NCBI GenBank assembly: GCA_021827985.1
Contig: JAKATL010000015.1
Span: 1-46,280, forward strand
Source of the DNA: a bacterium
GTDB taxonomy: Bacteria; Chloroflexota; Dormibacteria; Aeolococcales; Bog-877
DNA: 46,280 nucleotides
Reading direction: 5' to 3'
The notes under the pieces were generated by a model, which worked only from the letters and a program-made list of their open reading frames with translations, was not told the origin of the DNA and did not search any database. Numbering within the stretch: the first letter of the stretch is position 1; every line of letters begins with the position of its first letter. The position numbers and the translations under genes were made by a program. Below, piece after piece: positions 1 to 46,280 of the stretch.

Positions 1-152
1 CCTGCCGGTTGGCGTTTTGCGCGTGGTAGCTCTCCGCACCAGCGGGCTGGCCCGCTGCTTCGATCCTCTGGTCGGGTGCGGTCACACCTGGACTTGCCTG
101 CGCTCTGCGCCGGGCGTGGTGCCCGAGGGCTTCTGATAACCGCTCACCATGA

Positions 153-431
153 TACCAGACTAGAACATACATATGGGGCACAGAAAGCTACTGGTCCGAG
201 GCAGCTCCCAACCCCAGCAAGGTTGCCGGGCCGCTGCTCTGCGTCTCGGGCGGTCTGGATCGCACCATCCCGGCCGCAGCCGTGGGACGGGTCGCCCGCC
301 GGTACGGGGGCAGCTGGATGAACTTTGAGGACTGCGGTCACGAGTTCCTGCACGAGCCCCAGGGGCCGAAGGTCGCCCGGGAGATTGGGTCCTGGATCAA
401 GGCTCGGCTCCAGGAACGTGCCTCTGGCTGA
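153..431 (+). pseudogene. C-terminal remnant of an alpha/beta hydrolase
   Basis: Reading to the TGA at 429-431, the frame gives a recognisable alpha/beta-hydrolase C-terminus: a strand plus catalytic-acid loop (LLCVSGGLDRTIP, Asp in LDRTIP) and the catalytic-His segment (EDCGHEFLHEP), then a closing amphipathic helix. The frame is closed upstream by TGA at 150-152, and no ATG, GTG or TTG in it would restore the nucleophile-elbow part of the fold. Bases 1-152 show no continuation of the family in any frame, and the stretch around 130-185 is less GC-rich than its surroundings. I read this as a decayed or truncated gene ending 36 bases before tRNA-Ser. A frameshift or sequencing error in a gene that begins left of the window is the alternative. 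Confidence 0.6.
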
Positions 432-467
432 GGCCCGGCGCACGCTGGCCTACAATCTTGGCTCCGG

Positions 468-556
<89 letters not shown>

Positions 557-584
557 TCCGGCCGTCCCAGGTGCAGGGCGGCGC

Positions 585-1253
585 TCAGGAGCTGGACAGG
601 ACCACCAGAGCGGCGCCGCTGGTGACCCGGATCTGGTACCCGGTGGCCGCGGGGCCGCTTCCCACCACGTAGCGGCGAGACCCCTCGGGGCTTCCGCCCT
701 CGACCCGGCTCACCCCGGGGCCGGCTACGAGTGTGGCGCTGGAGCCCCTCGCGATCACGAATGTCATCCGGTTGGCTCCTCCAGTCACCTCCACGGGAAC
801 CTCGGCCCGAGCGGGAGGCAGGTCAACCACCATGGCGTAGGCCCCACCGGCAATCACCAGGGAGTTCACCTGGAGACCAGAGAGATTCAGCACCAGGTGA
901 GTGGTCCCCCCCTCCACCACCACCGCCCATCCAGGCCGGCGGTTCAACCGCACCGTCCAGCTCTGCGCTCCCCCGCCGGGCCCGGAGAACCGCAGGCTGT
1001 AGGCGCCCCCCGGCGTCGCCAGAACGGAATAGGCGGTGGGCCCCCGGTTGGAGGTGGCCAGGAGGGCCTCGCTTTGAGTGACTGGCCCAGCCACCACCTC
1101 AACCGAGTAGGCGCCGTTCAGGACGGTGAGGCGCGCCGTGCCGCTGGATGGCGGGGTGGGCGACGAATCCGGTTGGGGGGCCGAACCCTGGCACCCGGCG
1201 ATCGCCAGGGAGCAGAAGGCGACGGCCACCATGAGCCGAGAGGGCACCCTCAC
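585..1253 (-). CDS. Secreted lipoprotein with repeated GGAY-type beta segments
   Basis: The 222-residue protein starts with a lipoprotein signal peptide: basic N-terminus, hydrophobic core and lipobox LAIAGC with Cys21 as the predicted lipidation site. A short Pro/Ser spacer (about 23-38) follows. The rest is strand-rich and contains related units: NGAYSVEV near residue 46, GGAYSLRF, GGAYAMVV and GGANRMTF, which suggests a repetitive beta sandwich or solenoid exposed on the cell surface. No catalytic motif is visible and I do not recognise a named family; a resemblance to putative adhesin-type (DUF4097-like) beta repeats is only a guess. The GTG start lies in a GTGA overlap with the HAD phosphatase stop, so the two genes are probably translationally coupled. 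Confidence 0.82.
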   Translation of the reverse strand: MRVPSRLMVAVAFCSLAIAGCQGSAPQPDSSPTPPSSGTARLTVLNGAYSVEVVAGPVTQSEALLATSNRGPTAYSVLATPGGAYSLRFSGPGGGAQSWTVRLNRRPGWAVVVEGGTTHLVLNLSGLQVNSLVIAGGAYAMVVDLPPARAEVPVEVTGGANRMTFVIARGSSATLVAGPGVSRVEGGSPEGSRRYVVGSGPAATGYQIRVTSGAALVVLSSS

Positions 1254-1936
1254 ATGCGAATCCCCAGCTCCTCCAGCCTGACCTCCATGGCCGCCGGGTC
1301 CTGGTAGACGCGAAAAGCCCCCGCCACCTCCAGCTCCTGGCGGCTGTATCCACCCGAGAGGAGCCCCACCCCGAGCGCCCCCGCTCGGCGGGCGGCCAGG
1401 ATGTCCCAGATGCTGTCGCCCACGACGATGCAGTTCCCGATGGATGCGCCCAATCGGTCTGCGGCGGCCAGGAACAGATCCGGGTCGGGCTTGGCGAAGG
1501 GCACCTCATCCCGGGTCACCACCGGCACCTCCGGTCCCAGTCCCAGGCTCCCCAGGCTCGCTCCTGCGGTCTCCCGGGTGCCACTGGTGGCCACGGCCAC
1601 CGGGACGTGGCGCCGACTCAGCTCCTGCAGCAGGTGACTGGCCCCCGGCAGAGGACGGACCGTGTCCCCCGCCTCGTGGAAGTAGCGGGTGTGGGCCGCC
1701 TGCACCTCCTCCACCTGGGACGCCGAGAACTCGTGCCCCAGCTCTCGTCCCAGCGCGTGCACCAACAGCCCGCCGCTCATCCCCACCCGGCGGTGGATGC
1801 GCCAGGCGGAGAGGTCGAAGCCCTGGTCGAAGAGGGCCCGGCGCCAGGCCAGGACGTGCTGGTAGACGCTGTCCACTAAGGTGCCGTCGAGGTCGAAGAG
1901 GATCGCCGCCTGGTTGCGCATGGCCGTGGTCATCAT
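1250..1936 (-). CDS. HAD-superfamily phosphatase (beta-phosphoglucomutase/Gph-like)
   Basis: This 228-residue protein has the HAD motifs in order: FDLDGT (Asp15 nucleophile, Asp17 acid/base, from the first ATG), a helical cap, VAVATSGT (motif II), the motif III Lys in FAKPDP, and VVGDSIWD (motif IV metal ligands). The cap placement fits subfamily IA enzymes such as phosphoglycolate phosphatase and beta-phosphoglucomutase; the substrate cannot be told from sequence. Three ATGs lie close together (1936, 1933, 1921). I chose 1936; no strong Shine-Dalgarno separates them, and a longer frame reaching toward 2029 runs antisense into tRNA-Ser and is unlikely. Its TGA overlaps the GTG of the lipoprotein gene. 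Confidence 0.88.
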   Translation of the reverse strand: MMTTAMRNQAAILFDLDGTLVDSVYQHVLAWRRALFDQGFDLSAWRIHRRVGMSGGLLVHALGRELGHEFSASQVEEVQAAHTRYFHEAGDTVRPLPGASHLLQELSRRHVPVAVATSGTRETAGASLGSLGLGPEVPVVTRDEVPFAKPDPDLFLAAADRLGASIGNCIVVGDSIWDILAARRAGALGVGLLSGGYSRQELEVAGAFRVYQDPAAMEVRLEELGIRM

Positions 1937-1995
1937 GCGCCAATCCCACTGGAACCTGATTCCCCGGTTCCGGCCCCTTAGAATCCGTGTGATCG

Positions 1996-2086
1996 GGAGC
2001 GGTCGCCTAGTTGGCCGAGGGCGCGGCACTGGAAATGCCGTAAGGGGGCAACCCCTTCGAGGGTTCGAATCCCTCCCGCTCCGCCA
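1996..2086 (+). tRNA. tRNA-Ser (GGA)
   Basis: The acceptor stem GGAGCGG (1996-2002) pairs with CCGCTCC (2076-2082). G is the discriminator and CCA (2084-2086) is encoded. The anticodon stem-loop CGGCA-CTGGAAA-TGCCG gives anticodon GGA, and there is a long serine-type variable arm. TAGAAT at 1979-1984, 11 bases before the mature end, is the likely -10 box. Confidence 0.96.
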
Positions 2087-2108
2087 CGACGGTGGGCTCG
2101 GACCTTGC

Positions 2109-2124
2109 CCCGCCTCCCGGCGGG
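2109..2124 (+). terminator. GC hairpin after tRNA-Ser (GGA)
   Basis: CCCGCC and GGCGGG form a perfect 6-bp stem around a TCCC loop, 22 bases after the tRNA CCA, followed by TCTCCT. It lacks a true T-run, so it may be a weak terminator or simply a processing-site hairpin. Confidence 0.35.
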
Positions 2125-2266
2125 TCTCCTGGCCCCGAAACGCGGTGGACTCTTGGCGCGGATCTCCCCGCCTGCAACCCAGCTCCTCAGCAGGGCCCGG
2201 CCGGGCGGTTGCGCCCGGACCCTGTCGGCCCCGACAGATGCGCTCTAGGATCCGGTGCTCGCCACG

Positions 2267-2272
2267 TATCCT
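2267..2272 (+). promoter_or_regulatory. -10 box (TATCCT) for the membrane-protein gene
   Basis: TATCCT ends 8 bases before the ATG at 2281, and there is no Shine-Dalgarno in between. This is the spacing expected of a leaderless mRNA. No -35 is obvious. Confidence 0.35.
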
Positions 2273-2280
2273 GTCGCCTG

Positions 2281-3324
2281 ATGGGCGGAGAGCTGGAGGT
2301 CAGGAGGCTTCGCCGAGAGCCGCGCGCCCTGGGGTTGTCGTGGGGCGACGCCCTGCGCTGGCCCCTCTGGCAGGTGGGCCTGGTCATGGTGATCTACTCA
2401 CTGCTGAGCTTCCCGCTGGACCTAGCCACGGGCCAGGCGGATGGAGCCTGGGGTACTGTTTCGCTCCTGGGACCCTCAGGGGTGTTGGCCACATTGATTC
2501 AGGGACCGGTCGGGCGATACATCTTCTACTCCGCCCTGGCTTCCCTGCTTCTCGCTTCGGGCGCGATCGTCGCCGCCGCCGGAGGCCTCCTCTGCTGGTG
2601 GCGCGTGCGACCAGGTCGGGGCTTTTTGGCCGCCGGCCTTCTGCTGGCGCTGGGTGGCCAGATGGCCGGCATCCTTGAGGCCATGAGCCAGACGCAGGTC
2701 CTTCCCGAGACGCCGTCAACGGTGATCGTCGCCGCCGTACTCCCCGCCATCGGGACCGGTGTCATGCTGGCGATGGTGCTGCTGGCAGCGGGCGGCGGTG
2801 CCATCGGGGCCTCGCATGGCCCCACCCGCACCATGGCCTCTCTGCCCAAGCTTGGGGTGCTCTTCTTGCTCTTCGGGGCGGTCCAGTTCCTGGCAGCCGC
2901 CCTTGCCGGCCCTTCCGACTTCAGCGCCAACACGACCGTCTCCCTGATGCCCGACCCCCAGCTTGCGCTGGCCTATGCGGTGCTCTCCCTGGCAGCGCCC
3001 GCCGTGTTGGTGGTGGCCGGAAACATCATGTGGCGCGGTGCCCGGTGGGCGCCGCGCCTTGCCGCTCTCGGCTGGTGGGGAGTGGTCGTGCAGGGGCTGG
3101 TGCTTATCGTGGCGAGCTGGCTGGTGCTGGTGCCGGCTGGGGCACCGCCGGGATCCGAGGTGCCTGGTACCGCAGCCGTGGCCCTGGCCCCGGGGCTCTT
3201 CACCTCGGCATTCGCACTGCTGGCCCTCTGGGTTCAGCGCGCTGTTGGGAAGCAGATTTGGCTGCCAGGACAGGCAGGGGGCCCGCCGAGGGCTCAGGGC
3301 GGGGTGGTCACCCAGCCGGGGTGA
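2281..3324 (+). CDS. Polytopic membrane protein of unknown function
   Basis: The 347-residue protein has about eight hydrophobic segments. The first is near residues 28-45 and the last ends near 325, followed by a short Gly/Pro-rich cytoplasmic-looking tail. I do not recognise a family, and no conserved charged residues inside the helices or cofactor motifs stand out. The frame is open upstream to 2092, but that part resembles untranslated DNA next to the tRNA hairpin; ATG 2281, preceded by a TATCCT box, is the better start. It stands alone between tRNA-Ser and the GH15 gene. Shifting hydrophobicity and GC-rich third positions argue that it is a real gene. Confidence 0.72.
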   Translation: MGGELEVRRLRREPRALGLSWGDALRWPLWQVGLVMVIYSLLSFPLDLATGQADGAWGTVSLLGPSGVLATLIQGPVGRYIFYSALASLLLASGAIVAAAGGLLCWWRVRPGRGFLAAGLLLALGGQMAGILEAMSQTQVLPETPSTVIVAAVLPAIGTGVMLAMVLLAAGGGAIGASHGPTRTMASLPKLGVLFLLFGAVQFLAAALAGPSDFSANTTVSLMPDPQLALAYAVLSLAAPAVLVVAGNIMWRGARWAPRLAALGWWGVVVQGLVLIVASWLVLVPAGAPPGSEVPGTAAVALAPGLFTSAFALLALWVQRAVGKQIWLPGQAGGPPRAQGGVVTQPG

Positions 3325-3491
3325 GACCTGGGTGAAAGCCGGCCGGGAGCAGCGGACGGTCCCAATTGGACTGGTGCGGTGAGCCCCCGGTGACGGCGGC
3401 CTTCGCCTCCCCGCCCTCCGCCGGTGGGTAGCGCGTGGTCCTGGGAAGGCGCGATGATCAGGGCAATCCCGGACAACAGGGAGGCGCGAGC

Positions 3492-5315
3492 GTGCCACCA
3501 CCGGCCTATCAGCCCATCTCCGACTACGGGATCGTCGGCGACCTCCACACGGCGGCCCTGATCAGCCGCCTGGGGTCGATCGACTGGATGTGCGTGCCCC
3601 GGTTCGACAGCCCGTCCATTTTTGCCCGGCTCCTGGACTCCGAGCACGGCGGCTCGATGTGGGTCGAGGTGGAGGGTGGCATGATCGCCGACAGTCGGCG
3701 CTACCTGCCCGGCACCAACATTCTCGAGACCAGCCTCAGCAGCCCACACGGCCGGCTCCGGATCCAGGACTTCATGGTGGCCCGGGAGGGGCAGCGGACC
3801 CTGGAGCACGACCACATCCTGGTCCGGCTCCTGGAGGCCCCCGACGCCGACCTCGAGGCATCCCTGCACCTCGATGCCCGCCCCCAGTACGGGAAGTCCC
3901 GGGCTCAGCTCAGACCGACAGAGCGGGCCGGCAGCTGCCTGGAGCTGCGCCACCGGGACCTGCACCTCCACCTGGATGGGCCAGGGGACTGGGAGCAGGA
4001 GGGAAGGAAGTGGATTCAGCGTCTTCACCTGCGCCGCGGCCAGCCACAGGCGGTGGTGATGCGCTACGACGCGGACCGCAGCTACCAGCTCCACGAGGAC
4101 CCCAAGGAGCTCCTGGCCACCACCCGCCGGTACTGGGGGGAGTGGATCGGACGCTGCCAGTACGACGGGCCCTACCGGGAGCTGGTCCTGCGCTCCGCCC
4201 TCACTCTCAAGCTCCTGATCTACAACCCCGAGGGGTCGATCGTGGCGGCCCCCACCACCTCGCTGCCCGAGTGGGTGGGGGGCCCTCGCAACTGGGACTA
4301 CCGTTACACCTGGCTGCGCGACTCCAGCTTCCTCATCTACGCCCTCCAGCTGCTCGGATACCAGGAGGAGGCCGCCAACTTCATGGAGTGGCTGGGGAGG
4401 GTCCACGAGCGCCATCCCCGGAGCTGGCAGACCATGTACGGGATCGACGGCCGCACCGACCTGCGCGAGGTCGAGCTGGACCACCTGGAGGGCTACCGGG
4501 GATCCCGCCCGGTCCGCGTCGGAAACGGGGCCGCCCATCAGCTCCAGCTGGACATCTACGGGGAGACGATGGACTCGGCCTTCCTCCACCTCAGCTTCGG
4601 GAGGCTGGAGGCGCCCCGCCTCCGCACCAGCCTGGTGGACATGCTGGAGCACGTCGCCGGATCCTGGGAGCATCCCGACAACGGGATCTGGGAGGTCAGG
4701 GGAGGCAAGCGGCACTTCCTGTACAGCAAGCTGCTCTGCTGGGTGGCGATGGACCGGGGGCTGAAACTTGCCGACCAGCTCCGGCTCGACACCCCCCACC
4801 GGGATCGCTGGGTGTGGACCCGCGAGCAGATCCGCCACACCATCCTGACCAGGGGTTGGAGCGACCGCCTAGGAGCCTTCCGCCAGGCCCTGGACGAGGA
4901 TGCCTTGGACGCCACGGCCCTCATGATTCCCATGCTCAACTTCCTTCCTCCCCTGGATCCCAGGGTGTGCAGCACCGTGAGAGCCATCCAGCGCGATCTC
5001 ACCGACGACAGTGGATTCGTCTACCGCTACCGGAGGCAGGACGGCCTGGAGGGCAACGAGGGCACATTCCTACTCTGCAGCTTCTGGCTGGTGAACAACC
5101 TCAGCATGCAGCGCCAGGTGGGGCCGGCCCGGGACCTCTTCGAGCGGCTGGTGGCCCACGGCAACGACCTAGGCCTCTTCTCCGAGGAGCTCGACCCCGA
5201 GAGCGGGGAGCTTCTCGGCAACTTCCCCCAGGCCTTCACCCATCTGGCCATCGTCAACGCCGCCGCCCACATCGAGCGGGCCGAGGAGAACCGCGGCCCC
5301 CTGGCCGATCGCTGA
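3492..5315 (+). CDS. Glycoside hydrolase family 15 (glucoamylase or trehalase)
   Basis: The 607-residue protein has the two-domain layout of prokaryotic GH15 enzymes. An N-terminal beta-sandwich begins ISDYGIVGDLHTAALIS (about 8-260), and an (alpha/alpha)6 barrel follows with the GPRNWDYRYTWLRDS signature. The putative catalytic acid is Glu401 in GIWEVRG and the base is in the FSEE segment (Glu565/566) before GNFPQAFTH. Family members hydrolyse terminal alpha-glucosidic bonds. Similar actinobacterial and chloroflexal proteins have been called trehalases as well as glucoamylases, and the sequence does not decide between them. No signal peptide is present, so it is probably cytoplasmic. The GTG at 3492 is preceded by AGGGAGG at 7-base spacing, which favours it over the upstream in-frame start at 3435. 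Confidence 0.93.
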   Translation: MPPPAYQPISDYGIVGDLHTAALISRLGSIDWMCVPRFDSPSIFARLLDSEHGGSMWVEVEGGMIADSRRYLPGTNILETSLSSPHGRLRIQDFMVAREGQRTLEHDHILVRLLEAPDADLEASLHLDARPQYGKSRAQLRPTERAGSCLELRHRDLHLHLDGPGDWEQEGRKWIQRLHLRRGQPQAVVMRYDADRSYQLHEDPKELLATTRRYWGEWIGRCQYDGPYRELVLRSALTLKLLIYNPEGSIVAAPTTSLPEWVGGPRNWDYRYTWLRDSSFLIYALQLLGYQEEAANFMEWLGRVHERHPRSWQTMYGIDGRTDLREVELDHLEGYRGSRPVRVGNGAAHQLQLDIYGETMDSAFLHLSFGRLEAPRLRTSLVDMLEHVAGSWEHPDNGIWEVRGGKRHFLYSKLLCWVAMDRGLKLADQLRLDTPHRDRWVWTREQIRHTILTRGWSDRLGAFRQALDEDALDATALMIPMLNFLPPLDPRVCSTVRAIQRDLTDDSGFVYRYRRQDGLEGNEGTFLLCSFWLVNNLSMQRQVGPARDLFERLVAHGNDLGLFSEELDPESGELLGNFPQAFTHLAIVNAAAHIERAEENRGPLADR

Positions 5316-5340
5316 GCGCCGCGCCCTGCCCCGACCCCGG

Positions 5341-5346
5341 CACAAT
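5341..5346 (+). promoter_or_regulatory. Possible -10 box (CACAAT) of the DUF3090 gene
   Basis: CACAAT, six bases, then ATG at 5353: the same spacing as several TANNNT boxes in this window. The first base deviates from consensus, and the box lies only 26 bases after the GH15 stop, so read-through from GH15 is also possible. Confidence 0.25.
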
Positions 5347-5352
5347 TGACCC

Positions 5353-5859
5353 ATGGCGGACTATGAGCTCGACCTGGAGCCGGTGGACAGCATCACCGTT
5401 GGTGTCCAGGGCGAGCCCGGCCAGCGCACCTTCTACCTGGAGGCATCGCGGGGCTCCCAAACCTGCACGTTGGTCATGGAGAAGGCTCAGGTGGTGGAAT
5501 TGGGCGCCCATCTGCTGGCGGCCATGCCCGACCAGCGCCCCGAGCCGGCACCGGCGCCCGCCGGCGGTCCCCTCGGCCCCCCGGGCTGGAGGGTGGGCAC
5601 CATCCAGATCTCTCTGGACGAGCCCGGTGGGGGTTGCACCCTGGTGATGGAGGAGCTGACTGAGGCCGACGACGAGCCGGAGACGGATGCCGAGCCCCGA
5701 CGGGTCCGCCTGGTCGCCAGCCTGAGTCAGATGCGTGGCCTGGCCGACCGGTGCCTGCTGGTAGTGGAAGGGGGCCGCCCGCTCTGCCCTCTCTGCCAGC
5801 TGCCCATGGACCCCTCGGGCCACGTCTGCCCGGCCCGCAACGGCCATCACCGGACGTGA
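5353..5859 (+). CDS. DUF3090 (TIGR03847) family protein
   Basis: The 168-residue protein matches the DUF3090 pattern: an N-terminal EL(D/E)PVD..TVG.QGEPG segment, FYLEA, a helix around VVELGAHLLAAMP, a central W(R)VGTI strand, and a C-terminal zinc-ribbon-like CPLCQLPMDPSGHVCP with three cysteines. Its molecular role is unknown. In many actinobacteria it is found beside a histidine phosphatase and a PI3/4-kinase-like (SCO1664) protein. Here it follows GH15 by 37 bases and precedes an FKBP gene; a histidine phosphatase lies 8 kb away. Acidic residues cluster near 115-125. The start at 5353 has no Shine-Dalgarno. Confidence 0.85.
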   Translation: MADYELDLEPVDSITVGVQGEPGQRTFYLEASRGSQTCTLVMEKAQVVELGAHLLAAMPDQRPEPAPAPAGGPLGPPGWRVGTIQISLDEPGGGCTLVMEELTEADDEPETDAEPRRVRLVASLSQMRGLADRCLLVVEGGRPLCPLCQLPMDPSGHVCPARNGHHRT

Positions 5860-5923
5860 GTCATAGCGCTCTCCGCCTTAAGGTGGGCACGACCCCTGCC
5901 GCCGCCCATGAGGAGACTCCCCG

Positions 5924-6493
5924 ATGACGCTTGCCACCGCAGTTCGCATCATCACCGCCCTGGCACTAGGCGCCGTGGCCGCCCTGGTCCTGGCCGGTTG
6001 CGGCGCCTCCTTCGACTCCGGTGTCGCCGCCCCTTCCCCGACTCCCTCGGCACGTGTTCAGGCGGCCACCTCAGCCACGCCTTCCCCCAGCGCTTCCGGC
6101 AGCGCCTGCGTCAACCCATCGACCACGCCCAGCTACACCCTGGCGGGGGCACGCACCCTGGCGGGCAATCTGGAGGTGAAGGACATCAAGATCGGCACCG
6201 GGGCGACCGCCGCCGATGGCAACACCGTGCAGGTGAGCTACGTCGGGTCGCTCCCCAATGGGACCGTGTTCGACAACTCGGCCAATGACAATGGCGGCAA
6301 GCCGATCTCACTGACGATCGCCGCCGGGAAGGTCATCCAGGGCTGGGTGGAGGGAATCCCAGGCATGAAGGTCGGCGGTGAGAGGGAGCTGGTCATCCCC
6401 CCCGCCCTGGGCTACGGCTGCACCTCACCGAGCAGCAAGATCCCCGTCAACAGCACCCTGATCTTCACCATCACGCTGGTTGCCATCGGCTGA
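5924..6493 (+). CDS. FKBP-type peptidyl-prolyl cis-trans isomerase, lipoprotein
   Basis: The 189-residue protein starts with a signal peptide and lipobox VLAGC (Cys26). A low-complexity Ser/Pro/Ala linker runs to about residue 65. One FKBP domain (about 80-189) follows, with VSYVGSLPNGTVFDNS, the VIQGWVEGIPGMKVGG segment and PPALGYG, all hallmark parts of the rotamase pocket. It should catalyse prolyl isomerisation of exported proteins outside the membrane. GAGGAG lies 7 bases before the ATG. Its last 69 bases overlap the 3' end of the convergent acyltransferase gene. Confidence 0.94.
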   Translation: MTLATAVRIITALALGAVAALVLAGCGASFDSGVAAPSPTPSARVQAATSATPSPSASGSACVNPSTTPSYTLAGARTLAGNLEVKDIKIGTGATAADGNTVQVSYVGSLPNGTVFDNSANDNGGKPISLTIAAGKVIQGWVEGIPGMKVGGERELVIPPALGYGCTSPSSKIPVNSTLIFTITLVAIG

Positions 6494-7147
6494 GGGGCGC
6501 AGCCCCGGGGGCAGGAGGGCAGCCACCCGCCGCTCCAGGTCGCGAGTCGCCGCCTCTGAGTCCGCGCCCACCGGCAGGAAGCTGGGGCCGAAGTGCAGGT
6601 GCACCTCGGCCCTCCGCGGGCGCAGCTTCCCTCGGGGCAGCACCCGCTCGGTTCCCCAGATGGCGCAGGGGAGGACCGGCGCCCCGGATCGGCGCGCGAG
6701 GTACCCGGCACCCCGCGAGAAGGAACGCATCCGCGCCCCATGGCTGCGGTGACCCTCGGGGAAGAGCACCACCACCCCGCCGTCCTTGAGCACGCCGAGA
6801 GCGGTGCGCAGAGCGGCCGCGTCGGCCTCCTCTCGGCGGATGGGAAAGACGTTGCAGGCCCTGAGGTACCGGGCCAAGAGCGGGTTGCGGAACAGCTCCG
6901 CCTTGGCCATGGCATGCATCCGCCGCGGAACCACCGCGCCCAGGAGAAGGGGGTCGTAGTTGGAGACATGGTTGGAGCAGAGAAGAAGCGGCCCCGACTC
7001 CGGGATCAGCTCCAAACCCTCGATGTCCGGCTTGCCGGACGCCGTGTAGGCCAGCAGGCGGCGGAGCACGAAGAGGGTCACGGCCAGGGTGCGAGTCCAG
7101 GGACCAGCCCCCCCCGGCCCGGCCGCCCCGACCCGCGTGGCCGTCAC
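6425..7147 (-). CDS. plsC: 1-acylglycerol-3-phosphate acyltransferase (PlsC family)
   Basis: Motif I is SNHVSNYDPLLLG (the NH-x3-YD variant of NHxxxxD), followed by the acceptor region FPIRR and motif III FPEGHRSHG. These place it among the PlsC/LPLAT enzymes that add the second acyl chain to lysophosphatidate at the inner membrane face. It is about 240 residues from the GTG at 7147. The frame stays open to 7348, but the extra N-terminus is Arg/Pro-rich and unlike the family. GTG 7171 and GTG 7081 are alternatives, none with a good Shine-Dalgarno. The C-terminal tail (about 22 residues, Asp/Gly-rich) is encoded opposite the FKBP gene and extends past the usual end of the family. Specificity for lysophosphatidate rather than another lysolipid is inferred. 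Confidence 0.88.
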   Translation of the reverse strand: MTATRVGAAGPGGAGPWTRTLAVTLFVLRRLLAYTASGKPDIEGLELIPESGPLLLCSNHVSNYDPLLLGAVVPRRMHAMAKAELFRNPLLARYLRACNVFPIRREEADAAALRTALGVLKDGGVVVLFPEGHRSHGARMRSFSRGAGYLARRSGAPVLPCAIWGTERVLPRGKLRPRRAEVHLHFGPSFLPVGADSEAATRDLERRVAALLPPGLRPSADGNQRDGEDQGAVDGDLAAR

Positions 7148-7523
7148 GGGAGGCCGGCGGCGAAGGAGCACCCGCCTGCGGGGGGCCCTGGACGCCGGTT
7201 GCCGCCGGAGCCGCCCCGGGTCGCGGGAGGGCCGCTGGCTGCCATTGAGCTCGCCACCATCCCCAAGTCTAGGACGGTTCCGGGAGCAGGGCCATGGATC
7301 CGGTGCAGGGAGCCCCGGTGGCGCCGGAAGGTGGCAGAGTGATCCCACAGGGGCCGCAAGCAGGAATCCTCGCGGGTGAAATCACCCCCTTGCCCGCCGG
7401 TCGCCTGGATCCATAGCATTTGCGCGTGGGTAGCCTGGGAATGGAGGGGAGCCGGATTAGACGCGCATCACCCGGGGAATCCGTCACCGGGCAGCCAGCG
7501 GCGCCGTACCGGGCACACCCGTC
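7148..7523. other. Intergenic region between plsC and cydA
   Basis: The left part (7148-7348) is open in the plsC frame but composition and lack of start signals suggest it is mostly untranslated. The right part holds the candidate cyd palindrome and promoter (7374-7419) and a presumed leader of about 100 bases. No small gene or terminator is recognisable. Confidence 0.5.
7374..7419 (+). promoter_or_regulatory. Candidate operator and promoter of the cydABDC operon
   Basis: A perfect palindrome GGGTGA-AA-TCACCC occupies 7374-7387. It is followed two bases later by TTGCCC (7390-7395), 18 bases, and TAGCAT (7414-7419), a plausible sigma-70-type promoter about 105 bases before the cydA ATG. The palindrome does not match the Rex operator consensus I know. 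Its position just upstream of the -35 would suit an activator or a redox/oxygen sensor. Assignment is by eye only. Confidence 0.45.
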
Positions 7524-8906
7524 ATGACCGTCGACCTGGCCCGCTGGCAGTTCGCCATCGTCACCATTTTCCACTTCTTCTTCGTGCCCATGACCATCGG
7601 GCTGGGGCTGCTGGTGGCGATCATGCAGACCCGGTACTACCGCAGTCACGACCCCACCTGGGACCGGCTGACCCACTTCTTCGGTCGCATCTTCCTCATC
7701 AGCATGGCGGTCGGGGTGGCCACCGGGATCGTCCTGGAGTTTGAGTTCGGGCTCAACTGGTCTGCCTACTCCATCTTCGTGGGCAACATCTTCGGGGCGC
7801 CCCTGGCGATCGAGGCGCTGCTGGCCTTCTTCTTGGAGTCCACCTTCGTCGGGGTGTGGATCTTCGGGCGCAACCGGATCCCCGCCGGGGCCCACCTGGC
7901 GTCGATCTGGCTCACCAGTGCCGGCACCATCGTCTCCGCCTTCTGGATCCTGGCCGCCAACGCCTGGATGCAGCATCCGGTGGGGTACACCGTCAAGGAC
8001 GGCCAGGCGGTGCTCACCAACTTCTGGGCGCTGCTGGCCAACTCCACCCTCTGGGCGGCCTTTGTCCACACCGTCCTGGGAGCCTTCGCCACCGCTGCTG
8101 CGCTGATGCTTGGCATCAGCGTCTGGCGTCTCTTCAGAGCCGATCCCGGCTCGGCGGCCCAGGAGGCCTTCCGCCGCGCCACCCGGATGGCGGCCGGGGT
8201 GCTGCTGGTGTCAGTCCTCTTCGCCGCGGCCGCCGGCGACCTCCAGGCCCGTCTGATGGACACCCAGCAGCCCATGAAGATGGCCGCGGCCGAAGCTCTC
8301 TACAACACGGAGGACGGCGCCAGCTTCTCCCTGCTCACCATCGGCAACCTGGCCGGACAGCCGGTCTTCCAGCTTCGGGTACCCCATCTCCTCTCCCTGA
8401 TCGCCGACCTGAGCTGGAACGGCCGGGTTCTGGGGATCAACCAGGTGCAGGCAGCCGAGAGGGCGAAGTACGGCCCCGGGAACTACACGCCCGTCATCTG
8501 GCTGACCTATTGGTCCTTCCGCATCATGGTCGGGGCGGGGATCCTCATGATCCTGCTCTCCGCCTGGGGGCTGTGGCTCTGCCGAGGTCGACGGGTGTTG
8601 CGCACCCGCTGGTTCCGCCGGGCTGCGGTCTGGGGCATCGGGCTGCCCATACTCGCCAACACCTTCGGCTGGATCTTCACCGAGGCGGGTCGGCAGCCGT
8701 GGATCGTCTACGGGCTGATGACCACCGTCCGGGGGGTCTCCTCGGTGAGCGCCGCCGACGTGGCTTTCACCACTGCGGTGTTCGTTCTGGTGTACACGAC
8801 GCTGGCAGCGGTCGCGGTGATGCTCACCGTGCGGGCCGCCCGGTATCCCCTGGAGGAGGCTGCGCCCCCTGCCGAGGGCCCGGGGCTCGCGGATCTGGTC
8901 TACTGA
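7524..8906 (+). CDS. cydA: Cytochrome bd ubiquinol/menaquinol oxidase subunit I
   Basis: The 460-residue integral membrane protein begins LARWQFAIVTIFHFFFVP, with His17 at the position of the proximal heme b595 ligand. AFVHTVLGAF carries the next conserved His, and IMVGAGILMI fits the Met-ligand helix. FGWIFTEAGRQPW is the diagnostic GRQPW motif. Together with CydB it oxidises quinol and reduces oxygen to water with high affinity, generating a proton gradient without pumping. At 460 residues it is shorter than the E. coli protein, consistent with the short Q-loop class. The start at 7524 lacks an obvious Shine-Dalgarno. cydB begins 28 bases downstream. Confidence 0.97.
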   Translation: MTVDLARWQFAIVTIFHFFFVPMTIGLGLLVAIMQTRYYRSHDPTWDRLTHFFGRIFLISMAVGVATGIVLEFEFGLNWSAYSIFVGNIFGAPLAIEALLAFFLESTFVGVWIFGRNRIPAGAHLASIWLTSAGTIVSAFWILAANAWMQHPVGYTVKDGQAVLTNFWALLANSTLWAAFVHTVLGAFATAAALMLGISVWRLFRADPGSAAQEAFRRATRMAAGVLLVSVLFAAAAGDLQARLMDTQQPMKMAAAEALYNTEDGASFSLLTIGNLAGQPVFQLRVPHLLSLIADLSWNGRVLGINQVQAAERAKYGPGNYTPVIWLTYWSFRIMVGAGILMILLSAWGLWLCRGRRVLRTRWFRRAAVWGIGLPILANTFGWIFTEAGRQPWIVYGLMTTVRGVSSVSAADVAFTTAVFVLVYTTLAAVAVMLTVRAARYPLEEAAPPAEGPGLADLVY

Positions 8907-8934
8907 CCGTGGAGCGGTCGGGAGGTGGGACCCC

Positions 8935-10005
8935 ATGTACACGGGTCTGAGCGCGACCTGGTTTGCCCTCATCGGTTTGCTCTTCGCGGGCTACTTCGTC
9001 CTTGAGGGGTTTGACTTCGGGGTCGGCATCGTGGGCCCCCTGGTGAGTCGGAATGAGATTGACCGCCGTCTCTGCCTCAACGCCATCGGCCCGACCTGGG
9101 ACGGCAACGAGGTCTGGCTGATCACCGCCGGGGGCGCGATGTTCGCCGCCTTCCCGCTCTGGTACGGCAAGCTTTTCAACGGGGCCTACCTGGCGCTGTT
9201 CCTGGTCCTCCTGGCGCTCATCGTCCGCAACGTGTCCTTCGAGTTCCGGGGACGGGTGGATGACCGGCGCTGGCGGCGCACCTGGGACGCTGCCAACTTC
9301 GGCGGCAGCCTGGTCGCGACCCTGGTCTGGGGCGTCGCCTTCACCAACTTCGCCCATGGGCTGCCGCTCACGGCTGCTGGCTACACCGGCGGCCTCTTGG
9401 GGCTGCTCAATCCGCTGGCCCTACTCGGAGGGCTGGCGGTGGTGGCGCTCTTTGCCTTCCACGGATCGGTCTTCCTGGCCCTCAAGACCGATGGTGACCT
9501 CAGGCAGCGAGCGCTTCAGGTCGGGCGGGCCGCCGGGGTCCTGGCGGTGGTGCTGGTGGCTGCCGCCGTGGCCGGTGTTGCGGCAGGTGGGCGGACCTGG
9601 GCGGGCGTCAGCGGAGCGCTCCCAGGCGCGGTGCCGCTGCTGCTGGCGCTCATCGCCGTGGCTGCTCTGATCACTGCCGTGGTCGCGGCGGGTCAGGGGC
9701 GGGAGCTGCCGACCTTTGCCGCCACCGGGGTGGCGGTCCTGCTCCTGCTGGGCGGGGTCTGGAGCCTCATGTACCCCATGGCCATCCCGGCCAGCTCGGG
9801 CGCCGTGGTGGCCGGGGTCCCTGGGGTGCCGATCGCCCTCGCGGCGTCTCAGCCCTACACCCTCACGGTCATGACCATAGTGGCGGGGATCTTCACCCCG
9901 GTGGTGCTCCTCTACCAAGGGTGGACCTACTGGGTGTTCCGGCGGCGCCTGGTCGGGCCATCTCTCGGCCCGCCAGCAGCCCGCGGCGGCGATCCGGTGC
10001 GGTGA
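8935..10005 (+). CDS. cydB: Cytochrome bd oxidase subunit II
   Basis: The 356-residue protein has around eight to nine membrane helices. The N-terminal FAGYFVLEGFDFGVGIV and GPTWDGNEVWLI blocks are typical of CydB, including the conserved EGFDFG and WDGNEVW motifs. It is the partner of CydA in the quinol oxidase; by family knowledge it packs around the heme-bearing subunit. GGGAGGTGGGACCCC precedes the ATG. Its TGA overlaps the GTG start of cydD in a GTGA tetranucleotide. Confidence 0.96.
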   Translation: MYTGLSATWFALIGLLFAGYFVLEGFDFGVGIVGPLVSRNEIDRRLCLNAIGPTWDGNEVWLITAGGAMFAAFPLWYGKLFNGAYLALFLVLLALIVRNVSFEFRGRVDDRRWRRTWDAANFGGSLVATLVWGVAFTNFAHGLPLTAAGYTGGLLGLLNPLALLGGLAVVALFAFHGSVFLALKTDGDLRQRALQVGRAAGVLAVVLVAAAVAGVAAGGRTWAGVSGALPGAVPLLLALIAVAALITAVVAAGQGRELPTFAATGVAVLLLLGGVWSLMYPMAIPASSGAVVAGVPGVPIALAASQPYTLTVMTIVAGIFTPVVLLYQGWTYWVFRRRLVGPSLGPPAARGGDPVR

Positions 10006-11786
10006 CAACCGCCCCCGGCGCCGTCACCCGGGCGGTCCGGGGGCCGAGGGTGGGGTCCGCCGACCGCCGGCTGCTCGCTGCCTGGACGGTTCGTCGGTCG
10101 GTGGCGGCATCGGTGCTGCTCGGGATGGCCTCGGCCGCTGCCGTGGTGGTTCAGGCCCTTGCGCTGGCCACCATTCTCGCACAGGAGATGGCGGGCAGCT
10201 CCGGGCTGCCGCTGGCGGCACTGGCCTGGCTGGGTGGTGCTGCCGTAGCGCGAGGGCTCTGCCTGCTGTCCGGGGAGGTGGTCGCAGGGCGCAGCGCGGA
10301 GGCTGCCAAGGCGGACCTGCGCCGACGGCTGCTCGGAGCGGTCCTGCAGCAGGCCCCGAGCGGTGTTCCTCCCATCGCCGAGGTGGCCACCGTGGCGGGC
10401 CGGGGCCTGGATGCCCTCGACACCTACGTGGGCCGGTACCTCCCGAATCTGGTCTTGGCGGTGCTCGTGCCCCTGGGGCTGGCAGCGGTGATCGGGGGGC
10501 TGGACTGGGTGTCGGGGGTGGTGGTTCTCGTCGTGCTCGCACTCTTCCCCCTCTTCGCCATCCTGGTGGGTGAGGCCAGCGGGGCGCTGGCCCGGGAGCG
10601 CTGGGCACAGGTCGAGGCCCTTGGGGGCCGGATCCTCGACGTCTTTGAGGGGCTGGCCGTCCTCAAGGCCTACGGTCGCAGCCGCCACCAGCGGGGGGAG
10701 ATCGCCAGAGCCGGCGAGCAGCTCCGGCTGGCCAGTATCTCGACCCTGCGGGTGGCCTTCCTCTCCGCACTGGTGCTGGAGACCCTGGCATCCGTCTCGG
10801 TCGCGTTGCTCGCCGTTCCTCTGGGACTGCGACTCCTGAACGGTTCGGTGCGCCTCTCCACCGCGCTGGCGGTGCTGGTCGTGGCCCCGGAGGTGTTCCT
10901 CCCCCTGAGGCGGGCCAGCAGCGAGTTCCACGACAGCACCGAGGGGTTGGCCGCGGTGGAGCGCGCTGAGAGTCTCATGCGAGGGTGGGGTGCCACTCCC
11001 GTGTCCCCTGGTGGGCCTGCAGAAGGCCGTGCCCCGGCCCCGTGGGCGGGGGTGCACCCGGCGCCGGACCCGGCCCTCTGCCAGGTCGCACTGCGTCAGG
11101 TGGTGGTGCGGCACCGGGACCGGAGAGCAGCCGTGCTCGCCGCTGCCGAGCTGACGCTCGAGCCCGGGCAAACGGTGGTACTCCTCGGTGCCAACGGGGC
11201 CGGCAAGTCCACCGCACTAAGGCTCCTGGCCGGACTCGCCACTCCGGAGTCAGGCACGGTGACCGTGGGAGGCAGAGATGTCCGGGAGCTGGACCCCGCG
11301 AGCTGGCGCCGGCGCTTGGGATACCTACCCGAGCGCCCGGCTGTCATCGCGGACACCCTGGCCGCCAACCTACGCCTGGCCGCTCCCACCGCCAGCGACG
11401 ACCAGCTGTACCAGGCACTGCATGAAGTGGGGGCGGGCCGGCTTCTGGCCGCTCTCCCCCAGGGTCTGGGAACACTGGTCGGTGCCGGCGGGAGGCCGCT
11501 CTCCGCCGGTGAGCGGCAGCTGCTGGCCCTGGCCCGGGTGGGCCTTCGGCCCGCCTCCCTGTACCTGCTCGACGAGCCCACCGTGCACCTGGACGACGAA
11601 TCCGAGGAGACGATCGTTGCCGCGCTCCGGCGTCAGCTTGCCCAGCGCACCGCCTTGATCGTGACCCACCGGCCGGCCGTGGCCCGGCTGGGCCACCGAG
11701 TGATGACCCTCGAGAGGGGCCGCTTCCGGGAGCTCGAAGGGCCGTGGGCGGCCATGGTAGCGCAGCTCGCTGGCGAGCTCCCGTGA
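10002..11786 (+). CDS. cydD: ABC exporter CydD for cytochrome bd assembly
   Basis: This 594-residue half-transporter has six predicted helices in the first 310 residues, including the CydD-like RYLPNLVLAVLVPLG and FLSALVLETLASVSVAL helices, followed by one nucleotide-binding domain. Walker A is GANGAGKS (Lys402), the signature is LSAGERQ instead of the consensus LSGGQ, Walker B is LYLLDEPT, and the H-loop is VTHRP. CydDC exports cysteine/glutathione to the extracytoplasmic side and is needed for heme insertion into cytochrome bd. The GTG at 10002 overlaps the cydB stop; an in-frame upstream start at 9921 would lie inside cydB and is unlikely. The assignment as CydD rather than CydC rests on gene order and the transmembrane motifs. 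Confidence 0.93.
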   Translation: MTTAPGAVTRAVRGPRVGSADRRLLAAWTVRRSVAASVLLGMASAAAVVVQALALATILAQEMAGSSGLPLAALAWLGGAAVARGLCLLSGEVVAGRSAEAAKADLRRRLLGAVLQQAPSGVPPIAEVATVAGRGLDALDTYVGRYLPNLVLAVLVPLGLAAVIGGLDWVSGVVVLVVLALFPLFAILVGEASGALARERWAQVEALGGRILDVFEGLAVLKAYGRSRHQRGEIARAGEQLRLASISTLRVAFLSALVLETLASVSVALLAVPLGLRLLNGSVRLSTALAVLVVAPEVFLPLRRASSEFHDSTEGLAAVERAESLMRGWGATPVSPGGPAEGRAPAPWAGVHPAPDPALCQVALRQVVVRHRDRRAAVLAAAELTLEPGQTVVLLGANGAGKSTALRLLAGLATPESGTVTVGGRDVRELDPASWRRRLGYLPERPAVIADTLAANLRLAAPTASDDQLYQALHEVGAGRLLAALPQGLGTLVGAGGRPLSAGERQLLALARVGLRPASLYLLDEPTVHLDDESEETIVAALRRQLAQRTALIVTHRPAVARLGHRVMTLERGRFRELEGPWAAMVAQLAGELP

Positions 11787-13621
11787 GAGGTGTTGAGGGC
11801 CGACCGCCACCCTCCTCGGTCTGGGGCCTGTCCTCCGAGCTTGGGCCCTGGCGGTTGCGGTCCCTGGCCGCGGCCTCCGCCGCCGGCACTGCCTCCGCCA
11901 TCGCCGGCATCGGGCTTTTGGCCACCTCCGGTTGGCTCATCACCCGCGCCTCCCAGCGGCCTCCCATCTTCGAGCTCTCGGTGGCCATTGGCATGGTCCA
12001 GGCCTTCGCCCTGGGACGGGGGCTGTCTCGCTACCTGCAGCGGCTGACGGTGCATGGGGCGGTACTCGGCCGCCTCACGCGGCTCCGCCTCTGGCTGTTC
12101 GACCGGATCGAGGAACTGGTGCCGAACGGGCTTCCTGGCCGAGCCTCGGGGGCCCTGCTCAGCGGCTTTCTCTCCGACGCCGAGGCGGTGGTCGAGGCCC
12201 TGGCCAAGGGGTTCAACGCGCTGGTCGACAGCGGTGCCAGCCTGGGTGCCGGGGTCCTGCTGGTGGCCTTGCTGGACCCGGGCGCGGCGGCGGTGCTGCT
12301 GACGGTGGGCGTTTTGATGGTCTTAACCGCCATTCTGACTTCGCGGCTGGGCCGCGCCAGCGCCCGGGCTGCCACGACCCTGCGCTCGGAGCTCGCGGAG
12401 GCGGTGGTCGAAGCCCTGGTCACCGCGCCGGAGCTGCTGGCCTACGACCGCCAGGACCTGGTGGCCGAGCGGCTGGAGCAGATCCACCGGGCAGCCCGTG
12501 GGCTCGCCACTCGCCAGGGGCTGGTGGCCGGCTCTGCCCGGTTGCTGACCACCTGGCTGGGCGGAGCGGGCCTCATCGGTACGCTGCTGGCCGCAGTCGC
12601 GGCGCGGAGCTCAGGGCGGCTGTCCCCTGTCTTGCTGGCGGTGGTCGCGTTGGTGGCGCTGGTGGCGCTGGACCAGGTCGCCGCCCTGCCCCTGGCGCTG
12701 GCGTCCACCGGCTCAGGGAACGCTGCTGCCCGGCGACTTGGTGAGCTCGCCGGTCTCCGGGCACCGGCGCGGGAGCCCGCTTTCGATCACCCGCCGCCCG
12801 GGCCTGCCAACTGGGTCGCCCTGGATGACGTGGTTGTGTTCCCGCCGCTGGACCCCGGAGCGGGCCCGATCCTTGATGGGATCAGTCTAGCCACCACTCC
12901 CGGGCAGCGCCTCGCGCTCGTGGGCCCCAGCGGGGCAGGCAAGACCACGGTGCTGTCTTTGCTGCTCCACTTCCTGGAGCCCTCCAAGGGGCGGGTCACG
13001 GTCGGGGGGGTGGAGACTTCGGAGATGACCCGTGCCGGGCTGGCGGGCCGGCTCGGCTGGGTTCCTCCGGAGACCCCCATCTTCTCCGCCAGCCTGCGCT
13101 CCAATCTGCAATTGGCCGGCCCCCAAGCCGGCGACCAAGACCTCGTGGTGGCGCTGCGACGGGTGGGTCTGGAGCCCTGGTTCCAGCTCCTGCCCAGCGG
13201 GCTGGACACCAGGTTGGGTGCGGGGGGCAGCGCGGTCAGTGCCGGGGAGCGCCAGCGCTTGGGGCTGGCCAGGGCGCTGCTCTCCCGCGCTGAGCTGCTG
13301 CTGCTGGATGAGCCCGGCGCCCACCTGGACCCGTCCACCGCGATGGCCACTCTGGAAGAGCTGCTGGCCGCCGCGGACACCCGCTCCGTGGTCCTGGTGA
13401 CCCACGACCAAGCCACGGTGGACCTTGTCGACGAGGTGGTGTCCTTGCGCGCGGGTCGGGTGGTGGGGCGGCGGACCCGGGGTGGCCATCCCACGGATGA
13501 GGCGATGAGACACCTCGCCGGGCGCCCAGGGCAGGGTGAGGATGGACCGGCAGTACCCCCTGGTGGATTCGAACCACCGACCGTCGCCTTAGAAGGGCGC
13601 CGCTCTGATCCACTGAGCTAA
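11783..13621 (+). CDS. cydC: ABC exporter CydC, C-terminus reading through tRNA-Arg
   Basis: The 612-residue half-transporter has a membrane domain with the CydC hallmark ATSGWLITRASQRPP and VQAFALGRGLSRYLQRL, and a nucleotide-binding domain with Walker A GPSGAGKT (Lys387), signature VSAGERQ, Walker B LLLLDEPG and H-loop VTHD. It pairs with CydD. The GTG at 11783 overlaps the cydD stop as GTGA. No stop occurs before 13619-13621, so the last 23 codons run antisense through the tRNA-Arg gene, giving the tail PGGFEPPTVALEGRR, which is the well-known translation of a tRNA complement. That tail is unlikely to be functional; transcripts of the two genes must overlap. Confidence 0.93.
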   Translation: MRGVEGRPPPSSVWGLSSELGPWRLRSLAAASAAGTASAIAGIGLLATSGWLITRASQRPPIFELSVAIGMVQAFALGRGLSRYLQRLTVHGAVLGRLTRLRLWLFDRIEELVPNGLPGRASGALLSGFLSDAEAVVEALAKGFNALVDSGASLGAGVLLVALLDPGAAAVLLTVGVLMVLTAILTSRLGRASARAATTLRSELAEAVVEALVTAPELLAYDRQDLVAERLEQIHRAARGLATRQGLVAGSARLLTTWLGGAGLIGTLLAAVAARSSGRLSPVLLAVVALVALVALDQVAALPLALASTGSGNAAARRLGELAGLRAPAREPAFDHPPPGPANWVALDDVVVFPPLDPGAGPILDGISLATTPGQRLALVGPSGAGKTTVLSLLLHFLEPSKGRVTVGGVETSEMTRAGLAGRLGWVPPETPIFSASLRSNLQLAGPQAGDQDLVVALRRVGLEPWFQLLPSGLDTRLGAGGSAVSAGERQRLGLARALLSRAELLLLDEPGAHLDPSTAMATLEELLAAADTRSVVLVTHDQATVDLVDEVVSLRAGRVVGRRTRGGHPTDEAMRHLAGRPGQGEDGPAVPPGGFEPPTVALEGRRSDPLS

Positions 13622-13627
13622 GGGGGC
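13554..13627 (-). tRNA. tRNA-Arg (TCT)
   Basis: On the minus strand GCCCCCT (13627-13621) pairs with AGGGGGT (13561-13555), with A13554 (strand complement) as discriminator. The D-arm GCTCAGTGGATCAGAGC, the anticodon loop CTTCTAA (anticodon TCT) and the T-arm GGTGGTTCGAATCCACC are complete. Position 27-43 appears unpaired. CCA is not encoded, unlike the other three tRNAs here. CAGAAT at 13644-13639 (minus) is a possible -10. The gene lies wholly under the cydC 3' end. Confidence 0.94.
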
Positions 13628-13719
13628 TGACTGTGGCCATTCTGACGCTTTGCCGCGGGCTCGGCCGGGGCCGTTGGGGCGCGCTCCCGCCCCCCGCCGA
13701 TTCCCCGGTCGACTCCCCA

Positions 13720-13725
13720 TACAAT
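13720..13725 (+). promoter_or_regulatory. -10 box (TACAAT) of a leaderless transcript
   Basis: TACAAT is followed by six bases and the ATG at 13732. No Shine-Dalgarno is present. The spacing places the transcription start on or beside the start codon. Confidence 0.5.
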
Positions 13726-13731
13726 CGAAAG

Positions 13732-14400
13732 ATGAGCGGCTCAACCGGCGGCGCCCAGGTCACCACCTGCTACCTGGCGCGTCACTGCGACGTGGAGAAT
13801 CCCCGCGGGGTGATCTACGGGCACCTTCCGGGCTACCCGCTGAGCGGGAGGGGACGGGAGCAGGCCCTAAGACTCGGGGACTTCCTCGGTCGCCGGGGAG
13901 TGGTGGCCATCTACACGAGCCCGCTGGAGCGGGCCGTGCAGACCGCTCAGATCATCAGGGAGCGGATGGGGGGAACGCTCCCCTTCTTCCGCGCCCCGGG
14001 GCTCATCGAAGCTGAATTCGGGCGCTACCTTCAGGGCATCCCCTACGCTCAGATCCCCTGGCGGCGGCCGCGCTGGATCTCCCACATGATCTGGCCGGGG
14101 CTGCTGCCGGGCGACGAGAGCGTGGCCGCCATGTCCGGGCGGGTGGAGGCGGTGATTCAGCAGGGCCTCCGCGAGCAGGGCGGCCAGCCCTTCGTGCTGG
14201 TCAGTCACGGGGACCCCATCCAGGCCTACTGGGCCACGGCGGAGCGCCGTCCTCCCTGGGCCCTGCACCGGCTGCAGTGCGCCAAGGGTGGCCTTCTGGA
14301 GCTCTCTCTCAGGGACGGGAAGCTCATCGGCAAGTCCTACATCTCCCCGGGTGCCATAGCCGCCGAGATGGACCTGCCCCCGGTGGCGGCCAGCGCCTGA
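13732..14400 (+). CDS. Histidine phosphatase superfamily protein (phosphoglycerate-mutase-like)
   Basis: The 222-residue protein carries the branch-1 histidine phosphatase motifs: LARHCDVENPRG with His18 as the phosphorylated residue (RHC in place of the usual RHG), PLSGRGREQA, YTSPLERAVQTA, and the second catalytic His in LVSHGDP. It is a soluble phosphatase or mutase with unknown substrate. Such genes often accompany DUF3090, present at 5353. The start is chosen for the TACAAT box six bases upstream; the frame remains open leftward to 13633. It ends 25 bases from the convergent ATPase gene. Confidence 0.88.
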   Translation: MSGSTGGAQVTTCYLARHCDVENPRGVIYGHLPGYPLSGRGREQALRLGDFLGRRGVVAIYTSPLERAVQTAQIIRERMGGTLPFFRAPGLIEAEFGRYLQGIPYAQIPWRRPRWISHMIWPGLLPGDESVAAMSGRVEAVIQQGLREQGGQPFVLVSHGDPIQAYWATAERRPPWALHRLQCAKGGLLELSLRDGKLIGKSYISPGAIAAEMDLPPVAASA

Positions 14401-14425
14401 TTCCCGGTGGTGGCCGGTCCGCTGC

Positions 14426-16837
14426 CTATCGCCTGAGTCCAGCCCAGCGGAAGATCCGCGCCTTGAACAGGTCGCCCGCCACCAGGTAGGCGCCGGCCAC
14501 CAGGAGAAGCACTCCCAGGTCGGGGGCTGGCACGGGGGCCATGAGCCATCCACCCAAGGCCAGGCCTAGCACCGCCGCCAGGCCCAGCCCGGAGCTGGCG
14601 GCCAGCCAGCTGCTGGGCGCCGCGTGCCAGAAGTGCTCTCGCTGGCGCACCAGGTAGACCGTGGCCTGGCCAGAGACCACCAGCCACACGAAGGACAGGG
14701 TCTGCAGGGAGGAGTGCGTCAGCCCCATCAGATGCAGCCCCAGCTCCCAGACGCCGAATGAGAGGGCCACCAGGGGGATGGCGAGCGCCAGTGATGACCA
14801 GACCAGTGGTCTGACTCCCCACCGTTGCGGCCGCCTCGGCGTGCGGACCCGGTCGGTGGCGATGGACATGGTGAGGAAGTCGTTGGCCAGGAGGAGCAGG
14901 ACCACCAGGGTGGGAGTGGTCACGAAGGTTCCCAGAACGATCAGCCCCAGCCCCAGGAAGATCGACACCTGCAACGTCTTGATGATCTTGTTCAGGGTGT
15001 AGGTGAGCATCCGCTGATGGATGCGGCGGCTCACCTCGACCCCGGCCACGATATTCCCCAGCCCCGGGTCGGTCAGGACCAGGCTGGCCGCCGCCTTGGC
15101 CACGTCCGTGGCGCTGGCCACCGCGATACCAACCTCGGCCTTGCGCAGAGCGGGTGCATCGTTGACGCCGTCCCCGGTCATCCCCACCACCATTCCCCCT
15201 CCCTGCAGGCGGCTGACCAGCAGCAGCTTGTCCTCCGGCAGGACTTCCGCATACACGTCGGCGAGGTGGGCGGTGGGCCCGGCCGGGCCTCCATGCGTCT
15301 CCTGTCCGGCCCCTGCGCCGGTGCGGAGAACGGCGGCCCTGACCGCCACCGGTCCCAGCCCCAGACGGTTGGCGATCGCCTCCGCGGTGGCGAGCCCGTC
15401 GCCGGTCACCATCACCACGTGGATCCCGAGCAGCCGCAGCCGCTCCACCAGGCTGGGAGCGTCTTCCCGCGGGGGATCGGCGAACGCCACCAGCCCGGCC
15501 AGCTTCAGGGGCCCGACCGCGTCCCCGACGGCCACGGCCAGCACCCGAGCACCTGTGGATGAGAGCTCCTCGACCTTGCCAGTCACCTGCCCGTATGGCA
15601 TCGCGGTCAGGGCGGCGACCACCTGGGGAGCGCCCTTGACCACCCGGCGAGGATCTCCCCGAACCACCACTTGCGCCTCGGACCGCTTGGTGGCTGGCTC
15701 AAAAGGGACGAACCTCACCACTTCGCCGGGGAGTGGGATCCCCCGCTGCTCGGTCTCCTGCAGGACGGCCAGGTCCAGGGGATCCTGAGTCGACGCCTGA
15801 CTGGCGGCCGCTGCCCATCCGAGAAGGGAGCCGGCATCAAACGGCGCCAGCGGGAACACGGTCTCCACCGCCAGCCGGTTCTGGGTCAGGGTCCCGGTCT
15901 TGTCCGTGCACAGGACCTCCATCCCGGCCGCGTCCTCGATGGCCGCCAGCCGGGTGACCAACGTCCCGGTCCGGGCCAGCTCACGGCTGCCCAGGGCCGT
16001 CGCCAGGGTGAAGGTCGCAGGAAGCGCGACAGGCACAGCGGCGATGAGGAGGATCAGGGCGAAGGGCACCATCTGGGTGAGCGGCAGATGGCGGTAGAGG
16101 CCATCCGCCGCTGCTGCCGCCACGATCGCCACCGAGAGGACGATCAGCGCCCGCACGATGCCGAAGATGAGCTTCTCAATGTTGCCCGGCGCCTTGGCTG
16201 TGGCCACCAGCTGGGTGGTGCGCCCGAAGTACGACCTCGCCCCGGTGGCGGTCACCTGGCCGTCCGCCTCTCCCCTCACCACCACGCTGCCGGAGTAGGC
16301 TGAGTCGCCGGCCCTCCCGGTCACCGCCTGCGCCTCCCCGGTCAGCGAGGACTGGTCGAGCTGGACCTCCCCGCTCTCCAGTTGCAGATCTGCGGGCACG
16401 ATGTCGCCGGCACGGAGATGAACCAGATCCCGGGGCACCAGCTGCTCCACCGGGAGCAGAGTCCACTCTCCATCACGCCTGACCCGGGCGCTGACCTGAA
16501 GGCGCTGGCGCAGCAGACGCACTGCCTCCTGCGCCCGCCCCTCTTGAACCGCCGCCAGCCCGGCGTTGACCAGGAGGAGGACACCGAAGACCAGGGCCTG
16601 GAGGAGGTCCCTCAGAACCAGCTCCAGCACAATGGCCAGCTCCAGCAGCCAGGGGACCGGTGCCCAGAACTTGCCGGCCACCTCGCGTACCCGGCTGCGG
16701 GAGGGCTCCGGTACGGAGTTTGGGCCCCACTTGGCCCGCGCCGCCCCGGCCTCCTGGTTGGTCAAACCAGGGCTCACGGCCGCAGCCGACGCGGCCGGCG
16801 CCACCCCCTGGCCATCTTCCACCGGACCTCGACTCAC
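14426..16837 (-). CDS. P-type proton ATPase (P3A, plasma-membrane H+-ATPase type)
   Basis: The 803-residue protein has all P-type core elements in order: the actuator motif TGE (166-168), the helix-4 block VPVALPATF (about 268-276), the phosphorylation site CTDKTGT (Asp312), the hinge TGDGVNDAPAL, and six C-terminal hydrophobic segments. PVALPATF plus the short N-terminus without CXXC metal-binding domains is typical of P3A enzymes related to yeast Pma1 rather than metal or Ca pumps. It probably exports protons at ATP cost, or works in acid resistance. The GTG start has GAGGAGG 8 bases upstream. No beta subunit is nearby. The divergent gene is a flavoprotein. Ion specificity is inferred from family. 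Confidence 0.9.
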   Translation of the reverse strand: MSRGPVEDGQGVAPAASAAAVSPGLTNQEAGAARAKWGPNSVPEPSRSRVREVAGKFWAPVPWLLELAIVLELVLRDLLQALVFGVLLLVNAGLAAVQEGRAQEAVRLLRQRLQVSARVRRDGEWTLLPVEQLVPRDLVHLRAGDIVPADLQLESGEVQLDQSSLTGEAQAVTGRAGDSAYSGSVVVRGEADGQVTATGARSYFGRTTQLVATAKAPGNIEKLIFGIVRALIVLSVAIVAAAAADGLYRHLPLTQMVPFALILLIAAVPVALPATFTLATALGSRELARTGTLVTRLAAIEDAAGMEVLCTDKTGTLTQNRLAVETVFPLAPFDAGSLLGWAAAASQASTQDPLDLAVLQETEQRGIPLPGEVVRFVPFEPATKRSEAQVVVRGDPRRVVKGAPQVVAALTAMPYGQVTGKVEELSSTGARVLAVAVGDAVGPLKLAGLVAFADPPREDAPSLVERLRLLGIHVVMVTGDGLATAEAIANRLGLGPVAVRAAVLRTGAGAGQETHGGPAGPTAHLADVYAEVLPEDKLLLVSRLQGGGMVVGMTGDGVNDAPALRKAEVGIAVASATDVAKAAASLVLTDPGLGNIVAGVEVSRRIHQRMLTYTLNKIIKTLQVSIFLGLGLIVLGTFVTTPTLVVLLLLANDFLTMSIATDRVRTPRRPQRWGVRPLVWSSLALAIPLVALSFGVWELGLHLMGLTHSSLQTLSFVWLVVSGQATVYLVRQREHFWHAAPSSWLAASSGLGLAAVLGLALGGWLMAPVPAPDLGVLLLVAGAYLVAGDLFKARIFRWAGLRR

Positions 16838-16980
16838 CTCCCGCCTCCTCGGTCACCAGGCGCCAACTCGGTCCCGCCCGCCCATCTCCTCCATCGTACT
16901 GGGCAGGTGCGACCTCCCCTGGGGTGCGCTCGCTGCCCGGGAGGTAAGCTGGGAGGGGGCTGCAACTGAGGGGGATCGGA

Positions 16981-18369
16981 ATGCAGGATGTCTCGGTCGA
17001 CGTGGTCACCATCGGGGCCGGGGGAGGTGCCTACCCGGCCGCCTTCCGGCTGGCCCGATCCGGCCGCCAGGTGGTCATGACCGATCCCAAGGGCGTCATG
17101 AGCGGCAACTGCCTGGCCGAGGGCTGCGTGCCGTCTAAGGCCGTCCGAGAGGTGGCTCAGCTGTACCGACGGGTTCGGGGCGGGGCGCGGATGGGGCTCC
17201 ACGGTCAGCTCTCCGCCGAGTACTCAGGCGCCCTGGCGCACAAGAGCTGGGTCCAGGAGCTGCGCTACCGGCAGCACGCAGAGGAGCTAGAGGCCCTGGA
17301 GCCCCGGCTCCGCCTCATCACCGGTGTGGCCCGGCTCGTGGACTCCCACACCGCTCTGGTCGAGGGGCCGCAGGGCAGCTGGCGGATCTCGGCCCGGTCG
17401 GTGATCGTCGCCAGCGGGTCCGACATCACGGTGCCGAAGCTCCCGGGCGCCGAGCTCTGCATCACCTCGCGCGACCTCTTCGCCCTCACCCCCCAGGTCC
17501 GCTCGGTGCCGGACACCCTGCTGGTCATCGGCGCCGGGTACATCGGCCTGGAGGCGGCCGGCATCCTGCAGACCTTCGGAGCGCAAGTCGAGGTACTGGA
17601 GATGGAGGACCAGATCCTGCCGGGCATGGATCCCGACTTCGCCGCCCTGCTGGCGGCCAACCTCGACCCTCAGATCACCGTGCGGCTCGGGTCCAAGGTC
17701 CGGTCGGTCGAGGCAACTCCCGAGGGCCGCCGGGTGACCTACCTACGGGACGGGAAGGTGAACACTGCGGAGGCCCAGCAGGTGCTGCTGGCAGTTGGCC
17801 GCCATCCGGTTCTGCCCACCGGCTTGGCCGAGGCCGGGGTCGAGGTTGAGGCGGGGCGTCCCCGGGTCAACCACTCCCTGCAGACCTCGGTGCCCCACAT
17901 CTACGCTCCCGGGGACGTCAACGGCCGGTCGATGCTCTTCCACTCGGCTGTGCGGCAATCGCTGGTGGCGGCGGACTGCATCGCTGCCGGAGACCGAGCC
18001 GTGGACCACTTCGACTTCGGTGCCGTGCCCACCACCATCTTCACCTTCCCGGAGGCCGCCTATGTGGGACTTCTCCGCGGGGAGGCACATCTTCGCGGGA
18101 TCCCGGTGGAGGAGGCGGCCTACAGCTTTGAGGAAGACTCCCGGGCCCAGATCCTGGGGGAGATGTCGGGAGAGCTGCGTCTCTTCTTCGCTCCCGGCAG
18201 CCTCAGGCTCCTGGGCGGGTGGGTGGTTGGCGTGGACGCGGCCCAGCTGATCGGGGAGATCGGGACCGCCGTTGCCGCCGGGCTGACCGCCCACCAGCTT
18301 GCCCGCTTCCCCGACCAGCACCCCATGGCCCAGGAGGGGGTCGGCAAGGCCGCCCGCCGGCTGGTCTGA
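16981..18369 (+). CDS. Dihydrolipoamide dehydrogenase-like flavoprotein disulfide reductase
   Basis: The 462-residue protein has an N-terminal FAD-binding motif (IGAGGGAYPAA), a redox-active disulfide CLAEGC (Cys44/Cys49) as in class I pyridine nucleotide-disulfide reductases, a NAD(P)H motif GAGYIGLEAAG, the second FAD motif IYAPGDVNG, and a C-terminal dimerisation domain. The active-site base pair His447/Glu452 (HPMAQE) corresponds to HPxxxE of lipoamide dehydrogenase. No E1/E2 genes are near, so it may serve another disulfide substrate. GAGGGGG lies 7 bases before the ATG. It is followed 53 bases later by a UspA gene. Lipoamide specificity is not proven. Confidence 0.9.
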   Translation: MQDVSVDVVTIGAGGGAYPAAFRLARSGRQVVMTDPKGVMSGNCLAEGCVPSKAVREVAQLYRRVRGGARMGLHGQLSAEYSGALAHKSWVQELRYRQHAEELEALEPRLRLITGVARLVDSHTALVEGPQGSWRISARSVIVASGSDITVPKLPGAELCITSRDLFALTPQVRSVPDTLLVIGAGYIGLEAAGILQTFGAQVEVLEMEDQILPGMDPDFAALLAANLDPQITVRLGSKVRSVEATPEGRRVTYLRDGKVNTAEAQQVLLAVGRHPVLPTGLAEAGVEVEAGRPRVNHSLQTSVPHIYAPGDVNGRSMLFHSAVRQSLVAADCIAAGDRAVDHFDFGAVPTTIFTFPEAAYVGLLRGEAHLRGIPVEEAAYSFEEDSRAQILGEMSGELRLFFAPGSLRLLGGWVVGVDAAQLIGEIGTAVAAGLTAHQLARFPDQHPMAQEGVGKAARRLV

Positions 18370-18422
18370 CCGCGGCCCGGTATCATCTGGCCCAGCAGAG
18401 GGATTCCCAGGGGGGATGGAAC

Positions 18423-18875
18423 ATGGGCCGGATCGTGGTCGGGGTGGACGGGTCTCCTCACTCTCTGGTGGCCCTGGAGTGGGCCTGCCGTGAGGCCGAG
18501 CTGCGCCATGACACCCTGGAGCTGGTGAGCGCCTGGAGCCTTCCCGCCGTCAGCTCCGCTGGTGCCTCCCAGGAGGTGATCGAGGTGCTTCAGGCGGCGG
18601 CCCAGGATGCTGTGGAATCGGGACGCCAACGCGCCGCTCAGGTCGCCCCCGGCGTCGAGGTGGGCACGCGGGTCTACCGGGGCCAGCCGGCCCGAGTGCT
18701 GGTGGAGCGGGCCGAGGGCGCCGACCTGCTGGTGGTGGGCTCACGGGGGCTCGGGGAGTTCAAAGCACTTCTGCTCGGCTCGGTGAGCCAGGAGTGCAGC
18801 CAGCACTCCCCCGTGCCCGTGGTGATAGTCCGGGACCAGGGGGACGCTAAGAGGCCAGGCGTGCCTCCAGGGTAA
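18423..18875 (+). CDS. Universal stress protein (UspA family)
   Basis: The 150-residue single-domain protein begins GRIVVGVDGSPHS (Asp of the ATP-binding strand) and ends with the ATP-phosphate loop GSRGLGEFKALLLGS and VPVVIV. The GxxGx9GS pattern is intact, so it should bind ATP. TATCAT at 18381-18386 is a possible -10. GGGGGG lies 6-11 bases before the ATG. The last 29 bases overlap the 3' end of the convergent osmC gene. Confidence 0.93.
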   Translation: MGRIVVGVDGSPHSLVALEWACREAELRHDTLELVSAWSLPAVSSAGASQEVIEVLQAAAQDAVESGRQRAAQVAPGVEVGTRVYRGQPARVLVERAEGADLLVVGSRGLGEFKALLLGSVSQECSQHSPVPVVIVRDQGDAKRPGVPPG

Positions 18876-19275
18876 TCTCCGGTCCCGCCAGGGCCACCGA
18901 CACCGGACAGGTCGCCTTGGCCCGGTCGGCGAACTCCCGGAAGGTGGGCTCGTCGATCCCTGGAACCCTGCCCTCGGTCGACAGTTCGATCAGGGTGATG
19001 CGGAAGCCGGAATCCTGCCGGTCGATGTGGACCTTGGCCTCGGTCTCCACCCGCTCCGGTTCGTGGCCGGCACCGGCCAGGGCGAGGGAGAGAGCCATCG
19101 AGAAGCAGGCGGCGTGAGCCGCTCCCAGAAGCTCCTCGGGGTTGCTCCCCCTCCCCTGCTCGAACCGCGAGCGGCGCGAGTAGCTGGTGACGAAGTCTCG
19201 GCTCTCGGGGACGATCTCACCCCCACCCCCGTCTTCGTTGGGCTCCCAAACCGCCCTAGCGCTCCTCACCGGCAC
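18847..19275 (-). CDS. osmC: OsmC family peroxiredoxin-like hydroperoxide reductase
   Basis: This 142-residue protein shows GSNPEELLGAAHAACFSMAL with the peroxidatic Cys57, and the resolving Cys123 in ATCPVSVAL, both needed for thiol reduction of organic hydroperoxides. The sequence around the first Cys is closer to OsmC than to Ohr. The GTG at 19275 is preceded by a perfect AGGAGG with six-base spacing; the frame extends much further upstream but only antisense to nothing but the sdhAB tail. It follows sdhAB by 29 bases on the same strand and probably shares its transcript. Confidence 0.92.
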   Translation of the reverse strand: MPVRSARAVWEPNEDGGGGEIVPESRDFVTSYSRRSRFEQGRGSNPEELLGAAHAACFSMALSLALAGAGHEPERVETEAKVHIDRQDSGFRITLIELSTEGRVPGIDEPTFREFADRAKATCPVSVALAGPEITLEARLAS

Positions 19276-19304
19276 GGCACACCTCCTGAACTGACTGGTC
19301 CAGA

Positions 19305-21920
19305 TTACCTCCCGCTCCCCGTGTCGCCGCGGAGGACCCGCAGAGCTCCCCGGATAGGGTCGAAGTGGCGGTCGGCCACCCTTTCCTTGAGCGGGATGAT
19401 GGCGTTGTCGGTGATGTGAATGTGCTCCGGACAGACCTCGGTGCAGCACTTGGTGACGTTGCAATAGGCCAGGCCACCCTCCCCGTACAGCTGGGGCAGG
19501 CGGTTCAGCACGTCCTTGGGATGCATCTCCAGCGAGGCTATCCGGACCATGAAGCGAGGGCCGAAGAAGCGCGCCATCCCCTGGTGCTCGCGCATCACAT
19601 GGCAGACGTCCTGGCAGAGGAAGCACTCGATGCAGCGGCGTTGCTCGATCACCCTCTCGATGTCGCGCTGCTGGATGTCGAAGGGCGCCAAGTCACCGGG
19701 TGCCGGGGTGAAGGGCTGGATCTTCCGGTTGACCTCGTAGTTCCAGCTGACGTCGGTTACCAGGTCTCCCACCTTGGGGAACGACTGCATCGGCTGCACG
19801 ACGATCTCCGGAACCAGGGGGAGTAGGTCGTCGACTCTGGTCTTGCACAGAAGAGCTGGCCGCCCGTTGATCTCGGCGCTGCAGGAGCCGCACTTGGCCG
19901 CCTTGCAGTTCCAGCGGCACGCGAGGTCGCCCGCCCGGTTGGCCTGGATCCAGTGGATGCCATCCAGCACCACCATCCCCTCCACCACGGGCACCCGGTA
20001 GTGCTCGAAACCGCCTCCAGCGGCGTTGCCCCTCCAGACCCGGAAGGCAACCTCGCGGCCGGTCTCGCCATCCGCGTAGGTGATGCGGAGCTTCTTGGGC
20101 AGCTCCTCGTCGGGTGAGATCTCCGGCTTGGGCGCAGGCTGCCCCTTCTGGCGGGCATGGAGCTTGGCCTCAGCGGCGTCCGCCAGCACCGTGGCCGCCA
20201 CCCGGGTCTGGCCGGCGGCCAGCTCCGCCAGCCGCTCTGGCATGGGCTCGCGCTTGCGCCGGACCACTTCCATGTGGCCGCCGCCGCCCAGCCGGGCAAC
20301 CAGGTTGACCTGGCCCAGCTCATCGTCCCGGTCCGGGTGGTCGAGGCGCCACTGCGAGCCCCTGCTCTCCCGTCGCTCTAGGGCGGAGCGCACAATGGCC
20401 TCGCTCACGGTCAGCATGAAGAGATCGTCCCGCGCGCCGCTGAAGGCCGGGTTGTAGGCCCGGCCCCCCGGGACCCTGATCCTCGCCGCCCGCTCCTTGA
20501 GCTCCAGGATTCTCTCCAGCGCCTCTCGAAGGGACTCGTCCGTGCGCGCGATGGCGGCCCCCGCCTGCATCGCCTCCTGCAGCTCGCGGTGCAGACGGTA
20601 GGGGTCCTCCCCTTCCCCGCCAGACAGCGGGCGGAGCAGCACCCGGCGCTCCTCCTCGATCTGGCCCTCGTCAACCGCGGGCAGCTGGGGCAGCGTCTTC
20701 GCGTACTCGGCGGCGGCGTCTCCCGCCCGCTTGCCAAACACCAGGATGTCGCCCAGGGAGTTCCCGCCCAGCCGGTTGGCGCCGTGAAGACCCGCCGCCA
20801 CCTCCCCGCCGGCGAACAGCCCCGGCACGGTGGTGGCGGCGGTGTCAGCCTCCACGTTGATCCCGCCCATGGTGTAGTGGATCGTGGGGGCGACCTCCAT
20901 CGGCTCCTTGGTGATGTCAACCCCGGCGAGGCTGTGGAACTGCTCGTACATGGACGGCAGCCGCCGGCGAATGGTCTCGGAGCCAAGGTGGGTCACGTCC
21001 AGGAAGGCTCCCCCGTGAGGCGAGCCGCGCCCGGCCTGGACCTCCTTGAAGATGGAGCGGGCGACAACGTCCCGGGAGGAGAGGTCCTTCTTCACCGGGT
21101 CGTAGCGCTCCATGAAGCGCTCACCCAGAGAGTTGCGCAGGATGCCGCCCTCTCCGCGGACCGCCTCGGTGACCAGGATCCCCCGGGCGCCCGGCGGCCA
21201 CACCATGCCCGTGGGGTGGAACTGGACGAACTCCATGTCCTTGAGCTCAGCTCCGGCCTCATAGGCCATGGCCGCCCCGTCCCCGGTGCCCTCCCACGAG
21301 TTGGAGGTGATGCGGTACATCCGACCCCACCCTCCGGTGGCCAGCACCACCGCCTTGGCCCGGATGGTGATGAACTCCCCATCCGCCCGCTGGTACCCGG
21401 TGGCGCCGGCGATCCGGTCACCGTCCTTCAGAAGACGGGTCATGGTGGTCTCCATGTGGACCGTGACCCCCTCCTGATGGACCAGGCGGTCCTGGCAGGT
21501 GCGGATGAGCTCCAGCCCGGTGCGGTCGCCGATGTGGGCGAGCCGCCTCCACGAGTGGGCACCGAAGGCGCGCTGGCTGATCTTGCCCTGCTTGGTGCGG
21601 TCGAAGACCCCCCCCCATTGCTCCAGCTCGATGACCCTATCGATCACCTCGTGGGCGAAGAGCTCCACCATCCGCCAGTTGTTGACCATCGCCCCGCCCC
21701 GCATGGTGTCCCCGAAGTGGGTCTCCCAGGAGTCCTCGGGATCCAGGTTGCCGAGAGCGGCGGCGATCCCCCCCTCGGCCATCACCGTGTGGGCCTTGCC
21801 CAGGAGGGACTTACAAACCACCCCTACCGAGCAGCCCGCCTCGGCGGCGGCGATGGCGGCCCGCATCCCCGCCCCCCCAGCCCCCAGGACCAGGACGTCG
21901 TACTCCGCCTCTGCGGTCAT
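19305..21920 (-). CDS. sdhAB: Fused succinate dehydrogenase SdhA-SdhB (flavoprotein plus iron-sulfur subunit)
   Basis: One uninterrupted 871-codon frame encodes both catalytic subunits of complex II. Residues 1-570 are SdhA: FAD motif GAGGAGMRAA, KAHTVMAEGG with the His44 expected to hold FAD covalently, FHPTGM, TEAVRGEGG and GANRLGGNSLGD. A linker of about 40 residues (roughly 570-610) follows. Residues 611-871 are SdhB: [2Fe-2S] ligands Cys672, 677, 680, 692; [4Fe-4S] Cys763, 766, 769, 773; [3Fe-4S] Cys820, 826, 830, then CPEHIHITDNAIIP. The SdhB part and its SdhC resemble mycobacterial Sdh1, which works with menaquinone. GGAGGGGAGG precedes the ATG, and sdhC ends 10 bases upstream. Confidence 0.93.
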   Translation of the reverse strand: MTAEAEYDVLVLGAGGAGMRAAIAAAEAGCSVGVVCKSLLGKAHTVMAEGGIAAALGNLDPEDSWETHFGDTMRGGAMVNNWRMVELFAHEVIDRVIELEQWGGVFDRTKQGKISQRAFGAHSWRRLAHIGDRTGLELIRTCQDRLVHQEGVTVHMETTMTRLLKDGDRIAGATGYQRADGEFITIRAKAVVLATGGWGRMYRITSNSWEGTGDGAAMAYEAGAELKDMEFVQFHPTGMVWPPGARGILVTEAVRGEGGILRNSLGERFMERYDPVKKDLSSRDVVARSIFKEVQAGRGSPHGGAFLDVTHLGSETIRRRLPSMYEQFHSLAGVDITKEPMEVAPTIHYTMGGINVEADTAATTVPGLFAGGEVAAGLHGANRLGGNSLGDILVFGKRAGDAAAEYAKTLPQLPAVDEGQIEEERRVLLRPLSGGEGEDPYRLHRELQEAMQAGAAIARTDESLREALERILELKERAARIRVPGGRAYNPAFSGARDDLFMLTVSEAIVRSALERRESRGSQWRLDHPDRDDELGQVNLVARLGGGGHMEVVRRKREPMPERLAELAAGQTRVAATVLADAAEAKLHARQKGQPAPKPEISPDEELPKKLRITYADGETGREVAFRVWRGNAAGGGFEHYRVPVVEGMVVLDGIHWIQANRAGDLACRWNCKAAKCGSCSAEINGRPALLCKTRVDDLLPLVPEIVVQPMQSFPKVGDLVTDVSWNYEVNRKIQPFTPAPGDLAPFDIQQRDIERVIEQRRCIECFLCQDVCHVMREHQGMARFFGPRFMVRIASLEMHPKDVLNRLPQLYGEGGLAYCNVTKCCTEVCPEHIHITDNAIIPLKERVADRHFDPIRGALRVLRGDTGSGR

Positions 21921-21930
21921 CCTCCCCTCC

Positions 21931-22707
21931 TCAGAATCCGAGATGGGGGTCGTGGATGACCCCGTACTGCAAGAGACGGATGTAAAGATCGGTGGCGACC
22001 AGGGTGAACAGGCTGATCCAGGCGAAGGTGGAGTGGCGGGCGTTGAGCCAGCTCACCCCCTTCCAGGCCCGGTGGCGCTGCCGTCCCCCCAGGGCACAGC
22101 TGAAGCAATCCACTCCACCTCCAACCAGGTGGCGGAGGGAGTGGCAGCCCAAGGTGTAGGCGCTGAGGAAGGTGATGTTGACCAGCATGATCGCCGTGCC
22201 CAGGCCGAAACCCAGGTGGCCGTGGTACCAGAAGGCCTGGTAGGTATCGATCCAGAGCACCACCAAGAAGCCCACCGCAAAGTACACGAGGAAGCGGTGC
22301 AGGTTGTTGAGCACAAAGGGCAGCCGGCTCTCCCCCCGGTAGGCGGACCCCCTGCCGGTGGGGGAGGCGCCAGCCAGGATCTGGGGCTCGCGGATCGCGC
22401 ATGCCGGCGGATCAGAGAAGAAGGCGCGGTAGTAGGCCTTGCGGTAGTAGTAGCAGGTGGCCCGGAACCCCAGCGGGATGTAGAAGATGAAAAGCGCCGG
22501 GGAGACCGGGGTCCGCCCCACCGCCACCTGGGGCGAGTAGAAGGGCGACAGGTACTGGTGGTACTGGTTGGAGTGGAAGAAGACTATGGTCCAGAGGCTG
22601 TAGAGTCCGAAGAGGCTGAGCCAGGCCGCGACGTTGGCTGGGTAGACCCACCACCGGTCGGGGCGGCGGACGTCGGCTGCGGACGGCGAGGAGAAGCTGG
22701 CGGCCAT
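21931..22707 (-). CDS. sdhC: Succinate dehydrogenase membrane anchor SdhC (Sdh1 type)
   Basis: The 258-residue protein has about five hydrophobic helices and matches the Sdh1-type single anchor rather than the paired SdhC/SdhD of E. coli. Recognisable pieces are PLGFRATCYYYRKAYYRAFF, NLHRFLVYFAV (His), GCHSLRHLVGG (two His) and RHSTFAWISLFTLVATDLYIR. The RATCYYYRKAYYR stretch is characteristic of this group. Histidines could take part in heme or quinone binding, but this Sdh1 class need not carry heme. The ATG overlaps the mdh stop as TGATG. sdhAB follows 10 bases downstream. No separate sdhD is present. Confidence 0.88.
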   Translation of the reverse strand: MAASFSSPSAADVRRPDRWWVYPANVAAWLSLFGLYSLWTIVFFHSNQYHQYLSPFYSPQVAVGRTPVSPALFIFYIPLGFRATCYYYRKAYYRAFFSDPPACAIREPQILAGASPTGRGSAYRGESRLPFVLNNLHRFLVYFAVGFLVVLWIDTYQAFWYHGHLGFGLGTAIMLVNITFLSAYTLGCHSLRHLVGGGVDCFSCALGGRQRHRAWKGVSWLNARHSTFAWISLFTLVATDLYIRLLQYGVIHDPHLGF

Positions 22708-23630
22708 CAGCCCAGCACCGCCGTCACTTCCCGGACGGCGGCGGCGGACCGCTCCAGTTCCGCCCTCTCGGACTGGGTCAGCTCCACTTCCAGGACGTCC
22801 ACGACACCACCGGCTCCGAGCTTGACCGGGACCCCCATCACCACTCCGCTGAGCCCGTACTCCCCCTCCAGGCGGATGGCGCAGGGCAGCACTAGCCCGC
22901 GGTCGCGGAGGATGGCGTCCACCATCTGGGCCACCGCGGCGGCGGGCGCGTAGTAGGCGGATCCGGTCTTGAGCAGCTTCACCACCTCGGCGCCCCCGTC
23001 CCGGGTCCGCTGCACGATCTCCTCCAGACGGCCGTCCGGAATTAGCCGCCCCACCGGCACCCCGGCGACGCTGGTGACCCCCCTGAGCGGCACCATGGTG
23101 TCGCCGTGCCCACCCAGCACGTAGGCCTCCACGCTGCGCACGGAGACTCCGAGCTCGGCGGCCACGAAGGAGCGGAACCGGGCCGTGTCCAGCACCCCGG
23201 CCATCCCGATCACCCGGCGACGGTCCAGGCCGCTGGCCCGGATGGCGAGCTCCGTCATCACATCGAGGGGGTTGGTCACCATGACCAGCACCGCCTCGGG
23301 GGAGTGGCGCACCACCTCTTCCACCACCGGGCCCACGATCTGGGCGTTGGCGCTGATCAGGTCATCCCGGCTCATGCCCGGCTTGCGGGCCAGGCCGGAG
23401 GTGACGACCACCACCCGCGACCCCTCGGTGATCGCCATGTCCGTCGAACCCGCCACCGAGCTGTCGTAGCCCACCACCGGCGCCGCCTCGCGCAGGTCGA
23501 GGGCCTTTCCCTCGGCCAGCCCCTCCACCACGTCCACCAGTGCTACGTCGACGAGATCCATCTCGGCCAGCCGCTGGGCCGTGGTAGCCCCCACGTTTCC
23601 CGCCCCGATCACCGAAACCTTCTGCCTCAT
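22707..23630 (-). CDS. mdh: Malate dehydrogenase (LDH-like type)
   Basis: The 307-residue protein has the NAD motif GAGNVGATTA, the active-site loop GLARKPGMSRDDL (Arg rather than Gln at the specificity position, so malate rather than lactate), VTNPLDVMT, and the catalytic His in GGHGDTMVP. It interconverts malate and oxaloacetate in the TCA cycle. ATG 23630 is preceded by GGGGAGGT with a five-base gap. A TAGAAT box at 23687-23682 (minus) could be its -10, giving about a 45-base leader. It is the first gene of mdh-sdhC-sdhAB-osmC. Confidence 0.95.
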   Translation of the reverse strand: MRQKVSVIGAGNVGATTAQRLAEMDLVDVALVDVVEGLAEGKALDLREAAPVVGYDSSVAGSTDMAITEGSRVVVVTSGLARKPGMSRDDLISANAQIVGPVVEEVVRHSPEAVLVMVTNPLDVMTELAIRASGLDRRRVIGMAGVLDTARFRSFVAAELGVSVRSVEAYVLGGHGDTMVPLRGVTSVAGVPVGRLIPDGRLEEIVQRTRDGGAEVVKLLKTGSAYYAPAAAVAQMVDAILRDRGLVLPCAIRLEGEYGLSGVVMGVPVKLGAGGVVDVLEVELTQSERAELERSAAAVREVTAVLG

Positions 23631-23709
23631 CGGACCTCCCCTGCCCGGGCACGAGCCCACCCCAATGCGGAAACCGAGTCCATTCTAGGCAGTCGGACCT
23701 GGGCCGACT

Positions 23710-24207
23710 TCAGCCGGCCGACCGCCCCAGCCGTCTCCGGCAGTCCAGGACCGCCTCCCAGGCCGCCTCCCGCCCCTCCCAGCCGCCGACCGTCACCTCC
23801 TTAGAGTCCTCCAGTCGCTTGTAGGTCTCGAAGAAGATCTCGATCTCCCGCAGCCAATGGGGGGCCAGGTCGCCCAGCTCGCGGATCTCGTCGAAGCGAG
23901 GATCCGAGGCGGCGACACAGAGCACCTTCACGTCCCTCCCGTTCTCATCGGCCATGTGCAGGAGCCCGATCGGACGGGCCGGGACCGAGCATCCGGGGAA
24001 CGTACCCTCCTCGACCACCACCAGGGCGTCCAAAGGGTCGCCGTCCTCCGCCAGCGTGTCGGGGATGTACCCGTAGTCGGTGGGATAGTGCACCGAGGAG
24101 TGCAGCACCCGGTCGAGGCGGATCCGGTGGGTGGTGTGGTCCATCTCGTACTTGTTGCGGCTTCCCCGGGGGATCTCCACCACCACCTCGAGCTCCGCTT
24201 GGTCCAT
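23710..24207 (-). CDS. ppa: Inorganic pyrophosphatase (family I)
   Basis: The 165-residue protein matches soluble family I PPases: VVEIPRGSRNKYE, HYPTDYGYIPDT, and the metal-binding EDGDPLDALV (three Asp), then the C-terminal FFETYKRLE. It hydrolyses pyrophosphate and so pulls biosynthetic reactions. AGAGG lies 5 bases before ATG 24207; a GTG at 24213 gives two extra residues. It follows the deacetylase gene by 9 bases and precedes mdh by 79. Confidence 0.96.
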   Translation of the reverse strand: MDQAELEVVVEIPRGSRNKYEMDHTTHRIRLDRVLHSSVHYPTDYGYIPDTLAEDGDPLDALVVVEEGTFPGCSVPARPIGLLHMADENGRDVKVLCVAASDPRFDEIRELGDLAPHWLREIEIFFETYKRLEDSKEVTVGGWEGREAAWEAVLDCRRRLGRSAG

Positions 24208-24216
24208 CGCCACCTC

Positions 24217-25530
24217 TTACGACAGCCAGGGCCCGAGGGCCGGCCCGGGCTCATTGGGGTTCATCCGGACCCGCGGTATCTGCCAGATCTGGCCGGTGGC
24301 CTGGGCCGCGGAGTCCACCCGCGCGTCGACCGCCCCCCCGACGTAGCCGAGCTGGGCAAGCTCCTGGAACAGGATGCTCTCCGCCGGACCACTCTGGGTG
24401 GATGTGGTGAAGGGCCAGAGCCCACTGTAGGCGATGAACTGGACGGGAACCCCGGTCTGGGCGGCGATGGCAGCCCCGGTCTGCCCCGCCAGCTGCTGGA
24501 CCTCTGAGCTGGACAGGCCCCAGAGCGGGGTGTTGTCGAAAAGGGTGTGGTCCTCGATCCAGAAGCCGCTGTGCGCCAGCTGATCGATCTGTGACCAGGT
24601 CAGGTAGTGCTGCGGATTGGTGCCAGCGCGGGTGGTCACGTACCTGCCCACCAGCCCGCTGGGGACGAAGAAGGTGGCGGTGTAGCCGTAGGTTCGGAGC
24701 ACCGGGACAGCGTTTTGCAGGGGGCTCTCCCGGCCATCGTCGAAGGTGATGGCGACCGGCTTGGGCGGCAGCGGGAGACCGTACAGGAGGAAGTCCGCCA
24801 GGCGGGTCAGTGAGATGGCGTGGGCACCGGCGCCGGAGAGGTACGCCATCTGGGCGGCGAACTGGGATGGAGTCACCGTCAGCCCGTACTCCAGGTCGTA
24901 TGCGTACGTGCTGTTCCACTGAGCAGGATTCGGGAAGGGGGCCACCACGTGGTACATGAGGACGGGGACGGAGGCGCCCTCCGTGGGTGGAGAAGGCGGC
25001 ACGATCACGGGCGCGTCGATCGAGCTCGGCCCCTCCCCCACCACCAGCGGCGGCCCGGATGACTGCGGCACGAGCATCAACTCAAGCTTGGCATAATCTG
25101 CCGCCACCCCGGTCGGTAGGATTTGTGCTGGCGAGCTGAACTGAATCTGGACGGGGACGGCATAGGCTCCCGCCACCTGGACCGCGGGGTCCTCCCTGTC
25201 TACCCAGGTGGAAGGAGGGGCCGGCGCTCCCGTCTGGAATCCGCTAATCGCTGCCGCCCCCTGGAACTTGGCGAAAAGGAAGGCAGACCGGGCGGCTTCA
25301 GAGGGCCACATCGCCTGCGCGGGCGGAGCCAGCTCGCTCCACTGCGCGGGGTAGTCGCCCGCCACCATCTGGCTCATGAAGGTGTGGGCTGCCGTCTCCA
25401 CGAGCTGGGCAACCGACGGCGGGGTGGGAGATGGGGTGGGCCTCGGCCGTGGGGCGGCGGGTTGCCCGCATCCGGCCAGCAGCGCGATCATCGCGAGGCC
25501 GATCGCCGGGGGACCCACCCAGAGCCGCAC
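24217..25530 (-). CDS. Polysaccharide deacetylase lipoprotein (CE4-like), unusual metal motif
   Basis: The 437-residue protein begins with a signal peptide and lipobox LLAGC (Cys21), then a Pro-rich spacer. An N-terminal domain (about 35-180) resembles NTF2-like accessory domains, though I am not certain. The C-terminal half is a NodB/CE4 fold: VPVLMYHVV, AITFDDGRES (Asp264/Asp265) and IPRVRMNP near the end. In place of HxxxH it has HTLFD (His328, Asp332), so one metal ligand appears replaced by Asp. It could deacetylate surface N-acetylated sugars, or be inactive. GTG start; a TAAGAT box sits six bases upstream, over the stop codon of the preceding glycosyltransferase gene. Confidence 0.85.
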   Translation of the reverse strand: MRLWVGPPAIGLAMIALLAGCGQPAAPRPRPTPSPTPPSVAQLVETAAHTFMSQMVAGDYPAQWSELAPPAQAMWPSEAARSAFLFAKFQGAAAISGFQTGAPAPPSTWVDREDPAVQVAGAYAVPVQIQFSSPAQILPTGVAADYAKLELMLVPQSSGPPLVVGEGPSSIDAPVIVPPSPPTEGASVPVLMYHVVAPFPNPAQWNSTYAYDLEYGLTVTPSQFAAQMAYLSGAGAHAISLTRLADFLLYGLPLPPKPVAITFDDGRESPLQNAVPVLRTYGYTATFFVPSGLVGRYVTTRAGTNPQHYLTWSQIDQLAHSGFWIEDHTLFDNTPLWGLSSSEVQQLAGQTGAAIAAQTGVPVQFIAYSGLWPFTTSTQSGPAESILFQELAQLGYVGGAVDARVDSAAQATGQIWQIPRVRMNPNEPGPALGPWLS

Positions 25531-25536
25531 TCCCCG

Positions 25537-25542
25537 ATCTTA
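25537..25542 (-). promoter_or_regulatory. -10 box (TAAGAT) of the deacetylase gene
   Basis: Read on the minus strand, TAAGAT is followed by CGGGGA and the GTG at 25530. It coincides with the TAA stop of the upstream gene, so an internal promoter is possible inside what looks like an operon. Confidence 0.35.
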
Positions 25543-27090
25543 GCCAGGAGACGGCTCGGACGTCGCCCCCACTGCCCGACTCACACCCACCTGCTGCAGG
25601 TCCGCGTTGAGCAGCCAGAGAGAGCCATCCGAGGAGGTCTCCACTTTGGTGTACAGGCGGCTTAGGATCGGCTGCAGGGGCCCGTACGCGTTGAGGGCGT
25701 CGTTGGTCACCAGGATCAGCTCCGGTCGCTCGCTGAGGGTCCGCTGGATCAGGCCCGACTGCCCCAGCCAGTCGAAGTCCTTGTAGATGGGCGGGGCCGG
25801 CATCACCGAGTGCACCGGAACCAAGAGATAGGCCCAGCTGTCCGGCGACCAGACCACGGCGCGAGCACCGGTCAGTCCGTGCGCCCGGATCCAGCTTCCG
25901 GCCTCGGCCTCGGCGCGCACCCGGTAGTCGTAGAAGTCCTGGTAGCTGGCTTTCGACACGACCCCGGTGGCCCGGCCCACGAACATCGGGTAGTAGAGCA
26001 CGGTTCGCCCGGCCGTGTAGAAGTCGTCATTCGGCAGGTAGGTGGCCATGAGCTGGCCCCACAGTGCTGCGCTGAGAAGTGCCCCCGCCACCAGCGGTGC
26101 GAACGAGAGCCGCAGCGTTGCCAGAGAGGGCCGCGGCAGCCGGCCCACCACCAGCGCCAGGGGCACCGCGGCGGGCAGGAGATGAAAGGGATAGGGCCGG
26201 TTGGGAAGGACGTAGGTAAGGAGGTCCACCCCGAACCAGGTCCAGATGAGGACCGTACGCGGATCCCTCTTCCGCGCCGCCACCACCCCCAGGGCCAGCA
26301 GGAGTCCGGCGGCTGCCCGGGGAAGGAGGGTCAGCGCGTTTAGAGGCAGGGTGCGCGAGGTGTAGCCCTCGAAGGAGGTCACCAGGAAGTAGTAGACGTG
26401 GCCGGGCCCGGCCCAGATCAGGTAGGGGGCGATCCCCGCCAGGGTGACCACGGCCCCGGCCACGAGCACCCGAAGGGCTCCGCGAACAGACCCAGCCCGG
26501 GGCATGAGCGCAACCAGGAACACCATGGCCAACAGCGGCCCGGCCACCGTCTGCTGGATCAGGCAGGCCAGCCCGAATGCCACCCCCGCCCCCAGTTCCA
26601 GCGCCGCCCGCCACCGGCCCCGCTCCGAGAAGGAGCGCAGGAGGAGGAGCATCCCAGCCGCCTCCGGGAAGATGAGGAAGTTCTCCGGGAGGGCCAGCTC
26701 GGCGCTGAGAAGGGGCAGCCCGAGCAGGAGGGTGGCGACCACCATCGTTCGGCCCATCCCCCTCCCCCCCCACTCTCGGCGGACCATCTGCCAGATGACC
26801 GCCAGGGTCAGCCCCCCCGCGAGAGTGGACAGGAGATGCAGCCCGAGTTCACTCGGACCGAACCAGCTGAGGGCGATGTCGTAGATCCAGAACAGGAGTG
26901 GAGGCTTGTTGTTCCACACGGTGAGGTAGAGGACCCGGCCGTGGGCTGCGAGGTAGGCAGTGTTGGCGTACCCCGCCTCGTCCGTGTACCAGTGGGGCTC
27001 GAACCAGGATGGGATTCGCAGCAGCAGGAACAGCACCAGCGCGGCCAGCAACCAACGCCGCTGCCCTGCCTCGCTGCCGGCTCCGAACAT
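25540..27090 (-). CDS. GT-C family glycosyltransferase (ArnT/PMT-like)
   Basis: The protein of about 516 residues is highly hydrophobic with 10-12 membrane segments. In the first outer loop it carries WYTDEAGYANTAYLA, with the Asp-Glu pair typical of GT-C catalytic sites, and then NNKPPLLFWIY, the conserved KPP(L) segment of ArnT/PMT_2 proteins. Such enzymes transfer sugars from polyprenyl-phosphate donors to lipids, proteins or glycans outside the membrane. The C-terminal 130 residues are a soluble outer domain. I chose ATG 27090; ATG 27186 would add a basic 32-residue extension. It is transcribed away from the epimerase gene. Confidence 0.82.
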   Translation of the reverse strand: MFGAGSEAGQRRWLLAALVLFLLLRIPSWFEPHWYTDEAGYANTAYLAAHGRVLYLTVWNNKPPLLFWIYDIALSWFGPSELGLHLLSTLAGGLTLAVIWQMVRREWGGRGMGRTMVVATLLLGLPLLSAELALPENFLIFPEAAGMLLLLRSFSERGRWRAALELGAGVAFGLACLIQQTVAGPLLAMVFLVALMPRAGSVRGALRVLVAGAVVTLAGIAPYLIWAGPGHVYYFLVTSFEGYTSRTLPLNALTLLPRAAAGLLLALGVVAARKRDPRTVLIWTWFGVDLLTYVLPNRPYPFHLLPAAVPLALVVGRLPRPSLATLRLSFAPLVAGALLSAALWGQLMATYLPNDDFYTAGRTVLYYPMFVGRATGVVSKASYQDFYDYRVRAEAEAGSWIRAHGLTGARAVVWSPDSWAYLLVPVHSVMPAPPIYKDFDWLGQSGLIQRTLSERPELILVTNDALNAYGPLQPILSRLYTKVETSSDGSLWLLNADLQQVGVSRAVGATSEPSPG

Positions 27091-27223
27091 GCCGAAGCGA
27101 CGTGCGATTTTGCTCAAGTCTCCTCTGCTTGCGATCTCGTCGTGCCTGGGGCCCCTGCCCGTCCGAGAGATTCTCCCACCCAGCATGAACGTGGTGAGTT
27201 GGGGCGACCCGGAGGCGCTCAGT

Positions 27224-27229
27224 TACCAT
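27224..27229 (+). promoter_or_regulatory. -10 box (TACCAT) of the epimerase gene
   Basis: TACCAT is followed by GCCCCG and the ATG at 27236. No ribosome-binding site is present. This supports ATG 27236 over the earlier in-frame ATG at 27185. Confidence 0.45.
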
Positions 27230-27235
27230 GCCCCG

Positions 27236-28177
27236 ATGACCAGCTCCAATCGGGTGCCCCGGGTGGTGGTCACCGGAGGGGCCGGGTTCATCGGGACCCA
27301 CACCGTGGCCCTCCTGCTTGAGCAGGGGGCGCGCGTGCTGGTCATCGATGACCTTCGCCACGCCTGCGGAGTTGAGATCCCCCCGGAGGCGGACAGGGTG
27401 GAGGCGGAGCTCTCCACTCCAGCGGCGCTTCAGGCCCTGGCCCGCTTCCAGCCCACCGCGGTCCTCCACCTTGCGGCCCAGGGCGGGGTGAGCCGGTCGC
27501 TGCGCGATCCGGCGGGGGACGCCCTCAACAACGTCGTGGCCACGCTCGCCCTGCTGCGGGCGGTCGTGGACGCCGGACGGCCCCGGTTCGTATTCGCCTC
27601 TTCGGGAGGCGCCATATACGGACGCGCCCGGCGACTCCCCACCAGGGAGACCTCTCCTGCCCGTCCCCTGGCCCCATACGGCGCCGCCAAGCTGGCCGGA
27701 GAGGGATACCTCGGGATGTTCCAGCGGACCTTCAAGCTCTCGTACGCCGCTATGCGCTACGGCAACGTCTACGGACCGCACCAGGACGGAACGGGGGAGG
27801 CGGGCATGGTGGCGATCAGCTGCCGCCGCCTGCTCCAGGGCGAGCCCGCGCGGGTGACCGGGACCGGAGAGCAGACCCGCGACTTCGTGTACGTGGGGGA
27901 TGTGGCCCGCGCCAACGTGCTGGCCCTGGGCGCCGCCACGCAGGGCCCGATCAACATCGGCACCGGGATACCGACCTCGATCGTCACGGTCGCCCGGACG
28001 CTCACGGCGCTGGCCGGGCTTCCGGCTGACCCGGAGTTCGTACCGGCGAGGCCCGGCGAGGTCCCCGCGAGCTACCTCGACCCGGCGCGAGCCCGATCCC
28101 GGCTGGGCTGGACCCCGCAGGTCTCCCTCGAGGAGGGGCTCAGGCTCACCCTGGAGAGCTTCCGGAGCGCGGCCTAG
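27236..28177 (+). CDS. NAD-dependent sugar-nucleotide epimerase/dehydratase
   Basis: The 313-residue extended short-chain dehydrogenase has the NAD motif VTGGAGFIGTH, HLAAQ, ASSGGAIYG (catalytic Ser region) and PYGAAKLAGE (YxxxK, with Tyr and Lys of the triad), plus MRYGNVYGP and TRDFVYVGDVA, a pattern seen in UDP-glucose 4-epimerase-like enzymes. It should act on UDP- or dTDP-sugars, supplying the nearby glycosyltransferases. The start lies six bases after a TACCAT box. Its last 32 bases overlap the convergent GT2 gene. Confidence 0.92.
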   Translation: MTSSNRVPRVVVTGGAGFIGTHTVALLLEQGARVLVIDDLRHACGVEIPPEADRVEAELSTPAALQALARFQPTAVLHLAAQGGVSRSLRDPAGDALNNVVATLALLRAVVDAGRPRFVFASSGGAIYGRARRLPTRETSPARPLAPYGAAKLAGEGYLGMFQRTFKLSYAAMRYGNVYGPHQDGTGEAGMVAISCRRLLQGEPARVTGTGEQTRDFVYVGDVARANVLALGAATQGPINIGTGIPTSIVTVARTLTALAGLPADPEFVPARPGEVPASYLDPARARSRLGWTPQVSLEEGLRLTLESFRSAA

Positions 28178-28940
28178 GCGGAGGTGCCCAGGTCCGGGCC
28201 AACCACCAGCGTAGCTTGACCAGTTCCCGGACCGCCCTCAGGATGGGGATGAGCCGCCCTCCCGACCTCACCCCGGCGATCCGCGGGTGGTGGGTGAGGC
28301 CCACCTGGGTCACCCTCAGCCCCGCCCGTCCGGCCTTGAAGTAGATCTCGGTGTTCAGGAGCGCCGAGCGGGCCAGGATGGGGTGGGCGACCGTCAGGAC
28401 TTCGCGCCGCATTAGCTTGAAGCCGCAATCCACATCCCGATAGCGCACGCCGTAGAGGACCCGCACGAAGACGTTGAAGGTGCGGCTCACCACCGAGCGG
28501 TGCCAGGGGTCGGCGCGCCGCATCCGGAATCCCGCCACCAGGTCGGCGCCCGCCGCCTTGGCCGCCAGACGGGAGAGGTCGGCCGGGTCGAACTGGCCGT
28601 CGCCGTCCATGAAGGCCACCCAATCGCCGCGTGCTGCCCGCAGGCCGTCGGCGACCGTCACCCCGTACCCTGACTTGCGCTCGTGCCTCACGACGCGCAG
28701 CTTGTCGGCACTGGCTCCCATGGCCCGGCGGGCCTCGTCCACGGTCCGGTCGGTGCTGCCGTCGTCCACCAGCACCACCTCGAAGCTGTCGGCCACCTCG
28801 CGTAGCGCGGTGACCGCCCCGCCCACCACGCGGGCCATGTTGGGCTCCTCGTTGTGAGCGGGGATGACCAGGCTCACGAGACCGCGGAGATGAACCGGGC
28901 GGCCGGGGTCCGGAGAGGCCGGCTCTCCCAGGTCACTCAC
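28146..28940 (-). CDS. Glycosyltransferase family 2
   Basis: The 264-residue protein shows the GT-A fold marks of GT2: SLVIPAHNEEPNM, EVVLVDDGSTDRT, and the metal-binding DGDGQFDPADL, then DCGFKLMRREV. This combination is typical of polyprenyl-phosphate sugar synthases (dolichyl-phosphate-mannose-synthase-like), which would feed GT-C enzymes such as the one at 25540. No C-terminal membrane helices are present. GTG start with GGGAGG immediately before it. It begins 10 bases after nuoN and may be read from the nuo transcript. The C-terminus overlaps the epimerase gene. Confidence 0.9.
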   Translation of the reverse strand: MSDLGEPASPDPGRPVHLRGLVSLVIPAHNEEPNMARVVGGAVTALREVADSFEVVLVDDGSTDRTVDEARRAMGASADKLRVVRHERKSGYGVTVADGLRAARGDWVAFMDGDGQFDPADLSRLAAKAAGADLVAGFRMRRADPWHRSVVSRTFNVFVRVLYGVRYRDVDCGFKLMRREVLTVAHPILARSALLNTEIYFKAGRAGLRVTQVGLTHHPRIAGVRSGGRLIPILRAVRELVKLRWWLARTWAPPPRPRSGSSPG

Positions 28941-28950
28941 CCTCCCGCCC

Positions 28951-30495
28951 TCAGCCGTGGACGACCGAGATGCCCTGGAGGAGGGTGTAGATCACGGCGG
29001 GGAAGATCCCCAGCACGATGGTGCCGGCCCCGGCCAGCGCCACGACCAGCACCGCGGGGCCTACGGCGGTGGGTGCTGCCATGGCCGTGCCCTCGGGCGA
29101 CACCGAGGCCACCTCGAACTCCTCGACCGCTCCCACGTCGGCAGCCGGCGCGTACATCTTGAGGATCACTCTGAGGTAGTAGAACAGGGAGACGGCGGAG
29201 GTCAGGATGCCCCAGATGGCGAGGGCGAGCTGCCCATCGTGGATGGCCGCCGAGAACAGGAAGAACTTTCCGAAGAAGCCCACGGTGAGGGGGAATCCCG
29301 CCAGCGACAGCATGAACAGGGACATCAGCCCCGCCAGCACCGGCTCCCGCCGGGCCAACCCTGCCAGCTCGGAGTAGCGATCGCAGTCCTCGCCCCTCCG
29401 GCTGAGGATGGTGACGACGGCGAAGGCTCCGGTGTTCATGAAGGCGTAGGCGGCCAGGTAGTAGAGCGACGCCTGGGTGCCGTCGGGACGGCCCAGCGCC
29501 ACCCCGATCATGATGTAGCCGGCCTGAGCGATACCGGAGTACGCCAGAAGGCGCTTGATCGAGGTCTGGGCCACCGCCACCACGTTGCCGTAGATCATGG
29601 AGATGATCGCCACCACCGCTATGGGCACCGTCCACTCGGCCCGGTAGGGGGCGAGGGTGGCGGAGAAGAGGCGCAGGAAGACCGCGAAGGCCGCCACCTT
29701 GGTGGCGACCGACATGAAGGTGGTCACCACCGCCGGAGAGCCCTGGTAGACGTCGGGGGTCCACCAGTGGAACGGCGCCGCCGACACCTTGAAGGCCAGA
29801 CCCACCGCCAGGAGGCCCACCGCCGCCAGGACCATGGGGTCGATGTGTCCGGCGGTTGCATCACGAAGGAGGAAGGCGTGGATGGCGGTGAGGGAGGTGT
29901 GCCCAGTCTCCCCGTACAGAAGTGCCATCCCGTAGAGGAGGAAGCCGGAGGCGAACCCCCCCAGCAGGAGGTACTTCATCGCCCCTTCCTGGCTGTGCTG
30001 GTCGTCGCGGGCGAAGCCGGCGAGCACGTACAGCGGGATGGACAGCAGCTCGATGCCGAGGAAGATGACGATCAGGTTGAGGGCCCCGTCCAGCACCAGC
30101 ATGCCGGCCACCGAGGCCAGGAGCAGGATGTAGTACTCGCCCTCCGCCAGCCCCCGGCGCCGCAGGTAGCCGGGGCTGAGCACCACCACGGCGAGGGCGG
30201 TGATCAGCACCACGAAGTCGGCGAAGAGGGCGAAGCGGTCGTTGGCGTAGGCCCCGTTGAAGACCACGATGGGGCCGGAGTTGGCGATCCACTGGCCGAT
30301 GGCGGTCCCCAGGGCTGCCAGCAGGAAGAGGCCGGTCAGTCCGGCCAGCCACACCTCCTGACCGCGGGGGCGAACCAGGTCCCAGAGCAGGACCATGACC
30401 GCCCCCCCTCCGACGATGAGGATGGGCAGGATCCCCAGGAGGTTGCCGACGGGGACGAAGTGGAGGGGGTACCCGGGCGCGGTGGACGCCATCAC
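28951..30495 (-). CDS. nuoN: NADH-quinone oxidoreductase subunit N
   Basis: The 514-residue antiporter-like membrane subunit has about 14 helices. KYLLLGGFASGF and AAPFHWWTPDVYQGSP, the latter specific for NuoN, and IKRLLAYSGIAQAGYI carry the conserved Lys residues of the proton channel. The GTG start overlaps the nuoM stop as GTGA. It is the last nuo gene; a GT2 gene follows after 10 bases. Confidence 0.96.
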   Translation of the reverse strand: MMASTAPGYPLHFVPVGNLLGILPILIVGGGAVMVLLWDLVRPRGQEVWLAGLTGLFLLAALGTAIGQWIANSGPIVVFNGAYANDRFALFADFVVLITALAVVVLSPGYLRRRGLAEGEYYILLLASVAGMLVLDGALNLIVIFLGIELLSIPLYVLAGFARDDQHSQEGAMKYLLLGGFASGFLLYGMALLYGETGHTSLTAIHAFLLRDATAGHIDPMVLAAVGLLAVGLAFKVSAAPFHWWTPDVYQGSPAVVTTFMSVATKVAAFAVFLRLFSATLAPYRAEWTVPIAVVAIISMIYGNVVAVAQTSIKRLLAYSGIAQAGYIMIGVALGRPDGTQASLYYLAAYAFMNTGAFAVVTILSRRGEDCDRYSELAGLARREPVLAGLMSLFMLSLAGFPLTVGFFGKFFLFSAAIHDGQLALAIWGILTSAVSLFYYLRVILKMYAPAADVGAVEEFEVASVSPEGTAMAAPTAVGPAVLVVALAGAGTIVLGIFPAVIYTLLQGISVVHG

Positions 30496-32261
30496 GGCAG
30501 GCTCCTCGCGGTGGCGCGCGAGCTCGCCAGCGCAGGGTCGGTGGCGGTCTGACGGTTGGCCGCCTGCACGTACTGTGCGGCACTGAACCTCCCGTAGCGG
30601 ATGACCGGGGCGGGATAGACGCCGATGACGAGCATGAGGGCCACCAGGGGGACCAGGGCCACCACCTCAACCGGGCCCACATCGAGCCGTCCCAGCCTGC
30701 GGGACACGGTCTGGAGCTGCTCGGAGACCGCCTCCGTCCCCGGCAGGCGAAGCTCGCCCTGGGTCAGGCCCTGGTAAAGCCGAAGCATGTACCAGCAGGC
30801 CAGGATCACCCCCAGGCTGGCCAGCACCGCCCACACCGGGCTGGACTGAAAGGCACCCAGCAGGATGAGGAACTCCCCGACGAAGCTGTTGAGCAGTGGC
30901 ATGCCCAGTCCGGCCAGGGTGACCACCAGGAACAGCCCCGCCAGCACCGGCATGGGGCGCGCCAGCCCACCCAGCTGGGACAGGGTGCGGGTGGCGAACC
31001 TGGACTCGACGACCCCCACGCAGATGAAGAGGGCCGCGATCACGATGCCGTGGTTGACCATCTGGATGATCGCCCCGTTTAGTCCGTCCACGTTGAGGGC
31101 GAAGATCCCCAGTACCACGAAACCCAGGTGGCTGATGGAGGCGAAGCCCACGATCCGCTTGATGTCAGTCTGGGCGAGAGCCGCCAGCGCCCCGTAAAGA
31201 ATGCTGGCGATGGCCAGGCCCAGCATCAGGGGCTGGAAGGTGTGGCTGGCCTGGGGGAAGAGGGTCAGGTTGTAGCGGATGAGCCCGAACGCCCCCAGCT
31301 TGCTGACGATGCCCGCGAAGAAGATCAGGAAGGGGGTGGTCCCGGAGCTGTAGGCATCGGGCAGCCAGCTGTGGAAGGGTACGAGTGGCACCTTGATGGC
31401 GAAGGCCAGGGCGAAGGCCAGGAACAGCCACTCCTGGGGGTTGAGCAGCGAGAAGCTGTGGCCAAACAAGCTGAAGGTCGTGGCCTGGGTGGTATGGACG
31501 AACGACTGGGCGGCGATCAGGGTGGGCAGGTCGAAGGTGTAAACGCCGGTCTGAGCCCCGGTGATGAAGTACACCCCGAAGATGGCCAGCAGCATGAAGA
31601 GGCTGCCGGCGACGGTGTAAATGATGAACTTGAGCGCGGCCCGGCCCCGGTTGCGGTCTCCCCACCCGATCATGAGGAAGTACAGGGGGATCAGGGCGGC
31701 CTCCCAGAAGAAGTAGAAGAGGATCAGGTCAAGGGAGGTGAGCACTCCGAGCACGCCCACCTCGGAGAGCAGCATCAGGACGGCGAAGGTGCGCAGCCTC
31801 TTCTCCCGCTGAGAGAGGACCACGGCTGCCACCAGAAATAGGAGAGCCGCCAGCGCCATCAGCCAGACCGAGAGTCCGTCCACCCCGAGGTGATAGGAGA
31901 AGTTGATGGGCGGCGGAGCGGCCTGGTTGAAGGCGGAGTTGCCCTCGTTGAAGGCCGGGTGCAGGTGGGAAAGCGAAGTCCCCGACTGCAACCAGTTGAC
32001 CTGCTCCTGGAACTGGAAGGTGATGGGCGAGTGAATCGTCGAGAGGGCCTGGCCGTTGGCGGTGCCGCTGAGCTTCGAGGCGGCCGCCGAGGGCACTGCC
32101 AGGTAGGCCACCAAGACAACGCAGGTGAGTCCCAGGGTTAGAGCTGTCACCGCCATCAGTGCCAGACGGATTGCCCGGGCCCTGGAGGATGGGATGGCCA
32201 GAATGGCCACCGCCCCCGCCAGGGGCAGGAACAGCGTCACCGAGAGAATCGGCCAGCTCAT
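30492..32261 (-). CDS. nuoM: NADH-quinone oxidoreductase subunit M
   Basis: The 589-residue antiporter-like subunit is recognised by YHLGVDGLSVWL, FYFFWEAALIPLYFLMIGWG (with the essential Glu), KVPLVPFHSWLPDAYS and DIKRIVGFASISHLGF. It forms one of the proton pathways of the membrane arm. An unusual insertion of about 50 residues lies between the first two helices (about 55-105). ATG start in an ATGA overlap with the nuoL stop. Confidence 0.96.
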   Translation of the reverse strand: MSWPILSVTLFLPLAGAVAILAIPSSRARAIRLALMAVTALTLGLTCVVLVAYLAVPSAAASKLSGTANGQALSTIHSPITFQFQEQVNWLQSGTSLSHLHPAFNEGNSAFNQAAPPPINFSYHLGVDGLSVWLMALAALLFLVAAVVLSQREKRLRTFAVLMLLSEVGVLGVLTSLDLILFYFFWEAALIPLYFLMIGWGDRNRGRAALKFIIYTVAGSLFMLLAIFGVYFITGAQTGVYTFDLPTLIAAQSFVHTTQATTFSLFGHSFSLLNPQEWLFLAFALAFAIKVPLVPFHSWLPDAYSSGTTPFLIFFAGIVSKLGAFGLIRYNLTLFPQASHTFQPLMLGLAIASILYGALAALAQTDIKRIVGFASISHLGFVVLGIFALNVDGLNGAIIQMVNHGIVIAALFICVGVVESRFATRTLSQLGGLARPMPVLAGLFLVVTLAGLGMPLLNSFVGEFLILLGAFQSSPVWAVLASLGVILACWYMLRLYQGLTQGELRLPGTEAVSEQLQTVSRRLGRLDVGPVEVVALVPLVALMLVIGVYPAPVIRYGRFSAAQYVQAANRQTATDPALASSRATARSLP

Positions 32262-34261
32262 GTGAGCCTCAGCCCCATGAGCACCACCCCCAAGACGGCG
32301 AAGAAGAAGAACCAGAGCGCGTAGTCCTTGAGGAAGCCCGTCTGGAAGGTCCGCAGGTCGGCGCTCAGCTGGGCCACCGCATCCCTCACCCCTCCCACCG
32401 CCGAATCGAACACCCCGGGCTCCAGGACCCGCCGCACCCCGGTGGCCAGGGCCAGCACCGGCCCCACCAGGGCCACGTCGTACACCTCATCCCAATAGAA
32501 CTTGCGGAAGGAGAGCTGGTAGAGCCAGGGCAGGCGTTGGGGGATCAGTTCGCGCGACAGCACCTGCTTGCCGTACACCGCCCAGGCCACCCCCAGCCCC
32601 AGGAGGCTCAGCAGAACCCCGGCGAGCAGGGCCAGCCCATCTACCAGGGCACTGGCGTGGGCCGCCGGTATGCCCACCACCGGCTGAAGGAAGGCCTGGA
32701 ACAGGGTCACCGGCGCGAAACCGGCGAAGTCAATGTTGAGGAATCCCACAACCGTGGAGAGGCCGGCGAGCACCAGCACCGGGAGCAACATCACCGTGGG
32801 CGCCTCGTGGGCGTGCTCCGCGTTCTCGGAGCGTGGCTCTCCGGTGAACGCCACCCAGACGACCCGGAAGATGTAGAAGCTGGTGAGGACGTTCACCGAC
32901 ACCCCGATCACCCACAACCAGGGGACCGCAGGGCCCAGGGCCAGCCCCTGCCCCAGGAGCTCCTCCTTGCTGAAGAAGCCGGCGAAGATGGGAATGCCGG
33001 CCAGGGCCAGGGAGCCGGTGGTGAAGGCGAGGAAGGTCCAGCGCATGTGCCGGCGCAGACCTCCCATCACCCTTATGTCCTGGTCGTCATGGAGGGCATG
33101 GATCACATTGCCGGCGGCCAGGAAGAGAAGGGCCTTGAAGCAGGCGTGGGTGAAGAACTGGAACATCCCGGCGGAGTAGGCGCCCACGCCCACCGCGAAG
33201 ATCATTAACCCGATCTGGCTCATGGTCGAGTAGGCGATCACCCGCTTGATGTCGTACTGGGTGCAGCCGATGATGCCGGCCATGAGGGCGGTGCCGATCC
33301 CCACCACCGCCACCAGCCCGGCGGCCACCGGCGCCTGCTGGAAGACCGGGTGGAACCGCGCCACCAGATAGACGCCCGCGGTCACCATGGTGGCGGCGTG
33401 GATCAGCGCCGACACCGGGGTGGGGCCCTCCATGGCATCGGGGAGCCAGGTGTGCAGTGGCCACTGCGCCGACTTGGCAGCGGCACCCAGGAAGAGCAGG
33501 ATCCCGATGGCGGTCACCATGCCCCCGCCGACCGGACCCAGCCCGCCGTGGAAATGGGCAGAGGGCCCGACGTTGGCGAAGATGGTCTGCATATCCACGG
33601 TGTGCAGCAGCCGTCCGGAGGGGCCCCGCAGGTTGAGGAAGATGAGGAAGGCGGCCAGAACCAGCCCGACGTCCCCGATCACCTGGGTGATGAAGGCCTT
33701 GCGCCCCGCCAGCACCGCCGAGGGCCGCTGGTACCAGAAGGCGATCAGGACATAGGAGGCGAAGGCCACCATGGCCCAGCCGACGATGAGGAACACCAGG
33801 CTGTTGCTCATCACCAGCACCAGCATGCTGGTGATGAAGAGGTTCATCAGGGCGAAGAAGCGGTTGAACCCCGGGTCCTCGGCCATGTAGCCAACGCTGT
33901 AGACGTGGATCACCCCGCCGACCCCGGTGATCACCAGCATCATCAAGATGGAGAGGGGGTCGATGCGCAGGCTGAAGGCGGCGCTGAGGCCGGAGTGGGC
34001 AGTCACCCCCGACCCGCTTCCTACGGAGGCGTTCAGCCAGTTCCAGAAGGTGACCGTAACGCCGCGGTGGGACGGGCTCTGGGCCAGCATCGTGGCCAAG
34101 AGCACCAGGGTCGCCACGAAGGCCGCCAGCACCGATCCCGGCCCCAGGTAGGTGACCAGTCGCCGCGGCAGTCGCCCGGCGGTCACCGCGTTGACGGCGA
34201 AGGAGGCGGTGGGCAGCCCCAGGACGACGGCGCTGAGCACCAGCGTGAGCTGAGGGTTCAC
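32258..34261 (-). CDS. nuoL: NADH-quinone oxidoreductase subunit L
   Basis: The 667-residue protein has about 16 helices and includes [37 protein letters not shown] and the broken-helix [17 protein letters not shown]. The C-terminal part contains the amphipathic lateral helix and anchor helix expected for NuoL, ending in a single hydrophobic stretch. GTG start in a GTGA overlap with the nuoK stop. Confidence 0.97.
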
Positions 34262-34563
34262 TCGGACATCTCGCTGAGCTCGTCCAGGTCGAGGCGCCTC
34301 CCGCTGCGGTAGACGCCGGTGATCAGCGCCAGCCCAACCACCACCTCACTGGCGGCCACGGCGATCACGATGAGGGCGAAGACCTGGCCGGCCATGGTGT
34401 GGGTGTAGCGGGCGTAGGTGACCAGGGCCAAGTTCGCCGAGTTCAGCATCAGCTCGATGCACATGAACACCACGATCGGGTTACGGCGCACCAGGACTCC
34501 AGCTGCCCCGATGGCGAACATGGCGGCGGAGAGGATGAGGAAGCCCGGAAACAGCCCACTCAC
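34258..34563 (-). CDS. nuoK: NADH-quinone oxidoreductase subunit K
   Basis: The 101-residue protein has three membrane helices with the two conserved membrane Glu residues, in [17 protein letters not shown] and [11 protein letters not shown]. The GTG at 34563 overlaps the nuoJ stop (GTGA) and the TGA overlaps the nuoL start. The start is set by this overlap and by family length. Confidence 0.95.
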
Positions 34564-35093
34564 GCCAACTGCCTCCGCCGCCGGGAGAGGTACACGGCCC
34601 CCACGGCCGCCACCAGCAGCAGCAGTGAGGTGACCTCGAAGGGAAGCAGGTAGGTCGTGAAGAGCTGGTCGCCCAGGGTCTGGACCTGACCGTGGGCGTT
34701 CACCGCCACCGGTGAGAACGGCCCCAGGGCCCCGTGCAGACGCCCATGCGCCCCCACGGTGATCCCGTTGAGGGTGAGGCGCCCGATGAGCAGCGTGAAG
34801 GCCACCGCGCCGACTCCACCCAGCAGAAGGCGCAACTCCACCGACCGCAGCCGCTCCTCCGCTCCCGGGGAGAGCAGGGCGATGATGAAAACGAAGAGCA
34901 CCATCACAGCGCCGGCGTAGACGATGATCTGGACAGCGGCGATGAACTGGGCGTCCAGGAGCAGGAAGAGCACTGCCAGCGCCACCATGTTGAGCACCAG
35001 GCTCATCGCCGAGTAGATGGTGCGCTGGCTCAGCACCACTCCCAGGGCTCCCATGAAGGCGATCACCGCCGCCAGGCCGAAGACGACGCTCAC
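34560..35093 (-). CDS. nuoJ: NADH-quinone oxidoreductase subunit J
   Basis: The 177-residue protein has five hydrophobic segments, with the NuoJ marks [20 protein letters not shown] and [18 protein letters not shown] (pi-bulge helix region). The GTG at 35093 overlaps the nuoI stop (GTGA) and its TGA overlaps nuoK. Confidence 0.95.
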
Positions 35094-35665
35094 TCCGCCC
35101 CTCCCCTCCCGCCGGGGATCGGAGGCCGGAGACCGGGCGCTGAGCCAGCGGGCCCGGCGTGGCTGGACCCGGCCCCTCTCGGGCTGGGTTGAGAGGCGGC
35201 CTGGCCAAGGCCGGGGGCGACGGCCACCGGGAGCGGCTGGAAGCCCGGCCAGGCCTCCAGGAGATCATCCTTGGTGGCCACCAAATGCTCCCGCTTGTAG
35301 TCGACCAGGTCCAGTCGGGGCCCCAGGGTGATGGCCTCGGTGGGACAGGCCTCGGCGCAATAGCCACAGTAGATACAGCGCATGAGGTTGATCTCATAGC
35401 GGATCGCGTAGCGCTCACCGGGAGAGACCGGGTGCTCCGGGTCGTTCTCCGCCGCCTGCACGTAGATGCACCCCACGGGGCAGGCACCGGCACAGAGCTC
35501 GCAGCCGATACATTTCTCCAGCCCGTTGTCGTAGCGGTGGAGGATGTGCCGCCCGCGATGCCGGGGCGGGACCGGGCGCTGCTCCTCGGGGTACTGGATG
35601 GTGATCGGCGGGCTCACCATCTCCCGCATGGTGGTGCGCAAGCCCCCCAGCAGCTCACGGAACAT
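35090..35665 (-). CDS. nuoI: NADH-quinone oxidoreductase subunit I (two [4Fe-4S])
   Basis: This 191-residue peripheral-arm protein carries two ferredoxin motifs: Cys52/55/58/62 ([12 protein letters not shown]) and Cys97/100/103/107 ([12 protein letters not shown]). They bind clusters N6a and N6b between NuoG and NuoB. After residue 145 there is a 45-residue Pro/Gly/Ser/Ala-rich tail that I do not see as part of the core family fold. ATG with GGAGGTG eight bases upstream. nuoH lies 33 bases upstream. Confidence 0.95.
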
Positions 35666-35698
35666 AGGAGCTCACCTCCGGTAGTCGGATGGCCCGGG

Positions 35699-36757
35699 TC
35701 ACCGCAGTGCCACGAACACGCTGGTCAACATCAGGTTGGCCAGCCCCAGGGGCAGCAGCACCTTCCACCCGAACTGCATGAGCCGGTCGTAGCGCAGCCG
35801 GGGGAAGGTCCAGCGCACCCACATCATCACGAAGAGCAGCAGGACGACCTTGCCCACAAACCAGATCGGGCCGAGCCAGTTGGGCAGGAAGAAGAACGGG
35901 GCCATCCAGCCGCCCAGGAATACCACGGTGGCGATGGAGCAGACAGTGACCATGTTGATGTACTCGGCCATGAAAAAGAGGCCGAACCGCATTCCTGAGT
36001 ACTCCGTGTGGTACCCGGCCACCAGCTCCGCCTCGGCCTCGGGAAGGTCGAAGGGCAGCCGGTTGGTTTCCGCCAGGGCCCCCGTGAAGTAGAGCAGGAA
36101 CCCCATGGGCTGAAGGAATACGAACCACAGGGAGTGCTGCTGGGTGACGATGGTCTCGAGGTTGAGGGAGCCGGCCAGCAGGACAGGCCCGATCAGGGCG
36201 AAGCTCACCGCCATCTCATAGCTGATCAGCTGAGCCGAGCTTCGCAGTGCCCCGAGGAGGGGGTACTTGGAGTTGCTCGCCCAGCCCCCCAGGAAGATGG
36301 AGTACACCCCGAGCGAGGTGATGGCGAGGATGAAGAGGAGTCCGATGTTGAGATGGGCCAGGTCCCAGTGCAGCGGGTAACCCCCGGGGCACGAGGCCGA
36401 GAGGGGACCGGCGCCATGCGTCCCGCCGATGCAGATCGTCTGGTTGATGGGAATGACCGAGAAGGCGAAGAGCGCGGCGCAGGCAGCCAGGGCCGGGGCT
36501 AGGAGGTAAAGGAAGTTGTCTCGCCCCTCAGGCGCCACCTTCTCCTTGGTGAAGAGCTTGACTCCGTCGGCTGCCGGTTGCAGGAACCCGAAGGGTCCGA
36601 CCCGGTTGGGGCCGTAGCGCTGCTGAATCCGCGCAGAGACCTTGCGCTCCGCCAGGGTCAGGTAGGCAAAGGCGGTCATCAGGACGATGATGATCAGCAC
36701 CCCCTTGACCACCGCCACCACCACCGCCAGCAGAACCGAGGTTGCCGCCGGGCTCAT
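35699..36757 (-). CDS. nuoH: NADH-quinone oxidoreductase subunit H
   Basis: The 352-residue quinone-site membrane subunit has about eight helices, including TLAERKVSARIQQRYGPNRV, GPFGFLQPAADGVKLF, ETNRLPFDLPEAEAELVAGY and WVRWTFPRLRYDRLM, all diagnostic. A non-core loop near residues 108-130 contains two Cys. The ATG at 36757 overlaps the nuoG stop as ATGA; a GTG at 36772 is an alternative start inside nuoG. Confidence 0.96.
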   Translation of the reverse strand: MSPAATSVLLAVVVAVVKGVLIIIVLMTAFAYLTLAERKVSARIQQRYGPNRVGPFGFLQPAADGVKLFTKEKVAPEGRDNFLYLLAPALAACAALFAFSVIPINQTICIGGTHGAGPLSASCPGGYPLHWDLAHLNIGLLFILAITSLGVYSIFLGGWASNSKYPLLGALRSSAQLISYEMAVSFALIGPVLLAGSLNLETIVTQQHSLWFVFLQPMGFLLYFTGALAETNRLPFDLPEAEAELVAGYHTEYSGMRFGLFFMAEYINMVTVCSIATVVFLGGWMAPFFFLPNWLGPIWFVGKVVLLLFVMMWVRWTFPRLRYDRLMQFGWKVLLPLGLANLMLTSVFVALR

Positions 36758-38655
36758 CCGCCGCTCCCCCACCGGGCCCTCATCCCCGCCTGGGCCCCCC
36801 GATAGGCCGGGACCGCGGCGGCCAGCTTCTCGTATACGGGGGTGGCCATCGGGGACACCCCCAGGCTGGTGCCCAACGCCTCGGCCAGCTCACCCAACGT
36901 GCGCAGGTCGGTGGGAACTGTGAGGCTGGGTTCGATGGCCGCCCGCACCCGCTGAACCCTGCCCTCAGCGTTGGTCACGGTGCCGGCCTTCTCGACGATG
37001 GTCCGCCCGGGGATGAGCACGCTGGCCCCGCGGCTGGCAGCTCCAGGATGCGGAGTGACCACCACCGCCGCCTCCACCCCGCGCAGAGCCGCCTCAAACT
37101 CTGGAGCGGCCTCCAGCTCAGCCGAAGGGTTCACGATCAGGAGCGCCTTAAGCTTTCCCGTGGCAGAGGACTGCAGAATCTCCGGGAGGCCCATCCCCGC
37201 CTGGGGCGCCGCGAGGTACCCCGGGAGCCACCCGGGCAGCAGGCCCATGTCCTGGCACCCCCGGCTGTTGACCCGCTCCATGATCGTAAGGAGCTGGGCG
37301 GTGTGGCCGGCACCCCGGAGCTGGTCCCGGATGGCCGCGCCCGCATCGCGGTCGAGCTCGCTGGAGATGACGCCAACTCTCTGCGGTTGCGCCACCTCGG
37401 TCCAGGCGTAAGGCGGCTGCAGCCGCTCCACCCGGCGGCCGCGCTTGGTGGCCGCTTTGTGGAGGCGGAGGGTCAGTACCGGGGCAAGCCGCTCCGGCTC
37501 CTCCCCGAGCACCAGGATGAGATCACACTCCTCGATTCCGGCGATGCTAAGCTCGAAATCGGCCGGGTCCAGGTGAGGCGTCGGACGCAGTCGGTGGTCC
37601 AGGTGCGGGGTGCCGATCACCTCCCGCGCCAGCCACTGCAGGACAAACGCCTCCTCGTTGGTCATGAGGTCGGACCCCACGACCGCCACTGCCTCCGGCC
37701 CTCGGTCGGAGATGATCCTCAGAAGCTGTCCGGCCGCCCGGGCCACCGCCTCGCGATGGGACACCACCTGGCGCCCACCGGTCACCACCGCCTCGGGCGC
37801 CGTCACCCGCTCTCGGCCGTTGTACTCGGGGAAGCTGTAGCGTCCCCGGTCGCACAGCCAACTGTCCTCCACGTCCTCGTTGTCGCTGCTGGCGTAACGG
37901 GCGATCTGATCGTCGCGAGCGTCGATGAACAGGTTGCAGCCGTAGCTGCAGTGGGAACAGATGCTGGCCGTGCGACGGAGGTCCCAGGGGCGGGCCCGGA
38001 ATCGGTACTTGGCGTGGGTCAGCGCCCCCACCGGGCAGATCTCCGGCAGATTGCCCTGGAACTGACTGCGCAGTGGCTGCCGCTCGAAGGTGTCCACCAC
38101 CGTATGGACCCCGCGCTGCTGGAGCACGATCTCCCGCTCCCCGGTGACCTCCTCGTAGTAGCGCACGCAGCGCCAGCAGAGGATGCACCGCTCCTGATCG
38201 AGGACGATCTTGTCGGAGAGGGGGATGGCCTTGTCGAAGTGCACCTTCTGCTGGATGCTCTGCCGGCTGCGGCCCGGGCCAAAGCGCTGGGTGAAGTCCT
38301 GCAGGTCGCACTCCCCGCCCCGGTCGCAGACCGGGCAGTCAAGGGGGTGGTTGAGGAGCAGGAACTCCAGGTTGGAGTCACGGAACTTGCGCACCTGCTC
38401 GGTGAGGGTCCGCACCTTCATGCCGTCGGCCACCCGCGTGGCGCAGGCCGGCTGCAGCTTGGGCATGCCCTCGACCTCGACCAGGCACATCCGGCAGACG
38501 GCGACCGGCTCCAGCTTCTTGTGGGCGCAGTAGACCGGGACAAAAACCCCTGCCCTCTCGCAGGCGTCCCACACCAGGGTGCCGGGGGCGACCTCGACCT
38601 CCCTGTCGTCCACGGTGACGCGCACCAGGTCGGGGTGTGCGGATGCCTCCCCCAT
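36754..38655 (-). CDS. nuoG: NADH-quinone oxidoreductase subunit G
   Basis: The 633-residue protein binds several clusters. It has a [2Fe-2S] set (Cys in YCAHKK, VCRMCLVE and PACAT), the His-ligated HPLDCPVCDRGGEC for N5, CILCWRCVRYYEEV plus CPVGALT for N4, and C-x2-C-x3-C-x27-C (ICSHCSYGC to LCDRG), the N7 site found in some bacteria. The remainder is a molybdopterin-oxidoreductase-like domain, shorter than in E. coli. The ATG overlaps the nuoF stop as TGATG. Confidence 0.96.
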   Translation of the reverse strand: MGEASAHPDLVRVTVDDREVEVAPGTLVWDACERAGVFVPVYCAHKKLEPVAVCRMCLVEVEGMPKLQPACATRVADGMKVRTLTEQVRKFRDSNLEFLLLNHPLDCPVCDRGGECDLQDFTQRFGPGRSRQSIQQKVHFDKAIPLSDKIVLDQERCILCWRCVRYYEEVTGEREIVLQQRGVHTVVDTFERQPLRSQFQGNLPEICPVGALTHAKYRFRARPWDLRRTASICSHCSYGCNLFIDARDDQIARYASSDNEDVEDSWLCDRGRYSFPEYNGRERVTAPEAVVTGGRQVVSHREAVARAAGQLLRIISDRGPEAVAVVGSDLMTNEEAFVLQWLAREVIGTPHLDHRLRPTPHLDPADFELSIAGIEECDLILVLGEEPERLAPVLTLRLHKAATKRGRRVERLQPPYAWTEVAQPQRVGVISSELDRDAGAAIRDQLRGAGHTAQLLTIMERVNSRGCQDMGLLPGWLPGYLAAPQAGMGLPEILQSSATGKLKALLIVNPSAELEAAPEFEAALRGVEAAVVVTPHPGAASRGASVLIPGRTIVEKAGTVTNAEGRVQRVRAAIEPSLTVPTDLRTLGELAEALGTSLGVSPMATPVYEKLAAAVPAYRGAQAGMRARWGSGG

Positions 38656-39956
38656 CAGGCGGCCGCCCCCACGCCAGCTCGCACCGGGCAGTGGCCGGCC
38701 CCCACATGGGCATCGAACTCATCCTTGAACATGCGATAGGCGGACATCACGAACCAGGTGGCGGTGTCCCCCAGCGGGCAGAAGCACCGCCCGTCCATCC
38801 CGGCACAGATGTCGGCCAGGCTAGCGAGTTCCTCGGCGGAGGCGCTCCCCTCCTCCAGCCGGTGCATGAGCTGGCTTTCGAAGTAGGTCCCTTCCCGGCA
38901 GGGCACGCACTTGCCGCAGGACTCGTGGCGGTAGAAGTCCACCAGCCGGCGCGACACCTCGACCATGCAGGTGGTCTCATCCATCACCACCAGGGCACCC
39001 GCTCCCAGCGAGGAGCCGGCATCGGCCACCGCCTTGAAATCGAGGGGGACGTCCAGGTGCTGCGGCCCCAGCACCTGCATCGAGCCACCGCCCGGCTGCA
39101 TGGCCTTGAACTTTCGACCGCGCCAGACCCCCCCGGCCAGCTCCAGGAGGTCCCGGAAGGTGGTGCGCCCCATGGGTACCTCGAAGGTTCCCGGCCGCTC
39201 CACGTGACCGCTGACGCAAAACAGGCGGGTACCAGGACTGGCCTCAGTGCCCAGCGCGGCGTAGGCGGCCCCTCCCTCGGTCACGATGTAGGGCAGGTTG
39301 GACAGGGTCTCCACGTTGTTGACCACCGTCGGCTGGCCATAGAGTCCCTTGACCGCCGGGAAGGGCGGCTTGAGGCGGGGCTGGCCCCGCCGGCCCTCCA
39401 GGGAGTCCAGCAGGGCGGTCTCCTCGCCACAGATGTAGGCACCGGCCCCCCCATGGACAACCACCTCGCAGCCGAAATCGCTGCCCAGGATCCGCTTGCC
39501 GACCAGCTTGGCCCGGTAGGCCTCGCGGACCACGGCCTCCAAGAGTTCCCGCTGCTTGCGGTATTCCCCCCGGATGTAGATGAAGGCGTGGCTGGCCTGG
39601 AGGGCGAAGGCGGTGATCAGCACCCCTTCGAGGAGCTGGTGTGGGTACTCCTCGATCAGGACGCGATCCTTGAAGCAACCTGGCTCCGACTCGTCGGCGT
39701 TGACGGCGAGGTAGCGGGGAAAGACCCCCTGCGGGAGGAAGCCCCACTTGGTCCCGGTGGGGAATGCGGCCCCTCCCCGGCCCCGCAGCCCCGACGCCTT
39801 GACCTCCGCCACGATGGCCTCGGGACCCATCTCCAGCGCCCGCGCCAGCCCCCGGTACCCGCCGACCTTGCGATAGCCGTCCAAGGTGGTGAGCCCGGGC
39901 GCCCCCTGGTAGCGGGTGAGGACCAGTCCGTCAGGCACCGGCTGCGCCCCCTCCAT
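38655..39956 (-). CDS. nuoF: NADH-quinone oxidoreductase subunit F (NADH and FMN binding)
   Basis: The 433-residue protein has the glycine-rich FMN/NADH loop GRGGAAFPTGTKWGF, ESEPGCFKDR, YICGEETALLDSLEG, and the N3 cluster ligands Cys347, 350, 353 (SCGKCVPCREG) and Cys393. It oxidises NADH. The ATG at 39956 lies inside nuoE; an in-frame GTG at 39938 has a better-placed GGAGGGG and may be the true start. Confidence 0.96.
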   Translation of the reverse strand: MEGAQPVPDGLVLTRYQGAPGLTTLDGYRKVGGYRGLARALEMGPEAIVAEVKASGLRGRGGAAFPTGTKWGFLPQGVFPRYLAVNADESEPGCFKDRVLIEEYPHQLLEGVLITAFALQASHAFIYIRGEYRKQRELLEAVVREAYRAKLVGKRILGSDFGCEVVVHGGAGAYICGEETALLDSLEGRRGQPRLKPPFPAVKGLYGQPTVVNNVETLSNLPYIVTEGGAAYAALGTEASPGTRLFCVSGHVERPGTFEVPMGRTTFRDLLELAGGVWRGRKFKAMQPGGGSMQVLGPQHLDVPLDFKAVADAGSSLGAGALVVMDETTCMVEVSRRLVDFYRHESCGKCVPCREGTYFESQLMHRLEEGSASAEELASLADICAGMDGRCFCPLGDTATWFVMSAYRMFKDEFDAHVGAGHCPVRAGVGAAA

Positions 39957-40458
39957 CCTCTCTGATCCGCTCCAGGGTCTCGCGGGCCGAGTCCAAGGTC
40001 AGGTCCTCGTAGCTGTAGCGGTCCACCTGCATCATCGGCCCTCCGCCGCAGGCTCCCAGGCACTCAACGGTCCCCTCCACGGTGAAGGCCCCGTCGGGGG
40101 TGGCTCCGTCCTCGTCGACCTTGAGCCACTCGCGCAGCCCGGCCAACAGCTCATCGGCTCCTCTGAGCGCGCAGGAGACGTTCTGGCAGACCTGGACGAA
40201 GTGCCGGCCGGCCTGGCGGCTGAAGTACATCGAGTAGAAGCTGGCGACGGCGGCCACATCACCCGGAAGTAGGCCCAGCTCTCCGGCGACCACCTCTTCG
40301 GCCCAAGGCGGCAGGTACCCCAGCTCGTCCTGGACCACCCACAGCGCCGGCAGCACCGCCGAGCGGGCCACCGGGTAGCGGGATCTCAGCTCCCGGAGGC
40401 GCTCCAAGGTGCCGGAAGCCAAGTTGGGGGTCGAAGCTTCCACCTCGCTCTCAGCCAT
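39931..40458 (-). CDS. nuoE: NADH-quinone oxidoreductase subunit E
   Basis: This 175-residue thioredoxin-like [2Fe-2S] protein has Cys91, Cys96, Cys133 and Cys137 (CQNVSC, CLGACG) as the N1a ligands. The ATG at 40458 has GGAGGGG seven bases upstream. It is the first gene of the nuoE-N block. The gene to its right is on the other strand, so it needs its own promoter in 40459-40619. Confidence 0.95.
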   Translation of the reverse strand: MAESEVEASTPNLASGTLERLRELRSRYPVARSAVLPALWVVQDELGYLPPWAEEVVAGELGLLPGDVAAVASFYSMYFSRQAGRHFVQVCQNVSCALRGADELLAGLREWLKVDEDGATPDGAFTVEGTVECLGACGGGPMMQVDRYSYEDLTLDSARETLERIREDGGGAAGA

Positions 40459-40619
40459 CGTGCCCCTCCGCCCCCCACGGAACCATCTCGGGTCCGACCT
40501 CGCTCCCCGATGGACGGAGAAGGCAGCGCGTCAGCTCGCTGCTCATTCGCTCCCACTTTACCAACCCACCCTGCGGTCCCGAGGTGCGGGCCGGGGGTCC
40601 GATCGTTCAGGATGGTGAG
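40459..40619. promoter_or_regulatory. Divergent intergenic region between nuoE and the flippase gene
   Basis: About 160 bases must hold the promoter for nuoEFGHIJKLMN (minus) and one for the flippase (plus). I can point to the Shine-Dalgarno sequences at both ends but not to a convincing -35/-10 pair in either direction. Confidence 0.35.
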
Positions 40620-41891
40620 GTGGAACGCCCTCCGGATCGGGCCCCCGCAGCGAAGGCCGGGGTAGCCCCCGCCCGTGACTGGGGCCAGCTCCTCCGCAAC
40701 CCCCTGGTGCTGCACAACCTCCTCTATCTGATCGGGATCGGAGGCTCGGGCGCGGGAGTGCTGGTCGCCCAGTCGTACGGGGCCCATCACCTCAGCACCG
40801 TGGCCAACGGGGAGTCCACCTCGGTGGTGGCCGTCCTCAACCTGCTGTACACCACCACCTTCATCGTGGCCGCGGGGGCTGCTCGGGATGTCGCCGGCGC
40901 GGCGGCGCGGGGGCTGGATCCTGACGCCATGTGGCCCGGGCTCCGGCGCTCATCACTTCAAATCGGCATCTGGCTGGGCGCCGCCATGGTTCCGGTGGAC
41001 CTGGTTCTGGCGTTCCTGCTTCACCTCACCGATCCCTGGGTGCTGGCTGTGACCGTGGTCGCTGGGCCGATCTCAGCCATGGGCGGGGCCCAGCGCGGGT
41101 TCCTCCAGGGCCGCCGGGCCTTCGGGAGACTGGCCGTCAACTTCCTTCTCTACGGGGGCACGATGGTGGTGCTGGCGGTGGTGCTGCTCCACCTCGGGCT
41201 TGGACCGGCGGCGGTTCCGATCGCCTCGGTGGCCGGCGCCCTGGGCTCCGCCGTCTACCCCCGCCACCGCGCCCGCCCCGCCACCGACCAGGCGCGCCAG
41301 CGGCTCGTGGACCTCTCCGTGGTGGCGGGAGCGGCCACCGCCCCCATCTTCAACAACATCGACGTCGTCTCCGCACGCCACGTCCTCACTCCCTATGGCG
41401 CCGGCCTCTACTCCGGACTCTCGGTGATGGGGAAGATCCTGTTCTTCGGCACCAGCAGCCTCAGCGCGGTCATGTACCCCCGGGTGGCCGCCGCCCCCAA
41501 CGCGCAGATCCGGCGGCGCCTTCTGCTACAGACTGCCGCCCTGCTCCTGACCGTGGACCTGGTGGTGGTCGCCGCCTACGCCCTCTTCTCCCGCCCCCTG
41601 CTGGGCGTGGTGCTAGGGCGCAGTTACGAACGGGACTCCTCGCTGCTGCTCCTCTTCGCCGCCGGGATCGTGGGGCTGACCGTGGTCAACCTCCTCGTCT
41701 ACTTCGGATTGGGCAGCCGGGACCGCCGGTTCGCGGTGGTCCCCGCGGTCGGCGTTCCCGCGCTCGTGGCCTGGCTGTTTACCTCACCGCCGGAGGTGAC
41801 TCAGTTCGTACCCCGGATCGCCTCCGCCCTCCTCCTCCTGGCGGTGCTCGAGGCGGTCCTCATCCTGCCCCGGGCACTCCGGCGCAGTTGA
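40620..41891 (+). CDS. MOP-superfamily flippase (polysaccharide/lipid exporter-like)
   Basis: The protein is 423 residues with about 12 hydrophobic segments arranged as in Wzx/MATE-like exporters. Recognisable features are an amphipathic start, GAQRGFLQGRRAFGRLAVNF near the end of the first half, FNNIDVVSARHVL at the start of the second bundle, and GKILFFGTSSLSAVMYPRVAA. It probably flips a lipid-linked sugar. GTG 40620 has AGGA at seven-base spacing; an in-frame GTG at 40584 is an alternative. It lies between nuoE and nuoD, opposite to both, six bases from the nuoD stop. Confidence 0.78.
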   Translation: MERPPDRAPAAKAGVAPARDWGQLLRNPLVLHNLLYLIGIGGSGAGVLVAQSYGAHHLSTVANGESTSVVAVLNLLYTTTFIVAAGAARDVAGAAARGLDPDAMWPGLRRSSLQIGIWLGAAMVPVDLVLAFLLHLTDPWVLAVTVVAGPISAMGGAQRGFLQGRRAFGRLAVNFLLYGGTMVVLAVVLLHLGLGPAAVPIASVAGALGSAVYPRHRARPATDQARQRLVDLSVVAGAATAPIFNNIDVVSARHVLTPYGAGLYSGLSVMGKILFFGTSSLSAVMYPRVAAAPNAQIRRRLLLQTAALLLTVDLVVVAAYALFSRPLLGVVLGRSYERDSSLLLLFAAGIVGLTVVNLLVYFGLGSRDRRFAVVPAVGVPALVAWLFTSPPEVTQFVPRIASALLLLAVLEAVLILPRALRRS

Positions 41892-41897
41892 GGTGTC

Positions 41898-43184
41898 TCA
41901 GCGATCGACGTCCCCCAGGATGATGTCGATACTTCCCACCACGGCGACCACATCGGCCACCAGCTCTCCCCGGACCATTTCGGAGAGGGCCGAGAGGTTG
42001 CTGAAGGACGGACCCCTGACCTTGCAGCGATAGGGCCGGTTGCCCCCGTCGCTGACCATGAAAAACCCCAGCTCTCCGCGGGCGCTTTCCACCGCCGAGT
42101 AGCAGGAGCCGGCCGGCGGCCGGAAGCCCTCGGTGTAGAGCTTGAAGTGATGGATCAGCGACTCCATGGAGGTGTCGATCTCGGCTCTGGGAGGGGCGGC
42201 CACCTTACGGTCGGGGGTGTTGACCGGCCCCCCGGGCAGACCCTCCACCGCCTGCTCCACGATCCTGCAGGCCTCCCGCATCTCGCGGACCCGGACCAGG
42301 TAGCGGTCATAGACATCGCCGTTGACTCCCACCGGGACATCGAACTGGAAGCGCTCGTATCCGGAGTAGGGGTGCGCCTTGCGCACGTCGTAGGGGACGC
42401 CGGAGCCGCGCAGGGTCGCGCCGGAGCAGCCGTAGCCGAGGGCCGAGGCGGCGTCGATCGCCCCCAGACCTATGGTCCGCTGCCTCCAGATGGGATTCGC
42501 GGTGAGCAGCGCCTCGTACTCGTCCACCCTCTTGGGGAAGTCCGCGATGAACGCTTTGACCATGGGGACGAACTCGGAGGGGACGTCGGCCATCAGCCCC
42601 CCGACCCGGATGAAGCTGGTCATCATCCGGACCCCGGAGATCCACTCCATGATGTCCAGAATGCGGTCCCGTTCTCTCCAGCAGTACATGAACATGGAAG
42701 TGGCACCCAGGTCCATGGCATGGGTCCCCAGCCAGATCAGGTGGCTGGCGATCCTGGACAGCTCGGCGACGATCACCCGGATGTACTGGGCCCGCAGAGG
42801 AACCTCGATCCCCAGCAGCTTCTCGGCCGTGAGCGCGAAGCCGAAGTTGTTAATGGGGGGAGCCAGATAGTCCATCCGGTCGGTGAGAGGGATGCACTGC
42901 TGGTAGGTGTGGGATTCGAAGCTCTTCTCAAACCCGGTGTGCAGGTACCCGATGTCCGGACGGCACTCCACCACCCGCTCGCCGTCCAGGCTGAGCACCA
43001 GCCGCAGCACGCCATGGGTGGAGGGGTGCTGCGGGCCCATGTTCAGCTCCAGGAGCTCCTCCCCCTGGTCGATCTTGTCCAGGAACTCCCCCTGCCCACC
43101 GGGATGCAGCCGGGGGATCCCCTCCTGGACCGGGATCTCGTCCACCGGGGTGCCGGAGCCGCGGATCGGGGGGAGGGTGGCCAT
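41898..43184 (-). CDS. nuoD: NADH-quinone oxidoreductase subunit D
   Basis: The 428-residue protein is the 49-kDa quinone-site subunit: LNMGPQHPSTHGVLRL (His-loop and Gly-rich turn at the quinone site), GYLHTGFEK, RMDYLAPPINN, and the C-terminal VGSIDIILGDVDR. The ATG at 43184 sits in a TGATG overlap with the nuoC stop. The frame extends upstream through nuoC but that part has no family match. It is the last gene of the nuoABCD block. Confidence 0.97.
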   Translation of the reverse strand: MATLPPIRGSGTPVDEIPVQEGIPRLHPGGQGEFLDKIDQGEELLELNMGPQHPSTHGVLRLVLSLDGERVVECRPDIGYLHTGFEKSFESHTYQQCIPLTDRMDYLAPPINNFGFALTAEKLLGIEVPLRAQYIRVIVAELSRIASHLIWLGTHAMDLGATSMFMYCWRERDRILDIMEWISGVRMMTSFIRVGGLMADVPSEFVPMVKAFIADFPKRVDEYEALLTANPIWRQRTIGLGAIDAASALGYGCSGATLRGSGVPYDVRKAHPYSGYERFQFDVPVGVNGDVYDRYLVRVREMREACRIVEQAVEGLPGGPVNTPDRKVAAPPRAEIDTSMESLIHHFKLYTEGFRPPAGSCYSAVESARGELGFFMVSDGGNRPYRCKVRGPSFSNLSALSEMVRGELVADVVAVVGSIDIILGDVDR

Positions 43185-43759
43185 CAGGGACGCTCCACCG
43201 AGCCCCGGACCGCGCCAGGCATCCACTCCGGCCGATCCTGGGGGGAGAGCGCCCACTCCAAGTTGTGGGTGAAGGCGACGGGCTCCCCAAAGGACACGTA
43301 GTCCTTCCGCAGAGGGTGCCCCTCCCAGTCGTCGGGAAGCAGGATCCGGGTCAGGTCTGGGTGCCCTGTGAACCGGAGCCCGAAGAGGTCGTAGCACTCG
43401 CGCTCGTGCCACCCCAGCCCCGGATAGAGGATGGAGAGCGTCGGGAGTTCCTGCCCGTCGGCAACCCGCACCACCAGACGGCAGAGGTCGTTGTGGACCA
43501 GCGACCGGAGGATATAGACCACCTCGAAGCGGTCCTCGCGCTCGGGCCAGTCCACGCAGGTCATGGTGACGGGCATCTCGTAAAGGCAGTCCGGATGGCG
43601 CCGCAGTTCCTCCGCCGCCGCAACCAGAAGCTCCACCGGAACCTCCACGGCAGCCTGCGCGCAGCTCTCGGCGACCTGGACGGAGTCCCCGAAGGCCCGG
43701 CGGAGGTGGTCGGCAGCCCTACGGCCTTCCGGGAGGGTCTCGGGGGCTGAGTCGACCAT
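43184..43759 (-). CDS. nuoC: NADH-quinone oxidoreductase subunit C
   Basis: The 191-residue 30-kDa-type subunit contains LGWHERECYDLFGLRFTGHP and LPDDWEGHPLRKDY, the Complex I 30-kDa signature. It is separate from nuoD, unlike the nuoCD fusion of E. coli. It starts directly after the nuoB TAG without a gap. Confidence 0.96.
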   Translation of the reverse strand: MVDSAPETLPEGRRAADHLRRAFGDSVQVAESCAQAAVEVPVELLVAAAEELRRHPDCLYEMPVTMTCVDWPEREDRFEVVYILRSLVHNDLCRLVVRVADGQELPTLSILYPGLGWHERECYDLFGLRFTGHPDLTRILLPDDWEGHPLRKDYVSFGEPVAFTHNLEWALSPQDRPEWMPGAVRGSVERP

Positions 43760-44359
43760 CTACTGGCGCACCCCGGTGACCGGGGTGGCGGCGATCTTCT
43801 GCTGCAGCTTCATGACCGCGTCGATCAGCCCCTCGGGACGGGGCGGGCAGCCCGGGATGTAGACGTCCACGGGGACCACCTTGTCCACCCCCTGGATGAT
43901 GGCGTAGTTGTTGAAGATGCCACCGCAGGACGCGCACGCCCCCATCGAGATCACCCACTTGGGCTCGGGCATCTGGTCGTAGATGTGACGCAGCACGGGA
44001 CCCATCTTCTGGGACACCCTTCCGGCCACGATCATGAGGTCGGCCTGCCGGGGCGAGGCTCGGAACACCTCAGCCCCGAACCTCGAGAGGTCGAACCGAG
44101 AGTTGCTGGCCCCCATCATCTCTATGGCGCAGCAGGCCAGACCGAAGAGCGCCGGCCAGAGGGAGGAGTAACGGCCCCAGGCGATCACCTTGCCCACGGT
44201 GGTGGTGAAGACCCCCTCCTCGGCGGCTGCATCGGCCAGGTCCCGAGCCCCGGGGATGGAGCGTGGGATAGCTCCGGGGATCGCGGTGCCGTCCGCGGCC
44301 AGAAGCGCCCCCGAGTTCCCCGACGGAAGGATGAACTCGCTCCCCCCTCTCAGTCCCAC
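43760..44359 (-). CDS. nuoB: NADH-quinone oxidoreductase subunit B (cluster N2)
   Basis: The 199-residue protein has Cys76, Cys77, Cys142 and Cys171 with the spacing of the N2 [4Fe-4S] ligands ([24 protein letters not shown]). N2 passes electrons to quinone. The GTG at 44359 lies 10 bases inside nuoA, and the N-terminal 45 residues are longer and more variable than the family core, so a later start cannot be excluded. Confidence 0.95.
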
Positions 44360-44709
44360 TCCAGCGCCCCCTTGCGCCAGACGTAGGCGAGGGCCACGGC
44401 GATCAGGGCCACGAAGACCACCATCTCAATGAGCCCGAAGAGATGCAGGGTGCTGCGCACCAGCACCGCCCACGGGTAGAGGAAGATCGCCTCCACGTCG
44501 AAGACGATGAACAGCATGGCGGTCAGGTAGAAGGTGACCGAGAAGCGCCGGCGGGCGGTCTCCGCGGGCACGATGCCGCACTCGTAAGGGAGCCCCTTGG
44601 CCCGGGTCGGCTTCCGCGGCCCGATGAGCGGGATCACCATGGTGATGCCCACCCCGAACAGAATGATCATCACCAGGAAGGTGAGGAGCGGCAGGTAGTC
44701 GAAGAGCAT
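44350..44709 (-). CDS. nuoA: NADH-quinone oxidoreductase subunit A
   Basis: The 119-residue protein has three helices, with KGLPYECGI (family Cys in the loop) and [16 protein letters not shown] (conserved Asp/Glu). GAGGT lies six bases before the ATG. It is the promoter-proximal gene of the nuo cluster. Confidence 0.96.
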
Positions 44710-44964
44710 CCTGACCTCAGTCTAACAATCGGCCGACGGCACAGAGGCCAGTCTCGCTCCAACCCCCGGCCGCCGGCGTTGAAGGGACCCGTGCGTCCGC
44801 TTCCGAAGCAGGGCGTGAAGACCGCCGAAAGCGTGTACCGGTTGAGGGGAAGCGCGGCCGGTGAGCCCCGGAGGTATCAGCTCCCCAAGACACGAGCGAT
44901 CCCGATGGGGCCGCCCGCTCCGGGCGCGGCAGTTTCAACCGGTAGAATCCAATGCGCACCCCAA
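44710..44964. promoter_or_regulatory. Divergent region between nuoA and tRNA-Gly
   Basis: It should hold the nuoA promoter (minus) and that of tRNA-Gly (plus). TAGACT at 44724-44719 (minus), nine bases before the nuoA ATG, and TAGAAT at 44943-44948 (plus), 16 bases before the tRNA, are the only -10-like boxes I would name. An antisense reading frame over the tRNA is a shadow. Confidence 0.4.
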
Positions 44965-45040
44965 GCGGGAGTAGCTCAGTTGGTAGAGCGCTAGCCTTCC
45001 AAGCTGGATGTCGCGAGTTCGAGTCTCGTCTCCCGCTCCA
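44965..45040 (+). tRNA. tRNA-Gly (TCC)
   Basis: GCGGGAG (44965-44971) pairs with CTCCCGC (45030-45036). The discriminator is T and CCA is encoded (45038-45040). The loop CTTCCAA gives anticodon TCC. D-arm GCTCAGTTGGTAGAGC and T-loop TTCGAGT are canonical. It marks the border between the nuo block and a sparse right end. Confidence 0.95.
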
Positions 45041-45340
45041 GCGCCTCATGAACAAGCATTTTCGAATTTGATTCACGGGTGCACGCCGGGATTCAGCCGA
45101 AACGAAGGCGCTCATGCGAAACCCTGGGGCTGGAGCTCCACCCCCGACCGTTGGCCAACCAAGTCCGCTGACAGCGCCGTGGCATCGGTGGCCAAGTCGG
45201 CGAACAGATGAGCCACCACCACTGTGAGGCCGTAGGAGGCCCAGGGTCCAGCATCATCCCCGAACACTGGGCTGACCCCGTGTTGCGGAATGACCCTTGA
45301 GGTGGGCAGGGTGGCTTGTCGGGCCCTCCCCGATCTCTCC
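45041..45340. other. Gene-sparse stretch after tRNA-Gly
   Basis: It starts with an AT-rich tract (about 45050-45072). On the minus strand a frame from GTG 45267 to TGA 45112 (51 codons) reads like a soluble C-terminus but has no recognised family and no convincing start. It may be a remnant. No terminator or repeat is evident. Confidence 0.4.
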
Positions 45341-45742
45341 TCAGGATGGCGCGCTGACTAGCAGTCCGGATGCAGTTGCGGCCGCCGACATGCGCTCGTC
45401 GTAGGTCACGAGGCGGTCCAGGTCCGCTCGCAGCAACCGGGCAGTCGCCACGTGAATGGCATCCAACGAGCGCAGCGCGGGGGGCTGCAACCGGCCGGCG
45501 TCGCGGAGAATGCGGTCGCTGATCCTGATCAGGTCGATGCGGGCCAGGACGTCCTCACCGCGCTCCACCGCCACGGTGCCCAGTGGAAGCAGAGCCCGGA
45601 GGACCTCCGTGCGGGACAGAGCGCTGCTGACCAGGGTCGGCCGCCGCTGGAGATACCGCTGGAGCGCCGATGATTCGGGCTCCTTCACTGCCAGCTTCAC
45701 GATGGCTGAGGAGTCGAGGTAGGTGGCACGCTCAGCGCTCAT
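45341..45742 (-). CDS. PIN-domain toxin (VapC-like ribonuclease)
   Basis: The 133-residue protein has the PIN pattern: YLDSSAIVKLAVKEPES (Asp10), SRTEVLRALL (Glu46), RSLDAIHVATA (Asp94) and LVTYDERM (Asp115), the four acidic residues that bind metal and cut RNA. The ATG at 45742 lies inside the end of the antitoxin gene (11-base overlap), the usual type II toxin-antitoxin order. Frames extending further upstream are in the antitoxin gene. Calling it VapC follows the family; the antitoxin partner is Phd-like. Confidence 0.92.
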   Translation of the reverse strand: MSAERATYLDSSAIVKLAVKEPESSALQRYLQRRPTLVSSALSRTEVLRALLPLGTVAVERGEDVLARIDLIRISDRILRDAGRLQPPALRSLDAIHVATARLLRADLDRLVTYDERMSAAATASGLLVSAPS

Positions 45743-46007
45743 CGCGTCGCAGCTGGGTGAGGATGGCCGAAGGAGCCTCGCGGCCCGGCTCGAGGGGAAG
45801 CGGCTCGGGCAGGTCGGCGAGTCGGCCCCGGGCACGAATGACTTCCCCCTGAGACCTGAGCTGGGCGATGGCTCCGCCGCGGGGAAGTGGGGTTAGAAGG
45901 GCCACGGGGCGTCCACGATCGGTGACTTCGACCGTCTCGCCCGCCTCCACCTGGCGGAGGAGTTCACTGGCTCGCTGCCGCAGCTCGCGCACGCCCACGG
46001 TCACCAT
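45732..46007 (-). CDS. Antitoxin, Phd/YefM family
   Basis: The 91-residue protein starts MVTVGVRELRQRASELLRQV and EVTDRGRPVALLTPL, a typical Phd/YefM DNA-binding domain that dimerises through the first 50 residues. The C-terminal part (about 55-91) would wrap the toxin. It is read first, and its ATG is next to a palindrome covering the -10 region, so the complex probably represses its own transcription. There is no Shine-Dalgarno. Confidence 0.9.
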   Translation of the reverse strand: MVTVGVRELRQRASELLRQVEAGETVEVTDRGRPVALLTPLPRGGAIAQLRSQGEVIRARGRLADLPEPLPLEPGREAPSAILTQLRRDER

Positions 46008-46008
46008 G

Positions 46009-46024
46009 GTGCTATTTGTAGCAC
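46009..46024 (-). promoter_or_regulatory. Palindromic operator and -10 box of the toxin-antitoxin operon
   Basis: GTGCTA-TTTG-TAGCAC (plus strand) is a perfect 6-bp inverted repeat starting one base beyond the antitoxin ATG triplet. On the minus strand it contains TACAAA (46020-46015), seven bases before the ATG, so repressor and polymerase sites coincide. Confidence 0.6.
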
Positions 46025-46264
46025 ATCGGAGCCCCGCTCAGCTGAGCCATGAGAGCACCGTCTTCGCAAAGGACACTTGAGGGCAGCTGGTACCGCAAAC
46101 GGGGTACGGTCAGGTGTCAAAGTGGCCTCGCGGTCGGTTTCGAATCCAAGTTAGACCCTGATATTGCAACGAACCATCAGCAGGCGGTGCTGGCAGTGTC
46201 TGGAGCCCCGGATGGGGCAGACGGTATGGGCTGACGGGGGTGCGCGGGAGGCAGGAGGAGGGAA
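46025..46264. other. Right-end intergenic region
   Basis: No gene is recognised. GTACC/GGTAC arms at 46090-46094 and 46103-46107 form a weak hairpin, and TGTCAAAGTGG at 46115-46125 could be an insertion-sequence end (see findings). A strong purine-rich Shine-Dalgarno (GGAGGAGGG) closes it. Confidence 0.35.
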
Positions 46265-46280
46265 ATGAGCGTGGAGCGGC
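46265..46280 (+). CDS. Start of a gene cut by the window edge
   Basis: ATG 46265 is preceded by GGAGGAGGG with only two or three bases between, and five codons are visible (MSVER). Nothing can be said of the product. The strong ribosome-binding site is the only evidence. Confidence 0.4.

Follow-up and report, generated by a model that had tools for sequence, protein, structure and literature searches.

According to the available text of one review (PMC10238741), the soluble domain of complex II consists of two subunits in most members of the family. The question raised by contig JAKATL010000015.1 of a Dormibacteria genome (assembly GCA_021827985.1) is whether these two subunits can be one: an earlier note, made from the letters of the 46,280 bp window (the whole stretch of DNA analysed), had proposed that SdhA and SdhB are joined there in a single polypeptide of 871 residues. 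The gene, sdhAB, is an in-frame fusion shared by 14 of the 18 genomes sampled from its family, and we consider it highly probable that its product forms, as a single chain, the catalytic half of a succinate:quinone oxidoreductase of the Sdh1 type (class F), anchored to the membrane by SdhC.

Gene structure, domains and ligands

The sdhAB gene (19305..21920, minus strand) was one continuous frame of 871 codons with an ATG start and no internal stop, encoding a chain with a computed mass of 95.4 kDa. The Pfam domains of the product followed in the order FAD_binding_2 (residues 8–389), Succ_DH_flav_C (444–534), Fer2_3 (626–725) and Fer4_8 (760–834), which together with the open frame confirmed the joining of the two subunits. 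The SdhA half (residues 1–569; 20214..21920, minus strand) comprised the FAD domain, the flavoprotein C-terminal domain and the native SdhA tail, and was followed by a linker of 43 residues (570–612; 20085..20213, minus strand) and the SdhB half (613–871; 19308..20084, minus strand). The linker had been placed at about residues 570–610 and described as rich in charged residues and proline, and contained 14 charged residues and 5 prolines.

The FAD and cluster ligands, likewise claimed to be intact, were all found. Alignment to E. coli SdhA (1NEK) and residue checks identified H44, H235, R283, H348 and R383 in the SdhA half; H44, which aligned with E. coli H45, we take from family knowledge to be the histidine of covalent FAD attachment, and the other four are presumably the catalytic positions. 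The SdhB half had 11 cysteines at the expected spacing (672/677/680/692, 763/766/769/830 and 773/820/826), which we assign, again by family knowledge, as ligands of the 2Fe-2S, 4Fe-4S and 3Fe-4S clusters. By prediction, the marks of complex II were present in both halves, i.e. the covalent-FAD histidine with catalytic His and Arg residues in the first, and ligands for all three clusters in the second.

Operon, membrane anchor and class

Immediately upstream lay sdhC (21931..22707, minus strand), encoding a single membrane anchor with conserved Cys and His residues that is a homologue of SdhC of Mycobacterium smegmatis Sdh1, and before it mdh for malate dehydrogenase (22707..23660, minus strand), the stop of which overlaps the sdhC start by one base. 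A Shine-Dalgarno-like GGAGGGGAGG (21921..21930, minus strand), read directly from the sequence, was located between the sdhC stop (21931–21933) and the ATG of sdhAB. The same position of sdhC was seen in 11 of 11 fused genomes matched, out of 21 genomes searched.

Among solved structures, Sdh1 of M. smegmatis (PDB 7D6V/7D6X), a class F complex II with one anchor subunit, was the closest relative of both halves and of the anchor, in agreement with the Sdh1-like enzyme with one anchor that had been suggested. Its SdhA chain (7d6v A) matched the first half in two stretches (6–275 and 278–549), its SdhB chain (7d6v B) the second half at 625–856 (E-value 7.5e-87), and chain C was the sole hit for the sdhC product (E-value 5e-40). 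Nine anchor residues (C85, C103, H137, C188, H189, H193, C201, H225 and H255), which may include ligands of the membrane-embedded Rieske-type cluster of class F anchors, were invariant in 20 rows, two of which were the window's own; C85, C103, H137, C188, H189, H193 and H225 match Sdh1 in the alignment, whereas C201 is His in Sdh1. By homology, the anchor is predicted to be the single Sdh1 SdhC-type that characterises class F.

Unlike Sdh1, where SdhA (635 aa) and SdhB (249 aa) are separate, the catalytic subunits here form one chain of 871 aa. The single frame departs from the usual make-up of class F, but that is not the criterion of the class, which rests on the membrane region (PMC10238741, available text). 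sdhAB would accordingly be described as a class F variant with fused catalytic subunits, its single-chain state being predicted from sequence, and it is apparently undescribed: the available text of the same review did not mention an SdhA-SdhB fusion, and none was found in a search of the open-licence literature, with subscription journals largely outside its range. A fused archaeal fumarate reductase, suggested by the abbreviation Frd in PMC11237513, was rejected, as the fused enzyme in the available text of that paper is a fumarase; SdhA fissions are held there to be technical. Multi-centre flavo-iron-sulfur enzymes with their subunits in one chain also include fused Nfn and glutamate synthase, which are unrelated enzymes and not complex II.

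Genes of respiration were abundant elsewhere in the window (7524–13621 and 30492–44709), i.e. cytochrome bd subunits I and II, behind which two ABC transporter genes were located, and a complex I cluster. A protein of glycoside hydrolase family 15, the N-terminal domain of which is trehalase-like, was encoded at 3435–5315.

Fused relatives and coding pattern of the linker

A search of about 5.8 billion proteins returned, among the best 120 of 7997 matches, 50 fused proteins of 863–894 aa, namely the window's own (P0001) and 49 others (P0002–P0049 and P0051) with identities of 76–92%, as well as two further, shortened ones (P0050 and P0052). NCBI names were available for 13 of the listed fused proteins, of which 10 were Candidatus Dormibacteria or Dormiibacterota and 3 others. 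Of the 46 fused proteins measured (of 50), 44 had a distance of 82 or 83 residues from the SdhA motif PMPxxL to the SdhB motif GMVVLD. The linker had a mean identity of 72%, and its length hardly varied.

Codon differences were compared among 14 fused loci from 14 genomes, leaving out L033, the SdhA and SdhB parts of which were identical to those of L032, and the split loci L021 and L030. Differences per codon position were 0.194/0.182/0.463 in the linker and 0.102/0.063/0.371 in the SdhA core. Summed over pairs, the linker (570–612) had 1226 synonymous and 1079 amino-acid-changing codon differences and no stop, compared with 15525 and 5517, respectively, in the SdhA core. The third-position excess and the lack of stops across the linker in 14 loci indicate that it is coding, though less constrained than the SdhA core.

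Apparent fusions in other lineages

Looking for SdhA proteins with a length of about 870 residues, which the earlier note had put forward as a check, also brings up many false fusions. Besides the 50 Dormibacteria-type fusions, 30 single-chain proteins with SdhA and SdhB motifs were present among the matches listed, 11 from the protein search and 19 from a search with the SdhB half (limited to long proteins, best 120 of 226 matches), the range of which leaves more distant complex II classes beyond reach. These were compared with a profile of the SdhA C-terminus (190 positions), for which 70 split SdhA sequences had been aligned; the shortened proteins P0050, P0052 and P0054 were left out of this test. 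At least 98% of the profile was covered by all 50 Dormibacteria-type fusions including P0001, and by 56 of 56 split SdhA, the majority of which had themselves gone into the profile. Coverage was below 85% in 23 of the 30 other proteins, with 7 reaching that figure, and 27 of the 30 stopped short of the last ten positions, which only P0061, P0133 and P0135 reached; as the last-ten cut was chosen post hoc, the 85% coverage figure is given beside it. By eye, P0133 was out of frame around the join, and P0126 and P0131 were in frame with part of the SdhA tail missing. Each of these five (P0061, P0133, P0135, P0126 and P0131) was a one-sequence cluster. Most of the 30 would be indel artefacts, and a few may be lone fusions.

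The same data bear on whether sdhAB itself is a product of sequencing or assembly, i.e. an indel merging two separate, overlapping genes. Such joins do seem to occur with these genes, given the 27 of 30 other apparent fusions that miss the end of the profile, but the complete SdhA C-termini of the Dormibacteria-type fusions, even with a profile that leans to split Dormibacteria relatives and so favours them, and a linker codon pattern that remains coding in 14 genomes leave this explanation with a negligible chance. A true fusion is the reading retained below.

Length was discarded as proof of fusion, since the hits outside the Dormibacteria type were mostly out of frame. Neither blastp coverage against a set containing fused proteins nor blastp to split SdhA C-termini discriminated true from false fusions. 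A rough regex test, in which 46 of 50 fusions of the Dormibacteria type passed, as did 1 of 11 other apparent fusions and 47 of 56 split SdhA, was replaced by the profile test.

Apparent SdhAB fusions with an out-of-frame SdhA C-terminus, of which public protein sets contain many, included P0062, P0063, P0065, P0067, P0077, P0095, P0099, P0123, P0124, P0129, P0130, P0140, P0153 and others, and are probably due to assembly indels. A different arrangement, SdhB first with roughly 250–400 residues behind it, was seen in 39 of 58 newly listed long proteins (e.g. P0136, P0142, P0157 and P0169). The extra part had no Pfam match above cut-off in the five scanned (P0136, P0138, P0152, P0157 and P0169), and a similar tail was common to P0136, P0142, P0157 (named Acidothermaceae) and P0169, possibly a conserved fusion of SdhB to an unknown domain. 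Among the 39, P0125, P0128, P0141 and P0151 carried different precomputed domains, and some may be artefacts.

Distribution within the order

How widespread such fusions are, which the earlier note did not know, can be answered in part: the fusion is common in the window's family and was not seen in the other family of the order. The order was sampled with 50 genomes, 18 of them of the window's family. In the latter, 14 genomes had the fused gene (including G386, where a contig end cuts it after residue 850), two genomes of one genus (G381 and G405) had split genes, and no orthologue was found in two incomplete genomes, of which G231 gave no match and G403 fragments of a distant relative. Since two genomes of the same family are split, the fusion is not needed for function. 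In the other family, none of 32 genomes gave a match that extended from SdhA into SdhB, and several gave partial matches only; for some of these 32, the sequence at the junction showed the genes to be split. Among the matches listed from 400 genomes of the phylum, those spanning both halves outside the family contained one or two stops. A pattern scan with one genome per species gave at least 80 loci, of which 1 was fused (on a Dormiibacterota contig), 78 were split and 1 lacked the second half.

One genome, G119, had not only its fused gene but also, at the edge of a contig, parts of another SdhA/SdhB pair that is more distant (L040 and L046; C57:6-1183), with identities of 42% and 59% and one TAG within the second match, which may represent a paralogue or contamination.

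Origin of the join

Split sdhC-sdhA-sdhB relatives (L011 and L035 of the window's family, L018–L020 of the other family) share the gene order with adjacent sdhA and sdhB, and are 69–78% (SdhA) and 63–73% (SdhB) identical to the window. Unlike in the window, the two genes of these five loci are in different frames, the start of sdhB overlapping the stop of sdhA as ATGA or GTGA, e.g. ATGA behind a GGGGAGGG stretch in L011 and GTGA in L035. A candidate sdhB start overlapping the sdhA stop in this manner was found in 13 of 19 split loci listed; in split relatives, stop and start either overlap or are near each other. The linker of the fused proteins corresponds to the SdhA tail and SdhB head of the split relatives; in L011, the tail (GETRVAATDLADAADA...) and head (...LRIAYDDG) flank the same stretch, which runs through unbroken in the fused proteins. 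On manual count, the distance from RVAAT to LRI was 33 residues in the window, 44 in L011 and 41 in L035. Because this stretch is shorter in the fused gene and the frames overlap at the split boundary, a net frame-changing loss would have been needed and not a mere stop mutation; such a loss at the overlapping gene boundary is the likely origin of the join.

Trees of SdhA, SdhB and both joined placed the split genus (G381 and G405) beside the fused G386 with supports of 88/83, 91/78 and 92/82; L036 was left out of this set, and L050–L055 out of the joined tree. An SdhA tree in which the 50 fused proteins were combined with 5 split relatives, and with 13 rows as outgroup (without P0050, P0052, P0054 and P0064–P0120), placed the 5 split sequences beside the fused P0051 (98/84), and the well-supported branches of this tree alone force two changes. 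Holding all fused rows together was rejected neither in the former analysis (AU p 0.147) nor in the latter (0.233). The history may have been one fusion, one fusion with a later split, or two fusions.

Structure model and assembly

The AlphaFold model of the sdhAB chain, of moderate quality (mean pLDDT 74.5, pTM 0.61), gave both halves, and the linker structure prediction proposed as a check was carried out with it: the linker was predicted to be mostly unstructured, with pLDDT below 50 at residues 571–584 and 594–612 and a weak helix at 577–591. Much of the flavin region was of low confidence, as was the linker. In a Foldseek search with the model, 7d6v_A was the top match at a TMt of 0.81, and 7d6v_B was matched at a TMt of 0.93. 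The structure alignment consisted of 70 chosen rows (34 fused, 18 split SdhA and 18 SdhB).

The predicted disorder of the linker and the start codons around residues 643–651 in all 14 loci would suit a fused gene whose chain is separated by linker proteolysis or an internal start, leaving ordinary separate subunits as the working enzyme. Met649, common to the 14 loci and in some of them behind a GGAG-like sequence, might conceivably serve as the start of a shortened SdhB, but as the 2Fe-2S domain begins at residue 626, its first part would then be missing. No ATG, GTG or TTG codon occurs in the window gene from residue 579 to 642, so that no start there is common to all 14 loci; together with the conserved identity and length of the linker, this makes separate working subunits a distinctly unlikely outcome.

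We suggest that sdhAB is made and kept as one polypeptide, in which the SdhA part would fold first and bind FAD, the covalent attachment at H44 proceeding without SdhE and on a chain to which SdhB is already tethered. The tethered SdhB would then dock via the flexible linker, as in Sdh1, which would fix a 1:1 stoichiometry and alter assembly, as had been supposed from the fusion. Electrons would leave FAD, travel over the 2Fe-2S, 4Fe-4S and 3Fe-4S clusters and so reach the anchor and quinone.

SdhE (PF03937) was not detected in any of the order's 50 genomes, whether with the fused gene or not, in a search where only E. coli and Caulobacter matched among 14 control genomes. As the split relatives also have no detected SdhE, its absence permits the fusion and does not explain it. 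For E. coli SdhA, the available text of PMC9557727 reports that flavinylation without SdhE is possible, fumarate-driven and nearly 20-fold slower. In mitochondria, according to the available text of PMC10784507, SDHAF2 (SdhE in bacteria) sits on the surface of SDHA later taken by SDHB, and FAD has to be attached before assembly for full function of the complex. The tethered SdhB might itself act as a flavinylation factor in cis, placed at the SdhE-binding surface and ordering the flavin region, which would let FAD attachment take place with the partner docked. We regard this as rather unlikely; if true, assembly would run in the reverse order to that described for mitochondria.

Direction of catalysis

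The best NCBIfam model for the protein is named fumarate reductase/succinate dehydrogenase, and the two directions are not cleanly separable by sequence, which leaves room for an enzyme acting mainly as a fumarate reductase. Family matches to citrate synthase and haem-copper oxidase in the host genome, cytochrome bd in the window and the likeness to Sdh1 fit an aerobic respirer instead, and fumarate reduction as the main activity appears improbable. With these citrate synthase and oxidase matches, and with the sdhAB protein giving one match only in the host genome, succinate oxidation is the likely direction. PF02621, which we take to be the MqnA family, was not found in the host genome (93% complete), and MenB matches were below cut-off only, so no quinone type is claimed.

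Significance

The sdhAB gene would provide a ready single-gene SdhAB for structural and electron-transfer work, and a chain with SdhB already tethered would be a direct test of the order in which FAD attachment precedes assembly. For the family, the finding means that the subunit make-up of a core complex of the TCA cycle and respiration can change within one bacterial family.
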